DNA of 64,000 nt from Ischnura elegans (lineage: Eukaryota; Arthropoda; Insecta; Odonata; Coenagrionidae), in NCBI RefSeq assembly GCF_921293095.1, contig NC_060254.1, positions 3,162,001-3,226,000 on the forward strand, given 5' to 3'. This document shows, one piece after another, positions 1 through 64,000 of this stretch (its first letter is position 1; each line of letters opens with the position of its first letter). Made by a program: the position numbers and the translations under genes. The notes beneath the pieces are model-generated. The model had not been told where the DNA came from, searched no databases, and saw nothing but the letters and a program-made list of their open reading frames with translations.

Positions 1-165
1 ACAAGAGGTCGCGGGTTCGAGTCCCGCCTGGGTAGATTTCCCCTGTTCAGGGCATGGTTATTCGTGTACGTTTAATTGTTAAATTTGTTGAATACCCCGA
101 CATAAAATGGCCAATATGAGCTGTATTCTGTGGTTTGAGAATAAAATAAAATTAAATTAAATAAA
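1..165 (+). repeat. tRNA-derived SINE, 3' part, cut by the window edge
   Basis: The first 36 bases read like the T arm of a tRNA: GCGGGTTCGAGTCCCGC is a perfect stem-loop holding the pol III B box GGTTCGAGTCC. An unrelated body follows, then an A-rich tail of AATAAA/TTAAA-type units ending near 165. A tRNA-like head, a body and an A-rich tail are the layout of a SINE. The A box would lie before base 1. It is not a tRNA gene, because no acceptor stem closes and the sequence continues into the body. Confidence 0.6.
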
Positions 166-639
166 TAGTCCAACATTTAAATGATGTCTTACATGTGGTA
201 TATAGGTACACCCCTTCATACAGCTCCAAACCAATGCAGCTAGGTGTGATGTAACATGCTCTTTAGGGAATTATATTTCACTAAATGTATCCAAGCATCG
301 AGTAGTAAAGATCGTAGAAGCATCGAGTGAAAATGCCTAAAATAAATATTCTGCCTATCAAAAATACATAACCTTTAAAATTGTGACGAATTCGGGTGCA
401 ATGAGCTTCTCTGATCCAAACTTAAACAACTTCCTGTGGGGACAGCCAAAGTCAAACTATGGGAGGAGGCTGCATAGAGCGTTTCAAAACAAACAGCTAC
501 TGTGAATAAGCATCAAGGGTCTATGCCACCTAATAACACAAAGAAATTAAAAAGCACTCGCACTGAGCCTGTCAGATCCATTGCGTCCAACGGAGGGTTA
601 AAATATGTAATCTGTAATTACCTGTGCTATGTAACTCAT
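166..639. other. No gene seen
   Basis: AT-rich sequence with no coding frame resembling a known family and no convincing splice-flanked exon. The short frame at 502-759 runs into LINE debris on the opposite strand and is not credible as a gene. Confidence 0.5.
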
Positions 640-735
640 TTGAGGCTGCCCTTTCTCCCTGTCCGCTTGTCCTTTGATAATTATCTTAATCAGGCCATCT
701 TGAGCCATCATGTGGCTGACTCTATTCCTCATCCC
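640..735 (-). mobile_element. LINE fragment, C-terminal region (family B)
   Basis: The plus strand here aligns by eye with 37430-37500: both carry a stretch like CTTGTCCTTYRAYAATTRTC followed by a phrase ending ATGTGGC. Read on the minus strand this is the end of an endonuclease/reverse-transcriptase type ORF (GH-x-x-R ... VEGQVEG in the cleaner copy at 37408-37611). It probably belongs to the same copy as 1118-1345, split by foreign sequence at about 736-1117. Confidence 0.5.
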
Positions 736-1117
736 CTTCCACTGCGATTAATTTTCTGAATGTTGTGCTCCTATTCTCCATTTATTTTTTCTGTGGTTCT
801 CTTCTTTAATGATAGGTAATGAAATGATATTTTGTAATCAACTTAGAACCGAAAAATAATATGTGATTATTAAACATGGAGAACGCAGCTATCGCTACTC
901 GAATAAAATCATTTTAATCCTTCCAATGCCTCATGTTTCATGAAAAATGAATTATTCATGTATACTATGAATTTTTTAACATTGTTAAACTTTCAAAATA
1001 ATTATATTGTTATTCTAAATAGTGCTAAAATTATGAAAATCCGATGACGAGATGCACTCGTCATTGCGCGGTTTGGCGTCGAAAGTTCATGACGAAATAG
1101 ACTCGTCATTATACAGT
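736..1117. repeat. Insert splitting a LINE copy; paired short palindromes
   Basis: This AT-rich 380-bp piece lies between two parts of one LINE-like ORF that are contiguous in the copy at 37408-37611. Near its right end are two imperfect palindromes built on GACGAG/CTCGTC, at about 1044-1064 and 1089-1111. No terminal repeat or target duplication could be fixed by eye, so the exact boundaries and class of the insert are unknown. Confidence 0.35.
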
Positions 1118-1345
1118 GGGAGGGGTTGAGAAGAAGTTGTCCCATCTCCTGAAAGTATTAAGAAGACTTCTCTCTCCCCCCACACTTCTTAGCACTTCCT
1201 CATTACTTACTTGGTTAATCAATTTAATATCCATCAATCTTTGATGGCACCAAGTTTCAAATGCTTCTAGTCTCGACTTTTCTGCCGCTGTCAATGCCCA
1301 AACAAGGAAGTAAAAAATCAAAAAGAAAGTCAGACGTTGCTTCAA
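1118..1345 (-). mobile_element. LINE fragment, C-terminal region (family B)
   Basis: The minus-strand frame reads SRLEAFETWCHQRL, then a region ending NEEVLRSVGGERSLL and RRWDN. This resembles the conserved region after the reverse transcriptase in LINE ORF2 proteins (consensus like LE.fe.W..RRll.I....V.NeEVL.RvGE.rsLl.ti..Rr.n). The same residues occur at 37408-37611 and, broken, at 33060-33400. The frame is interrupted and the fragment is certainly not functional. Confidence 0.6.
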
Positions 1346-2540
1346 TCAGAGGAGACACTCCATGCAATTTTGTGGCAGCTCACATTCACACCCACCCACC
1401 TTAATACACAAGCCATTTTTTTTTTGCATTTTTGGGATTTTTGTTGGAGTCTATCAGTAATTTAGTGTTGATTTTTTTTGGGATTGAAGCGACGCCTTCC
1501 CGCAGCCTGAGTTTTTGCTACCTGTGTTGTACAATCATAAGGTCACTCATGTATTTATGTACTGTAATAACTCATTAGGGAAAAACAAACAGGCAGAGAA
1601 AATTTGGGAAGTAAGACGCAACCTCAAATTAAGTGGAATCCCTTCTGCTCAAGTTATAGTTTAAATCTCAATCTATGAGAGCGAGGTGGAAGTCACAAGT
1701 CTGTCTCGTCTGTGCAACAAAATGTTTCATGGCATTTGCTATCGTCCTTTTCCTATGATCAAGCCACTCTATGCTTTTGTCTTGCCAAGGTCTGTGTGCC
1801 CAAATATACTCATCTCACTTTTACGACAGTACCGTGTGACCAGTCACAGTGACGTGCATGTCGTGAGGTGAAAATATTTGCATGTTTGTGTGTGTGTGTT
1901 AAATGACCTTGATGATGATAATAAGCGGCATTACCTTGTGGTGCTTGCGTCACAAATATTTTGCTGGGGTAATGATCTGGGTAGGCTGGGCGGATCACCG
2001 TGGAAGCCAAATAGATTAAAGTGTAAGGCATCTGTTTTATGATTAGTATTGATCACTTTGAATACTTAATGCAATTCCTGATTGGTACGTAGAATTTACC
2101 TTTTAGATTTTGCTCCAAGAGCCCTTTTTCATCGAGTCTGGAAAATCTTTATTACGCCCTGTGTTTCCATTGTGCCATGCCCATTCCCCTGGACACTTTG
2201 GACTGCTTTTCTCTCTCATGCTGGATTTCTTATCAGTGACCTAAAAAGGCATGCTTGAAAGCACTGTAAATTATTTCCCAAAAGACATTGAAAGACTTAC
2301 GTAAACCCCAAAAGGTGGAAAAATCTTCTGTTCAAGCCCTCCAGAATTTCAACGTTTTGAATTCGTTAAACATTCGGATGATTCCTTTTGTGATATCATG
2401 GGGTGGGGTGTTGAAATGATTTGTGGTGTTGCAAATTAATCGATCAAATGGCACATCTTGTGGTGTTTGCATGATTGCTTTGATCCCTGAACCATTTAAT
2501 AATGCATCTCTTTGTTTTGTGTTCCCCTGTCTAATTTCAG
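1346..2540. other. No gene seen; possible intron or intergenic DNA
   Basis: AT-rich sequence with a short GT run near 1888. Overlapping short frames at 1686-1871 (plus) and 1810-2031 (minus) have no recognisable domain. If the candidate exon at 2541 is real, this is upstream intron or promoter-side sequence. Confidence 0.4.
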
Positions 2541-2610
2541 TTTGAGAAAACTCACTAACTCCAGCAGGATGCTGAGCTTAAGGCTGTTAGATTTTATATC
2601 AGAATGTCAG
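2541..2610 (+). CDS. Candidate internal or first coding exon, unknown gene
   Basis: A pyrimidine-rich tract ending TAATTTCAG precedes the segment and TCAG|GTGAGT follows it, so both splice sites are good. One frame is open throughout (starting one base in) and ends on a codon boundary, encoding LRKLTNSSRMLSLRLLDF and a few more residues. An internal ATG lies at about 2570. The outgoing phase (0) fits the open frame of the candidate exon at 9672. I do not recognise the peptide. A 70-base open segment can occur by chance, so this rests on the two splice signals. Confidence 0.35.
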
Positions 2611-3045
2611 GTGAGTTTATCCTCTTTCCATTATCATTAGTATATTAAATTGCATTACAAAAATCGAGAAGCAAAAAGTAATGAAATGTATATATGTATT
2701 ATGGATCTTTACCTTCTTGTTTATTGCTTACCTACTTCGTCTACTTCTTTTTTACGTTTTTATTCAGTTGTTTCACTTTTTTTATCTAAAACAAGTTAAC
2801 TAACCTATTCGATTTTAATATAAGAATAATTGCTGGAATTTCTTTTTCCAAAATGCTTGTTTTATTTTCGTTATGAATCCAACTGTCTTGATAATATTTC
2901 ATGCTTTTGTCTGTTACTAGAGTGAATTACGTTAAAGGTATGTAAGTTCCTCACAAGTTGCCTCTCCAATAATGTCCACTCACCATCTTCGTGTGATGTA
3001 TGTGGTGGTATTGATGAAAGTCTGTATTTTGGGTTAGAAATGCTT

Positions 3046-3133
3046 TAAATTTATTTATTTATTTATTTAGTCCAAAAACAGCACGAGGCCAATTACATAG
3101 GACTACAATAACAGGAGAAATAATTACATAACA
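3046..3133 (-). mobile_element. 3' end and TAAA-type tail of the jockey-like LINE
   Basis: The plus strand has (TTTA)n at about 3046-3070, a TAAATAAA tail on the minus strand. Next to it is a segment that on the minus strand reads GTGCTGTTTTTGGACTAAAT. The plus-strand LINE copy at 35440-35950 ends with a matching GTGCTTTTTTTGTGTCAAAT and a TAAAT-type tail. This segment is therefore the 3' end of the LINE whose RT lies at 6779-8104, now separated by the piggyBac insertion. Confidence 0.6.
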
Positions 3134-3154
3134 TTAACACTTTCAACGCGGCGG
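3134..3154 (+). repeat. piggyBac left end: TTAA target plus terminal inverted repeat
   Basis: TTAA at 3134-3137 is followed by CACTTTCAACGC. The right end at 6763-6778 reads GCGTTGAACGTG then TTAA, the inverted complement with one mismatch in twelve. TTAA target duplication and a CAC/CCC-type terminus are the signature of piggyBac-superfamily insertions. Confidence 0.8.
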
Positions 3155-3288
3155 TAATTTTTTTAAGTTTTGCCGGTGACTGAATTTTAATTCTTTGGTT
3201 TTAGATGGTTTTGGTCTCATTTTGAATAAATTGTTCATTGGTAGTTACGAAAAAAATTTTTTTTAATGAAAAATCGCAATTTCAAATT

Positions 3289-3330
3289 TGACGACGATCG
3301 TCGTCCGACGTCACCGGATAGCATAGCAGT
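3289..3330. repeat. Subterminal palindrome block, left
   Basis: Contains the 16-bp palindrome GACGACGATCGTCGTC and the adjoining CGACGTCACCGGATAGCA. The same block, in the same orientation, is near the right end at about 6691-6736. Repeated subterminal palindromes inside a piggyBac-like element are plausible transposase binding sites; that role is inference. Confidence 0.6.
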
Positions 3331-4457
3331 CGTGTAATGCGTGGTTGCATAATTGAGCCCATTTTTCCGATGACTTTTTCTTTTTACCGTATGCCATGCT
3401 CTGTCTCTAATCTTACACATCAATTGAATATAAATTGATCCGTGCCGTAAATATTAATTAGCAAGAACGTTGATGGCTGTGTAATATTCGAATTTCTTAG
3501 TCGTTGATAGAGAATTATGTGGCATAGCCTTTTCTATTTCAACTTTTTGAATTTGTATTTGAAGGACCTGACGAGGAATATATCTTTCAATTCAAAGACG
3601 AGGTGGGAATTTAAAACAAATAAAGATGTAAATTTCATATATTTAAATTAACACTAAGAGGACGGGAGTTTCACCCCACCTATAAGGACGGCTAGTGTTC
3701 ATTTGATCACAAATTCCTTTTATCGAATTCAATGCCGTTTTTCTACCCATTGACGGTGTTATTGTAATATTGTTCAAATCCATTCTTTAAAAACTTATCT
3801 TAGCATTAACAATAGTATTTCTGTTGAAAACAATACGTAATTATTATTTCTGAAAATAATGAGTTATATTATGTTCAGTTTTCATGAGTCTCAAAGTAAA
3901 TTCGCTCAAATTTCAAAATTATATTGTTTTAAATGAAAAAAAGGACCTGCTCTAACCATTTATCTATATATAAAAAATGATTTTTCATTCATTGAAACTA
4001 AAATGTATAAAATATTTCGAAGCATAATTTTTCAGACTCGTTTTTATTTTTTCGGCGCAATTTCCGGGAAATATATTTTTGCGTTGAAACAAACAAAGGA
4101 GGAATAATACAGAGAAGGAGACGACATTCCAAGTGGATACAAAAATTGGGTTTAGACGACAACTTCCGAAGTGCTAATCACCCGAACCCGACCCGGGTGC
4201 TGATCCCTATCTTCCAGGAACTTGCGCTAATGCTTCTTACCCGTTCCAGGAGGGAATACCAAAGTTAGGAAACAATAGAATTTTACAACTTTCGCTCTTC
4301 CTCTGCACTCCCTAAAGGAAACAACGGTTTTCACCAGGTACATGGTGGGGGGACCGAAAACCAGGCAAAATAAAAAATATTTTGAAATTATTATCATTTA
4401 ATACTTAAATTTTACATAACATTTAATAATGGAATACATAATATTTAATACATTCAA
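3331..4457. other. Non-coding interior of the piggyBac-like element
   Basis: AT-rich with no credible ORF. At about 3648 there is a TTAACACTAAGAGGACGG stretch that itself looks like a piggyBac-type terminus, but no matching second end was found, so a nested element is not supported. A GC-rich patch with ACCCGACCCGGGTGC lies near 4188. Confidence 0.4.
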
Positions 4458-5675
4458 TCATGGAGAGGAATAACATTGAACATTTCTATGAAATGCTTCA
4501 AAGCATGGCTTCAAGCACAGGGGTGGGCATCCCTCACAGGCGGGGCAAAAATATGCCGTCTCCTTCCTGAACCCTCTAGACTTACAGAACGTGCAGCGTC
4601 GTTGAGGGACACGTTTTCGTTTTTGGTCGATGTCATGTGTCTCCGGAAAGTGCTTAGACAATCCAAGGACCCTGGAGGTTAGGCTGGGAGAGGAACGAGG
4701 AATAGGTTCGGAATATGACGGACTGATTTTGTAGAGTCGATCAGACGGTTGCGGCTCATCACGACCAGGATTACTCGCAAAATGCAGAGCTTGCATGATC
4801 GCGGTGAACCTGTCCCTGCTAATGCATTTCCTAAAGCAAGGATAATTGAAAAGGGGGTCTACACTCCAATAGTCGGATATTATACTCAATGGGCATGTGC
4901 CCATGTGGTAGAGAACCCCCAAAAACGTTAAAAATTCCACCGATGTGAGCGGCTTCCACTTCGTTATTCTTGCTCTGGGAAATACATTAGCAGAAATTAA
5001 AACGTCTGCTTGTCTATTTGTCTCCGTCACTATCAAGTCCACCATGTCATCTGTCATGAGGAGGTCAAAATACTTACGGGGATCGTGTCCTGAGTCTTGC
5101 GTATTGAGGCCAGGGGTGTCAGTGAAGGGGAATTGTGGGTGGGTTGGTCTTTTGTCCGTCCAAGTGTAAGTCTTTGTCGCAGTTCTCGTCGTAAGGGGAG
5201 GGGACTGAGAGCCTAGAGGGCCAGGAGAGGAAGGAGAAGCATATCTTGAGGGATCACCCACCCTACCTTCTTCTTCATCCTCCGAGGATCCCCACTCCGT
5301 TTCCCCGAAGGAGGAATCGTCGCTTTCTTCATCCATTGAAAGCAGTTCCGCCATCTCCTCTGCAGAAAGCACCCTCCCGAATCTTCTTTCTTCCTCCCTC
5401 CTCTTCCTTTTTGGGGGTGGAAATGACCGCGAGGCCGATGGCTGCGGACTTGGGGGACGAGAAGGGGTGTCAGGGGGCTGGCGGCTTTCACCAGAACTCG
5501 AAGGGCTGGGGTTACTGCTGGAGGTTGGAAGGGGAGGTTTTGAGGGGAGTTGGGTGGTTTTCTCAATAGACTGGCTTTTGACACCCCGCTTCCCTTTCTT
5601 CGGGACCCCTTTCCCCGGTAGTCCCTTTGCGGTCCATTCCTCCGTGTTACCTCCGCGTTTCCTTTCTGAAAACAA
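4458..5675 (-). CDS. piggyBac-like transposase lacking its catalytic core (about 405 aa)
   Basis: Residues 1-200 are basic, Ser/Pro-rich and then acidic, with a likely nuclear signal PKRKRREEERR at 88-98. Residues 205-317 match the N-terminal part of the DDE_Tnp_1_7 family: VTETN at 216, then a W-x-P-L-T-S-x-E-F-L-T-F-L-G region, DYWS, SRDRF and RLYKI at 313. The chain then jumps to the C-terminal cysteine-rich domain (361-396: CTFC, CPAC, CLKPC, H). The several hundred residues that normally follow RLYKI and carry the catalytic aspartates are absent, yet the frame is open. The first in-frame codon is TTG, and a good acceptor (TTGTTTTCAG) overlaps it, so translation probably starts in an upstream exon. 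A donor ATG|GTAAGT near 6534 is a candidate for that exon, but its phase does not join as a simple start. Confidence 0.7.
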   Translation of the reverse strand: MFSERKRGGNTEEWTAKGLPGKGVPKKGKRGVKSQSIEKTTQLPSKPPLPTSSSNPSPSSSGESRQPPDTPSRPPSPQPSASRSFPPPKRKRREEERRFGRVLSAEEMAELLSMDEESDDSSFGETEWGSSEDEEEGRVGDPSRYASPSSPGPLGSQSPPLTTRTATKTYTWTDKRPTHPQFPFTDTPGLNTQDSGHDPRKYFDLLMTDDMVDLIVTETNRQADVLISANVFPRARITKWKPLTSVEFLTFLGVLYHMGTCPLSIISDYWSVDPLFNYPCFRKCISRDRFTAIMQALHFASNPGRDEPQPSDRLYKISPSYSEPIPRSSPSLTSRVLGLSKHFPETHDIDQKRKRVPQRRCTFCKSRGFRKETAYFCPACEGCPPLCLKPCFEAFHRNVQCYSSP

Positions 5676-6690
5676 GAATGTTTACAAGTATGTGTTTATA
5701 TGAATGTATAACAAGAAAAAACATCGTATAGCAATGAAATAATTGAGTAATGTTTATGATATCACGTATCTTACTGCCAAAGAACTTGGATCGGAAGTTA
5801 TCAGGAAATATTTGTAAAATTTCGCTTCCACTTGTTTGCTATATACAGGAGAAAAAGAAACAATATCAGCAGACAAAATTGAAGCAAATCAATAATAGAA
5901 CTTTTATTAAAATTACAATAACAACAAGCGCAAATGATGATAAATATTTATCGAATGTCATAAAGGAAATATTCAAGTTACAAGTGACTGGAGTAAAATA
6001 CTGCAAATTATCACCTATTGAAGACAAACTAGTAAAAAAACGTAAAATATTTGCTAATAGCATATTCCTGGTAAAATTAAATGCAGCTATGTAATCACAT
6101 GGTCCGGAATGCATTGTAATGCTTAGCCTCAATCTAAACTAGAATAATGAGTATCTGTCCAAAACGAAAATTATTGTCACATAATGTAACAATTTCACTG
6201 AACAACGACTTTACTTCTCTGCTTTAAAATACAATTAAAAAACAACTTTACATTCACGAAGTTATTTTGTAAAAGAAATTTCAAAATTTTATCACAAGCG
6301 ATATATCTACAAAAAAAATTATAAAAAAATAAAAAAACACCGATGAAATCGTAATATGGGTACGAGGAGAATGCGGGGGTGAAAGGGGGGGGGGGAGGAA
6401 ATCTCAAATAAAAAAATGCAAAACTTTCAACTAATGATTTTTACCACATACGAAAGTTGTTTTACGTTAAAAATGGGTCGGTACACATTAAAACCACAAA
6501 AGGAGAGTGATAATTAACAAAAAAAAAGTGTAACTTACCATCGAAAAGAAACAGCTGTAGGAACCTTCCTGGGGATATGAATCGCTCCGGCTACTGGCGA
6601 TGCACTCGCTCTGAGGGCTAATGAACGACTGACAAGCGAAATGGAAGCGCTATGGGTCGGCGTCTCTCGTATATGGCCTTGGAAAGGGAG

Positions 6691-6778
6691 AGCGGACTTG
6701 GACGACGATCGTCGTCCGGCGTCACTGGATAGCACCCGGCGGACGACGATCGTCGTCAGTCAGCGTTGAACGTGTTAA
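6691..6778. repeat. piggyBac right end with two palindromes and TTAA
   Basis: Two copies of the GACGACGATCGTCGTC palindrome lie near 6692 and 6741, flanking a direct copy of the left subterminal block. Terminal GCGTTGAACGTG and TTAA follow at 6763-6778. Confidence 0.7.
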
Positions 6779-8104
6779 GCAACGTAAACAACAAAAACAA
6801 AAAATATTCAACAGTATTTACAAATAATAACAAAGAATTGTCATCAGGTGGTGCGAGGAATAGGGGGAAAATTACGATAGTGATGGTGCAAGTTGGGTGA
6901 GGGGTGAAAAAAAGGATCAAAATTTGGAACACATTTGGCATATGAGTTAATGGAAGAAGGAAGTCTGAATAGAAAAGAACGTTTAGAAACAGAAAGGCGG
7001 GGGGTGAAACAATGAAATAGGTCACTCGACCTCGTCGTGCGCGAAGGAACACGAAGCGGAAAAAAAGAAAGAAGGTCTGATGATCTGTATTTGCCATTAA
7101 TGATATTTAGAAAGAGTCTCCGGTCATTGAGGATACGGCGATCAGCTAAAGTAGAAATGCCAAGAGAGGATCTAATCTTATTGAGGGAGAAGTTACGAAA
7201 AGGCAAGTGGCGGTAGCGGACAACAGAAAGGAAAAAATTCAATGGACGTTCCAGGAGCTTTAATGAAGAAGGCGGGGCCGAAGACCAGATTTGGCTGCAG
7301 TATTCTAGGACCGGAGAGACACAGGAAAGGAAGAAGGTGCGTAGAGCAATTAAATCCAACACCTCACTATGGCGATACATCATACCCACCAAAGACATAG
7401 CGCGGGTGGAAATGGATTTAATGTGCTCACGAAAGAGCAGCTTAGAGTCAAAAATAACCCCTAAATCCTTCTGAGAGGTGACCGAAGGGATATGATGTCC
7501 AGATAATCGGTAATTTCTACTCAGGATAGACTTGCGTAGGGTGAATGGTAGACTTGGCTGGATTAATTTTCAGACTCCAAATCTCAGACCATTGGTCTAT
7601 GGCATCAAGAGCCTTCTGCAGAGCAAGGCAGTCATTCGGGGAATCAATCTGTTTAAAAATTTTGCAGTCATCTGCGTATAATAATATTTTGCAATTGGTG
7701 GAGGAGATAATGTCAACTAGATCATCTATGTATAATGCAAAAAGTAAAGGCCTGAGGACACTCCCTTGTGGAACTCCAGATGTAACCGGTGCCATCAAAG
7801 AACGCGACCCATTATTGTGTGTTGTTGCCGGTTCTGAAGGAAAGATGATAAGATAGAAAGAAAATTACCATGGACATTATACCGATTCTCTAATTTGAAG
7901 AGCAGTAATTGATGGTTAATTTTGTCAAAAGCTTTGGCAAAATCAATGTAGCATACATCCAGCTGTGATGAAGCCTCGAAAGCGTGAATGCAATATTTGT
8001 GCAAAATGGACAGATTTGTTACTGTAGATGATCCTGGAAGGAAACCATGCTGTTCGTCAGATATTAAGGGAAGAGAGAAAGACATTAAATAAAATTTAAA
8101 TAAT
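6779..8104 (-). mobile_element. jockey-like LINE, reverse transcriptase and C-terminal part, broken
   Basis: Minus-strand frames carry reverse transcriptase blocks in order. DEQHGFLPGSST and CYIDFAKAFDKINHQLLL lie in the upstream frame (7795-8085). SGVPQGSVLRPLLFALYIDD and the catalytic YADD box lie in the next (7517-7798). A C-terminal stretch LEYCSQIWSSAPP follows (6844-7398). The blocks are in different frames, so the ORF is frameshifted and dead. The 3' end is displaced to 3046-3133 by the piggyBac insertion. On the upstream side a PLE interrupts the LINE at 8105. A related 3' fragment on the plus strand is at 35440-35950. Confidence 0.8.
8091..8104. repeat. Target-site duplication of the PLE, left copy
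   Basis: AAAATTTAAATAAT here is repeated exactly at 9161-9174. The two copies bracket the PLE-derived segment at 8105-9160. The sequence is simple, which lowers certainty, but its position at both element edges fits a target duplication. Confidence 0.55.
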
Positions 8105-9160
8105 GTGACTACGTAGGTTTCCGCGGTGTTCAGGTTCCAATTTCTCCATGTTTCCGGTGCAACCGCGACGGTTTGTTGGTGATGACAACAGTTTCGCTGG
8201 CACTGCTGCCAGCGTCTTCAGGTCGAAGATGATGCCGGTCCACGATTTTTTTCCTCCTTATATAGGGGGTCAGTCCCGCCAGTTGTGGCTGCCGCTCTCT
8301 TATTGGTCCGCCTAATGAGCCTCCTCCAATGGGCATCCAGATGGTAGCCGTCGTCTCTGTTAAAATTGTCCGTCCGGGCTATCTCAATGGATTCGCGGAT
8401 GAGTCTGGGAAAATATCTGCCTTCTTTCACTATTATCTTGGCGTCGTCAAACTTAATGTCATGTCCCGGGTTCCAGGCGTGCTCGGATATGGCAGACAGC
8501 TGGAATATCCTGTTTTTCGTTGCCTTTCGGTGCTCTTGCATCCGTATCTTGAGTGAACGGCAAGTCTCACCGATGTACGCTTTTCCACACGAGCAAGGGA
8601 CCTTGTAAACACCTTCATGAAGGTCGTGCTGTAGTCTGTCTTTGGCTGTGGGCAGCAAGTCACCAATTTTTGTCGTACAGTTAAACCTGGTGGTGACGCC
8701 GTGCTTTTTCAGGGCCCTGGCAATCCTTTCCGTGGTCCCTGCGACGTAGGGAATGACGGCCCAAGCTCTTTCGTCTTCCGTTTTTTCACTTGAAAGTGGT
8801 TTTCTTTTAATGGTCCTTTTCAGGGCCGAATCCGGGTAGCCATTCTTTTTCAATGCTGCAATTAGATGTTTCTCTTCTTCTGCCAGTGACTCAGCATCTG
8901 AAAAGCGGTGGGCCCGGTGAAAAAGTGTATTTATCGAGGATGCCTTTTGCACAGGATAGTGGTGCGAGGCATAGTCTAGATACTGGTCCGTATGCGTGGC
9001 TTTCCGATATACAGAGTGCCCGAGGTGACCGTCACATGAATTCACATGAATTTTGTTCACATGAACTGAGCACAAAGTTCACATGAATTTTGAAATACCT
9101 AAATAACTTTGTCATCACCAACAAACCAACGCGGTTGCACCGGAAACATGGAGAAATTGG
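8105..9160 (-). mobile_element. 5'-truncated Penelope-like element with inverted terminal pieces
   Basis: It contains the GIY-YIG endonuclease ORF of a PLE on the minus strand (8218-9075) but no reverse transcriptase. Sequence at about 8147-8200 reappears in inverse orientation at about 9112-9160 (minus-strand text like CCGGAAACATGGAGAAATTG), which fits the pseudo-LTR arrangement known in PLEs. Next to the ORF end is a hammerhead-like motif (about 8175-8222, minus strand). The element splits a LINE and is flanked by a 14-bp direct repeat. Confidence 0.8.
8218..9075 (-). CDS. PLE protein, C-terminal part with GIY-YIG endonuclease
   Basis: About 285 residues are open. The N-terminal part (YRKATHTDQYLDYASHHYP, then an E-rich helix and NGYP) is the linker that follows the reverse transcriptase in PLE proteins. 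The GIY-YIG nuclease follows: GVYKVPCSCGKAYIGET, then the arginine and EH of LKIRMQEH, SEHAWNPGHDI, the glutamate in RESIEIA, and DGYHLDAHWRRL near the end. The nuclease would nick target DNA during retrotransposition. The true start is missing, since the upstream sequence is terminal-repeat DNA rather than reverse transcriptase. It is an inactive truncated copy, though the endonuclease frame is intact. Related but broken pieces are at 37611, 50655 and 60431. Confidence 0.85.
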   Translation of the reverse strand: MCSVHVNKIHVNSCDGHLGHSVYRKATHTDQYLDYASHHYPVQKASSINTLFHRAHRFSDAESLAEEEKHLIAALKKNGYPDSALKRTIKRKPLSSEKTEDERAWAVIPYVAGTTERIARALKKHGVTTRFNCTTKIGDLLPTAKDRLQHDLHEGVYKVPCSCGKAYIGETCRSLKIRMQEHRKATKNRIFQLSAISEHAWNPGHDIKFDDAKIIVKEGRYFPRLIRESIEIARTDNFNRDDGYHLDAHWRRLIRRTNKRAAATTGGTDPLYKEEKNRGPASSST

Positions 9161-9174
9161 AAAATTTAAATAAT
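9161..9174. repeat. Target-site duplication of the PLE, right copy
   Basis: Exact second copy of the 14-mer at 8091-8104. LINE-derived sequence would be expected to resume immediately to the right. Confidence 0.55.
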
Positions 9175-9671
9175 TTTGTCTAATCTAATCAATGAGTCAA
9201 TTTTTTATACTTTGTAATGAATAAGCCTTGGGTTTAATCTATTCACCACAAAAGTCATGAAGTATTCTCAGAAATTTCGACTGAAGTGATTAAATGTTGC
9301 TTTTATAATTGGATCAGGATTCTGCACTGGAACTGTTCTTCAGTCAGTGTGAGCGGAAGTCAAATTTTCAATTTTTGATTACTGAAATTTAGTGACTACT
9401 CAATTGTAGCAATCACTCTTTCAAGCTTCAAAGTAGATTGCAATAAAAATTACTTTAAACAAAATGTATTGCTTCAAAGTAAAAATTACCAAAGATGTAA
9501 TTGCGAGTGGAGACTCAATTACTTTTCCTTTGTTACATCACATCACCCGTTATAATGGACTTACACTGCATTTCATTATTTATGGCATTCAATTGGTTGA
9601 TTATTCGAGTTTACGTTTCCTCTTTCTTATGCCATAGTTGTTAATTGTTAATCACCTTTTCTTACGCTTAG
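9175..9671. other. LINE remainder or intron; no gene seen
   Basis: AT-rich. The first bases may be the upstream continuation of the LINE split by the PLE, but no conserved RT block was identified. The right end is the pyrimidine-rich tract of the acceptor before 9672. Confidence 0.35.
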
Positions 9672-9895
9672 GATCTCCCTGTCCTTCCTGAAGACAGCAC
9701 TGCGTCTGGGAGAAAATCTGCCAACCCCTCTTTGTTCCCAGTGACACCTTCAGCGTCTACACATCTCGCGTCTGCTGCTTCTGTTTCTTCGCAAATGGGA
9801 ACTTCCTACACGGGTGGTTTGAGTACACAGACTGTTGCCCCACCGACACGTAGCCTCTTGTTTTACCAAGGCTGCCTATCGAGATGGAGCCGACG
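9672..9895 (+). CDS. Candidate coding exon, Ser/Thr/Pro-rich, unknown gene
   Basis: The acceptor CTTACGCTTAG precedes GATCTCCC, and one frame is open for 74 codons to a donor-like CGACG|GTAAAG. The peptide begins DLPVLPEDSTASGRKSANPS, continues with Ser/Ala/Thr-rich sequence, and ends SLLFYQGCLSRWSR. The composition is more GC-rich and Ser/Thr/Pro-rich than the surrounding AT-rich DNA, as expected of a disordered region of a protein. The incoming phase fits the end of the candidate exon at 2541-2610. No domain is recognisable and the next exon was not found. Confidence 0.45.
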
Positions 9896-11289
9896 GTAAA
9901 GTTACTCATCATGCTGTCCATTAAGTTTTCATTACATTGACATGTTTTCAGTTTTTTTTCATTTGTTGAGAGTGGAGATCTGATTTTTGAAGTGAAATTT
10001 GGACTTGTCACTATCTACCTTTCTGATGCATTCCTGTTGAGGCTGGGCATAGCTTTATATATATTTATCCATTAATTATTTTGTTTATATGACTAACCTT
10101 TATAATGGGCTTTTCAGTCATATTTCTCTTTCAAAACCCATCTGCAATTGAAGATAACGTATATTTTTACAATCAATTATTTTAATTGCATTGTCGAACG
10201 TGATGTAATTGATTACTTTAGCATTGTTCTCCCTGTACCCATCTTCTGTAGTTAGAGTAATATTGCTTTTGTGTCTTAATCTCTGTCCTGCCTCATTGAT
10301 GGCGATGAAATTTGCTGGGATTATCATGAGAAGGGGAAAATTGACCGGGGTGGGGAATCTTTTTGTTATCTTTGGTTTGCCAGGTCAATGTACCGACCAG
10401 TATGCTGCCCACAATAGTCAGGCGTGTACATATTTTGTATTCATTCAAAGTACCTGGGCAGATTATTACTCTCTGTGCATTGAACAAGAGAAAAGTCTGT
10501 GTGTACTTGTTTCATTGGACTTTGATGAGAAGCCTGCAGTTTTTCTATCTTACTTTCTAAAAAAAAAGTGATCTTTTTTCCATATTATATCGATCATCAT
10601 GTATCACTCATCGTAGTCCATGATGTTTGTTGCACTTTATTATGATTAGGTGTGAGTTTTTGTCAGTGTGGCTTACTAAAGAGATTTTTTATACTTGTTG
10701 CTGAAAAGTAATGTAGTGAGGCCGGTTATGTTTTGAGTTTTTGTAAGAGTCCTGTAGGGAAGCTGTAGATTTCAGATGCCAATGAAGTGAGGAGGTTGTA
10801 ATGAGATCATCACATTGAAATGAGCAAGTGTTCCAGTTCCTTTTCGGTAGTTCTCTTGTAGGCTTGCGTAAGGTTGATACCAGGAGAACTATGAATCGCT
10901 AGCCAAGTGTGCTGCAAGTTTTGCTGTGTACTTTGTGAGGTCAGTTCTTTGTTTAAATTAGAGATGAGTCAGTTTGGTTCTTCAGTCCTTTGTTCAACTG
11001 ATTCTTGAGCTTGGTGTCACAGCTGTACCCATTTTGAAATGGAACCAAAATAATTGTACAAAACTTGATACGAAAAATGTTCTTGATGACATAATTTGTA
11101 TTCTGTACATTATATATAGCGATGAAATGAATTGATTCAATTGTAAGATTATTTGATGTGTTTTAGGCAGTTTCCATGGTACACTAATGAGTTCAATGTT
11201 ATTGGCTTAGCTTGAAGATATTTGAGCAAGCTTCTCTGATATAATTTTCTTGCATTTAGTTGCCTATATAATGCTTAATTTAAAGTGAA

Positions 11290-11480
11290 CTGCATTAGTT
11301 AACTCACTTGGGTGGGTTAGACCAATGGCGAAGGAAAATAGAAGGGAGTTTCCCTACATTCCACGTCTGCATTTCATAGGCTGAGCTTGGCATTATGTGA
11401 GTTAGCCTTCGTGCAATTATAAATTTCTTTTGATCTAATCACATGAAGTACCTCATGCCTCCTAAAATTAATATACTTTT
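11290..11480 (+). repeat. Diverged direct repeat, copy 1
   Basis: By eye this shares a series of phrases in order with 13005-13190: a GGGTTAG block, GAGTTTSCYT, TCTGCATTT/GCTGCATTT, GGCATTRTK, and a shared end AAGTACCTYATGCCTCCTRAA. The two are about 1.7 kb apart. Either an old interspersed repeat or a local duplication explains them. Confidence 0.4.
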
Positions 11481-13004
11481 TTTGACGAATAGTCTTTAAA
11501 AATTATGCTTTGCAAATGGAACAGAGAATAGCTAGAACACAGATCTAGGACCAGGAACAGATTCCAGGAGCCGGACCGGAATCAGAACCGACAAAATAGT
11601 GGAACTGACCAATCCTAAGTTTAAATGAAATGCATTTTATTTATATTCTAGCTTCACTTCTCTTTGAAGTGCCCAGTTTATTGCTTGAGAAGATTGAAGT
11701 CATCTTTTTCTTTTGATTCGCTAATCTTTTTTATCTTGGGTCACAAAGTTAAACCCTCATGTTGAACATGATTGAATAATGAGATGCATAAGTAGTTCAT
11801 TTATCCCAGTCTCATGGAATCAAAGTATGTTTATGAAATATTTTTCTGTAGACAAGGTTAGTTGTGGTTATAATACTGGCTACTTCCTGGTATTACCTTG
11901 CAGAATTTTAATTTATTGTTACATTCCATTTATGCAGTTGAATTTTTTTTTGCCATCATATGTGTCATGTGATATTTGTACCCTGGTGCTATCAAATCAG
12001 TGATACACAAAAATGATTTTTTTTAAATTGAACTAGCCTCTTATGTTATAGCTCTTATGGTTGAAATATTGCTTAAAGGATCATATGAGTATGATGTTAG
12101 TAGCAGTAAGTATTGCTTAAGGCTATTCCTTTAAGGAAAATACATATTTGAGTCTTTCATAATTATTTGAAAAGATTTTATTTTATAGCATTGCATTATT
12201 CAGTATGAAAAATGGCTTTTTTCTGCTTAAATAATGAAATGAGGTCGCTTTAAGCTTCAATTTTCCAAATACCAAAGTCCTCACAATTGATCTATGCTGT
12301 GATACAGTGTTTCTACTGTCCATTTAAAAGGCTTGGATTTGCTTTAATATACATAAGCATTTGTTAGGAACTCCTCAAATCCTTGAAAATTGGAAAGTTT
12401 TGTGGAGGAAATTAGTGCAAAGCTGAAGTTGTATTGCATTGATAATTTCTGGTTGAGCAATAATTTGACTCATGTCAACAATTTTTTGTGTCTCCTTTAT
12501 CCATCTATCTGTCTTTTCTTTGCATGCCGAAGGCTATATTATAATTGCCATCTGTATTACATTTGTTTTTCCAAATCTAAGTACATAATGCTATATTCAG
12601 TCCACATTTATTTTTTTTAATTATTGGATACATTATGGATTGGCTAAATAATTCATTAAATTAATAGTTTATGTACTTTTCATGGACAGTTTAAATTGAA
12701 CAGAAGTTTAGTGAATGCATGGATTGAATTGGAGCTGTGTCTATTCAATTTTTTTGCGTTTCTCCCAGTTGAGTGTTTACACAGTGTATTTTTCTGTTCA
12801 TTCTTGCTTTGATGCATTCTCACACGAACTAGTGTGTATGTATTCATGTTCCGCATACCCAATCCTTCATATTGATTTTTAGCAAAATATAAGAGTAAAT
12901 ATTCCTGAGTTGAGTGCTTTTGGTTAAGGTTGGCATTATTTGAGTTAGCTTTTCTGCTTTAATTCTGACTTGTGTCTATTCCATGCTTAAATTGCTGCAC
13001 ATTA

Positions 13005-13190
13005 AGCTGGTTCACTTACTGCATGGGTTAGGCTGATGCATGGGAAATTTGAAATGAGTTTGCTTTCATTCTAAGGCTGCATTTAATTTGATAAGCTACT
13101 ATTTGAGCGACTGTGCATTATTGGCATTGATTTTGTTTAAATCCTACTAAGTACCTTATGCCTCCTGAAGTGAACAGACATATTTTTGAA
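13005..13190 (+). repeat. Diverged direct repeat, copy 2
   Basis: Counterpart of 11290-11480. The best-preserved part is around 13145-13175 (AGTACCTTATGCCTCCTGAA). Divergence is high, so the event is old. Confidence 0.4.
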
Positions 13191-16100
13191 AATTCATCTT
13201 AATTTGTAGGTAATAAGATTCATTGAATTAGTGCTGACCCGTAATTTTAGGCCTTTTGCTCCAGAATAGTAGATTATATATTCAAAGCGTAGGCTCTCAA
13301 ATGGCTTAATGAATGGATTTCACATAATGTTAGATTGCCCATAGTATGACGTTCAAGTGTAGAGAGGATCCCATGTTGTCTTATTTTGTTGTTAAACAAA
13401 TTTTTGGGAAATGAAAGGGATGTTTTCCCAGTTACCAATTTATTTCTGCAATATAAGGGATAAGAAATGACCACCTCAAAATTTTCCTTGCTTATTCTAA
13501 TATTGTATTAGAGGAAAATACTGAAGAAGCATTCAGCTAAACTGTTTGGTCAGTTTTTGTTCGTATATTTTGTTATTAAATAGTTGTCTTATTTGATGTA
13601 TGATATAAGCATCACGATATATGTATCACAAAAATAATGCCTGTTAATCAGTATGTAAATATATGTACTTGTTTTGCAGCACTCATAATCACTGTCACAT
13701 TGTCAATAACTTTATAGGTCTAGTTGCTGGCAGACCTCTCCTTTATTTTTCTCTGCATTCCCCTTACTACAATCTTAGAACGGTCACAGAAATAATCATT
13801 CAGCTATCAGAATTTTTAAGTATTCGTGGAAAAAATGTAACTCATAATGTGAAAAACCTACTTGATTAATTAATCTCAAGAGTTGACTTTGGCCCTTGTG
13901 TTCCATCGAGTTTTATCAACAACATGATATCAAAGGTAATGGTGATAACTGTTCAAACTGAGTGAGATGTTGTTATTGGGATGTGTCTGTAAGTACATAT
14001 TTAATTGCAGTAGAGCACTAATTATCTGTCGTTCAATGAATTGTTTTAACTCTCTGTCAGTTGTTCAGCCTGTCCTTCCAACCCCACCCTATACCCATTT
14101 ATCTATCTCTTCTCCCCTTTTAAGAGTACCCTTCATATTGCTCTGAATATATGTATTACTTACCATTTTGCCCAAAATCTTTGGGATTAATTATAGTAGT
14201 TAAATTGGGAGAAATACAGCATTTCCAAATAGGTTGGTTGCAGCCAGAAAAGAATTTTTGAGTGTAGTCTTTGGGGGTTCATTTTGGGAGGATATACGCA
14301 AAAGACTTTATTTGCTAAACATTTTGGGGAATTAGAACTCGGATGCTTTTTCCCAATCGCTGCAACGCTGATTTCAGTCGAATGGTTGCTAGAGGAAGCA
14401 CTGCAGGTAAACTAAGGCCTAAGTCATGAACGGGTTACACTGGTCAAGAAAAGTACATATTTTCTTCCGCCAACATAAAATGTATGCTTATTCTAATGAA
14501 TGCTTTGCCAATGAGATCAAAATAACAGGTAAAAAAGCTGTGCCATATACAGTTTCAAGTGTCAGAAAAGCACATAATTGTGATGGCTAGGATAACAGCA
14601 AGTGTAGTGAACATCAACATAAGAAGGAAAGTTAGGCCCTAATTTTGTTGTTATATCAATCAATATTTTTCAAGTAAGGGCACCATCCTTTTTGAACATA
14701 TCCAAAATTTGATGGCTAATTATTTTCATATGTTCAGTTTTTTTCTTATGTGTTGTGTTGAAACGTGTGAATGAAAGGTGCCAGGTGAAAGGTAAGTTTT
14801 CATCATCTTAGGACCCCTGGGGCTTTTGATTCTAGGTTTAATAGATATAATTTATTTAAACTGGGAAATAAAATTGGTGGAAATCATTTGGGAATCTGTG
14901 AACCAATATCTTGCTACCAAGCCACATTCATGATCAATATTTCTCAAATGTGCCAACTCATTGGTTTAAAATTTATTTTCAGGATATAAGTGCATAATAA
15001 AAATGAAAATTTTATTTATGGCACACTAAATGTCAGTCAGATCTTTCTTTTTTGACTCTCTGCTGAGGTTTCCCTCTGAGGTTCAGTAATAACGGATAAT
15101 TGGTGCGCTACTGTACGTGGGAAGAGAAGTTTATGCTGATCTATATTTACACCTTGATATTTTTTGCCAAAAACTATCTGGGTAAAAACGAATTATTTTA
15201 TTTTTGAACTATGATTTATTTCTATTGGATGCAGATCATCAAGTTAATCTTAGATTGTATAGGAGAAATAATAAGTTTAACATTTCACTTTAATTTAATT
15301 GTGTGCTTGTTTTTAGTCACTCATTAATGGCTGTGTAATTCATTTCCTTTTCCTGAGAATTGAGCTTGTTTATTTTGAATAACTTTATTATCTCAGATTC
15401 CATTGTGTTTCTTTTTAATACATGTTACTACAACGTTGGAAATTTCAAATATTTTATGGATGTATATTCAATTTTTCGTCTTGTATTGTATTAGAATGTG
15501 TAGAGGAGGCATTTTATCTGTACATAATCACGGTTTATGTAAACAGGTAATCTGTTGCCTTTTTGTGATCGCTCTAAAGTATTTATCTACAAATGTACCC
15601 TCAGTTATAATGAGGTCAAACAGTCAAATTATATCCATAATTTCTGTTGTTTTAATTTGAGTAGTCGGTTACGTGAAAATTGGTCATAATTTTTACTTAT
15701 TTTGTATCTCTTTCGAAGGCTTTCACAGTTTGTTTGATATCTGTCTCTGTTGATTTAAGTAAGCATCACTGAGGCTGGTTTGTTGTGAACATTCTTGCAT
15801 TATTGAGTCATGAATCCTTAATTGGTCATGTATATTTCCCATCTATACCAAAAGGCATCTGAATGAGGTAAATTTTCAGCCAATCTGCCTGAAAATGCAC
15901 TTTTTTTTCTCAAGCATAATTTGCAAATAATGCCTCTTGCATTTTTGAACGGGTCTCTCTTGTGTATATTTTGCTGTTGGCAAAAGTTTCCAATGCCGCA
16001 AATGAATGAATTTTTTTCATCATTCAATCATTCACCTTTTTGGTTTTGTACGTTATAATGTATGTGTTCACTTTGGTGATTGAGTTGCAATATCATCTGG

Positions 16101-16601
16101 GCTTAAGCATACCTGTATTATTTGATAATGCCATTATTATTTGTATTCTGCCAATTAGTATTGTGGTGTACAAAAGTTTGGTACAGAGGCTCATTCAGAT
16201 TTGTTCCAATTATGGGTTCCAGTGGGCAGCAAACACTCTACATCCTTATATCAAAAAACACTTCAAACTATTTCTTGTTTAGCATTCATGCTTCATTTAT
16301 GAAATATTTATCATCTCAGAAAATATGGTGTTATCTTAAGTTTTTCTTGGACGCTTACAGGAGACTATATGGAACTTAGTTGTGTTGCCTCTTGCCCCAT
16401 AATCAAGAAGTGCAAATGGTTGTTACTATTGATTCTATGCGGCGAATTCCGAAATGCATTCATAATCACTCTAAATTTGAACCTGAGTTTGTGCATAGCA
16501 TAATTATTCTACTTTCGAGTTAGAGTGTATTGTTTTTATATGTTGAATTGAAAGGAATATGGTGGCACAAAAGTTGTTTTCCTTAAAAATTTTTGCTACA
16601 G

Positions 16602-16771
16602 GAGACCTTAAGTCTCATATATTATGGGATGAGGAACATTTATTCAAGCAATGTGGAGATGCACTTGTTAAATGTAGAGAGAAATTGGCAACCTATATCG
16701 CTGTTTACTTGTCGAATGAATTAAAATGGTTAAAGGATGGCAATCAAGTGATTGAAAATAGCATAAAATAG
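16602..16771 (+). CDS. Weak candidate 3' exon, unknown gene
   Basis: A pyrimidine-rich tract ending TTTTTGCTACAG precedes an open frame that reads GDLKSHILWDEEHLFKQCGD and continues with KCREKLATYIAVYLSNELKW to a TAG. The residue mix looks more protein-like than most frames nearby. It does not join in phase to the exon at 9672-9895. No homologue comes to mind and it may be chance. Confidence 0.22.
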
Positions 16772-18477
16772 ATTTCAGTGAGCCTTTGGAAGAGGAGTGC
16801 CAATTTCTCTCTTTGTTTTGACGATGAATCTTTGACCCAAAACTTTGTTTTGATTTCTTGACTTGGGATTTTGAACGTTGTCGGTCAGATGGGTGATTGT
16901 GTCAAATGATGTTTTGAAGTTGTTCAAAGTGTAAAAGTGAAATATTGCTAAAGAAATTATTGATGCTGGAAGATGTGTGTGTTTTTGCTTTGAGAAAGAA
17001 GTAATCATCCTCGGAGTGGTATTTTTTTACTAGGGACTGATAGTGATGCGTAACTATTTAATGATACTAATGTTGAACTATAATTATTGTGTCAAAAATG
17101 ATTCAAACTGTACTTATTGTAAAAAAAATATAGATATTGCTATTGTTATTTTTTCTGTTTTCTCTGAAGCTTGCAAATGCATACCTAGTTACTGTGGGAG
17201 GTACAATGATGCTAGAATTATTTTTTACTGTTAATTGTGGTAGAGCTAAAAAAAACGAGAGAGAGTCATATTTTTCCATTTTTTGATCCGTCACCTACTT
17301 CTTCTATTAGCTATTCCTGGCGTAAAATCCTCTCCTCTAACCCTTTTGCTGATAAGTATGGTACAGTGTGAGTTGGAGAAAACTGATGTCATTAGCGCCA
17401 TGAGGAGACAGAAACGTGGTGTTTTGGTATTAGCTCGACCTTAACGTAAGGTACCAAGGGGGACCACGGCTTAACGTCGCTTCTGATAAACGGAGTGCTG
17501 AACAATGATCTATCTGAATGATGAACTGTACACATATTTACAAATAGGATATATATTCCGAAGACTTGGTCTTAGGTGGGATTAGTTGTAAGTTGCGAAT
17601 GACATATGTGTGTATACAGTACTAGACCCTCAATTTACGATATTAATCCATTTTGGATCAACAGTGGTACAGCAGGTTCCATTGTGCGTTTGTTGAATTT
17701 TTATTATTTGCAAAAGAGGAATTGGTTGGAAGGGCATTGGCCTATGTAAATTTTGGTTTATCAAAAAAGTTTGTTTCGTGTACAAATGAGCCTAGGATTG
17801 CATTTGTGATGGCATATTTTTAATTAGAAATAAAATTGGTCAAACTTGGAATTTCAAAAAATCAGCCAAGATTTCAATCATAAGTTAAGCTCATTGTAAA
17901 GGAAAGTTCTAGTATACAGGTATTAAATCATCTATCACTATACAGGTGATATATCATCTATCATTAAACATGCATTTGTTTGCGTAATCTGCCTGGTTTT
18001 TTTTTTTAACAGTTAAACTTCAGGGCCCTGGAGGTAGTTATTGATATTACCTGATTCGAGATAGTTTTATATCTGAGAGGGACCCTGATCTCAGTCCTCA
18101 GAGACAGCTCTTGATAGTGATGTGTAAACATTGAAAACAGTTGAGCAAAGTAAAAGTTGTGGAAAATTACTTCAGCTGCAGTTTAGGTATATCATGATGA
18201 GAAAGTGTAAGGATTAGATTCTTGGGCAAGCTATTTAATGTTTTTTATTTCCTCTTCAAACTTCACAAATATGGTTATTAGACTTTATAAACAAACTCGG
18301 GAGCATAACACACATCTGCACGCCACAACTTTTACAACCATACTCCTCATACTCTCCCTCCTGCGTCGTCAACAACAATCGCTCCACTCCCCCTCTGCTG
18401 CTCATTATTGCCCGCCTCATTGTCCTCCTCCCACCAATCTTCACACCAACATCTAACACAAAATTAAGTGTTTCAGC
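16772..18477. other. No gene; contains one short repeat relic
   Basis: AT-rich. A relic of the 'cttaacgtc' repeat family lies at 17385-17490 and is listed separately. The rest shows nothing I can support. Confidence 0.4.
17385..17490 (+). repeat. Relic of the 'CTTAACGTC...ACGGA' repeat family
   Basis: Contains ACCACGGCTTAACGTCGCTT followed by AAACGGAGTG. Close relatives occur at 36535-36565 (ACCACGGCTTAACGTCCCAT, GACGGACGGAG) and 47787-47820 (CTTAACGTCCCATGCGACGG). These are fragments of one dispersed repeat, possibly the body of a SINE. Confidence 0.55.
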
Positions 18478-18478
18478 C

Positions 18479-18670
18479 AGGGGCGGATCCAGGATTTCTT
18501 TCTGGGGGGGGCACAAGCAAGGCTGTATCCAGGATTTTGTTCTAGGGGCCACAAGGATACCTCGTAATACAAAACGAACGAAATGATAACGGGACCGTAT
18601 TAAAAATCTTGCATATTTATTAAGAGTCTGGGGGGGCACGTGCCCCCGTTTCCCCCCCTAGATCCGCCTA
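18479..18670. mobile_element. Short inverted-repeat DNA element with G-rich ends
   Basis: The left end GGGGCGGATCCAGG is answered at the right by CCTAGATCCGCC, an inverted match. Runs of G (left) and C (right) lie just inside the ends. At about 190 bp with no ORF, it looks like a MITE. Similar layouts at 30290-30591 and 48001-48241 suggest a common class, possibly hAT-like. Confidence 0.55.
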
Positions 18671-18954
18671 TAGTTACAGCTATTTACTAATGAGAGGTAT
18701 GGCTGGCAGTCTTTACACAGGAAAAAATTTCTGGAGGGCAGGAACCCCCAAATCTCCCTCTCCTGGGAACATGCCTGAAATAATGATAAGTGAGGGTAAA
18801 CTTTGATTTTTTTAAATTGCCTTAATAAAAATTACGAGAGAATGCTTGAGTGAGGAAGATTTGTTTTCATTGTGACTTGTCGTTCCATTCCATGCACAGA
18901 ATTCTTTCATTGAATTGTGATTTTGCCCTAGGCATGTTCTATTGTTTTCATTAA

Positions 18955-19200
18955 TATGTAGACAACCACTAAACTGATGTGGTCGGGTTGGTGAAAAATT
19001 GGAAGGTTGGCACATGAGGTAATTTGCATCCTGTACGCCACCAAGAGTGGACAAGGACGGATGCGGGGGCGACCACGCCAGTGAGACTGGAGTCAAAACT
19101 CCTGGCGCAAAAGTTCTAGGGAAGGGAATGCAATGGGAATACTCACGTTCACGCACAGATTGAGCCGTGGGAGTGTTTCCTTTTGGGCTCCTTGTCAAGG
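18955..19200 (-). repeat. Dispersed repeat, inverted relative to 20245-20515
   Basis: The reverse complement shares ordered blocks with 20245-20515: AGGAAA-ACACTCC, TTTTGC-CC-GGAGTTT-GACTCC, CTTGGTG-CGT, GGATGCA, TGCCAACCTTCC versus GCGCCAACCCTCCC, and a shared TCA(T)CAGTT. The long minus-strand frame here is therefore repeat-derived, not a gene. Confidence 0.45.
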
Positions 19201-19254
19201 TTTTTCATCTCTTTGGATTCATATTTGAACTCACCATTTACAAAGTTCATGCAT

Positions 19255-19345
19255 GTGGCTCCGTAGCTCAGTAGGTGTGTTTTGCCCACATTTTTTCTGC
19301 TTAAGTTTTGGGAGCATTCGAATCTGAAGCACTTATGTAATTATA
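19255..19345 (+). repeat. tRNA-like relic
   Basis: It starts GGCTCCGTAGCTCAGTAGG, a good pol III A box in tRNA-like context, followed about 60 bases later by ATTCGAATC, a degenerate B box. The arms do not fold into a full cloverleaf, so it is a tRNA-derived SINE head or pseudo-tRNA. Confidence 0.45.
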
Positions 19346-20244
19346 AATTTTTTATTTTGTGGAAAGAATCATTTTTAACATCTACGTAATAGATGCAGTT
19401 GACTCAGTAAATAATTGATAGATTTTTTGTGAAAGACTAAATTTATTAAAATAATGGCTAAGTTAACACATTTCCAATTGTAAGCAGATTCATTCTCGAG
19501 GAGGAAATAAGCAGAGGGAGTGATAGAGTTTGTTTCTTCGTGTCCTTTTGGCTTATCACTGATCAATTTCAGCTGATAAAAATTTCTAATCATATTAACA
19601 ACAATTCCCACTTAATAACCGGATACACTCGTAGGTAAAATCATTTTTATAACCCTAGAGTAAGAAAAATAATTGGAATTCGACATATAATCATAGTTAT
19701 CAAATTTCAGGTACTTCATTACTAAAAATGTGGGAAGTTACATCTATGAAAGCACAAACACTATCCTAACAGTGTATATGCCTACCACAAATAGCTATAA
19801 GGACCAGGTGGAAATTCTATCATTTTATCCCGAAGAAAATACATAACAGTAAAATCACGGATTAGCTTGAATAAAAAGTTTGAAGACATGAGTGACCATC
19901 ATTTCGGTCATCAATGTATAATTATTAAAATTCATGGGGTTAATTAGTGTTAAGAGTTCATTTACCAATATATTTCTGCCTATTTCCACTCGGGGAATGA
20001 ATGTTTAGAAGTGAAAGTGTTAATGTAGATAGTCACAAAAAATTTGAAAACAAGTTTTTCTTGAGTCAACTACATAGTGTGTGTCGATTTTAAGAATTCC
20101 TCTTTTAAAAAAATGAAAATATGATTCTGTCAGATTCAAACCATCCCAGAACTTCACTGCATCTAGCGCGCACAGAAAAGACCTAATTGGAGCAATATGG
20201 AGCCACTCGCGTATTGGTGAGACAAATGGTGAGTCCAAGCATGA
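19346..20244. other. No gene seen
   Basis: AT-rich sequence with only short frames and no domain. No inverted ends were noticed. Confidence 0.4.
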
Positions 20245-20515
20245 ACTTAGGAGAGGAAAACCTTTGCCATGGAGTCGAAAACACTCCTAAGGGTTGTGGA
20301 CGAGAGTTCTTCAGTGCGTTCTGAAATTCGCTGGGCCTTTTGCCCCTGGAGTTTGACTCCTGCTTCGGTAGATTGGTATCATCTGCATCCACCCTCTCTT
20401 GGTGCCGTGAAGGCCAAGGATGCAGGTCGCGTCATGCGCCAACCCTCCCAAGTTTTCACTGACCTGACCTCATCAGTTGAGTGGGGCTCTAATGTGTCCA
20501 CATAGTATTGGAAAC
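20245..20515 (+). repeat. Dispersed repeat, plus-oriented copy
   Basis: Aligns in ordered blocks with the reverse complement of 18955-19200. Its open frame encodes a Ser/Val-rich peptide without known domains and is an accident of the repeat. Confidence 0.45.
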
Positions 20516-22109
20516 GATAGTACATACATATTATGAGTGAATTAAATAAAACTTATCATACTGTCCTCAATTGGATTGCAAAAATGTGTCTCCAGGTTCA
20601 ATTTAGTGTTAAATTGATGATGCTATTTTTGTATTTTTTTAACTTTTTAAAAAAATGAAATAATTAATGACTAAATGATGATGCTATGCATCAAAACACA
20701 TTATGCATGACCAATTTTCACGATTATAAAGTAAACAGTATGCAATTTTCTTTAATTCATTCATCTGACTGTTCCATCATATCTCATCTGATTCGGTTGA
20801 ACATATTTTATATTATAGGTTTTTGAATTCTCGGAAGGATGGAGAGCTAGCATATCATTGCCTAAAACATCCAATTTGCTTCTGGTAAAAGTCATGTTGA
20901 GGTACAGATGTTAACTATGTATTACTACGCATATTAGGGATCAGGGGTACTATTATCTGTTCATTTTATCTCTGCGGGTCAGCTTTCGTGAGATCCCGGA
21001 CACTATCGGAGGGCTTCGCTGAAGGGGAAGGGCCTCGCTGAAGGGGAAGGGGTAGTACCGAGAGAGAGAGCAGGAGCGACCTTAACGTTGCCAAATGTAC
21101 ACAGGCGCCCTAGTGTCCCACTGAAAAGATACGTGGGCACAGATATTTTGGGCCCTGCGGCGAAACAATGCATACAATGTATAGCTTCTTATTTAGAGGG
21201 GGTTGATGTGGTAGAATAAGGAACAGTAAGTTATAAGTTGGATTTAAATGGAAGACTCGAAGAGCACCAAGAGAACGCGCGATATTTGGCAACACAGCTA
21301 GCAGATTCACGAAGTTGACACGACGGAGGTCTGAGAGCGACTGAAATTCCAAAGTGCTATGCCACGCCTACTGTCTGCTGATTGGAAGAGGGAAAGTCAC
21401 GTGTAGATAAACTTTCCCTCCTCTTACCCCAACTCGGTTAAGCCACACCAGCTCACCCGCAAAGATAAAGTGAACAGACCTTAACTTGCCAGAAATTTTC
21501 TCATTTGCCTGCCGATCCTATGAGTTCAGCATTGACCACATCAACTCACCTTGTACATAGTTCCTTTATGCTAGTTTTTGCTTCATCTGTTCTGTTTACT
21601 ACTAAAGGTATTCTACAGGTTAACTTAGGTTTACATAAAAAATTTGTGTCATCCCACCTGTCCCACTTCTGAAATTGCTCTTTGATTCCATCATATTCTC
21701 TTCTGCCCCCTATCCGTTTACTTAAAGTTTTTCCCTCTTGCTTGGTTCCCTGCTTAGCACACCATCCAAGTATTTTATCTTTAAGTTTCCTCTCCCATTC
21801 CACCAGGTCTTGTGCTTCCTCATATCTCTTCCTCTCCATCCACTTCACCTGCTTTATATGTACCCACTTCTCAAAGCCTCTTCACTTTTCTATAAACCCT
21901 TGATATTGATACTCACAATAGCTATTTCCTTTACATAAATATGTCTTTGGTAATGAATAGGGTAGTTTCCTTCATCAAAGAAAACGAAAGGCATTTGATT
22001 GCGATTTGTTACCCAAAATTAGTGTATTCATAATATACAAGTTTTTTGATTTTAGAAATCCCAGTTTAGACGAATGGCAATGGTCAATTTTAACCACATT
22101 TGAAAAAGG
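20516..22109. other. No gene; minus-strand frame of unknown origin at 21546-21848
   Basis: A 100-residue minus-strand frame is rich in Lys, Glu and Trp and begins KWMERKRYEEAQDLVEWERK. It has no intron signals or recognisable family and could be part of a retroelement ORF. A short imperfect tandem (CTTCGCTGAAGGGGAAGGG type) lies near 21015-21055. Confidence 0.35.
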
Positions 22110-22440
22110 CCAGATTGGTGCCCATGCGATCCCACTCCACGTGACGTCACAGGGGCCTAGTTCCTGTACGAGTAGATAGGAGTTTATAACTTCTGAGGCA
22201 CAGAGCTCAAGGGAATGTCTTAATAATCACCTATTAAAACTGGTTAAAGTCGGAAAATTTCCTTCGTTTGTTAGGGTATCAATAATCCTTATTCAAGCCA
22301 AGCGCCACCTGCTAGCATCCTGCATTGTATCAGAGCTCGAAGCCTCGCCCCAATGTCACCTCACTTGCGGCAGCGGGAACCAGAATGACGTCACAAGGAG
22401 TTTTCCCATCATTCCTATTCAGCCGTCGCATTTTCGCGCT
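22110..22440. repeat. Repeat-like block bounded by TGACGTCA sites
   Basis: This block is more GC-rich than its flanks. TGACGTCA, a perfect CRE-type palindrome, occurs at 22142-22149 and 22386-22393. The block looks like a mobile repeat or an LTR-type regulatory unit, but no second copy was found in this window. Confidence 0.3.
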
Positions 22441-23149
22441 CTTAAAAATTTTCACTTTTCATTTAATCGCGAAAAATAGATATAGACATTAAAAAATCTA
22501 AAGCATGAAATACATACTCCAGGAGTAATAATATTTCGATTTAGGCAATAAAAAATAATAGGAAATCACCCTATTGTCTTCCTGATATATATCTTTACTG
22601 CTGCATACATTTTCCTCTATGTGCTGCCCAAATAATTTAACTGCTTCAGATTATGACTGACTCCAGACTGTAAGATTCATGTCATAGTAGAATAAAGTTT
22701 TTCTATAATGCAAAGTTATATCTTAATTATAAACAAGTTTTGAAATTACAGCAGTAATACTACTGCTGATACTGATGAACTTTACTTAAGTGAACATCAG
22801 ACGGTGGAAAATCTTTTCCATTACCTACGTGTTTAAAAGAGAAAATGTTGAAATTCCCTAGGATATCTTTCAAAATAAATTATGCAATAGTATAGGTCAA
22901 CTTCCTTTTCCCCTTCAGCCTTTTAATCAATATAAAAAAATTTAAAAAAATATGAGCGCTTTGAGTTTTCTGGTTCATGGGCGAAATCTTTAAATTTCGA
23001 TATCAGTATGTGGCACAATAAGGCTCCACCTGGTAATTATAAAATATTTTATTCTCAAATAGTAACACACATTAAAATTATAACCTAGAACATACAAAAT
23101 ACAACCCAACCATTTTTATAATATAGGCATAAAATTCATTATCTCCCAA
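22441..23149. other. No gene seen
   Basis: AT-rich, without recognisable repeats. It lies just downstream of the inferred 3' UTR of the serine-rich gene. Confidence 0.4.
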
Positions 23150-23514
23150 TCATAAATTTTTATAGAACAGTTTTATTTACAAAAAAATACCTATCTTTCT
23201 AAGTTAACACAGTTACTTTTTTTTTTGATGCAATTGATCTGTTGTGCCATACTGGACACCATGCGATTGTTTATAATGGCATTGATGAAGATATAATCGT
23301 TAAATTAGTTAAAAAGCACACAATTGTAATTAAGAAAGCATACAGTGACACTTGGAGGCCATAGTTTAGTATTGTATATGTTAACATATCTTTACTCTTG
23401 CAGCAATTATTTCTTTCACTCTCTTTTTGTTGTAATACAATGTGTACTTTGCAATTATTAGCTGTTTCACTGGATTGCTCCGCATTGAGGCCACTATGTA
23501 GACGTTTATTCAAT
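23150..23514 (-). other. Inferred 3' UTR exon of the serine-rich gene
   Basis: On the minus strand a good acceptor CTTCCACTTACAG ends at 23515. The first exon base, A at 23514, joins the TG left by the previous exon to make a TGA stop. AATAAA on the minus strand at 23177-23172 could be the poly(A) signal. If this exon is not used, reading through the previous donor gives Trp and then TAA, so the protein end differs by a single residue. Confidence 0.5.
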
Positions 23515-23887
23515 CTGTAAGTGGAAGAATACTTTTGTTAGACACTGCAGTACTACTTATTAAGAAATTCCCATTTTCATCTTTCTTCCCATATTACCCA
23601 TGCTAACATGTCACATTTAAAGTTAAAACCTTCGGTGGCATTGTGCCCCCTACGCAATGGTAATTCTACAGATTCTGTAAATTGTTTCCATAGAGCAGAG
23701 TGTAGGAACACTTCAGAAGTTCTGTATTATCAGAAACAGTGAAAGTAGTTTCATACAAGTGCAATGCAAGGCTGTAGATGGCAAATTTTTGAGTGGTAAA
23801 CGCTACACTGGTATTAGTACACACTAGTCTGTGACAAGTAAATCATGCTGTAGCACATTAAGGATGCTGGCCAGCTTGGTCACTTAC

Positions 23888-24157
23888 CACTTTGCTGAAC
23901 TGTTCCTACACTTTGAATTCTCAGAGTCTGAGCTGCCGGAAGAAGACCAAGATGAGTTCAATTCAGAGTTGCTTGAACTTGAGCTGGAAGAAGACCAAGA
24001 TGAGTTTAATTCAGAGTTGCTTGAACTTGAGCTGGAAGAAGACCAAGATGAGTTTAATTCAGAGTTGCTTGAACTTTCATCATCACTAGTCCCTTCCGAA
24101 TCATCGCTCGAATTGCTGTCCGAAGTGCTGCCACTCTCGGATGTTGATTCACTTGAT
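23888..24157 (-). CDS. Serine-rich gene, coding exon 2
   Basis: Bounded by CTCCTTTTCAG on its upstream side and AAGTG|GTAAGT on its downstream side. Length is 270 bases. It holds the 48-bp tandem repeats and ends NSSAK with two bases (TG) of the stop codon. Confidence 0.65.
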
Positions 24158-26435
24158 CTGAAAAGGAGTTGAAAATCTTGAATGCACTGACTACTCATAT
24201 TGTCATCCATGATTTCCAATAGCATCATGGAAATCATGGGTCGTGTATGCCGCAAGTATATGGCAACAGCTTTAAGTCCATGATCACCCCTTCAACATCT
24301 TAACACATACAGGTTAGTCCATTTTTAAGGGCGTCTCACTCCCTATTCACCATTCTTCATTACTTTAGTAAATCTATCAGTTACATTCTGAAACGCTATG
24401 GGGTTGATTATTGTTAATAGTGATATTAATTTTCTTAATATTCACTCTCTCTCTTAGGGTATGTGGGATATGAAACTGAACTACCTATTAGTTTAATTAG
24501 GCAGAAAAAAATTAAGGCATTTCGTCTCACACTGTTGCCAAAATTGCTCCTAAAGCACCCTGAAAAACAAAGCCATTCCCCTTGAATACCTTTGACTCTC
24601 AGGGAAATTTATTACTGCTCTGCAGTGGACAACCCTGTTAATTCATTCATTTATAATAACCAGCCTGTAAGTACTCTATATGGTTAATTTTTTACAAGTT
24701 ATTTATAGAAAATAGAAGAAACTAAAGAAATAATGGTTGAGCAAATTTTGTCGTATAAACTAAAAAGGAGGATATAAACCAAACTTCCCCACATTTAAAA
24801 ATTAAAATTGAGTCGCTGCATATTCAAAACAAAAGGCATGATTTGCATCCACTTTACATGTGACACTGGGGTGATATAAATGCACTGGCACATATTTTAA
24901 TGGCAGCTTTGTAAAGGACATTCACAGGGAAAGAATGGTGATTTAAGGTGTTGAAATTGATGTGTAGTGTTTTTGTTTTGTTTTGAACATGCAATCATTA
25001 ATCTGTAAAATTTAAATGTTGAACCTTAGCAAGGCAGGATAGTGTATTTAAAGTTCAAATGAAAAAAGATAGTGTTTACAATGATTTTGTCACGTATTAA
25101 ATTAATTTTTTCTTATTGGAGATTAAAAATAGCAAAACCTAAAATGATTTAAGACAGGTGAAGATAGCTTGTAAAAAAGAAACAAATATGATGAAAAAGT
25201 AACGCCTTTTCCCGAACTAATTGAAAATCTTCTGTTCCCTTGCTAGTCTGTGCACTGCGGAGACTTATGTAGTTGAGAAGAGTTTTAATTGATGCTGCAG
25301 CTGAGCTGTTAATTCAAATATTAGATGTCGAAAGTGTTTTACATTATGGGGGGGGGGCACCAATCCTGCCTGGGGCTTTTAAGTTCAGGGGCAATGGAAT
25401 AACCCCTGTAACATGGGGAAGGGGGTTGCCTGGGACCCTCGTCTGGAAAATTTATTCAACTTAGCCTCTGAAAACAAAATTTGAAGTAAAAACAATACAA
25501 AAATGTTGTTAAACTTATTTCAACTTTTGATGTTTTCGTATGCACTGTACTTGAATGTACAGGTTTCGTGCTTTTTTCGGACAAATTTTAATAGGGTAAG
25601 GATGGTCGGAAGGTAGGGTCGGAAATTTTGAAATAGGGTAAGAATGCATTGTCACCCGGGTCTGGTGTGTACTGGAAATTTCAGTGAAGCAGTCAGATTA
25701 TCAGGATGTGAAATGAGTTCGATTTGCAAAGCGTTTCCCGGCAGAACGAACATATGGCAGTCACTCGGTGAAATCGTGATACATATGAAAAAGGAGAAAC
25801 TTAATGCTTTCACATGAACATTTATTCACACATAGGAGGAGGCTCCCCCTAACTCCTTTCTACCGCACGACCAAGTTCTTTCCCCTTCCCTCATCTCTGT
25901 TGACCGATCCGTTCAATCCCAATACCCTCCTCCCTCCCCCTCCAAGCCTAAAGGTGTAAATTGATTAAATGGACCTCTGTGGAGTTCACCTGATGATGAC
26001 GTCTTACGTTGAAACCGTGGTCGTGTAAATGTGTGAATAAATATATTCATGTGAAAGCACAAAGTTTCTTCTTTTTTTCATTTTTCGTAATGAATCGCTT
26101 TCACAAAGTTACGCCTCGAACAATCAATTTCAACAAAAAAAAAGGAGAAGTTACCTTTCGGAATCCGAAGTTCCGCTGGACGACCCTTCGCTCTCTCCCG
26201 AATCGGAATCGCTTTCCGAAGAGGACGTCGTCCCCTCCGATTCGAGGCAGCTGCCATCCGAGCCGTTGTCGTCCGACCACTCTTCCGCCTCCTCGTCCGT
26301 CGTCTGCGCCGCCTCCGGCTTCGCCTTGCGGTACTGCATCCACTTGGGCTTGGCCGGGTTCTCCGGCACGGGGGCCTCGGCTTTCGCCGCTACGCCCTTC
26401 TCAGCAGCAGCAGTCTTCGCTTTCGGCACCGGCAT
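23888..26435 (-). CDS. Acidic serine-rich small protein, two coding exons (183 aa)
   Basis: The coding parts are 26435-26155 and 24157-23888, with the stop completed at 23514. The start ATG at 26435 has an in-frame TAG three codons upstream. The N-terminus is basic (MPVPKAKTAAAEKG) with a PKWMQYRKAKPE segment near residue 30. From about residue 45 onward it is almost all Ser, Asp and Glu. A 16-residue unit (SSSSSSSNSELNSSWS) is repeated about three times, matching a 48-bp DNA tandem at 23940-24080. Such chains are disordered and often heavily phosphorylated, for example by casein kinase 2. That is inference; I do not recognise the protein. Splice sites are AG|GTAAC and CTTTTCAG|A, and the phase is exact. 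Confidence 0.65.
23940..24080. repeat. 48-bp coding tandem repeat, about three units
   Basis: The phrase CTGGAAGAAGACCAAGATGA recurs at 48-base spacing, with a first diverged unit. On the minus strand each unit adds 16 residues rich in Ser plus one Asn-Ser-Glu-Leu and one Trp. Near-identity of units suggests recent expansion and possible length polymorphism. Confidence 0.75.
24158..26154 (-). other. Intron of the serine-rich gene
   Basis: GT-AG intron of about 2.0 kb. It contains a G-rich repeat fragment near 25345-25450, like the ends of other short DNA elements in this window, and a PLE-type hammerhead-like motif at 25975-26045. Confidence 0.55.
25975..26045 (+). ncRNA. Hammerhead-ribozyme-like motif (PLE type)
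   Basis: In order: box CTGATGA at 25990-25996; one extra base; stem II of five pairs with loop CTT (25998-26002 with 26006-26010); box GAAA at 26011-26014; a very short stem III (14-16 with 19-21); and a GTC cleavage triplet ending at 26022. Stem I would pair CAC at 25987-25989 with GTG at 26023-26025, then weaken. Short stem III type I hammerheads are known from Penelope-like elements. The extra base after the first box is a departure from the consensus, so activity is uncertain. The following text GTGTAAATGTGTG matches a weaker copy at 46365. Confidence 0.5.
26155..26435 (-). CDS. Serine-rich gene, coding exon 1
   Basis: Starts at a true ATG (26435-26433) and ends ...SDSE plus AG at the donor AG|GTAAC. 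It is much more GC-rich than the intron. Length 281 bases leaves two bases for the next exon, which supplies A to complete AGA. Confidence 0.65.
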
Positions 26436-28926
26436 TCTTTGCTAGACCCGCCCTTATGCGAGTTGCGCTCTGTGCTGGATAAATCGACGGCCGTCACGCG
26501 AAACAGCGGCGACTAGCTTCCCTCACGCGATGATAGCAACACTTCCTTCCACGTGGCTGCTTTCCTCCCTGTCGAAGAAGGAATGAATAAATCATGAGAC
26601 CAAATGCCATTGGTGCCCTCACATGAGAAGTGGTTGCTCTCATTGTTTGATTGATGTCTGACGACGACAGTTTCGCCGATACGCCGAAACAGTCTTATGT
26701 TATAGCAGTGATAGTTTTCTTCATTGCGACCCTAGTGAACCTGAATGAAAGAATACCGCTGCTATTCTTATCCCCAGACTGAACCACGAACTTGGCCAGG
26801 TGAAAGCTTTGGAGGCTTTAGTCCCCCCCAGATCTTTTCCCCAGTGGCGACTACCCGCGATGCATATAATAAGGAAACCACTAGCCTAGGGGCATCTATG
26901 TTCTCACTCATAAGGTTCCGATAATGTTTCGTTTCATAAAGACTGCGAATCGCTAGCGATGAATTTAATATTCATCATTATGAAAAACATTTTTAAAAAC
27001 GATCAACAGCCGACTTGTTGAAATGTTCATGTAAATTGACAGCAATACATCACACAATTCGTATACCCCAATGGATGTGGTTCGCCATGAAAAAATATTT
27101 GAGTTAACCGGGATTCGAACCCGGATCTCCCGATTGCTGGTCAGGTGTGTTAGCCATGCTTTGAAATTCGTATACCAATGAAGGGCAACCTCCCCACCCC
27201 CAAAGCAAATGTCTGACTACGTGCCTGTATTTAACGATAGCCCCTGATATTATCTCGAAAAAACTATTGCCTCGGTTCGATGAAATAAGTCCATACAACC
27301 ATACTCTACGTATTAAAAATAGGTACCTACCCCAGGTTTATTTATCGCTTTAAAGCGGAAGCGTAATCGAACACCATCCTAGAAAAAGCGTTAACTCACG
27401 TTGCGATGAAGTAAAGGGTCATTTCCTCTTCAAATGAAAGACCTTGTTCGGAATGGACACTAATCGTACTGCTGTTATTCAAAACACCCAAATCCATATG
27501 AATAACAAGACGCCTTTTTATTCAATTGGCACTGATCAGGTTTACAAATAATGAGGACCTTATCACTATCAAACTTAGCTGTTGATACAGTTTATCAGAA
27601 AAATTGAAAATAAAGATATGTCAGTATATATGAACACACCTTCGTTATCTAATCGCGTTGACCGTTACACACACACACTCATATTCGTCTCTGCACAACA
27701 TGATTAGCCTTCAAATGTTCGGAAAAAGGCGTTCGGAATGATAAATCAAACTTAAAATCCAGCCATGTATAAGAAATTTTAAAATACTACATCAACGCTA
27801 CGGTTACCAAGTTAGTAAGTTGACAGACTAAGGTTAAAACGCCATTTAGGAAGGTAACTTTAAAGTCAGTGATATCGCGATGAAAACCTTAATGATGGGC
27901 ATAAGCCAAGCGTTGCCAAATTTATTAGTGTACAATTACGCTAGCAGGAATTTCTAGTAAGGCAATAGCTCGGACATAACAATGAGAAACGATAAAAGAA
28001 TCCCATGTTAAAACGCATCGGGAATGTAGTCAGACTTGCGGGTTAACATGTCACAGGAGTAAGGCTATTACCGAAGGCCTAATTACCCGAAAAATTCACA
28101 TGTACGAGTTGATGCCTAAACGTATGAAGGCGTGAATGAGCACTAAAATGCACCGTGTAACCACCCATCTTGTACGAATGCATGAACAAAAAAGAGAACC
28201 TGTTCTAATTTGGTTTGCGCGTTCGTACATGTTCCGTTCCGGTCCACCAAAATCTTTCATGCAAAAACACATGAACTCGTATGGGTTAATAACCGAGCCT
28301 TCAGACATTAGCAACAATTAAGAGTAGTAACTCTGCTGAATTCAACATCGCAAATGCATTCGGGATTGCAGGGAAACAAAACGTATGGGCCAGAAAATAG
28401 TTCACTGTGTTAAGTACTTACTTTCTACTGCGCAAGCTTCTCCTCGGCTGGTACCTACACTTCCTCCACCTAGAGGCTGCAAACTTCAACTGCTCAGTCT
28501 TGGCAGAACTGTCGCGAGGAAGACAACACGCATAAATGTAGTTCTTGGTGTGCGACCGCGGAATTTATATGAATCCGTTTTTGGGATTCCTCGTGCTCCG
28601 CCCTTGACCGGAAGGTGACGAACTGCTTCACACGAGCATACGCTAATGGCCCAGCAAGCCTCTGTCGCCGTGCAGTTGTGGTGAGGGGAGCCACTTTCCA
28701 GGTGTGCTTCCGACGCCTTCTGCTGCCGCGGGTGAGTCAAATGCATCCAATGCGCTCAAGTCCCACTCGATTCCATTGGGGTAACTTCTTGCCGGGTTAG
28801 GATTAACGCTGGATCTTTAGGGCGCAGGCACGTAGCAAAAAAATTGCTTCGAGAGGGGGAGGCGCTTGGGAAGTTTGAGGGTCACCTGCACTGATATTTT
28901 GTTAGCAATTCGCACGCATCGGAAAC
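26436..28926. other. Upstream region of the serine-rich gene; gene-poor
   Basis: A GC-rich patch at 26440-26570 may be its promoter or 5' UTR. A hairpin CAGTTTCG ... CGAAACAG is at about 26669-26692. A tRNA-like relic is at 27104-27165. A minus-strand donor GAAA|GTAAGT near 28424 follows a GC-rich stretch (28430-28790) that could hold a distant first exon, but no coding frame there is convincing. Confidence 0.35.
27104..27165 (-). repeat. tRNA-derived SINE head
   Basis: The minus strand has GGGTTCGAATCCCGG, a perfect B box and T arm, preceded by CACACCTGACCAGCAATCGG. There is no closing acceptor stem, and the sequence runs into an unrelated body toward 27000. It is a SINE relic rather than a tRNA gene. 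Confidence 0.5.
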
Positions 28927-29195
28927 CATATATCGATGGCTAAGTTCTAACAACACGTATCTCCAAATTTGGCCGGTTTGAGACGGGTATCTTAAACAAA
29001 CTGTTATGACATTTAAAAAATAAAATTCAAGCAAAAAACTCTCTGTTTGCAAGTGTATGCTTCTTTTTCGGTTTTATGACTTTTTGGTTTTTAGTTATTA
29101 ACAGTGTACATTTAAAGATATAAATCGTTTCTTTTGCTTTCCTGAAAAGTTTCTATTTTTGAGATACGTGTTGCTACAACTTAGCCATCGATATG
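28927..29195. mobile_element. MITE with 35-bp terminal inverted repeats (family B)
   Basis: The left end (28927-28963) reads CATATATCGATGGCTAAGTT and continues to CACGTATCTC. The right end (29161-29195) starts GAGATACGTGTTGCTACAAC and closes with CCATCGATATG, the inverse with few mismatches. The interior is about 200 bp, AT-rich and non-coding. No clear target duplication was seen. Confidence 0.7.
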
Positions 29196-29236
29196 TTTTA
29201 TCAAGTCAGCTATAGAGGGTGGAGAAAAAAATCTGT

Positions 29237-29551
29237 CGAGAAATTTTAACCCTGGATGGCAAATGCCAGTAAGAACCGAAATTACTAATGACGTTTAGGT
29301 TGAAATCGCACCATTTTTAAACTATAGAAAGCTGAGCGCTCCGATTGGCCGCGAGTTTGTCCTGTTGTCAGCTGCTCTGGACAAATCATGACTTCGTCCT
29401 ATCCTAGGCATCCGACAACAGGACTAACTCGCCTATTTTAGACTTTCGGAGCGCTTGGCTAAAAGTTTCTATAGTTAAAAAACGGTGCGTTTTCGACGTA
29501 AACATCATAAGTAGTTTCTGGCATCAGCTATCCAGGGTTGAAATTACGTGA
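29237..29551. mobile_element. Long inverted-repeat MITE (family A), copy 1
   Basis: Almost the whole element folds back: the left arm starting GAAATTTTAACCCTGGAT answers the right arm ending ATCCAGGGTTGAAATT. Pairing continues inward (GTTTAGGTTGAAA with TTTTCGACGTAAAC, and TTGTCCTGTTGTC with GACAACAGGAC) to a loop near 29371-29410. A related copy is at 59110-59407 and a one-ended piece at 57437-57490. The flanks share AAGTCAGCTATA (29206 and 29558), possibly a long target duplication. Confidence 0.7.
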
Positions 29552-30288
29552 AATCATTAAGTCAGCTATATATTTCGTTTGCATTGTGCTGTGCTAACAA
29601 TCAAATTCAACATTGGTTATTGTCAGACATGAAATGTTTACTACTTCGGAAAATGGATTGTCAGAGGATAGATGCGTTAGTGGTCTCTTCAGCACACGCT
29701 CAGTGGATAGTCGTCACTAGGGAATAAATTTCTGGGGGCTGACGCCATTAGCTTTCGCGTACTCAACTTCGGGAAGTTATTGGCGACTCTCGCTACGATT
29801 GTTGTATTATCTTCTTAATCGTAATGTTATCGGCAGTCAAGCCTTATCCACGAAAGAACGGGAATGAAGGAAGGCTTTTCAATTATATTGACTTTTATTG
29901 TATTCTGGGCTGTCCTTCCCAGCAATACGCACGAAAACGCTTTCTGCGGAGGAAATTAAAAAGTATGTACTTCGTTTGTCAAATCCGTGAGGAATTCCTG
30001 ATGCTCGTAAGCTCCCCCTCGAATAGCAATCTCTTTGCTGGTCAAATTCCCTTCCTCGATGAGCTACTTGGGCACGCCTCGACCGCACCGCAGAAAAAGC
30101 CCTCCCTCCAAACCCAAGGGGGTTATTTCTTCTCGAATGCTTAGTCATGGTTCGGCGGCATTGGCAATTCGGCCTCAATGTGGGACTTGGAAAATTTTCG
30201 GCTCGTGGGTAGTAAGATCCGCGACTGTACTGTCATTCTTTTTCAATGCAATTTAATATTTCCAAATTTATTTCAAATATTGTATATC
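29552..30288. other. No gene seen
   Basis: Overlapping plus and minus frames at 29824-30178 have no recognisable domain or good splice context. Nothing else stands out. Confidence 0.35.
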
Positions 30289-30591
30289 ACGGCAGGCGCG
30301 CAGCTAGGAATTGAGGCTAGGGGTGGGGTTTTAGGCACAACTCATACTGGGGAGTTAAGGGGTATGGAATACCCGCCAGGGGAGCAGGAGGTACGGAGCC
30401 CCTCCCCCAGAAAAAAATAATAAATGGTTCAAAATGGTGAGTTTTACGGCCTTCTGAGGGATATTTTATAATCCTTATATTATTCTATAAGTAATATTAA
30501 TTCTATTAAGTAAAATGGATTAAACTTAAACATTTCTCTGAGCTCTGGGGGGGTTTATCCCCCAAACCCCCCCCCCCTCGCTGCGCCACTG
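30289..30591. mobile_element. Short DNA element with G/C-run ends, hAT-like
   Basis: The left end reads GGCGCGCAGCTAGG and the right end inverts to GGCGCAGCGAGGGGG. Runs of G and C lie inside the right end. Flanks TATATCAC and TGTATCAC look like an 8-bp target duplication with one mismatch; 8 bp is the size made by hAT transposases. There is no ORF. Confidence 0.5.
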
Positions 30592-33059
30592 TATCACGTT
30601 ACGTCCTTATTTAAAATACACAACGTAACCTTATATTTATCATGGACCCCCTCCCAAAATATTGGGTCAACAAACGCTATTGCTATGCAGTTGCGTTATC
30701 TCGAGTCATTTTCCTCACTAAAACTTGAAGTGCCCACTCCGTGATCGTCTCTAGTTGAGAGCGAGTGTAAGTGCTTACTGCAACGTGGGAGGCTATTTAT
30801 GCATTGCAGGCTCACTTTTGTTCTAATTACGCTAGGACCCTGTGAGATCAGGTCATATCTGCAACTCCTTTATCTATAATTTTGACCAGTAGTATTTTTT
30901 CCATTATTTCGAAGAGATTTTGTATCGATTGATTTTTTTACCTCTTGACGTAAATGTAGAAGTTACTGCTTTATGTCAGACAATGGAATTTTTACTGCTA
31001 AGTTCTGACTTCACACTAGGTACTCTAAATATATTTCCATGGCACCTAATCTTTGCCCTCTTCATTTTTTTTTTAAATTGCTAAAAAGTTTTACCGGTTA
31101 CCGGGCGAAGTAGCCAATTGTTAAACTATGCAACAGACTTCAAGGTCACAAAAACATTTTACAAAAAAGTGAATATTATGTGTATAGGCATTTCAACCTG
31201 ATTACGGAAATGAAACTCAAAATTTCTTATCGCCCACAGTTTTTGCACCAATAGCGCACATTTGCAATTGTTGGCAATGCAATATTTAATTTTTTATGTA
31301 TCCTGTTAGTTCGCAATAGGTTGGAAGGTTCCATTAGAATATCAAGTGAATGGGACGACGATAAAGGAAAATTTGGGAAATGTCGGATGCCTTGGCGACT
31401 ATTGCTGAATCCTATACCGTGAGCACACTGACAGTTCTCATCAGGGAAATGCAGCGGATACGCTGAGAAAATACGGGGTGGCAGATGTTATTGAATGTTC
31501 GGTTTCATACTCCCTGAATGCATCTGTTTAACTGTGTGCATATTTCCAAATGTTGTTGGTTTAAACTTGTATTCTCCTTTAACATGATACGTTTGGGTTG
31601 TAGGTAATATTTACCTAACTACTGCGTGTTATCGATATTGGCGCTATAAGTATGTCATTTATTTTAGAGTTTCATTTTTCGAATTCAGGTAAAGCCTGAA
31701 ATACATAAAGGACCCCTACTTTTGTGTCACAGGGCTCGTGAAATCTTTCACTGAGATATTGGAGTACGCAATTGACACACCCACCACTTTAACGGCTGTA
31801 TGCGAATATTAACCGAAAAAATTACTAGTTATGGACTTAAATTAGGTAAAATGCGTGGCTCGTAAATGATTAAAAATTCATGTCTAATTTTAAGAGCATT
31901 AATACATGTAATTTTTTAAAAAAGACACAAAATATCACATCCCTATTGAATGCTGTGGTATTTTCCTTAAAGTGAGTGAACAAATGAACGATCGAAATGA
32001 TCGTTTCTGGGTTTGCAGTGCTAAGCCGTAAACAGTCAATTCATGAACGCTCGATTTTATGGACCGTGATTACGCGCAAAAAAGGAGTACCTACTTTTTT
32101 GGGGAAGCATTAGGATCAAATTACATTTAGGGGGAGAGGAGTTTTTAAAGTGTTGCCGACAACCAACGTAATAATATATATATATGGACTATGATATGTT
32201 TTTAATCGCATCGAAATTGGTTGCATCGTTTGCACGATACGGCTCCTCCAACTCTGAAGTGTGTTGATTTTTTTCACGGACAATAGGCGGTGTACTTCAT
32301 CCAATTCCAAGGACTTAGCCTGTATATATTTGGGGGGGGGGGTCATTTTGAGGAAGGGGTGCACTGAAGACCGCGACAGATTTTTCCCGTCCTTTTATTA
32401 CCTTTGGGCCTATCTCCTCCCTTCATAAATATCTCCCTCCCACCCACCCACCCTCCCGAGGTCCCCAGCTGTTTCGCAGCGCTTGCCGTGCATCGGCAGA
32501 GCCCGCGACCGTAACCTAAGGAACCTGTATTTGTGGCAGGATTAGTCATCTCGGTATTTCGAAGGTGGTTTCATGTCTTGAGGAAGGCGTATCATTTATC
32601 TATCGTTTCCAGTCATGGCTCGCACTGACGTGTACTTGTAGATTGGCAGCGCCCTTTACTCCTCTGTCATAAGTGGTGATTTAATGGCGTCAGGCGTAAT
32701 GCTGTGGGATTCAATTCCAACGAAATGTGGTAGCGTAATTAAAACTCAGTATAGATCTCAGAAATTTTTAAAAATAGCAAGTTTTTATGAAAACCTCGAT
32801 AAGAAGGCGGGACAACTTAATCGCTCGAATAGAGAGTTAATTTAGGATTAATCTGGTGAAATTTTAACACATTGGTGAATCCAAAGTTAGTGACAATTTT
32901 CCATAAATGCTTTTAATTGACTTCAAGAATGGTTTCGATTCATTTTTTGTGAATCAGGTGAAGAATAATAACTGAAGATGATACAACAGATGTTGAAACC
33001 GATATTGAAGTAAACATAAAAGTATTTTCGGAAAACTGCCGGTAACTTACAGGCACGTA
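30592..33059. other. No gene seen
   Basis: AT-rich with a (TA)n patch near 32172 and a G run near 32330. Frames are short and without domains. Confidence 0.4.
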
Positions 33060-33400
33060 GTCTCTGATATATTGATTCGTCGGCCATATCTTGAGGCATG
33101 ATGGCCTGATGTAGGCAATCTTCCTTGGATAAGTCGATGGCAAGAATGGAAAAGGATGAATATTTGTGGATTTCTTTTCTTTTACGTCCTTAATAACCTG
33201 CCCTGTGACACTTATGATGGGCCTTCCATTGCCCTTATTCCCGTCCACCTGTTTATTTTTCGAAGATTGTTTTCAACTGGCCATCATACGTCATGATGAG
33301 GCCAACCAAGTTGTCCCGTCTTTTAAAAGGTCTGATAAGACATTTCTTCTCTCCCACTCTTCTTAGCACTTCCTCATTGCATACTCGGTCGATCCAATGA
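33060..33400 (-). mobile_element. LINE fragment, C-terminal region (family B)
   Basis: The plus strand carries, in the same order as 37370-37600, TTTTACGTCCTTAATAACC, GGGCCTTCCATTGCCC, CACCTG, AACCAAGTTGTCCCGTC and CTTAGCACTTCCTC. Read in reverse this is the end of the LINE ORF2. Frames are broken, so it is a relic. Confidence 0.6.
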
Positions 33401-33819
33401 CTAATTGCAATTTTTTAGAACGTTGATGAGGTATGCAAATTTCAATTCCAAATTAAATAACTATAGTCATCTGGGTAATGCTTAAAATTTTTCCAAATTT
33501 TCATAGGAACTTAGTGAAGTTTTTTTTTTTTGCATTTGAAAAATCTTTCGCATTTCAGATAATCGTGCCTCATTATGTGGCCAATTTAAGTAACCATGAA
33601 AGAGTCCGGTCGAAATTGCGGTGTGCTTGATATTCCATTATATTTTCTCTTCCTTTATGGCGTCATATTTTCTACATTTAAATACTATCGCACAAGACGT
33701 CTCAATTGGCGTAAAAAATATTTCTCAAAATATTTATCTAGATTTATCGGTCCTGTCGGACCAGGGAATATAATGAATGAGTTTCTCATAGGTACTGTAT
33801 TTTCTGTGTCGCTTTGTGA
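33401..33819. other. No gene seen
   Basis: AT-rich spacer between the LINE relic and the local tandem duplication. The plus-strand frame from 33596 has no domain. Confidence 0.35.
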
Positions 33820-34055
33820 GATATCTTTTCTTAATTTCTCAAGCAATCCAAGATTAGTACGTGGCCTCCGAGTCTCTAGCGGATATTTCTGCGTTAATCA
33901 ACGAGGCTATAAGGAGTATGAAGAGGTTCTAAATGAGGTTCTACGTATCGCTCTGAAAGATATCTTTTCTTAATTTCTCAAGCAATCAAGGCCTTGCACG
34001 TAGTCCCTGAGTCTCTATTGGATATCGCAACGTTAATCTACGAGATCAGACGAAA
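33820..34055 (+). repeat. Local tandem duplication, period about 139 bp
   Basis: GATATCTTTTCTTAATTTCT starts at 33820 and again at 33959, each followed by AGCAATC(C)AAG, then CACGTAG/TACGTGG, GAGTCTCTA and GTTAATC. There are two diverged units. It resembles a small satellite seed or slippage duplication. Confidence 0.6.
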
Positions 34056-35439
34056 TACTAAACTATGGTAAGGGCCGCTCTGACCGTTTTTGAAAACGTT
34101 GTCATCATCTTAACAGAAATTAAAACGCTCGTACATAGGTACTATCGTTTGCTGAAGTCTGTGTGCACACATATGCTCCACTCTTCGGTCGAATGCATGA
34201 GGTGTATTTATGGGAAAGGGATGGGATGGTTGGATGGGCACACAATGCACATGACGTTAGGCCCTCGCTGCAAGAGCCATACCTCTCGCCCATTGCCTCA
34301 TAGAACGGCTTATGACTCTGGAGTCAAACACCAGCACCTCGAATATGTAAATGTGACAGCGACGACGGCGATAGATGGCCATCAAGTTCCGCTGTATCGT
34401 TCGATCATGTAAGCCACCGTCATCGCGCCTAGCATATAGGTACTAGCGCGCGAGGTTGGTACCATTGGGAAATCTGAAGGGTCAATGAAATCCTTCGACA
34501 GACTCTGTCCGTGAATGCGTCGTCTGCGGTGTCTTTGAAATAACAAACAACGAAAACATATAATGGAGTTGTTCAAGGCTAAGTACTTCGCTTCGCCAAT
34601 AGGTAATATTATGATAAAGTATTATGGTAAAGTGTAGTATTACTTCTCGATGTGTGATCACGTAGTTTATTAAGCTAATGCTCGCCAGGAGATGCTGCAG
34701 TCATTATATTTGCTATGCCGTAGCGAATGGTCGAAAAGTCGTAGCCTTGGATTGAAACTAATTAATGTTGAAATGATAATGGAAAAGTAAAATTCGAAGG
34801 AAGTGTAATCACGCTAGCGATTTGAATGTAAGTAGTTAATAGTTGATTTATGATGATTAAAAAATCGAATAGAAGTTTAACGATGTTGATATATTGGAGA
34901 ACGTTCTTGGAAAATGTTGATAATAAAACTTCGGTACAAATTAATTGACTTTTAAATCATGGATGTACTTCAATTAGCAGTACTTTCCAATTTGCTGTGT
35001 GGAAATAAAGCAGCATAATCGAATTCACCACCATGCGCATGTAGCAATTGAACAACCAGGACAATTAATAAAGTCAAGACAGCACTCCAGTGGAAATAAT
35101 TAAGACTTTTATTGTTTTTTACTCGATTATAGGGCATTTTTAAATTAAATAAACAATAATTTTATGCTAATACATGCATTTAGTGCTCGTTTTTATGCCA
35201 GCATATGCTTATCACCATCGGTTTCGAACGTGATAGGCCGATGACGCTCGCAGCGTGATAAGGAGTGCGATCACGGTTTCATAATCGCTGCTATCACCTT
35301 CCGTCGGGGGAATCGCGTTGCCCCTGGCAACGACATCGCTCTCACCCTTCTCGCACAATCAGGGTGCAGGCCAGTGGAAGGTGTCCGAGTAGTGGAAGGA
35401 ATTTGGAAACCACGCGTCCACCATCAATCGGAATTCTCT
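34056..35439. other. No gene seen; one palindromic patch
   Basis: AT-rich. Around 35200-35300 several GTGATA/TATCAC and CGATCACGGTTTC phrases alternate and could be a decayed fold-back element. No boundaries could be set. Confidence 0.35.
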
Positions 35440-35950
35440 TTCTTTTGCACTCCCATTCTTTGCCTTCCCCTCTCCATATATTCCCATTTTAAAATTTTTT
35501 CCCCATTTCATCAAATTTCTTGATGGCATTGCGAGGGTGTCTTTCACATGCATTGATATCCTTGGATTCTTTTCGCTCCACATCCCAGGCCGCACGACCC
35601 GCAATAGAGAAGCTTTCTACCACCCCAAGCTCCGACTCTCAATTTCCCAAAGATCCCTTTTATACCGTTTTCCTTCCCTTTCCAATTCCCTCTCCAACTG
35701 CTACTTCTTCTTCCCAAAGCCTCCCGCACCAGTGTCGACAGCCAACTGCAAAGCCTGAAAAGATTCTCTGGTATAGTATATTGCGTTTGATAAACGTCAA
35801 TTTTATTTACCAATTATGTCTATTCTTGCTTTTACCATATTTAAATAATTAATTACTTAATTACTACCCAATTTATGTAACCCAATACAAAGTCTTAAGT
35901 GCTTTTTTTGTGTCAAATAAGTAAATGAAGTAAATAAGTTTGAGGCTTGC
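35440..35950 (+). mobile_element. jockey-like LINE, 3' fragment
   Basis: The plus-strand frame at 35537-35758 reads FFSLHIPGRTTRNREAFYHP, then LRLSISQRSLLYRFPSLSNS. The minus-strand LINE at 6844-7398 reads FFPLRVPSRTTRSSDLFHCF and LSVSKRSFLFRLPSSINS, clearly the same protein end. A 3' UTR and an A-rich tail (AAATAAGTAAATGAAGTAAA) follow near 35915. It is 5'-truncated, as is usual for LINEs. Confidence 0.75.
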
Positions 35951-36419
35951 CCTGTTCAGAGACGGGCGATCGATTTAGGTGAGTGATACCGTGGACCGAG
36001 TGAAATCAGAGACGCAGTGGAATGGTGCGCCCCAAGACCGACACCAAATGAAGGTAGGATCATAATTTTGACACATCCTTAAATTCCCGAATGTGTGCGT
36101 GAACTTAGATCATTTTATTCCCAGCTCTCACACAGTTTTACCGATTTTTTCCAAACTTTTTCAAACTCTCCCCATGAATAAGTGAGCACTCGTACCAAGT
36201 ACCACTCGTATTGCCAAGTTACATAACATAATAACATAAGTTACATAACCAAGTTACGGGTTAAACGCGTTATCTAGATAAAATTGATATATTTTAGCAC
36301 GTACTTTCGTCTGGTTAAGTGAAAAGTGCTTACAATATATTCTCGAATCGTTCATAAATAGTCCGCATCATATCGTTACGATGGGCAGAAACGATTAAAA
36401 AACCCGAATTAAAATTGTA
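35951..36419. other. No gene seen
   Basis: Short AT-rich spacer between the LINE tail and the next repeat relic. Confidence 0.35.
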
Positions 36420-36660
36420 TGGTATTTGGAGTAGACGACCGACAGGTGAGGTCACTTGCGCCATGAGGGAAGGGAGGGTGGAGAGAAACCCGGCGTCGAC
36501 AATGCTCTGCTCTTCACGAAAGGCGCCTAGGGAACCACGGCTTAACGTCCCATCCGACGGACGGAGTCTTGCACTTGAAACATCCTCCACGTAGCATTCA
36601 AGCAGTGATCGAGCAGTCTTGTCAGATCGGGCTTGTGTTCTCCTAATCAAAGCAATTTAG
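36420..36660 (+). repeat. 'CTTAACGTC...GACGGACGGAG' repeat, best copy
   Basis: Holds ACCACGGCTTAACGTCCCAT, GACGGACGGAGTCTTGCACT and neighbouring conserved phrases. Shorter relics are at 17385-17490 and 47680-47830. The minus-strand frame across it is not a gene. Confidence 0.55.
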
Positions 36661-37269
36661 AGGCCTTCCACGCAGATAGGACAGCGAAATGGGGAGCTAA
36701 GTTAAAGGTATCTGTTTGTTTGCTGACTTTTAATGACGATATTAAATAGCAATAAATGTTTTTCACTGCCACCTCCAGACATTGCTCTGGAACCACGAAA
36801 GTAATTCACTCTTAAAGCAGGTTGCTATAAGGAACGAAGTAGGTACAATATGTCAGTTTGAAGAAAATTTTTTAACATGCTTTTGAAACTGTACTTCATC
36901 GATGCCTTAAAAAATAAACCTTTTGTGTGCTATACTTTTTTGAAATTTCATTCGGTAATCCGTGTTCTTACTCGTTATCTTAAGACACCGCTTGTGCAAG
37001 CACACGAAAATTGTAGCCTAATGCTGGAAAACTTGTGTTGTTTCGATCAAAATTGATATTATGTTCGTATTGCCATTAGAATCAAATAAAAATTAAAATT
37101 ATGATGGTCAACCGACAACTTTCTGAGTAATTAGCATTTAAATCCTGTAGATGACGTCAAATCTCCTCATTCATATGCTAATTTCGCTTCGATTTTTTTA
37201 AAGTTTTGACATAAAAATATGAGGATTTTATTATTCAAATTACTGTCTAACTTTTTTTTGAACTTTTAT
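36661..37269. other. No gene seen
   Basis: AT-rich. No domain, repeat or splice-flanked exon noticed. Confidence 0.35.
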
Positions 37270-37610
37270 ACTCGTCATATCTCTCATGAGTCAACAATTC
37301 TAAGATTGGTTTGACGAAGCACTCCATTCATCTCTCTTATCCGCTAATCTCTTCATAGCGACGTACTTCTTCTCTTTTACATCCTTAATAACCCTTTGTC
37401 CTATGTCCTAACTCATTCGGGGCCGTCCCTTGTCATTCTTCCCTTCCACTTGTCCTTCAACAATTGTCTTCATCAGACCATCGTGCCTCAAAATGTGGCC
37501 AACTAAGTTGTCCCGTCTTCTGCTTAAGGTTTTCAGGAGGCTTCTCTTTTCTCCCACTCTCCTTAGCACTTCCTGGTTACTCACACGGTCAATACATTTT
37601 ATCTTCTTCA
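37270..37610 (-). mobile_element. LINE fragment, C-terminal region (family B), best copy
   Basis: The minus-strand frame 37611-37408 reads KCIDRVSNQEVLRRVGEKRS, then TLSRRRDNLVGHILRHDGLM and VEGQVEGKNDKGRPRMS. This pattern (NxEVLRRVGE ... RR.N.vGHIlRHdgl ... EGqveGkr..GRPR) is typical of the end of endonuclease/reverse-transcriptase LINE proteins. It abuts a PLE relic at about 37611 that runs the other way. Confidence 0.7.
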
Positions 37611-37930
37611 TTCTCGAGGAAGCATCACGAGGTCACAAGGTTCAACTGCGTGACCAAGATCCAAAATATTGTACGTGGACCAAAGTATCGTGTACCGCAT
37701 GAACTGTGCGAAGGCGTGTATGACGTGCCATGTTCCTTCGGAAGAGCATATGTTGGCGAAAAATGGCAATGAATGGCGACAAGGATGAAGGAGCATTTAA
37801 GAGCCACTAATCAGAAACAATTGCACTTGCCAGCCATTGCGGAGTATGCTCGGAGCGAGGCGGGCCACAAAATTGATTTCGATAGAGCGAAGAAGGTGGA
37901 AAAAGAGAGCCACTACTTCTACAGCGTCTT
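37611..37930 (+). pseudogene. PLE GIY-YIG endonuclease relic
   Basis: One plus frame reads TRFNCVTKIQNIV, then CEGVYDVPCSFGRAYVGEKW and a stop. After a frame change it continues ATRMKEHLRATNQKQLHLPA, AEYARSEAGHKIDFDRAKKV and SHYF. Compared with the intact copy at 8218-9075 the order of motifs is the same (GVY...AYVGE, R-M-x-E-H, D-F-D-x-A-K). The stop and frameshift make it dead. Confidence 0.75.
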
Positions 37931-40900
37931 CTTATCGCCATTCATATCCGAAAAACAGCCAAAAATGGCAAAATTTCTCATCTTTGAGTGCGATTCGGCA
38001 CGTCTTCCCGTTATACAATTGTAATAGGTAATATTTAACAGGATATGTTTTTACACCAATTGGCATAAAATGAGGGGTGTCCCGAAATAAATTCGAAAAA
38101 TTGAAAAATAAGGACCAATTCCTATTGAGCATTGGCCCCCGTAATTTCAGCCGTTCTTTCAAACTTTCAGACCGTTTGCAAAGATGCGATTGTACTTCGG
38201 AGCATTCTTTTTTACCGATTTTGGGCTCATACCTGGCCATTTTCATTTCCATATTTATCTGTCTTCCTAGGATCCATTCGCCTCGGCTGTATGACATACC
38301 GTCAGCAAATCGTAATTCATACTCATTCTCTCCCTGTTGATATTACAGATTGCTGATGACAGAATTTTAGAAGGGAGAGGTCAGATGAATGTGATGATAT
38401 CACGCGTTTTAATTTTGCAGAAGTGATAAATGTTTTCTGTGAATAATGGTAATTTTTTCTGTGTAAATGATATCATTAAAAACTTTGAATGGTATAATAT
38501 CGTCGCAAAATAACTGAGGTCAAAGGTGATGACTTGGAACTACTGAGGGAACACCATGCCAACGTTAATTACTAATGTGTTACGTATTGTTGCCCGTGTT
38601 GTTTCCATAGTGATGCGTTGGTCTAGTGGTCAAAGCAATGGGTTGCCAAGGTGACAGTTTTGAGATCGCTTATCCCCCACATCGTTTTTTCCGCAAGAGC
38701 TTCTTTTTATTTTATCATTAGATTGTAAAAGAACCATTTAGCATTTTGTGGGCTGGGGAAACCTATATTTTTTCGCCTTTTAATAGAATTTGAGAAAAAA
38801 ATTAAATTTTATCTACAATAGCGCTGAAAGGGTTTCAAAAAAGGGCAGGTTGATTTCTCAGGAAATATACAGACAAAAATATTTACACGATTAATTATCA
38901 TATTAATCTTTATTATACACACTGTTTACATGTCATAAAATAAATTTTGCATATCAATGTATCAACATTATATATTTGGCTTCTTTAGCATGTTTATATG
39001 TATATATCACGTAAATGACGTTCAGTTGGTATTTATATAAGTATATTACATCACCTTAAAATCTAGTTTCCACGGTTTGGTCTCCCTCAAAGGCTTGCTT
39101 TTTTCAATTACAAAAAAACCACCACCAAGAGACGCCTATATATACCTCAGTCCAACGATTATTTTTGTCTATGGAGTTGAGTGTGGAACGGTTCTCAGTA
39201 ATCACTCAAATTATACGGACACTTTACTTGGACACATTTACACCTCACTATAGAAGACACCACCTTCGTTACTTTTCCAGAAAGAAGGGGCACCAGCATT
39301 GCATGGAATCCATGCGGAGAAATGAATTGTTTGATGGTCACGCGTGACGGTTACGGGTGGGCTGTTTTCCAACACAAAAGAGTTCCCTCGCTTTCCTAAA
39401 CCTATTGAAAAATTCGGGATAAAATTATGTGTGCCAGCGCTTGGGAAAACATTGATTCATCGTGTTATTGGAAGGGCCAGAAATCAAGCTGATTTGATGT
39501 CTAGTCTAATTGATTACGCAGGACAACAACCTCTTATTATGACAATGGGTACATTCAGCCGCGCTTGTGGTCAGTGGCTCATGATGTCACGATCACTGTG
39601 TGAGAGCGTTCCGAATGCGCGGGATTCCGTAACAGTACGCAGCATGACTCTCAATTGTTTTCCTTCCTTCTGCTCCGGTGTGATCGGAAGTGAGCGTAGT
39701 GTTTTTACGGTCAATGAAATGGCGATTTATCGGTGACGTCACTCTTCTCAGTTCCATGCCGTCATGACCTCTCACTTAGCAAAGGTGCGCCTGAATGGAC
39801 CCAATTAACGAAATATTTCCCTCGGAACAGATCTCTAGCGGCCACGGCCGAGTTGCGAAAAAATGAGAATCGAAATTCCAATTGTACCGAAAGTGCCAAA
39901 ATGATTAATTCGGCGATGACCGCCGGATGTCTCCTCCGTCGGAGGTTGTTCGTGACTTGTAATTATGAGATCGTTTCCTACGTCATCAGGTGTACTATGT
40001 ATCAAGTTAACTTGAGAATTGGCGATTTTGAAAAGGCCCTTATCATTATGCACAGATGTTTCCTCAAGAAAACTACGGCGCTATTTTTCGGGGAGCCGGA
40101 TAGACTCGTAAGAGATTTCTGGAGTGCATTAAAGTGAAGCCAGATGAATCCTGTTTACCGCCATAGTGACCGAACGCGCTTTTTTGTTTCTCGTAAGCAT
40201 GTGTAGGAACTAAATCGTAAATTTTTCCATGGCACAAGGCTACCAAAGCATTCAGAAGGTGCGCTTCGGATAGTGATTAGCTTTGGCTAGCAATTATAAA
40301 TATGGGCGTTTTTATATCTTGGAATGGCTACGCGTCAAAATAAATTTCTTCACGTTTTTGTGCTGATAAGGGATTGCCGAACTGTCGCTAGAGAAAAATT
40401 GGATTTCTTACCCACATTTGTCGGAAGATTCTGAGTATCACTGAACTGAAAACGATATAATGCTGGTTGCCATGACCGGCGTGGGCGAACGGAAGTTGTT
40501 GAACACATCACGGACCTACAAACTTGGCTATCTCCCATCAATTGTTTTAAATAATAAATGCTCAAATTCGATTGAAAGAATAGTGGGCGCATTTTTGGTG
40601 AAAAACTGTGTTTTGGGACTTTAATTGCCTAGGGGCAACCTCATCCGAAATGCACGATCTGGGAAAAAATTCGAAGTTGCGCGATTTCCCATGCATTCAA
40701 ATGAAATGCAATTTCAGAGGTGATTCTCAAGATGGGCAAATGCGCAATTTTTTGGTTTCACGTGTCAGCATTCCATTGTTTACAGTTCAGTGCTGTGTAT
40801 TCTGCTTCATCCGTGGTATATCAAAATGGCGGGCTTCACGTTAACGTTTAGAGGCATAGCGAAAGCCCCATCCAGAAACCTCGGAGGATATAACAGCCTT

Positions 40901-43559
40901 CAGCACCTTGAATCTCATTGACCACTCTTTGATTCAATGAGTCTGTGACATATTTGAAGATTATGCCGCCAATGGCTGAAAAAATTCTATAAAATCCTCT
41001 TTCATCCAGAGTAGATCAGAAATTGGACTCTGCGAAGTAAAGTAAACATTTAAGATTAATAATGAAATGATAGACCTGATGTGGAACCCATGCTCTAAGT
41101 TATAAAAATATATCACTCGTACTTAAAACTCTTCAATGGTTTTCGACATCAAATTTTTTGCATCGCGATATTTTTATCATGTATATGTTTTTTCTTTGGT
41201 AAACATTTTCAAATATATTTCACTGAACAACACTTTCTTCATCAATCATTAAGATCCCTCAATTTTAAAACTACCACACACCATTCACATGACACGTCTC
41301 CTAATAGCGTCTAACTTTATTCCGTCGTTATTATCGCCATCTACATCGTGCCAAATTTGACCTTCAGTTTTTTCTCCAATTCCAATGCATTGTTTATCGT
41401 GGAAGACGTCGTGTTTTCCGAAAATAATTCTCATATTATACGGAAAGACATGTTGTCGCGTTCTTTATTTTGCTGATTCAAAGGTCAGCCCTAATAAAAT
41501 ATCATCCCTTCGTTCAACACTACCGAATGATTTAACGCTTTCTATCGATTCAATTGAACTAATTTAATCGACGTTAACTCCACTCTTAGAAATTTCCTAT
41601 TATTATTATCATAATTATTATCACGGACAGTTCCTCGCTAAGTCCTTCAATTACAACATACACTTTCGAAAAGTACACAAAAGCAGGGATATGAATTGCA
41701 GCATAGAATAGCTGGGCCTATAAAAATGTCCAGCTAGTAAATAGTCCCGGACCTTTCAGTTTAAAAAGTCGTGTGATACGTTTGGAATAATAATAATAAT
41801 GCATATAATAAATAGTATCACTCTCGTCCCAAATATTTTTTTTCATCTTTTGAGTTATTAAAAATTGCTCGATTATAGTACAAAGCTAAGATTAAAAATG
41901 TGGGGTAAACTTATTTTTGATATGAACTGTGGATTCAATGGATAATCGTGCATTCATGAGATCTTAAAAAAGCTATCCACCTTGCCGCATTGAAACCATC
42001 TCTCATATTCCCTGAAATGGTGCAATATTGCATGCTAATAAGTGGTTGCATTTTCAGTAGAAGCTGAAATTCTGAGGATACTCAAGGAATGATCTGCATC
42101 AAGATACGCGTTGGATAATGGTGCACGGGCGCTGGTTTATGGCATTTTCGACTTCGTAATTGAATTTGGCAAGTGAGAACTGTTTCGAATTTCTCGGTTA
42201 TTATTTGCACACACTAACCGTGAAAGAGAAGATTGTGCTAATGGTTTTGTTGAATGGTATGGCTAAGTTCTGCTTACTAATAAAGGTGCCGTAATGTTCA
42301 GCTCAAGAGCGCGTTCAAACTTCGCAGTTTGGCAGGGAACGAAATTTAAATACCAAGGTGTCCATGCTCAAGCGTCCAATGGACGTTAGTTTTCGAAGTG
42401 TTGCCGATAGGATGTGTCAGTAAAACGTTTTAATTTATGCGACTCGCGATACAAAAATGCCGCATTAATGATGGCAACACCGCTCAACCTCGAGCCTAGC
42501 AACGAAGTGGAAGAGTCTCCGTGTCAATGTTGCCATTTATTGCGTTGCGATGTAGTTGAATATCGGGTTGCATATGTGTAGGCGTTTACCAGTTCCTTCT
42601 TATCGATTATATTTCGAAAACTAACTACCTTACTCCAATATTTGCCTAAATCTCGAGTCCTTACTCTACTTCGGTGTTTCAGATCTCAGACCCATTTTGA
42701 GTTCTAGTGAGGGTTCTATTTTTGAAACTGACTATGACTCAATTCACTTAATTTAGCGTAAATATGGCAACTTTCAGTTTTAAAATTTACAAAATAATAC
42801 ATTTACCTAAACTTTTGTCACTCATTGTCCCGTGCTCGTCAAAAACTAGCATTCTGGAGCACAATTTCACACGTGGAAGTATTTTCACGCGAGATGTTTC
42901 ATTTAAAAAACGTGAGACGGCGGCGGCCGCGGACATCTTGCTATTTGGCGACTCAATTTGACAAGTTGGGACTCCACTTATCAACCGTGGACCATATTAT
43001 AAGCTAACTTCGGTATTCGAGTTATGTCTCTTCATACCAACATGATAAACGAGTGAGTTTGAGTCAGAATAAAGTATTAGTAAATTTCTAGTCTCATTGG
43101 ACGCTTGAGAAAACACATTGGCCTAAAAAAATGTCATTTTCCGCCATAATGCTTAGGTTGAACGCGATCCTTGGGTACCTTCCATTGTTACTGAACCGGT
43201 TTAAAAGTTTGTAAGAAGGAATTATATAAGTATCCTTGTTGACACAAATAACTGAGGGTTTGGAATACGAGGGATAATGGGCTTGAAGGTGCAAAATAGT
43301 CAAATGTTTATTCCTCAATCAAGAGCGCAAAGAGTTCATTTGTAAATTCATCAAATGGCCACAATTACGGTCGGTGTTAGAAATACATCTGGCTGTTGTG
43401 TTTATTTTTCTCGTGCGCGAGCTATTTTTTAAGACTCCTTTCATTATTTGGTTGTGAGGTTTTTAATAAAGCATGTTTTCGCACAATTCCCACTGCACCT
43501 TGCATGCCTAGAATGCCAGACTAGTCCAGAGATTGCTACGTTCAGATTTAATCTCTCAA
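37931..43559. other. Long gene-poor stretch
   Basis: A tRNA-like relic lies at 38612-38690. Several plus-strand frames (39344-39736, 39733-40137) are open for about 130 residues but have no domain, no conserved motif and no consistent splice signals. I do not call them genes. The rest is AT-rich. Confidence 0.35.
38612..38690 (+). repeat. tRNA-like relic
   Basis: GTTGGTCTAGTGGTCAAAG is a strong A box. A weak B box (GTTTTGAGATCGC) follows at about the right distance. The arms do not pair well, so it is taken as a pseudo-tRNA or SINE head. Confidence 0.4.
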
Positions 43560-43805
43560 ATATAAATCTTATGCCACGAGTCCACAGGAGACTAAAAGTC
43601 TCGAGACTGAGTCTCGAAAGTCGACTCTCAGGTGAAAATGGGAGTAAGACCACTCTCAGAGACTGCGAGTGTGATTGTGCTACGCATGAAGTCTCGGAGA
43701 CTTCAATTGTTGCCAGTGGCCACGCTCTCTTCCCAGCTTTTGCGAAAAAGTCTCGGGAAAATTCGAAATATTTTCGTTTTTATGAGACTGGTCTCAGAAT
43801 ACTGA
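43560..43805. repeat. Cluster of GAGAC/GTCTC motifs
   Basis: The block opens CCACGAGTCCACAGGAGACT and then packs many GAGACT/AGTCTC copies in both orientations, including AAGTCTCGAGACTGAGTCTC. It ends with GAGACTGGTCTCAG near 43795. Dense short motifs in both orientations near an end suggest subterminal repeats of a DNA transposon, but ends and target duplication are not clear. Confidence 0.45.
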
Positions 43806-45300
43806 TAGCGGGGTAATTTTCAGTAAGTTGCCTTTAGTGGACATTATGTTGAGATAAATATTCCAATCAAGTCTCAATTTTTTGTCACCAATGGAAACTT
43901 AGCGTGTTTTTTTTTTTCGGAGAGCAACAAAATATCCAAAAGAATTACCGACCCCCCGTATCCAAAACTATACTTTTAATAATCAGCCAATTACTAGGAA
44001 AACCTCCATTTTGATTACCGATGCAATCCTGGATGGTGTATTATCGAACTGTTGAAGCTCTCTAGGCGCCATAAAAGGCCAGGCTTAAGCTGATCTGTGA
44101 CTTACAGTATTCCCTTTCTTCGAGCTCTTTCCGTGAAAAGGTGAATAAAATCGCTCGAATTCGAGCTGAAGCGATATCTACTTCATTCTCAAGACTTAAG
44201 GCAGAGGTGAGTAAAAACACAGGCTCGGATGAGTACTCAATCCGGGCCCTTGAATGGTCCGCTGAGAAAATATACCTAAAGTTTTATACAGGCCCCTCAT
44301 GCACGCTCTTCCTCAATTTTTATAAAAAAACGGGCCCAATTTCTTGATAAGATTTTAGAGGCACTCACGTTGCGCTGTTCGCCGAAATATCATTTCCCTT
44401 GTTTTACCTATGCCCAAAATACAGCACCGGTCCTTCGGAAGACTACAGTCGAGGCATATCATCCTGTTGTGGTAGTGAGCAGCAGTCCATCAGCCAGAGG
44501 ACGAGACCAAAAAGAGATCTGTTTAGACACCCTTCGCCAATCACAAAAGTTTACGTTGACGGCTGGCACAGAACTCTTACCCTGAGAAAATACTCTAATA
44601 TTTTCCCCAAAAGCAATCGTGAAAAACAGCCTTCATAAAAAATCCACGCAAATACTTCTTGACACTATATTGTCAACAGCACGCAAGCCTTGACCACCTT
44701 TTAGAACTGTAATGATGCCTCGCGAAGTATCAACGAGACGTCACCTTCACATGATGCATTTCCGTGAAAGACCACTTGGTAGCAATCACCGACAGTACGA
44801 GTACGCCTAACACTTATGTGTGCCTATCACGCTTCCTTGTGGGACTACCAAAGTAAAATCAATCTCCAACATGACGAGCTGTCCAAGTCTGCCTGGTGAT
44901 TGCGAAAACGGTGGATTATCGCATAATCTACATGTCTCATACCAACAGCTATATTCTCGCTTTTAAAAAAACAAAGACCTTGGCGCACAGACACTTATTT
45001 TGACCATCACCGCTCCATCCAGGGACCGTCGATTGAACTCAGGCTGTGGCGACAAACGGGCGCGAGAAGGGAAACAATGACGATGATTATGCATATGTTC
45101 TTAATGTACATGCGCAGACGGAGTCCGGGCGGGCAGGTTTGGGCGCGGCCCTCGAATTGGCGGCGGCCCACTGCGTCGCAGCGGCAGCGGCCGCGTGGCG
45201 GGTTGCCCGGGGGGAGGCGTCGTCGGGTGGGCACGAGGAAGAGGCCCTGCCCCGGTGGGACAGGGCGCTCGGCGAAGGATTCGATGAGGGGCCTTCCGAT
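43806..45300. other. 3' flank of the kinase gene; no clear gene
   Basis: Includes the probable 3' UTR on the minus strand next to 45301 and one weak plus-strand exon candidate at 44108-44206. No AATAAA signal near the stop was obvious. Confidence 0.35.
44108..44206 (+). CDS. Weak candidate internal exon, unknown gene
   Basis: GTGACTTACAG precedes and GGCAGAG|GTGAGT follows. The segment is exactly 33 open codons in one frame (SSSFREKVNKIARIRAEAIS, then SRLKAE). Length divisible by three and two good splice sites are suggestive. No partner exons or domain were found. Confidence 0.25.
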
Positions 45301-45606
45301 TCAGCGCCCCCCGCCGCCCCCGCCCCCCTCCTCGCACCACTCCTCGCCCCCGTCCGCCCCCGGCTGGCTCTCCAGCACCCACGACCACAGCCTCTTCTGC
45401 GCCTGCGCGTAGCGGTCCGCGCCGCCCTCCACGCCGCACGCCGCCAGCAGCCGACGCAGCTTCCGCCTGCTCGGGTCCAGCTCCTCCTCATCCTCCTCCT
45501 CATCCTCCTCGTTGGCGTCCATGTCCCAGCAGTCGTCCTCGAACTCGTAGAACTCTTCCTCCTCGTCGTCGTCGGCGTCTCTGGAGCCAACCGCCACGCC
45601 AGTCAC
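45301..45606 (-). CDS. Kinase gene, last coding exon (residues 662-761 and stop)
   Basis: The acceptor CAACGTAG precedes VTGVAVGSRD. A run of Asp and Glu interrupted by FYEFEDDCWDMD follows, then DPSRRKLRRLLAACGVEGG and KRLWSWVLES, a Gly run and TGA at 45303-45301. The acidic run is a likely protein-interaction surface. High GC contrasts with the flanking introns. Confidence 0.85.
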   Translation of the reverse strand: MTGVAVGSRDADDDEEEEFYEFEDDCWDMDANEEDEEEDEEELDPSRRKLRRLLAACGVEGGADRYAQAQKRLWSWVLESQPGADGGEEWCEEGGGGGGGR

Positions 45607-48600
45607 CTACGTTGCGGGAGATTGAGACAATTCAGAACACAATTCAGACGTTCGACGTAAAACTTCGTTCCAAGTATCTCATGCCTTTGACCCACACCCT
45701 ATTAGATCCTGATTTGAACCTTCATATCTACCGATGTCAACATTCATGCCATCAAAATTTGTTATAAATAATTGCAGGGTAAGACGTTTAAAGTACTTGG
45801 AAATTTCGCATCCATGTATAGTATTCATTCTACCACTTTATATAATATTTAGACATGTAACTTTTTGTTAACTATGGGGACGTTTTGGTTGAAGTGAATG
45901 TTACGACACACGGTTTACAAGCCTGAAAAAATTAACAGTGTCGTTGGGGAAGAAAAAAGATGCGCTCACCAACAAATCGAACTGTTTCAGCGGTAATTAT
46001 GTGAAATTAATGCATGAATGTGTTCCAGTGGCAAGAGAGACAATAGAAGAAGAGAAGTAGCTAATATTTATTGAATCGAGAGGGAATGTGAACAAAATCG
46101 GTTGTATAGAGTTTAAAAGATTGCATATATTCTCGTAAAATTGCACAAATGGTATTAATTTGGACAGCTTTTGTTCCAGTTGACCCCAGAAAGCTCTAGA
46201 TAACTTCCTTATTGGATTCCATTAAAAAGATGCAGTGTTCGGCGTGATACGGTGGAAATCTTTGATATTCAGCTTATTTAAACCACTTGTCTGTTTCCAC
46301 ACGCTTTTATTTAAACCGACCATGGTTTCGGCAACTCGTGCCATTTTCAAGTTGCCGAAACCATGGTCGATTTAAATAAAAGTGTGTGGAAACAGACAAG
46401 TGGTTTTACTATGCTGGATTCTATTCTTTGAGACTCGTCCAAAATAAGCGGCTGGCCATCTTTACCAGTGGTCCAATGTACCGGCAGCAACTGTACACAT
46501 TATTTGATTACCTGCGGCACCGTGAGGAACTTCCCCGCGTTGTTCGCCGCGAGGTCGCCCGTCCCGAAGAGCGCGTCGCCCGCCAGGCGTGGCGAGGCGT
46601 TGCCGCATCGCGATCTGGCCGAGCGGTTGTCCACGGACGCCCGCCTGAGGTTGTCCGGCGGCCTGACCAGCGGCCTCTGGACGGACTGCGTCGCCTGCGT
46701 GGTGGACGAGGCGGCCGAGTTGGGCAGAGGGGATGCTGGGTAATAGGCGCGGTCCAGCCATGGATCCTCCAGGTACTTGTACACCTCGGAGACCGGAGAT
46801 CGAGACTCGGGATCCGGGTCCAGGAGACGCCGCGCCAGTCTCAGGAACCGCGCGCTGTAGCGGCGGAACCTGGCTGGGATCTGAAAACAAAAAATATGCA
46901 AGGGTTCGGTTTCCTTCGCTTTGAGCTGGAAACGTTGGCTGGATAGAGATAGCCAGAAGGTCGCCTACATCATCGGTTAACTATCCTTACGTTGGTTCCC
47001 CTCAGCTCTCTTGCAAGATACTATTTTCACACTCATGTGGTAACCCCAAGCATAAATACCCCACCCAGTTGGTAGTGCATCTAAAAAATGGGTATTCATT
47101 CAAGCCAGATCGATTAGAGGACTCCTTTTTGAGTGGACCAAAGGAAAAAAGCTATTTACACCCAAACCCTCGACAAACCATAGTGGGTCCAGCAGGATGG
47201 CATGATGATTTGATGACAAGACTGTGACTAGATCATCGGAATTTCATCCATACCAATGCACTGAGAAGTAAAAAAACCTATTCGGGCGAGAGTCGTACAC
47301 GCTATCCCTGGAATAGCGTGTACGACTCTCCTCATGGGAGTTTCATGGAAATGACCACATTCGGAGAGTTTTTGGATTTAAAAATGAATCGCTCAATGAG
47401 CCATTCATTGCTCGTGATGGAAATGATTAGTTTCCTTGTAGAGGAGACCTTTAAGCGATCCCAGAGTCCTCAAGAAAGCTTTATGATTACTGACGAGGTT
47501 ATCGAGTACCTATTTCTCAGAAAGGTCATCCAGAGGACTCTCAGTTAGCCGTCACTTGCGCGCCGAAGGCAGTCTTTTATTGAAATTCCAAACAATGCCT
47601 CTCTATTTGGATAATTAATCTTGACGTCTAACGTCATGCCTGAAATTCATTCGTCGCCACTTTGGCCATTCAAAGGCATTGTATGGTATTTATAGGAGGC
47701 GACCAGCAGCTCAAGACATCAACGCCACTAGGGAATGGTAAGGTAGAGCGGAGAAAATCCAGGCGACCGCTTGCTCTTAACGAGAGGCTTGCACTTAACG
47801 TCCCATGCGACGGACGGAGGATTGAACCCTGGGGGCCGGTTTTATAATGCCTACTTAAGTTTTTTTTCGGAGCATAAAAATCAGAGTTAACGATATCTTC
47901 CACTTGGAGTCACCTGTTAAACTAACCGTTATCCTGAACTACTTTTCACAACTTTAACTTTAAAATACTTTTCAGTTAAGGTTACGACACTATTATATCA
48001 AGGGCGTACTCAGGATCAGAACTAGGGGGGGGGGGGGCAAGCCATGGTTGATCAAGTTAAAGTTAAGATTTAAGCATAGGAAAGGTGAATTAAACCAAAA
48101 TTTAAAGGAAACTGTAAAAGCTCTTATATAGTTTTCAAAAATTATTTGCTTGAAAAAATATTATCGTCCTTAAAGACATCCTTATTTCTGCTTCTAGGTG
48201 GGGGCAGCTGCCCCCTCCTGCCCCTCGCTGGGTACGCCCATGTATCATGTTCCGGTTAACGCGTACTAGACATTATAAATCCGGCCCTTAGTGTTCTCCA
48301 CTAAACACTCAAGCAGGGGTCCAGAGACTTCTAAAAAATCTCTACCACGGACGGAATTTGAACCTAGACCCAAAGTGTGGAAAGGAAACACCCTAGCCAA
48401 CACACCGATCACATCTCATATGTTGTTCAATGAATGGCGAAATTTTAACCTAATAAATCGATGATTCGTTACAGCTAGTGATATATTGGTCACAGGCAGG
48501 GTCTCAATATAGCAAGAATTTCACTCTGCAGGGATGGGGAAGAAGTGCAAGCTGTCGCGGCCAAACGTAGCTAGGATACGCAACAAAGAGACTAGCGAGA

Positions 48601-51600
48601 GTTTCGTTAAAGGTTTCCTTTGCTTTGACATTGCCAGTGGCGAAGCAAAGGAAACCTGCGACCTAAATTTGGCATGCCTCTTTGTTGCAGATCCCAGCCG
48701 GTTTCGGACGCTACGGCGCGCACGACTCCCATATCTATGCTCAGCGCTTCCAAAATAACGAGAATTTATAAGTTAAATCAATGCAACGGTAATCTTCAGG
48801 ACCTCTATATGACGAGAACATTACGATATTGGCGGCGATGATAGTTCTCAAATAACGAGAAATTGTCGTAGCGGGTGATACAGTGAGCGACACCAGCACT
48901 CGCTATTTCGAGTGAAAATGGCTAATTTCCACCCACCTTGGTAGTTCGCCTCCTCTGCCACCGGATGAATGAGCTGTACTCTGGGTCTGCTGGTTCGGCC
49001 ACGGACCACGGCTGCACCTCAAGTGGCGCCGGCGCGGCCGTAACGGAAGCACGGTGCTGCTGAAGAGCGGCGTTCCTCGGAACTGAGCCACGCCGACAGC
49101 CCTTGGTCGCCTCCGCTTTGTTATTGTTGTTGTTGCTGCTGCGATTGTTGCGGCTCCGTCGAGCCCACCACCACGACGAACCTCCGGGCGCGGCCGCTGG
49201 GGGCACCTCCGCTGCCTTTGTGGCGCCTGTATTCGCAGAAGGGAACAGTTTCAGTCATTGGTTCATTTGAGTCATTCATTTGAGTGAACATTTTAATGTG
49301 TGAGCTACCCAGCCAGAGCAAACGATTAGTTTAACCTCGTAACATTGTATGATTGCTTTTTTTTTCTTAAAAACTGCCTTTATTTTCTTCAAATTAAAGT
49401 TTTCTTTTTTGTCTCACTCCGTTAAGCCACTTTCCCTTTTCTCCTCAACAAATTCGCCTACCCTTCCATCAACAACTCCCTAACAACATTAAATAACGGT
49501 ATTTAAATATCAAACGTTACAATCAGAATTTATTTTCAATGAACTGGCCAACTAGCTGTTTGCATAAATGTAGAATTCTAAAGATGTGATGCGTGAAAAT
49601 CACAGCCACATGGCTCATGATCGGGTAAGCAATGCATAATGAGGTTTAAGTAAATTTCGCGTGTGCTTTGCGTAATCAAACACGTAGAGTCCACTGCAAC
49701 GCATGTATACCAAATATTGACGATTTAATTTAAATAACATGGCATAGAAAATGTCAATTTGCGTTCAGTCCACCTCCTGCAATATTTTTTTCGTGTAAAG
49801 AGACTCGGAAGATAACGAAAGTAAATTTAAAAAAATGGAGTCTGTTGGATCCGAGGTACTTCTGTTGATATCCACTAAGCTACCACGTAGACTAATGGAA
49901 CTGATTTTTTTACCTACACTAGCACATCGGTGATCCATCTCAAATATGATATTCATATGAAATGAAATGTGCCCTTATAATTGCATTGCGATACTTCTCG
50001 AGGACCTTTAGGTGAAATAGGCACTTACATTACACGCACGAGAGCTGCTGCCCTCTATTCGGGGGTGAGGAGAGGCATAACCGTTGGTGGCCTCTGGTTG
50101 CCAAGTCATGGCATGTTCATAGGTTTTCGTTTAAATGACCAGCCCTTTCACGAGAATGAACCAATGGTCCCTCAGGTAGACGCGCTATTTGTCCACGACT
50201 GCTTATCCGACGAGTAAACTCATTTATATCGCAGCTAACCCCTTTATCTGGAGGTTGATTCACCATCCCTGCAACCCGGTTGATGCACAAGGTGACTTTT
50301 AGCTTAGCAGAGAGCTACCATATGAAAATCCTTGTGTAGGTGTTCAACAGAATGGGGGACAGCATGCTGCCCTGCTGTACTCCAGCCTTTATGCGCCGAT
50401 TCCTGGGAACCGCCGGTCTCCATGCAACGTAGAATTCTCGGTGCTGGAGCCAGGAAGCAATGATACGGAGAATCCATCGCTTGTATCCGAATGTAGGTTT
50501 TCGCGGTGTGTAGGTATTGTGTAGGCTTTCGCGGTGTGGTGAGGATTCAGCGTTGAGGTTTTCGGGGTTACTACCGCGTAGATTCATCTCTGCAAACGAC
50601 AGGTCGACTCCAAGAACACCAAAGAGCCTCGAGTAACCAACAGCTGCGCCTCTCGGTCATAGCTGAGCACACATGGAGTGGGCCGAATCACAATCCCGAC
50701 TATGACAATGCAAGAGTCATTTCCGATGAAAAGAGATACTTCCCACGGATCATTGGGGAAGCTATAGAGATAATGAAGACACCGGACACCCTCAATAGGG
50801 AGGACGGATACCAGCACATCCCTAACACATTAACACATGGAGAAGAGTCCTCAAGAGTAAACCCGGAGAGACAGGACAGAGCCGGGAGGTGCCGACCAAT
50901 GAGAAGCCACCCGGGCCTCCTGAACCAGCCAATGAGAAGACACCGGCCTCCGACGGGGTCTGTAAGAGACGGGCGATACCGCGGATCTCCACTTTATTGA
51001 TCTGAAGAAGCCTGCTGCAATGCCGGCGAAACTCTCGTCTGCAGATATGAATCTACGCGGTAGTAACCCCGAAAAACTCAACGCTGAAAGAAAAAATATA
51101 CACACTGAAAATTTCAAGTTGGTAGGTAGTATTTTTTGAGCGTTTTTGAGCGTGCAGTTCGTCACTATAAAGCCCGATCCAATGAGGAGGTGTGTGTCCT
51201 ATCAAGGGAATATGGGCTGGAAAAACATTTCCCTCAACGTCCCACTCCGTATTTACTTGCACCTAAAGGGCGTCTAACCGTGAGCTTGAAGGCAAAAAAG
51301 AGTGCAAAATGAACTCAATTATGGCTTGCCGCAAGTCGGTGGCTCGATCATGTGACATTTTCGGAATATTTTTCGAAGGGGGCCATAATTTCGGGATCAA
51401 ATCCTGTCCAGCGTATTGAGGTCACAGTTTCCTCTTCCTCTCTGTAGTAGAGTGAAGTAGGGGCCATTCTTCGATTGGGCGCTATAGAGGGAGAATTTCA
51501 TTTTGTATGGACAACGCCAGGCCGTCGCTCTCAAAGCCGAAGTTCCATTTCCGAACGCCTTCATTAATTAGCGCGACCCGGAAAACAGTCGAGAACATTT

Positions 51601-54600
51601 GAGCATCGGAGTGCGAGCCGAAGGAATCCCAGACGAATCTTTTCGCTCGATCCCATTTAGAGAGTCTCGCCATGAGAGCAGCAGACAATGTGTCCTGCCT
51701 GTCACGAACGTTTCTCTTCTCAATTCGGAATGGATTTCGGGGAAAAAGTAGTCATTAAGTTCATCCAATCGAGCATGTTCTATAGTTCTTCCGCTTACAT
51801 TCAGACCGGCGTAACAGGGGTCTGCAACTTTGCCCCTTTGTGATAGCCATCGACAGTGTAAATTACACGATTGCATGATAAAGTCATGAAAAATTTTGTA
51901 GTCTTCCTTCTGAGCAAATAATATCCTCACCATTTATCCGGGCCAATTTTGCCTGCCTTGTTTACTGAATTAGAGTGAAGATATGATCAAAATTGAGCAT
52001 GTAGTTATGTGAAGGAAGTACACCGTAAGATGTTTACAATTTTGTTCTCTCGTTGTCAGTAGTTCGGTGAAAATTAGAAACGTATTTTCAATTGGCGTAA
52101 TAGTTTTTTTGTGAACGATTTTATCGGATTTAAAGTGAGGAATTTAATATAAAAAAGTGCTAACAATTTGAAAGTTAGAGTAAAAAGTCCTCATCGAAGT
52201 CATTATCTATGTCAATTCGATAACGGACAAAGTGCAGTGAAAAATAGATGTGTTCGATATGTTAAATGCAACTTTTATGCAATATTGTAGAAAAGAGTTT
52301 CATATTCGAGCGATCATTGATTGAAGTGGATAACTAATGTCATAATGGAATGGAAATATATGACTAATTCATGTTTGAAATAGTACTTTACGCGAATGCA
52401 TCTTGAGTACATTGGAAGCATTTTCAAATTCAGAAGGAACAGATAAGTACAACTAATAGAATGACACGAGGTTACTCAGTTGCTTCGCAGGATAGAACCG
52501 CTAAAACCTTTTAAACCTTTTCACACTTCGTAACTTGCATTCGGAATGGCAGAATCATAAATCTAAAATATAGCAATTGATTGTAACGAAGCAGAGTGAT
52601 TTATGTTTTCGCAGCGATGCATACGCTTTGGGCGCAACCATATTAATTATTCCGTCTCTATTTTTTCGACTCTTTTCCGTAGGTCACACTAAAAAAACAT
52701 TCATGTATGTTGGTCTCAGGTTTTCGCGGCGATATCATGTGTAGGAAAACACCTGATAGTGACAATATTAATATTTTGCGAGCGACATTTTTGTACCAAT
52801 TATCTACGCAGCTCCCTGCCAAAAACCCTAGAGGTCGCTCGCAGGGTATTATGTAGATGTAGATACCCGAAAAATGCCTGCTGAAATAGACATACTTCCC
52901 ACTTCCTTTCTAAGCTGTTTCTTTAATATCAGTCTTTAAACAAATTGATTTTTAATTAAGTAGTACCGATTCATCAAATTTCGAAATAATGGCTGCAGTA
53001 CTTATAATAAAACATTACTATGAAGACATCCGATTGACAAAATCGTTTTTTTCCCACTGTAATTTACTAATTGTAAGTTATGCCATGTCTCAACCATTTT
53101 GCATTTAAAATCTCATAAGAGGCAGACCATAAATATTTTGGCATCAGGTGGCTGGAAGAGAGCAAATTCAATTGTTTTGAAAAAAAAACCGTATTAATTA
53201 TCAATAGCAATCTGAAGAAAACGATGATTTTCCCTGATATATGAAAACTCTTGTTTCTACCTGTGGTCCAAGTGGGATTTACAAATGGACGCCTCCCGCG
53301 GTCAGCTTGTGAATGATGTCATGAAAAGCAGGTCACTTCAAGTTTGTCAGATTAGAAAATGGCCATCTCTCGAGCTCATGGGAGTTTCATGAAAATAACC
53401 ACATTCATTAACCAGAGTTTTTGGATTTAAAAGTGAATCGTTCAATGAGCCATTCATTGCTCGTGATGGAAATGTATCGTTTCCTTGTAGAGGAAACCTT
53501 TAAGCGACCCCAGAGTCCTCTAGATTGCTTTATGATAACTGACTTGGTTATCGAGTGCCTAGTTCTCAGAAAGGTCATCCAGAGGACTCTCAGTTAGCCG
53601 TCACAAGCGCGCCGAAGGTGGTCTTTTATTGAACTTCCAAACAATGCCTCTATTTGGATAGTTAATCTTGACGTCATCCGAATCTGGGCCCAAATTCGTA
53701 AACACAGACTAGGCCTCCCCAAGCACATTGAGGGAAATGGCAAACCGCAATGTTGACAGCCCTGTCGGGTACCCCAGATTGTGCTCGTCTCGGGCCGCCA
53801 TCTTGTTCTCCGCCCTTGGGAGGCGTAGATGGTTGACGGTCGACCACAGGTGCGCCACCGGAAGGAATTAGTCTCCATCGCGAAGACTGAACGGATGCCA
53901 GGGTGATGGCGGAAGGAAGGAGGCGGGGGAGCCGTGAAACTGCTCTAGGAATTGGAAGGAGGGAGTTATTTTCGTTATTTTTTTAATAGGATGGGATCTA
54001 GACGGGCATTAAAGACGCAGAAGGTGTGGAAGAAGGACACGTCGCGAGTGTCTCTCCGTTTCATTCCTTCCCACGCCACTCCTTATCACGCGTGCGACCT
54101 CCCCTTTACGACACGGCAAACATTCTGATTTATTGCCTTATCAAACCTTCATTAGCGCAGAGTCGAGTTTGGACCCACATCGGTTGGGATTTACAACAAG
54201 AGCCAACTGCAAATAAGACAGAAAGGAGGCGAAACATGGACAATGGCGCTCTTGTATTATGCTAGATGTGGTGGAACAACACGATGAACGCGTTAAGTAT
54301 AACTTTTCCATGCTCTACACTCTTTAAATTGCAAAAATGAACTACGAGTTTCGCCATAAGTATCGTACACAGACATGTAACAAAATCTCGTTTGTAATTA
54401 ACTAAAGATCAGTAACTATATCCGAACTACCTGATGTATTCGACCTGATGAATCAGCTATACATCTGAACGAGTGGTTAAGTTTCGAAGTAAAAAAGCGT
54501 CCATAAAGGAAAATTTTTATTTAATTAATGGACAATGATGTTCGTGTTCGGCGATGCATGTCATGTAGATTATTTAATCATATCACTGTAATCTTAAGAC

Positions 54601-57600
54601 TGATATAATTCAACCCTCAATTTTCTTTTTACCAAGCTAGTTCCTTCAGTTTCCCGATGCTTCTCCTTGTAACCTCTTTCATCTGCTACAAGTAGCTACT
54701 TATCTGTTGGTCTTACTTGAAGGAGTGAATTGTTAAATTGCTTCGAAGCATCATGTAAATTCTTATTTTGTAAACTTTTTGTCATCGATCAAATCTAAAT
54801 AAATGGAAACAATTCAGTTTGAAAACTGTCGATTTAATTTTTTGGGAAAATATTTCAAGGCAAAAATACAACAAAATGACGCGAAAGCATTATTGAGAGT
54901 GTTTTGCATTTTGTGATTTGCAGCGCCGCAGCTTCTAAGTTGCTATTGGCGGTTCCCCTTAGTATTAATAAAATCAGATAATTCGTCTGTCTTGCTTTCA
55001 TGGCGGAGGACTTTTTTCTATCACACTGAATGCATTTGACTAATTCTGCACATTGCCGGTTCGTTAGGAATGTGACAACGATCTCATAATTTTAACAAAT
55101 ACAAATGCTGTCAATTTTATGTCGCAGTCTCGATATAAATCGTTGCACTTAACACTGGGTGGTTCCGGATTCAAATTTGGGTATATCCAGAGGTGAAATT
55201 TTTACAGTTTCGTGCTACTCACGGCTTGTTGGTTACTTGTGGTTCTGGGTAGTAAACTTTAGTTAAGATCCCCTTACCTCAAATGCAAGATATTTAAATT
55301 GTCAACGGCTCAGGTGGTCTCTATAATTACTAGAGAAGTTATATTCACTTCACAATCAGGCTACCTGTTATGTTAAAATACACTGTTTAAATTTCATCAG
55401 GTTGTTAACAATGACATACATTTCCAAATAAATACTTTTTAGTTGCTAGTGAGTAGGAAATAACGCGTTAGTGACGATAATTTAGGCGGTTTTTTGTGTT
55501 AATTATCATATTCTAAGGGAATACAAATGCTTAACGACGTTCGCTTTTACATATTGGCGGCGTAGTTAGCCGCCTCTGCAGGTTAACGTTGCCATGATAA
55601 CTCGTCACTTATCGTCATCGTCACTCGTCATATATGGGTAGAGTCAAAATCGGGAACTCAGTTCTGCAATCGTGTTTACTGATATTGAAATCCTTGACAA
55701 ACGCCTTATAAGGACAAAGCGAATGGTAACCCACACACACATTCAACGGGGATTGAAACCATTAGAATCATATATGACATGAATTTTAATTCATAAAATT
55801 AAAACACTACCGGTGTGAATACCAATTAAATATTTTAATTTTCATTAAAATATTTTCGATACACGCTCAATAATGGCAGCTCAGGCTAATTTTTATTGTT
55901 TAAAAAAGAAAAGGAATGGATTCTTGCGATTCTTTTCTGATGGGAAACAAAATTTAACTTCGTTGAGGTAAAAAAAAACTAAAATTGTTTTTAGCAAAAA
56001 TCGTTACTTACATTCATTCGCCAAAGGATTCATTCGCATAAGGATTGCGTCCAGATTATTTCAAAAATGTCTCTTGTGCAGTAGTTTGGTCTTTGCCTTG
56101 ATGAATGAACGAACGAATGAATGAGTTAGTGGGGACACGTTGCTTTGAAGAATGCATTTACTTCTACGTCTACTAACTACTCCGCAAGACGCCTAAAAAG
56201 GAGTGTGGCAGGGGGTGTTAGGACACCAGCCGTTTATCTATATATATAAAAAGAAAATGCTCAAAACAAATAGCGATTAATATTTGTAGAAGTCCTTTAT
56301 GGTTCGGGGAAACGAATTTTCATATCTATCCGTTGTGCAAAATATCTCTCTTGTTCGCGAATTAAGTCTTTCTGCACCGGATCCCATACGCTCGCTGCAT
56401 ATTCAAGGTGCGGTCGGATGTGTGACAAATAGCACCTTTCTTTTACTCTCTCACCCGAAAATATTCCCACAAAACGCTTGACGGATCATAATTTCTTCAG
56501 GGCTATGCCACAAATATTCCTTATATGTCGTGGAAGGTTATTCGGGCATTCCACCGAGTCAGGTTTTCCCAGTCCATCTCGGCCGACTTTTCGACGAACG
56601 AGTTGTCCATGGTCATCAGGGCATCAACGGTGGACAACTCGTCCGTCGAAACGTCGGCCGAGATGGAGTAGGAGAACCTGACCCGGTGGAATACCCGAAG
56701 AACCTTCCACGATTCGATACGCCGGGAAAGCCTACGGTCATTCATTCCTTATACGTGTTCCCCATGAGAGGTTCGAGGTTATCGTATGTTTTGTTTCTTC
56801 GTCTGTTGCCTTTGTGTTACCCAATACCATCCATAGCATTAACAAGGTTATAGCTGGACGAATTCCGCAATAAATGTATCGCCTTGCATTTGCTCATATT
56901 AAGTTCGAGTACCCACTCTTGGCTCCACACACGAACGTTGTTTAAATCCGACGATATAAGTTCAAAGTCGGAGCGATTTCGCGGTGCAGTGGGTGTGTCT
57001 CACCTGCGGTAGGTGGCGCCGGTGGCGGAGGAGCGCTGGCGGCGGATGCGGCCGCGGCGGCGGCGGCGCTGGCGTTGGCTGCGGCGGCGAGAGTGGTGCA
57101 GATGAGCAGGCCCAGCTGGAAGGCGTCGGATGCGGGGCGGCACTCGTAGTGCTCGCGGTCGAGCGTGGCCCGCACCTCGGGCGGCACCCACGCCGACCAC
57201 GTGGTCCGCACCTTGGTCACCAGGGTGCCGGAGCGACGCGCGGAGCCCAGGTCGCAGATCTGTCGAAAGCAGGAGAGGAATTCGAGAAAGAGAAGAGGCA
57301 GGAATATCTGTTATCATCAGTGTTGGGGAAAATGTTATCGGGCTCAATCACGAGTATACCGCCAAATCTGTCATTAATTGCAATTAAAATCACTATTTGA
57401 AATGTGATCAATGGCAATGCAAGATGAAGAATAATTATGTCACGAAATTTTAACCCTGGATATTTACTTACAGTAGGGACCAAAATTCACAATGGATTCG
57501 AAACCCTAGGGCGGGCTCGCGGGGTTACTCTCCTAGGCCGAAGTCTGGAAGCGTTAGCTTATCACCTCTGCACCGCAGAAGGGGGAGGACAGAGCAGGAA

Positions 57601-60600
57601 AAAGGAAGGAGGCGCCGCACAGTGGGGCCAAACCCCACTTTAAGTGGACAAAAGTCCAAAAATGAAAGTTTGAAATGGGTTTTTTTTAATATAAGGTTGG
57701 GTAATAGGATGTTTGAACTGCAGAACAGTGTATTTTACGGGTTGGTATGTGTGCAACTTCGCGTAGAAATAAGTGTCAAAGTGAGAGAAAAGCGAAGCAC
57801 TGGTCCCGGAGTCGCAGACGCCTAAATGGACGGTCGATTTTAAACTATGATTACAGTACACTGGCCCCTTTGATTTTATTTTTTTAACTTGCAGTCAAAT
57901 GAAATAAGTATGGAAAATATAAATGTGCTTTTACTATCTATATTTTGGAGAAAAAATCCGTGGAGAAATTAATTATCATGAATGGAACGTCGTTGATTTT
58001 TCACAATGAAAAGTTTTATTTAATTAGAGAAAAGTTATATAATCGGACGGAATCGTAACGTGATTTTTAGATATATTATTAATTGAAGAATGAGCTAAAT
58101 AATGTAAAAGAAATCAACTGCCATCGAGTTGCAAAAGGAGTTTTATGATAAAAGATTAGCTATGCATGACAAGCCGAAAGGGATCCATCCGGCCGCTATG
58201 GCCGCATAGCAACGGGTAAACTATAATGTAAACAGTGCCCATTAAGATATTATTATTTTGTAATAAATCAAATTTGCATGCATTAGATATTTTGTCTACA
58301 CGTAGATACAAGCGGTGAAGTTTTCTACGCAAGGGCTGAGATTTTTGAAATGTAGAAATGCCATTCTCGAGGCTCCCACCATGTCGTGAATAAAGTGCTC
58401 GAAAAGGTTATTTCCGTTCAACTGAGGTGTACTTATTCGATTCCGGAATGCCAATTTAGTACTTTTTCACACTCTACGCGCAATAAACCATATTCTATTG
58501 TATTTTATTTTTGAAAGTTACAACTACCTCTTCAATGTAGTATTTTCTTTCTTTGTGTATTGGAAAATGGTACATGCAAACTTAAGATCAAATCTTTATT
58601 TTTCTATTAAGCATGAAGGTTTTTTCAAAGATATTGCTAAAATAATTTTGCAAATTTTATATCAGATTTTTTCTGACCACTAGGATTATTGACGTGAACT
58701 TTTATTTTTATTATTTCAAATTTTTATATATAATCTATTTTTACAACTAATCAAGTTACTTTTAACATTCTTAAAGTAATAAAATTGAAAAAAAAAAATC
58801 AAAAAATCGAAAATAATGAAAAATTAATATTGGATAACATTAAAGCGGTCTCTCAAAACATGTATACGTATATTTTTGGGTTGTTAGTAAAGTGTTTGAC
58901 TTTTGTCGTCTAAAGTAGGGCTTGGCCCCACTGTGCGACGCTGCGATAGGAGCCCGACGACGCGATGCCTCCTGGGATAGGATAGGGAAGGAAGGGGAAT
59001 CCCGCACCGTCACAGAAGCGGGCGGGTCCTACTACTAGCGAAACCATAATTTAATGTTTCTACAAAAAAGAAAGATTTAATTATGATGAAAGAAAATCCT
59101 ACGATTTTTCGTAGATAACCAAAATGGAAATTTATGTTTAGGTTGAATACTCATCACATTTAAACTACAGAAATTTTAAGCCAAGCGCTCCGATTTTACC
59201 CTTTTGCAGAATGCTCTGGACAAAGTCAAAGGCAAAGCATTCGAAGTCGTGAGTTATCGAGAGCATCCCGAATTAGGGAAAACTCGCGGAAAATCGAAGC
59301 GCTGGGAGTAAAACTTCTGCAGTTTAAATGTGATGAGTATTCAACCTAAACATAATTGATAATTTTGGCTCATACTGGTTTCAGCTATCCAAGGTTAAAA
59401 TTTCGAGAAAATTTTTCTACATCCTGTGCAGGACCCATTGATGGATTCATTAGAAGATCCAGCACATCTCCGGATGTGGTCATTTTCATTCGGAAATGCA
59501 GGATAACCAGTGGCGATGACTCCATGGGGCCTGAGCCCCCTCAAAAATTCGTTATGGGGGTGGGAGGAAAAATGTGTCAGGCTTGTCGATTTTCCTCGGA
59601 ATGCCCAGATATCGAGATTCGAGTCATCAGGGTTCTAATGTTGATCATATGGCTCTTCTAAAATGCTTAAAAAACTTAAAATTCACTACTTATAAAATTT
59701 CCCGGGGCAAGATCCCCGGTTTGGGCCCCCCAATATTTTTTGCAAGTCGGCATCCCTGAGTATAACCGCCCTATAGTGGTGTGAACCACTTGCGACTCAC
59801 CTTAACGAGCGATAGGTCCGCGGCGAAGACGAGAACGTTCTCTAGTTTGAGGTCTCTATGGACGACTCCCGCGTCGTGCATGAATGAGAGCGCCGAGGCC
59901 AGCTGCTTGGCGGCCCTCTTGACGGACGCTTCGGGCGACCCGCCCTCTGCAGACAGACCGATGGAGGCCACTGATGGTCGGCCGCGGATCACGCCTGGCG
60001 ACGCTCCGTTCACGGCGCCACCGCGGCGCCACAGCGGCGCCTTGCACCTGTTAAGGGGAAAGCATTACGTGCCAAAGGAAATGCGACGGGATTGGGTTGG
60101 TGTGGTGGCTTGAATGTTTGCTTCCCACCCAGTGGGATAAGTGACTGCGTAGGTTTCCGCGGTGTCGAGGTTCCATAATCTCCATTCTTCTGGTGCTCCC
60201 GCGTCTGGTTGTTTCTTGATGACCGCAGTTTCGCTAGCACTGCTGCTAGCGTCTTCAGGTCGAAGATGCCGGTCACGATTTTTGTCCTCGTTAGATAGGG
60301 GCTCATTCCCGCCAGTTGTGGCTGCTGCTCCTCATTGGTCCGTTTGAATTAGTCTCCTCCAATTGACATCCAAGTGGTATCCATCGTCCGTATTAAAAGT
60401 GTCAGTCCTGGCTATTTCAATTGCATTGCAACTTTTAATACAGACGATGGATACCACTTGGATGCCAATTGGAGGAGACTAATTCAAACGGACCAATGAA
60501 GAGCAGCAGTCACAACTGGCGGGAATGAGACCCTATCCAACGAGGACAAAAATCGTGGACCGGAATCTTCGACCTGAAGACGCTAGCAGCAGTGCTAGCG

Positions 60601-63121
60601 AAACTGCGGTCATGTAGTTTGTAGAACCTAACTTAACCTGGAGTATGATCCTTTTCAAATATGTTTCGACTGGCCCACTCGTGAATGCTCAGAATATTTC
60701 GAGTGACGTCGCAGCAGAAGGTGGGGCCTACAACAATATGGATGTGGGATGGGGAGAGAGAGAGGCGGGCGTTGCCATGTTTACTCAAAAGACATTGTCG
60801 GTGAATGTAAACGAACGACTGAATCGAAAACCCTCACAACACTTGGCAACACAGCTAACTCTTACTCACAAAGCGTGTACCGTGGTGATATGAAAGCGAT
60901 TGAATTTTCCGGAGGTTTGGCTCCAACTATCGCGTCTTGGTTGATTTTCAGGAAGTCACGTGCCCCCCCCCCCCACCAAAACCTAGGCCCTGCCTCCCAG
61001 TCGCAAAGATATTTGAAATCAACTATAGGTTGCCAATTTAGTGTTATGAGAACTCTCTTGACACCCAAAGTTCGATCTTACATTTGATAAGTCGTCCCAA
61101 CTCAAATTGTGTTCCCAAATTCCAAGATATCCGGCTCTATTCCCTCTCGATTCTGAAATCTAATTACTCGCGTAAAAAAAGTCCTACGCGTGATATAACA
61201 CTCCAGTAATTGTGGCATATTAAGAGCAGGATACCAAGATTGAATATTGTTTCGTTAAATGTATTTTTTTTATAAATTATACCTCTAAATGTTACCACAA
61301 TGACCATAGTTCAAGTGAGTTGAGTTGAGGTTATTTTCCAAAATAAGAACTATTACTCAAACACAACTTGAGTCTGATATCAGAATCAACGAGTTAGATT
61401 CAACATTGAGTCATGATGTGGAATGGTTGACATTGCGAGACTTTATGTCAAAGAAGAAGAAGTAGTGTTGGTGGCAGGCGTGCTTACCAGAGTGCCACGT
61501 GGGCGGAGAGGTCTCCAAGTGGTGCGACCTCCTGGGCGATGACGTAGAATGCGGGCAGGGGCACGGGGAAGAGGGGAGGGCCACCAATGGAGTTGCCCCC
61601 GGGCGTGGACGGAGAGTGGCCCCCCTGCGGACTCAGCTGACCCGCCCCGTTCCCCTTGGTGGGCGTCGGACGCTCCAGGCTGGCCAACCTGAAGAAATAG
61701 AAAAAATAGCATTCATCCTAAACCACAGCCACATTCAGCTTGAATTTTCTAGTTCGAGGATTTTGGCATCTACAGGGTTTCCAGGACCACATCTGGAATG
61801 CCTCTGAAGATATTTTCCCCAATTACACGATACTTGCACTTGCAAATGGCTTTTTTGAGTTACATGTCACCATGGAAAGCTTTTTTTCGCAGAACCAAAT
61901 GCAGTTGTTGATGAAAACTGTTGCTGATCGCAATGAAAACATAACAATAAGCTAAGTCGATTTTTAAAAGGCCACTGGGTCTTTCTGGAAGATATAAGTA
62001 TATACTGCCGCACCAATGATGAGATCAACCAGTGAGTTTGCGCCATTCGTCAAATTGTCTGTACCTTAAGTTCGGTCCTGGACAATGCCAGTCGAGTGGA
62101 CATTCTGTGATCGCTGTTGTCATTGGACTCGTGTGAGGCCAAATATCACGTGACTCAGGATTTATTGAGGAGAAATCAGCAGATTATGCGGTCGAATGGG
62201 CATTTGCGCTCTCACCTGCAGGAGGCGTATCCAGACGTGGTGCCGGAGTTGGCGGATGGGTGCCGGGAGATAGATGTGGTGAGCGGGGTGCGGGCATCCG
62301 CAGCGCCGCCGCCGCTCACTACGGCCGAGCCCCGAACCACGAAAGCCGCGTTTTCGTACGTGGTCACTATGCCCTGGTGAGTTCCCAGTTTGATGCTGTA
62401 ATGCAGCTCCCGGTAGAAATCCTTGGGTTTAGTCAGTTCCGCGTGCACCGCCTGGAGGAAGAAAATAGGTTGGAGATCAGCGGAATTGGCAGGGCGGGGG
62501 ATGGATAATATTTCCTAAACTTATTCGTCTGGCATAATATCTCTATTATTTTATCGTTTCTGAGGGTAAAGTGGAGGGAAGTTTATCATCACAATTTACC
62601 GGAATGCCTCAGGAACTTCATGATTCTGTGTACATTTTCCTGAAATACGTTTCTTGTATTTGTTATATGTACTCCACGAGCGAGCCTATTGATTCTTTCG
62701 GAGGGTTATGTTAGAAAAAAAACTATCCTTTACTTACCTTTAGTGCGACTGGCTGCCCGTTTTTCCGCCTGGCGAGCATTACCCTGGCGAAGCATCCCTC
62801 CGCCAGCGTCCTTATCACGTCGTACTCGCAGCTGCTGTTGCCGTGGCCCTGATAGGGCGTCGCCCCGCACACTTGCGCCGCTGCCGGTGGGGGACAAGGG
62901 GACAGGTCGAGGTCCACCTCGGGCAGAGCCGGCTCCGGGATGCGGTGGAGGGCCGACCGCTCCGAGGCCGACAGCCGGAGGACCTTGGACTCTCTCCGCC
63001 GCTGCTGGTCGCGGAAGGCCCCGGAGTCGTCCTCCGGAGCGAGGATTACCACGGCGGAGGAGTCGCAGTTGGTGGTCCCATCGCTTCCTTTGGCCCTCTT
63101 CCGTCCCAAGGGCCTTGCCAA
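45301..63121 (-). CDS. SBK-like serine/threonine protein kinase, eight exons, 5' end missing
   Basis: Exons 63121-62738, 62451-62216, 61688-61488, 60047-59801, 57259-57004, 49226-48937, 46880-46512 and 45606-45301 join with GT-AG sites and matching phases into 2289 bases (762 residues plus stop). Kinase marks in order: LAEGCFARV loop (two of three glycines replaced), VALK with Lys128, FYRE with Glu143, hinge QEVAPLGDL (259-267), HRDLKLEN (337-344), DLG (359-361), PPE (382-384), FIRWQRRR (528-535), RLLDPDPESR. VAPLGDL and FIRWQRRR match SBK-family positions. Lys, Glu, both Asp and Asn are present, so activity is likely. Low-complexity inserts separate kinase segments (about 168-252, 275-311, 413-520). 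The tail has a long Asp/Glu run. It would phosphorylate Ser/Thr; substrates are unknown. The first visible exon starts after an acceptor, so the start lies beyond 63124. Confidence 0.88.
45607..46511 (-). other. Kinase intron 7, with a near-perfect hairpin
   Basis: A 905-bp GT-AG intron. It contains the 57-bp-arm inverted repeat at 46280-46406 and otherwise AT-rich sequence. Confidence 0.7.
46280..46406. repeat. Near-perfect inverted repeat, 57-bp arms, 13-base loop
   Basis: Arms 46280-46336 and 46350-46406 pair at 55 of 57 positions. Each arm carries GCCGAAACCATGGTCG, the GAAA box, short stem III and GTC triplet of the PLE hammerhead-like motif. On the minus strand the loop and arm also give a decayed first box (TTGAAAA) and a stem II (GGCA/TGCC). 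It looks like two head-to-head PLE termini, similar to but shorter than 60219-60612. Confidence 0.75.
46512..46880 (-). CDS. Kinase gene, exon with the end of the catalytic domain
   Basis: Residues 539-661. IPARFRRYSARFLRLARRLL and DPDPESRSPVSEVYKYLEDP are the last helices of the kinase fold (the R in ESRSP is the usual subdomain XI arginine). A disordered Ser/Pro/Asn-rich linker follows to the donor CCGCAG|GTAATC. Acceptor is TTTGTTTTCAG. Confidence 0.88.
47288..47330. repeat. Perfect short hairpin, 18-bp arms
   Basis: GAGAGTCGTACACGCTAT and its exact complement are separated by seven bases. It sits directly before the 300-bp repeat copy and is absent from the second copy at 53375. Possibly a terminator-like end of a mobile repeat or a separate fold-back. 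Confidence 0.8.
47331..47628 (+). repeat. 300-bp direct repeat, copy 1
   Basis: Aligns over its full length with 53375-53676: shared phrases include CTCATGGGAGTTTCATG, GAGCCATTCATTGCTCGTGA, TTTCCTTGTAGAGGA and TCATCCAGAGGACTCTCAGT. The open plus frame (47318-47548) is not conserved as coding in the second copy. An interspersed repeat present twice in one gene is the simplest reading. Confidence 0.75.
47680..47830 (+). repeat. Relic of the 'CTTAACGTC...' repeat family
   Basis: CACTTAACGTCCCATGCGAC and GGACGGAGGATTG match 36540-36570. The upstream part (ATTTATAGGAGGCGACCAGC and on) is its decayed body. Confidence 0.5.
48001..48241. mobile_element. Short DNA element with TIR GGGCGTACYCAG
   Basis: The left end GGGCGTACTCAGG pairs with the right end CTGGGTACGCCC. 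A 12-G run lies inside the left end and C runs inside the right. TATATCA before and TGTATCA after may be a 7-8 bp target duplication. It is non-coding, like 18479 and 30289. Confidence 0.6.
48295..48420 (-). repeat. tRNA-derived SINE
   Basis: The minus strand reads GTGTGTTGGCTAGGGTGTTT (A-box like), then GGTTCAAATTCCGTCC (B box) 40-50 bases later, then an unrelated body. It is decayed and lies in kinase intron 6. Confidence 0.5.
48937..49226 (-). CDS. Kinase gene, low-complexity exon ending FIRWQRRR
   Basis: Residues 442-538. It starts ATKAAEVPPAAAPGGSSWWW, then an Asn run (SRNNRSSNNNNN) and a linker, and ends with VQPWSVAEPADPEYSSFIRW. In SBK1 the PWE...FFEEFVRWQRGR segment sits at this place, so the exon carries an insertion of roughly 80 residues before kinase subdomain X. 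Acceptor GCGAATACAG and donor CCAAG|GTGGGT are good. Confidence 0.85.
50040..50140 (+). repeat. Dispersed repeat piece shared with 63438-63525
   Basis: AGAGCTGCTGCCCTCT, then GGGTGA.(G/A)AGAGGCATAA and TTGG(T/C)GG occur in the same order in both places. It is probably a SINE fragment. Confidence 0.5.
50315..50490 (-). mobile_element. LINE reverse transcriptase fragment
   Basis: The minus strand reads YKRWILRIIASWLQHREFYV and RRIKAGVQQGSMLSPILLNT, the RT block with AGVPQGS-LSP-L typical of jockey/CR1-like LINEs (here Q for P). It is cut at about 50490, where PLE terminal sequence begins. Confidence 0.65.
50490..51085 (+). mobile_element. Truncated PLE copy with inverted ends
   Basis: The left part (about 50535-50600) contains GAGGTTTTCGGGGTTACTAC and CGCGTAGATTCAT; the right part (51045-51082) has the inverse. 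Between them a plus frame encodes the end of the GIY-YIG endonuclease. Just before the right end is another hammerhead-like box pair (CTGAAGA near 51003, GAAAC near 51028). It resembles the layout at 8105-9160. Confidence 0.7.
50640..50840 (+). pseudogene. PLE endonuclease C-terminal fragment
   Basis: An open frame reads QQLRLSVIAEHTWSGPNHNP, DYDNARVISDEKRYFPRIIG, EAIEIMKTPDTLNREDGYQH. It lines up with SAISEHAWNPGHDIKFDDAK ... RYFPRLIRESIEIA ... NFNRDDGYHL in the copy at 8218-9075. The GIY-YIG half is missing. Confidence 0.75.
52680..52865 (+). repeat. SINE-like relic with TAGATGTAGATA tail
   Basis: Ends with GGGTATTATGTAGATGTAGATA, a simple tail typical of short retroposons. An internal inverted pair (GCTCCCTGCC/GGTCGCTCGCAGGG) precedes it. 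The class is not certain. Confidence 0.35.
53375..53676 (+). repeat. 300-bp direct repeat, copy 2
   Basis: Second copy of 47331-47628, 6 kb away in the neighbouring intron, in the same orientation. Small insertions and scattered substitutions separate them. Confidence 0.75.
56140..56970 (-). mobile_element. LINE reverse transcriptase fragment, split by a fold-back
   Basis: On the minus strand the right part reads NNVRVWSQEWVLELNMSKCK (RT region after the YADD box, consensus W-x-x-x-W-x-L-x-x-N-x-x-KC). The left part near 56330-56420 reads LEYAA-VWDP-QK-L, the usual next block. A fold-back at 56529-56711 lies between them. Frames are broken. Confidence 0.65.
56529..56711. repeat. Fold-back element, 81-bp arms, 21-base loop
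   Basis: The left arm 56529-56609 (CGTGGAAGGTTATTCGGGCA and on) pairs with the right arm 56631-56711 with roughly ten mismatches. The loop contains TCATCAG and the arms GTCGAAACG or GTCGAAAAG, so pieces of the hammerhead-like boxes exist, but no proper stem II could be drawn. It is inserted inside a LINE fragment. Confidence 0.75.
57004..57259 (-). CDS. Kinase gene, activation-segment exon
   Basis: Residues 357-441 and one base. Starts ICDLGSARRSGTLVTKVRTT, where DLG replaces DFG. WVPPEV is the APE motif variant, and SDAFQLGLLICTTLA is helix F. An Ala-rich then Pro-rich run (ASAPPPPAPPTA) leads to the donor GCAG|GTGAGA. Acceptor is CTTTCGACAG. Confidence 0.9.
57437..57490. repeat. One-ended piece of MITE family A
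   Basis: CACGAAATTTTAACCCTGGA and TAGGGACCAAAATTCAC match the end of the element at 29237. No second arm was found nearby. Confidence 0.5.
59110..59407. mobile_element. Long inverted-repeat MITE (family A), copy 2
   Basis: TTATGTTTAGGTTGAATACT on the left pairs with AGTATTCAACCTAAACATAA on the right. Pairing continues inward through GCGCTCCGATTTT/AAAATCGAAGCGC. The right end ATCCAAGGTTAAAATTTCGAG matches the terminus of copy 1, but the left terminus is missing, so this copy is truncated on one side. Confidence 0.7.
59801..60047 (-). CDS. Kinase gene, catalytic-loop exon
   Basis: Residues 275-356. A Gly/Arg/Ser-rich insert (PLWRRGGAVNGASPGVIRGR) precedes SVKRAAKQLASALSFMHDAG and VVHRDLKLENVLVF. 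Asp339 and Asn344 are the catalytic base and metal ligand. It ends SLVK at donor TTAAG|GTGAGT. Acceptor CCTTAACAG; incoming phase needs two bases, which the previous exon supplies (TG). Confidence 0.92.
60048..61487 (-). other. Kinase intron 3, with a PLE palindrome
   Basis: A 1.4-kb intron. It contains PLE terminal sequence (60135-60218) and the 182-bp-arm palindrome (60219-60612). A C run is at 60964. The plus frames at 60645-61087 have no domain. Confidence 0.7.
60135..60620. mobile_element. Two PLE 3' ends fused as a large palindrome
   Basis: Arms 60219-60400 (minus orientation) and 60431-60612 (plus orientation) are nearly identical over 182 bases, with a 30-base spacer. The plus arm begins with the last codons of the PLE endonuclease (TFNTDDGYHLDANWRRLIQT and a stop), then the 3' region and a hammerhead-like box pair (CTGAAGA near 60572, stem II GCTAGCA/TGCTAGC, GAAAC near 60599, GGTC near 60607). 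The minus arm continues for about 80 bases more to the PLE terminus (GTAGGTTTCCGCGG), which matches 8114-8130. Confidence 0.8.
61488..61688 (-). CDS. Kinase gene, hinge exon
   Basis: Residues 207-274. A disordered Gly/Ser/Pro stretch (SPQGGHSPSTPGGNSIGGPP) precedes AFYVIAQEVAPLGDLSAHVA, the beta-5 strand and hinge. The SBK1 counterpart is of the type FAQEYAPAGDL. Donor CTCTG|GTAAGC, acceptor TTTCTTCAG. Confidence 0.88.
62216..62451 (-). CDS. Kinase gene, helix C exon
   Basis: Residues 129-206 and two bases. HAELTKPKDFYRELHYSIKL contains Glu143, the partner of Lys128. GIVTTYENAAFVV is beta-4. A Gly/Ala/Ser-rich insert fills the rest. Acceptor CTTCCTCCAG and donor CTGCAG|GTGAGA. Confidence 0.88.
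62738..63121 (-). CDS. Kinase gene, first visible exon with the ATP-binding loop
   Basis: Residues 1-128 of the visible chain. It is basic and Ser-rich at first (LARPLGRKRAKG), then a disordered linker, then SSCEYDVIRTLAEGCFARVM and KNGQPVALK. It begins after CTTTCCTCCCCCCAG with TTG, so the protein start lies in an exon further upstream. Donor is CTAAAG|GTAAGT. Confidence 0.88.
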
Positions 63122-64000
63122 CTGGGGGGAGGAAAGATTTTAACATTTAGTATCATTACCTATCAGACTGTCCGGCAGAACATAGTTATTTTATCAGAAA
63201 TCCCTAAGTTTATTCTTTTTTTAAATTCAAATTGTTTTTCTCCGGAATGTTTAACCTGAAAGAATCCCGTCATGCCTGATTATTTAAGGTTGGAATAGCT
63301 GTGACTCCGCGGGATAATAATGTGGTGGTTTCTCCTTCCCTTCCATATCGCCATGTTAAAATAAATGTTACCACGCCTGCAGTGAAATGAATCTCACTGT
63401 ACTGACCACCGTGGTCTCCACCTTCTCATATATGAAGAAGAGCTGCTGCCCTCTCCCCCGGGTGATAAGAGGCATAATTGTTGGCGGTGTCCCGTCTTCA
63501 CAGGCTTCATCTATCGCTTAATGGACATCGCTATGAAAAGGCAAGCGTGTTGGAGATAGGAATAGAGAGCTGCGTCAAATAATCTCACGATTGTTGACCT
63601 ATGATGATGATGGGAATTTTTCACACCAATTTGTCCGATTAGTCTGTGAGAAATACTCTAAACATGCGTTAGTGTATTCCATATTGTTGCTTTCCGTGAT
63701 ATCTTACACTACTACCGCGTAAACGGAGCTGAAACTCACACTTAAAGTGCATGGAAAAATATTCCAGCATCATGCACCGAGTTAAAATGTCATTGAAATT
63801 TTAAAAAATCTGAGTAAGCGAAGCGGTCCGTGAGTATCTCAAAAAGCAAACTGATAATGGTTTGAATCCTGCTCCAGGGGAACTAATAACCCGTGGCAAT
63901 TATTGTAGCTTTTGTATTAATAAATTCTGTGCTGCAGAATGTTTTCACTCAATCAGGACTACGGTTACGCTTTCTACTGACGTAGAAACTCCCCTTGAGC
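63122..64000 (-). other. Upstream intron of the kinase gene
   Basis: AT-rich, with a repeat piece at 63438-63525 that matches 50040-50140. No further kinase exon was identified before the window edge. Confidence 0.5.

Follow-up and report, generated by a model that had tools for sequence, protein, structure and literature searches.

A 64,000-nucleotide stretch of the genome of the damselfly Ischnura elegans (contig NC_060254.1, positions 3,162,001 to 3,226,000; hereafter the window) contains, on the plus strand at 25987-26025, the segment CAC-CTGATGA-T-GACGT-CTT-ACGTT-GAAACC-GT-GGTC-GTG, which resembles a hammerhead ribozyme with an unusual core. This raises the question of whether the resemblance is genuine, what kind of element carries it, and whether the ribozyme could act. 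We consider it very probable that the segment represents the minimal type I hammerhead found in Penelope-like retroelements (PLEs), lying in the 3'UTR/pLTR of a 5'-truncated copy that was probably inserted by target-primed reverse transcription (TPRT) just inside a putative host intron, and that its kind would serve to cut tandem transcripts. Such PLE hammerheads are already known, and the window copy adds another example.

Layout of the motif

Direct reading of the segment finds the hammerhead core boxes in the order CUGANGA ... GAAA ... U-H, all of them present, with three, five and three base pairs in stems I, II and III, respectively (Table 1). This confirms the initial annotation, which had described CTGATGA, a five-pair stem II, GAAA, a three-pair stem III with a two-base loop and GTC following one another, and adds to it the three-pair stem I (25987-25989 with 26023-26025). 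Stem II joins 25998-26002 to 26006-26010 through four Watson-Crick pairs and one G-U pair, and stem III joins 26014-26016 to 26019-26021 across the two-base loop, C17 being 26022. Three helices can be drawn round this core, but one base separates A9 from stem II, and predictions do not give this fold for the monomer.

Table 1. Features of the window discussed in the text
Feature	Position	Strand	Basis or remark
PLE hammerhead, family 2	8184-8221	-	CTGA contains the ORF stop codon
Family 2 PLE ORF, C-terminal part (GIY-YIG end; P0001)	8218-9078	-	Pfam GIY-YIG E 0.0025, below its cut-off
Candidate left target-site duplication, AAAAAGGAGAA	25788-25798		identical over all 11 bases to 26139-26149
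Part of the element's own 3' tail, inverted, at its 5' end	25799-25833	-	inverted repeat with 26032-26076
5'-truncated PLE 3' end (3'UTR/pLTR)	25834-26138	+	other copies are homologous from 25843 onwards
Stem I, 5' strand (CAC)	25987-25989	+	pairs with 26023-26025; CAC in 42/43 and GTG in 36/43 copies
CUGAUGA core box (C3-A9), DNA CTGATGA	25990-25996	+	direct reading and 43-copy alignment
Extra base (U) between A9 and stem II	25997	+	T 41, C 2, gap 0 of 43 copies
Stem II, five pairs, 3-base loop	25998-26010	+	direct reading; compensatory changes across PLE families
GAAA (G12-A15.1)	26011-26014	+	direct reading and 43-copy alignment
Stem III 8-mer, ACCGUGGU	26014-26021	+	ACCATGGT in 24/43 copies, fully self-complementary
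Predicted cleavage, C17 (26022) / 26023	26022-26023	+	inferred from the hammerhead consensus
Candidate right target-site duplication, AAAAAGGAGAA	26139-26149		exact repeat of 25788-25798
Putative host 5' splice site (GAAAG/GTAAC)	26150-26159	-	exon-like ORF upstream on the minus strand; adjoins the insertion
PLE hammerhead, family 3 (extra A)	51002-51039	+	direct reading and fetched copies
PLE hammerhead, family 2	60221-60258	-	direct reading
PLE hammerhead, family 2	60574-60611	+	copy departs from the family sequence two bases past the predicted cleavage site

Chance expectation and covariance models

The motif is real and not a product of chance. A descriptor comprising the box, zero or one extra base, a stem II of at least five pairs, GAAA, a stem III of at least two pairs, and T followed by A, C or T was run on both strands. 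It matches four places in the 64-kb window (25990 and 60574 on the plus strand, 60258 and 8221 on the minus strand), each with exactly one extra base, whereas 400 dinucleotide-preserving shuffles of the whole window gave eight matches altogether, none with a three-pair stem I; among the four real places, this stem is present at 25990 only. As a control, 13 stretches of viral contigs from IMG/VR that carry the boxes by letters alone have at most three consecutive stem II pairs. A search of IMG/VR for relatives of the PLE found none, and one of a phage collection returned four weak matches covering less than 10% of the query.

The covariance-model match by which the initial annotation had proposed to check the motif is absent: Rfam scans of the window and of 25940-26080 reported no hammerhead family at E values up to 10. 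The scans also pass over the clearer PLE hammerhead at 60574, and Rfam therefore appears to be blind to this form of hammerhead, perhaps because it has an extra base and almost no stem III. A search of the whole genome with RF00163 gave no match, and 14 controls were equally silent. A covariance model built from four other copies in the window, excluding the one at 25990, recovered 25983-26030 at E = 0.014 in 64 kb (15.2 bits), a value to be read with the model's rough calibration and with the origin of three of its four copies in one family.

Genomic copies and their link to a PLE

A first look at the 1.72-Gb genome with 25780-26080 gave 1291 candidates, 40 of which were scored and yielded 82 matches; the segment is therefore part of a high-copy dispersed repeat, here called family 1. 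Forty loci were fetched for these matches, and their pieces longer than 150 nt were aligned as 43 copies, three of them opposite-strand partners of another copy; 12 of the 55 blast pieces, each covering 150 nt of the query or less, were left out. The whole core and all five stem II pairs are kept in 26 of the 43 copies, a core base or stem II pair being lost in the other 17, and a fully pairing stem III 8-mer (counting G-U) is kept in only 31. Minority letters make up 2.5% of the core and stem columns, as against 7.2% in other columns and 10% in the ribozyme loops. Just 372 of 20000 random sets of non-CpG columns vary as little as the core alone, and when the core-and-stem mask is rotated, one of 225 rotations gives as little variation. 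A lack of conservation of the boxes in other genomic copies had been named at the outset as an observation that would speak against a ribozyme; they are instead conserved.

Copies of family 1 have variable 5' starts and common 3' ends. Of 19 other loci, 11 match the window copy up to 26075-26092 and 8, which have an optional extension, up to 26122-26137; these ends do not coincide with the predicted cleavage site. Three longer copies (L006, L012 and L017) continue upstream into the apparent end of a PLE ORF; counted by hand in L017 and L006, the distance from its stop to the ribozyme is about 140-155 nt. In tblastn comparisons, a PLE protein fragment from a second family in the window (P0001) aligns with L012 over its residues 24-190 at 24% identity (E 3.5e-9) and with L006 at E 8e-5. 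It has no match in L017, which is colinear with L006 by DNA. The L012 place, refetched with more flank as L084, gave E values of 1.8e-9 and 6e-10. The link to a PLE protein consists of tblastn alignments, of which the longest spans 177 positions and contains stops; over residues 24-190 of P0001 they correspond to the linker and endonuclease-like end, and the reverse transcriptase was not seen in family 1. At the ORF end in L086 (124 aa), neither a Pfam match nor a blastp match to the family 2 protein was found. Among L001-L020, two family 1 ribozymes on the same strand occur in L019 only (at 133 and 1645, 1.5 kb apart); the stretch between them has no PLE protein match, and an ORF-bearing tandem of family 1 was not found in these 20 loci. 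The joining of the motif to a PLE ORF end in the longer copies supports the initial description of the surrounding sequence as a PLE-type terminal fragment.

The window insertion

In the window copy the 3' end of a PLE, truncated on its 5' side, is preceded by an inverted piece of its own tail and bracketed by a candidate 11-bp target duplication. For the duplication, examined in the window copy alone, 4 of 3000 random pairs of stretches at the same spacing have an equally good repeat. The inverted repeat involving 26032-26076 is 80% identical over 45 nt, and its 5' arm (query 6-54) aligns in opposite orientation with the tails of other family members. Opposite-strand family 1 pieces are present at 13 of the 40 loci; judged by eye, none of their breakpoints coincides with the cleavage site, and the window arm starts 6-7 nt past it. 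Three hallmarks of Penelope-like elements, 5' truncation, inverted partial copies and target duplication, are present. Five bases from the right repeat, an exon-like ORF on the minus strand runs out at a GT donor, which would place the copy just within a putative host intron and its ribozyme antisense to the host transcript. On the basis of this ORF and donor, the intronic position proposed by the initial annotation is probable. The element probably arrived there by target-primed reverse transcription.

Other PLE families and covariation of stem II

The window copies at 8221, 60258 and 60574 belong to family 2, which is very abundant in the genome (17210 first-look candidates, of which 136 were scored, with 137 matches) and partly tandem, with a 2501-bp unit. 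In one array, ribozymes at C2:18466197 and 18463696 lie on each side of an intact 810-aa ORF that begins with ATG; tandem pLTRs with a ribozyme on each side are thus present in family 2. The ORF stop falls within the CUGA box and the next ATG lies 72 nt after C3. The whole open frame matches the Pfam reverse transcriptase (RVT_1) at E 1.2e-14, and Pfam GIY-YIG gave no match in it at E up to 0.1. Sampling of family copies covered loci for 30 of 47 matches in one search and six short stretches near matches among the 137 of family 2. A further lineage, 62% identical, has GCCGA/UCGGC as its stem II; the 3' half of the ribozyme is missing from one of its copies (L091).

At the level of sequence comparison, stem II covaries over the PLE families while the core stays fixed. 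Across 10 sequences, some of them close relatives so that the events are fewer than the cells, both sides have changed at five of six pairs and 88% of cells pair. The set includes L107, from the palindrome family discussed below and lacking a canonical box, and L007, which aligns poorly at its 3' end. None of 500 shuffles reaches the whole-structure covariation score of 0.461; the number of double-change pairs is reached by 7 of 500 and the number of pair types by 25 of 500. Sliding the partner by one to three columns lowers every score. Stem III pairs hardly vary, the third being unpaired in five of nine, and stem I is weak in covariation, with 63% of cells paired.

The initial annotation had also matched the flank of the motif to the end of a palindrome at 46280-46406. 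Beyond the short GAAACC-TGGTCG core, 284 of 1000 shuffles match as well, and we do not retain this link. The copy at 46330 has no CTGANGA box and reads CTTGAAAAT; the box is likewise absent from all 17 relatives fetched, these being 17 stretches taken for 80 matches. The palindrome is a member of a foldback family of its own, likewise of high copy number: a first look gave 1219 candidates, and the 40 that were scored yielded 80 matches.

The extra base between A9 and stem II

The base at 25997 has counterparts in the window copies at 8221 and 60258 on the minus strand and at 60574 and 51002 on the plus strand. Of the recurrences that had been listed earlier, those at the first three places stand, and that near 46330 falls with its missing box. 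The position is filled in all 43 family 1 copies. In family 2, 24 of 36 copies have the exact box, spacing and GAAA, and all 24 have an extra C; the other 12 were not counted for the extra base, and the rows of L055 were omitted as the same places as L054. Among 16 fetched copies of family 3 (16 stretches taken of 50 matches, with one mismatch allowed in the box and one in GAAA), the base is A in 15 and C in one, and it is C in L090 and L092 of the 62%-identical lineage. The base is thus U in family 1, C in family 2 and mostly A in family 3, so that its presence looks like a feature of the lineage rather than decay. The initial suggestion to this effect agrees with the filled position throughout family 1 and with its recurrence in the counted copies of the other PLE families.

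Folding and possible mode of action

Under the usual energy rules, hairpin loops need at least three bases, so that one molecule on its own cannot close three stem III pairs over a two-base loop. Drawn with two such pairs, the hammerhead fold of the window monomer is predicted at +0.2 kcal/mol, as against -7.6 for the best, different fold, and the stem II probability is 0.04-0.10. Activity of the window copy as a monomer is, by these predictions, doubtful. As a dimer, its hammerhead fold reaches -13.8 kcal/mol, and a better non-hammerhead dimer fold reaches -21.3. The first eight other copies with intact boxes give -17.6 in five cases and -8.2 to -15.6 in the remaining three as hammerhead dimers; best dimer folds (-20.0 to -36.7) lie below the hammerhead dimer fold. 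The segment from A15.1 to U16.1 is self-complementary in most family 1 copies. These dimer energies fit two published accounts: minimal hammerheads of PLEs possibly work as dimers (PMC7761336), and the ribozyme of a PLE can depend on the element's protein (PMC11167929).

In a transcript of tandem elements, neighboring ribozymes might accordingly pair through the self-complementary stem III segment (of the ACCAUGGU type) to form a double hammerhead, possibly helped by the protein of the element. A cut after C17 would then set free RNAs of unit length, each with a complete ORF. The window copy, solitary, antisense to its putative host gene and with no partner nearby, is most likely a silent relic. 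The role of PLE hammerheads is unsettled, and the many copies in several families, some in tandem with intact ORFs, are natural test material for unit-length cleavage.

Alternative explanations

The strongest alternative to a cleaving ribozyme is that the PLE end is conserved without catalysis, its stem-loop being kept for protein binding or priming or by recent descent, so that self-cleavage no longer matters. This is unlikely but deserves real weight: the monomer is not predicted to form the hammerhead, 17 of the 43 copies have damage to the core or stem II, and in a published PLE the ribozyme mutants left insertion in vitro unchanged and reads beginning or ending at the cut site were absent, according to the portions of PMC11167929 consulted here. 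Against it, the catalytic letters are common to the families while stem II covaries, and the core and stems are less variable than the loops and flanks. A ribozyme of a kind that would cleave remains the preferred reading.

The other explanations all fare worse. A non-autonomous retrozyme-like unit, in which a short sequence repeated in tandem carries a canonical type I hammerhead and is mobilized by PLEs, would agree with a short, non-coding, hammerhead-bearing element and with the reported co-occurrence of retrozymes and PLEs (excerpts of PMC7229834). We reject it as very improbable, because the window copy is solitary without a short tandem repeat, has no stable stem III, and is colinear with a PLE ORF end in its longer copies. 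The inverted arms (25788-25832 and 26032-26076), 45 nt long and 80% alike, could also suggest a DNA-transposon MITE that merely contains the boxes. Constant terminal inverted repeats are not seen, the copies having variable 5' ends and common 3' ends, with opposite-strand pieces at only 13 of 40 loci that cover different parts. Longer copies extend into a PLE ORF, and head-to-head inverted ends have been described for Penelope itself (excerpts of PMC3846280). The MITE is accordingly rejected, with slightly less left to it than to the retrozyme. As for chance resemblance to the hammerhead consensus, the missing Rfam match is what it has in its favor. It is refuted by the 43 genomic copies and the covariation; with four real places against eight in 400 shuffled windows and the same layout in other PLE families, its probability is negligible. 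We thus retain the PLE hammerhead as the identity of the motif.

Comparison with known systems

Minimal type I PLE hammerheads were reported by Cervera and de la Pena in 2014 and by Lunse, Weinberg and Breaker in 2017, whose findings we take from descriptions in parts of PMC6155905, PMC7761336 and PMC7229834. As described there, they share with the Ischnura elegans copies the type I layout, a tiny or absent stem III, a place in PLE end repeats, an expected action as dimers and many dispersed copies. Judged against these secondary descriptions, the Ischnura elegans elements differ in that every examined PLE family with an intact box has one additional base between A9 and stem II. The Anolis PLE PAc likewise carries a hammerhead in its pLTR, whose cleavage in vitro needed the protein of the element, as reported in PMC11167929. 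In PAc the ORF starts at stem II, whereas in family 2 the ORF stop lies in the CUGA box with the next ATG further on, and in family 1 the ribozyme follows the ORF stop at the distance given above for L017 and L006. Penelope copies of Adineta vaga, in the excerpted account of PMC3846280, have an inverted partial pLTR at the 5' end, an optional 3' tail, target duplications of 8-10 bp and 5' truncation, features that have counterparts in family 1, the duplication in the window copy. The window duplication is 11 bp and the optional tail about 50 bp, and that excerpted account mentions no ribozyme for Adineta.

The closest parallel to the extra base lies outside the retroelements. In the plus-strand hammerhead of CChMVd, an extra A10 occupies exactly the same place; its change to U raises trans-cleavage 3-4-fold, and its change to C or G is harmful, according to the part of PMC3705267 seen. 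The likeness is confined to the one extra base at the same place, for CChMVd has a viroid ribozyme, whereas the base in Ischnura elegans is U, C or A depending on the PLE family. We tentatively suggest that the PLE hammerheads of Ischnura elegans might be a core subtype of their own, which escapes the Rfam models and in which the extra base is obligatory and nearly fixed in identity within each family. Such a base may tune cleavage, as U does in the viroid, so that only a dimeric or PLE protein-assisted ribozyme cuts tandem transcripts into ORF-length units.

Junctions and Ends of Two PLE Families

In the window's copy of the family 1 Penelope-like element (PLE), which carries the hammerhead under study, the body is joined at its 5' end to an inverted arm, a partial copy of the element's own 3' tail. 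The junction shows GGAGGAGGCTCC. Read on the opposite strand, this is GGAGCCTCCTCC from the element itself, which suggests that a template switch took place at a short palindrome.

In the second PLE family of the window, family 2, the stop codon of the ORF is contained in the CUGA box of the hammerhead; thus, the ribozyme and the end of the ORF overlap. Two ends of this family form an inverted, head-to-head pair with a long palindrome, within which a weak Rfam match to MIR2587 falls. One copy diverges from the common sequence of its relatives 2 bases past the predicted cleavage site; this is a single case, and the remaining aligned rows have more sequence in common beyond that point.

Features of the window and of two fetched loci
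Position	Strand	Feature
4458-5681	-	ORF, presumed transposase
6844-8217	-	ORF, presumed reverse transcriptase
8218-8221	-	Family 2 stop codon within CUGA box
25834-25846		Family 1 arm/body junction
46280-46406		Foldback
46313-46372		mir-977 match
56527-56713		Hairpin
60221-60611		Family 2 inverted pair
60368-60463		MIR2587 match
60611-60613	+	Family 2 divergence
L018, 3150-3198	+	Hammerhead-like element
L019, 133 and 1645	+	Family 1 ribozymes

Other Repeats and Fetched Loci

The foldback belongs to a high-copy family, for which the search gave 1219 first-look candidates. Both arms carry GAAACCATGGTC, the box is non-canonical and reads CTTGATAAT or much the same, and a weak Rfam match to mir-977 lies inside the foldback. 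The strong hairpin, which matches MIR918 in Rfam with an E value of 1.5e-14 and a score of 91 bits, far under the gathering threshold of 268, looks like one more inverted repeat. From their sequences, we take the first of the two ORFs to resemble the transposase of a piggyBac-type DNA transposon and the second to resemble the reverse transcriptase of a non-LTR element.

Elsewhere in the genome, the two ribozymes of locus L019 are separated by 1.5 kb of sequence that gave no match to a PLE protein, and are possibly a decayed partial tandem. The hammerhead-like element of locus L018 has the box CAGAAGA, an extra T, and a stem III of ACGU without a loop, and is close to the fully minimal hammerhead form.
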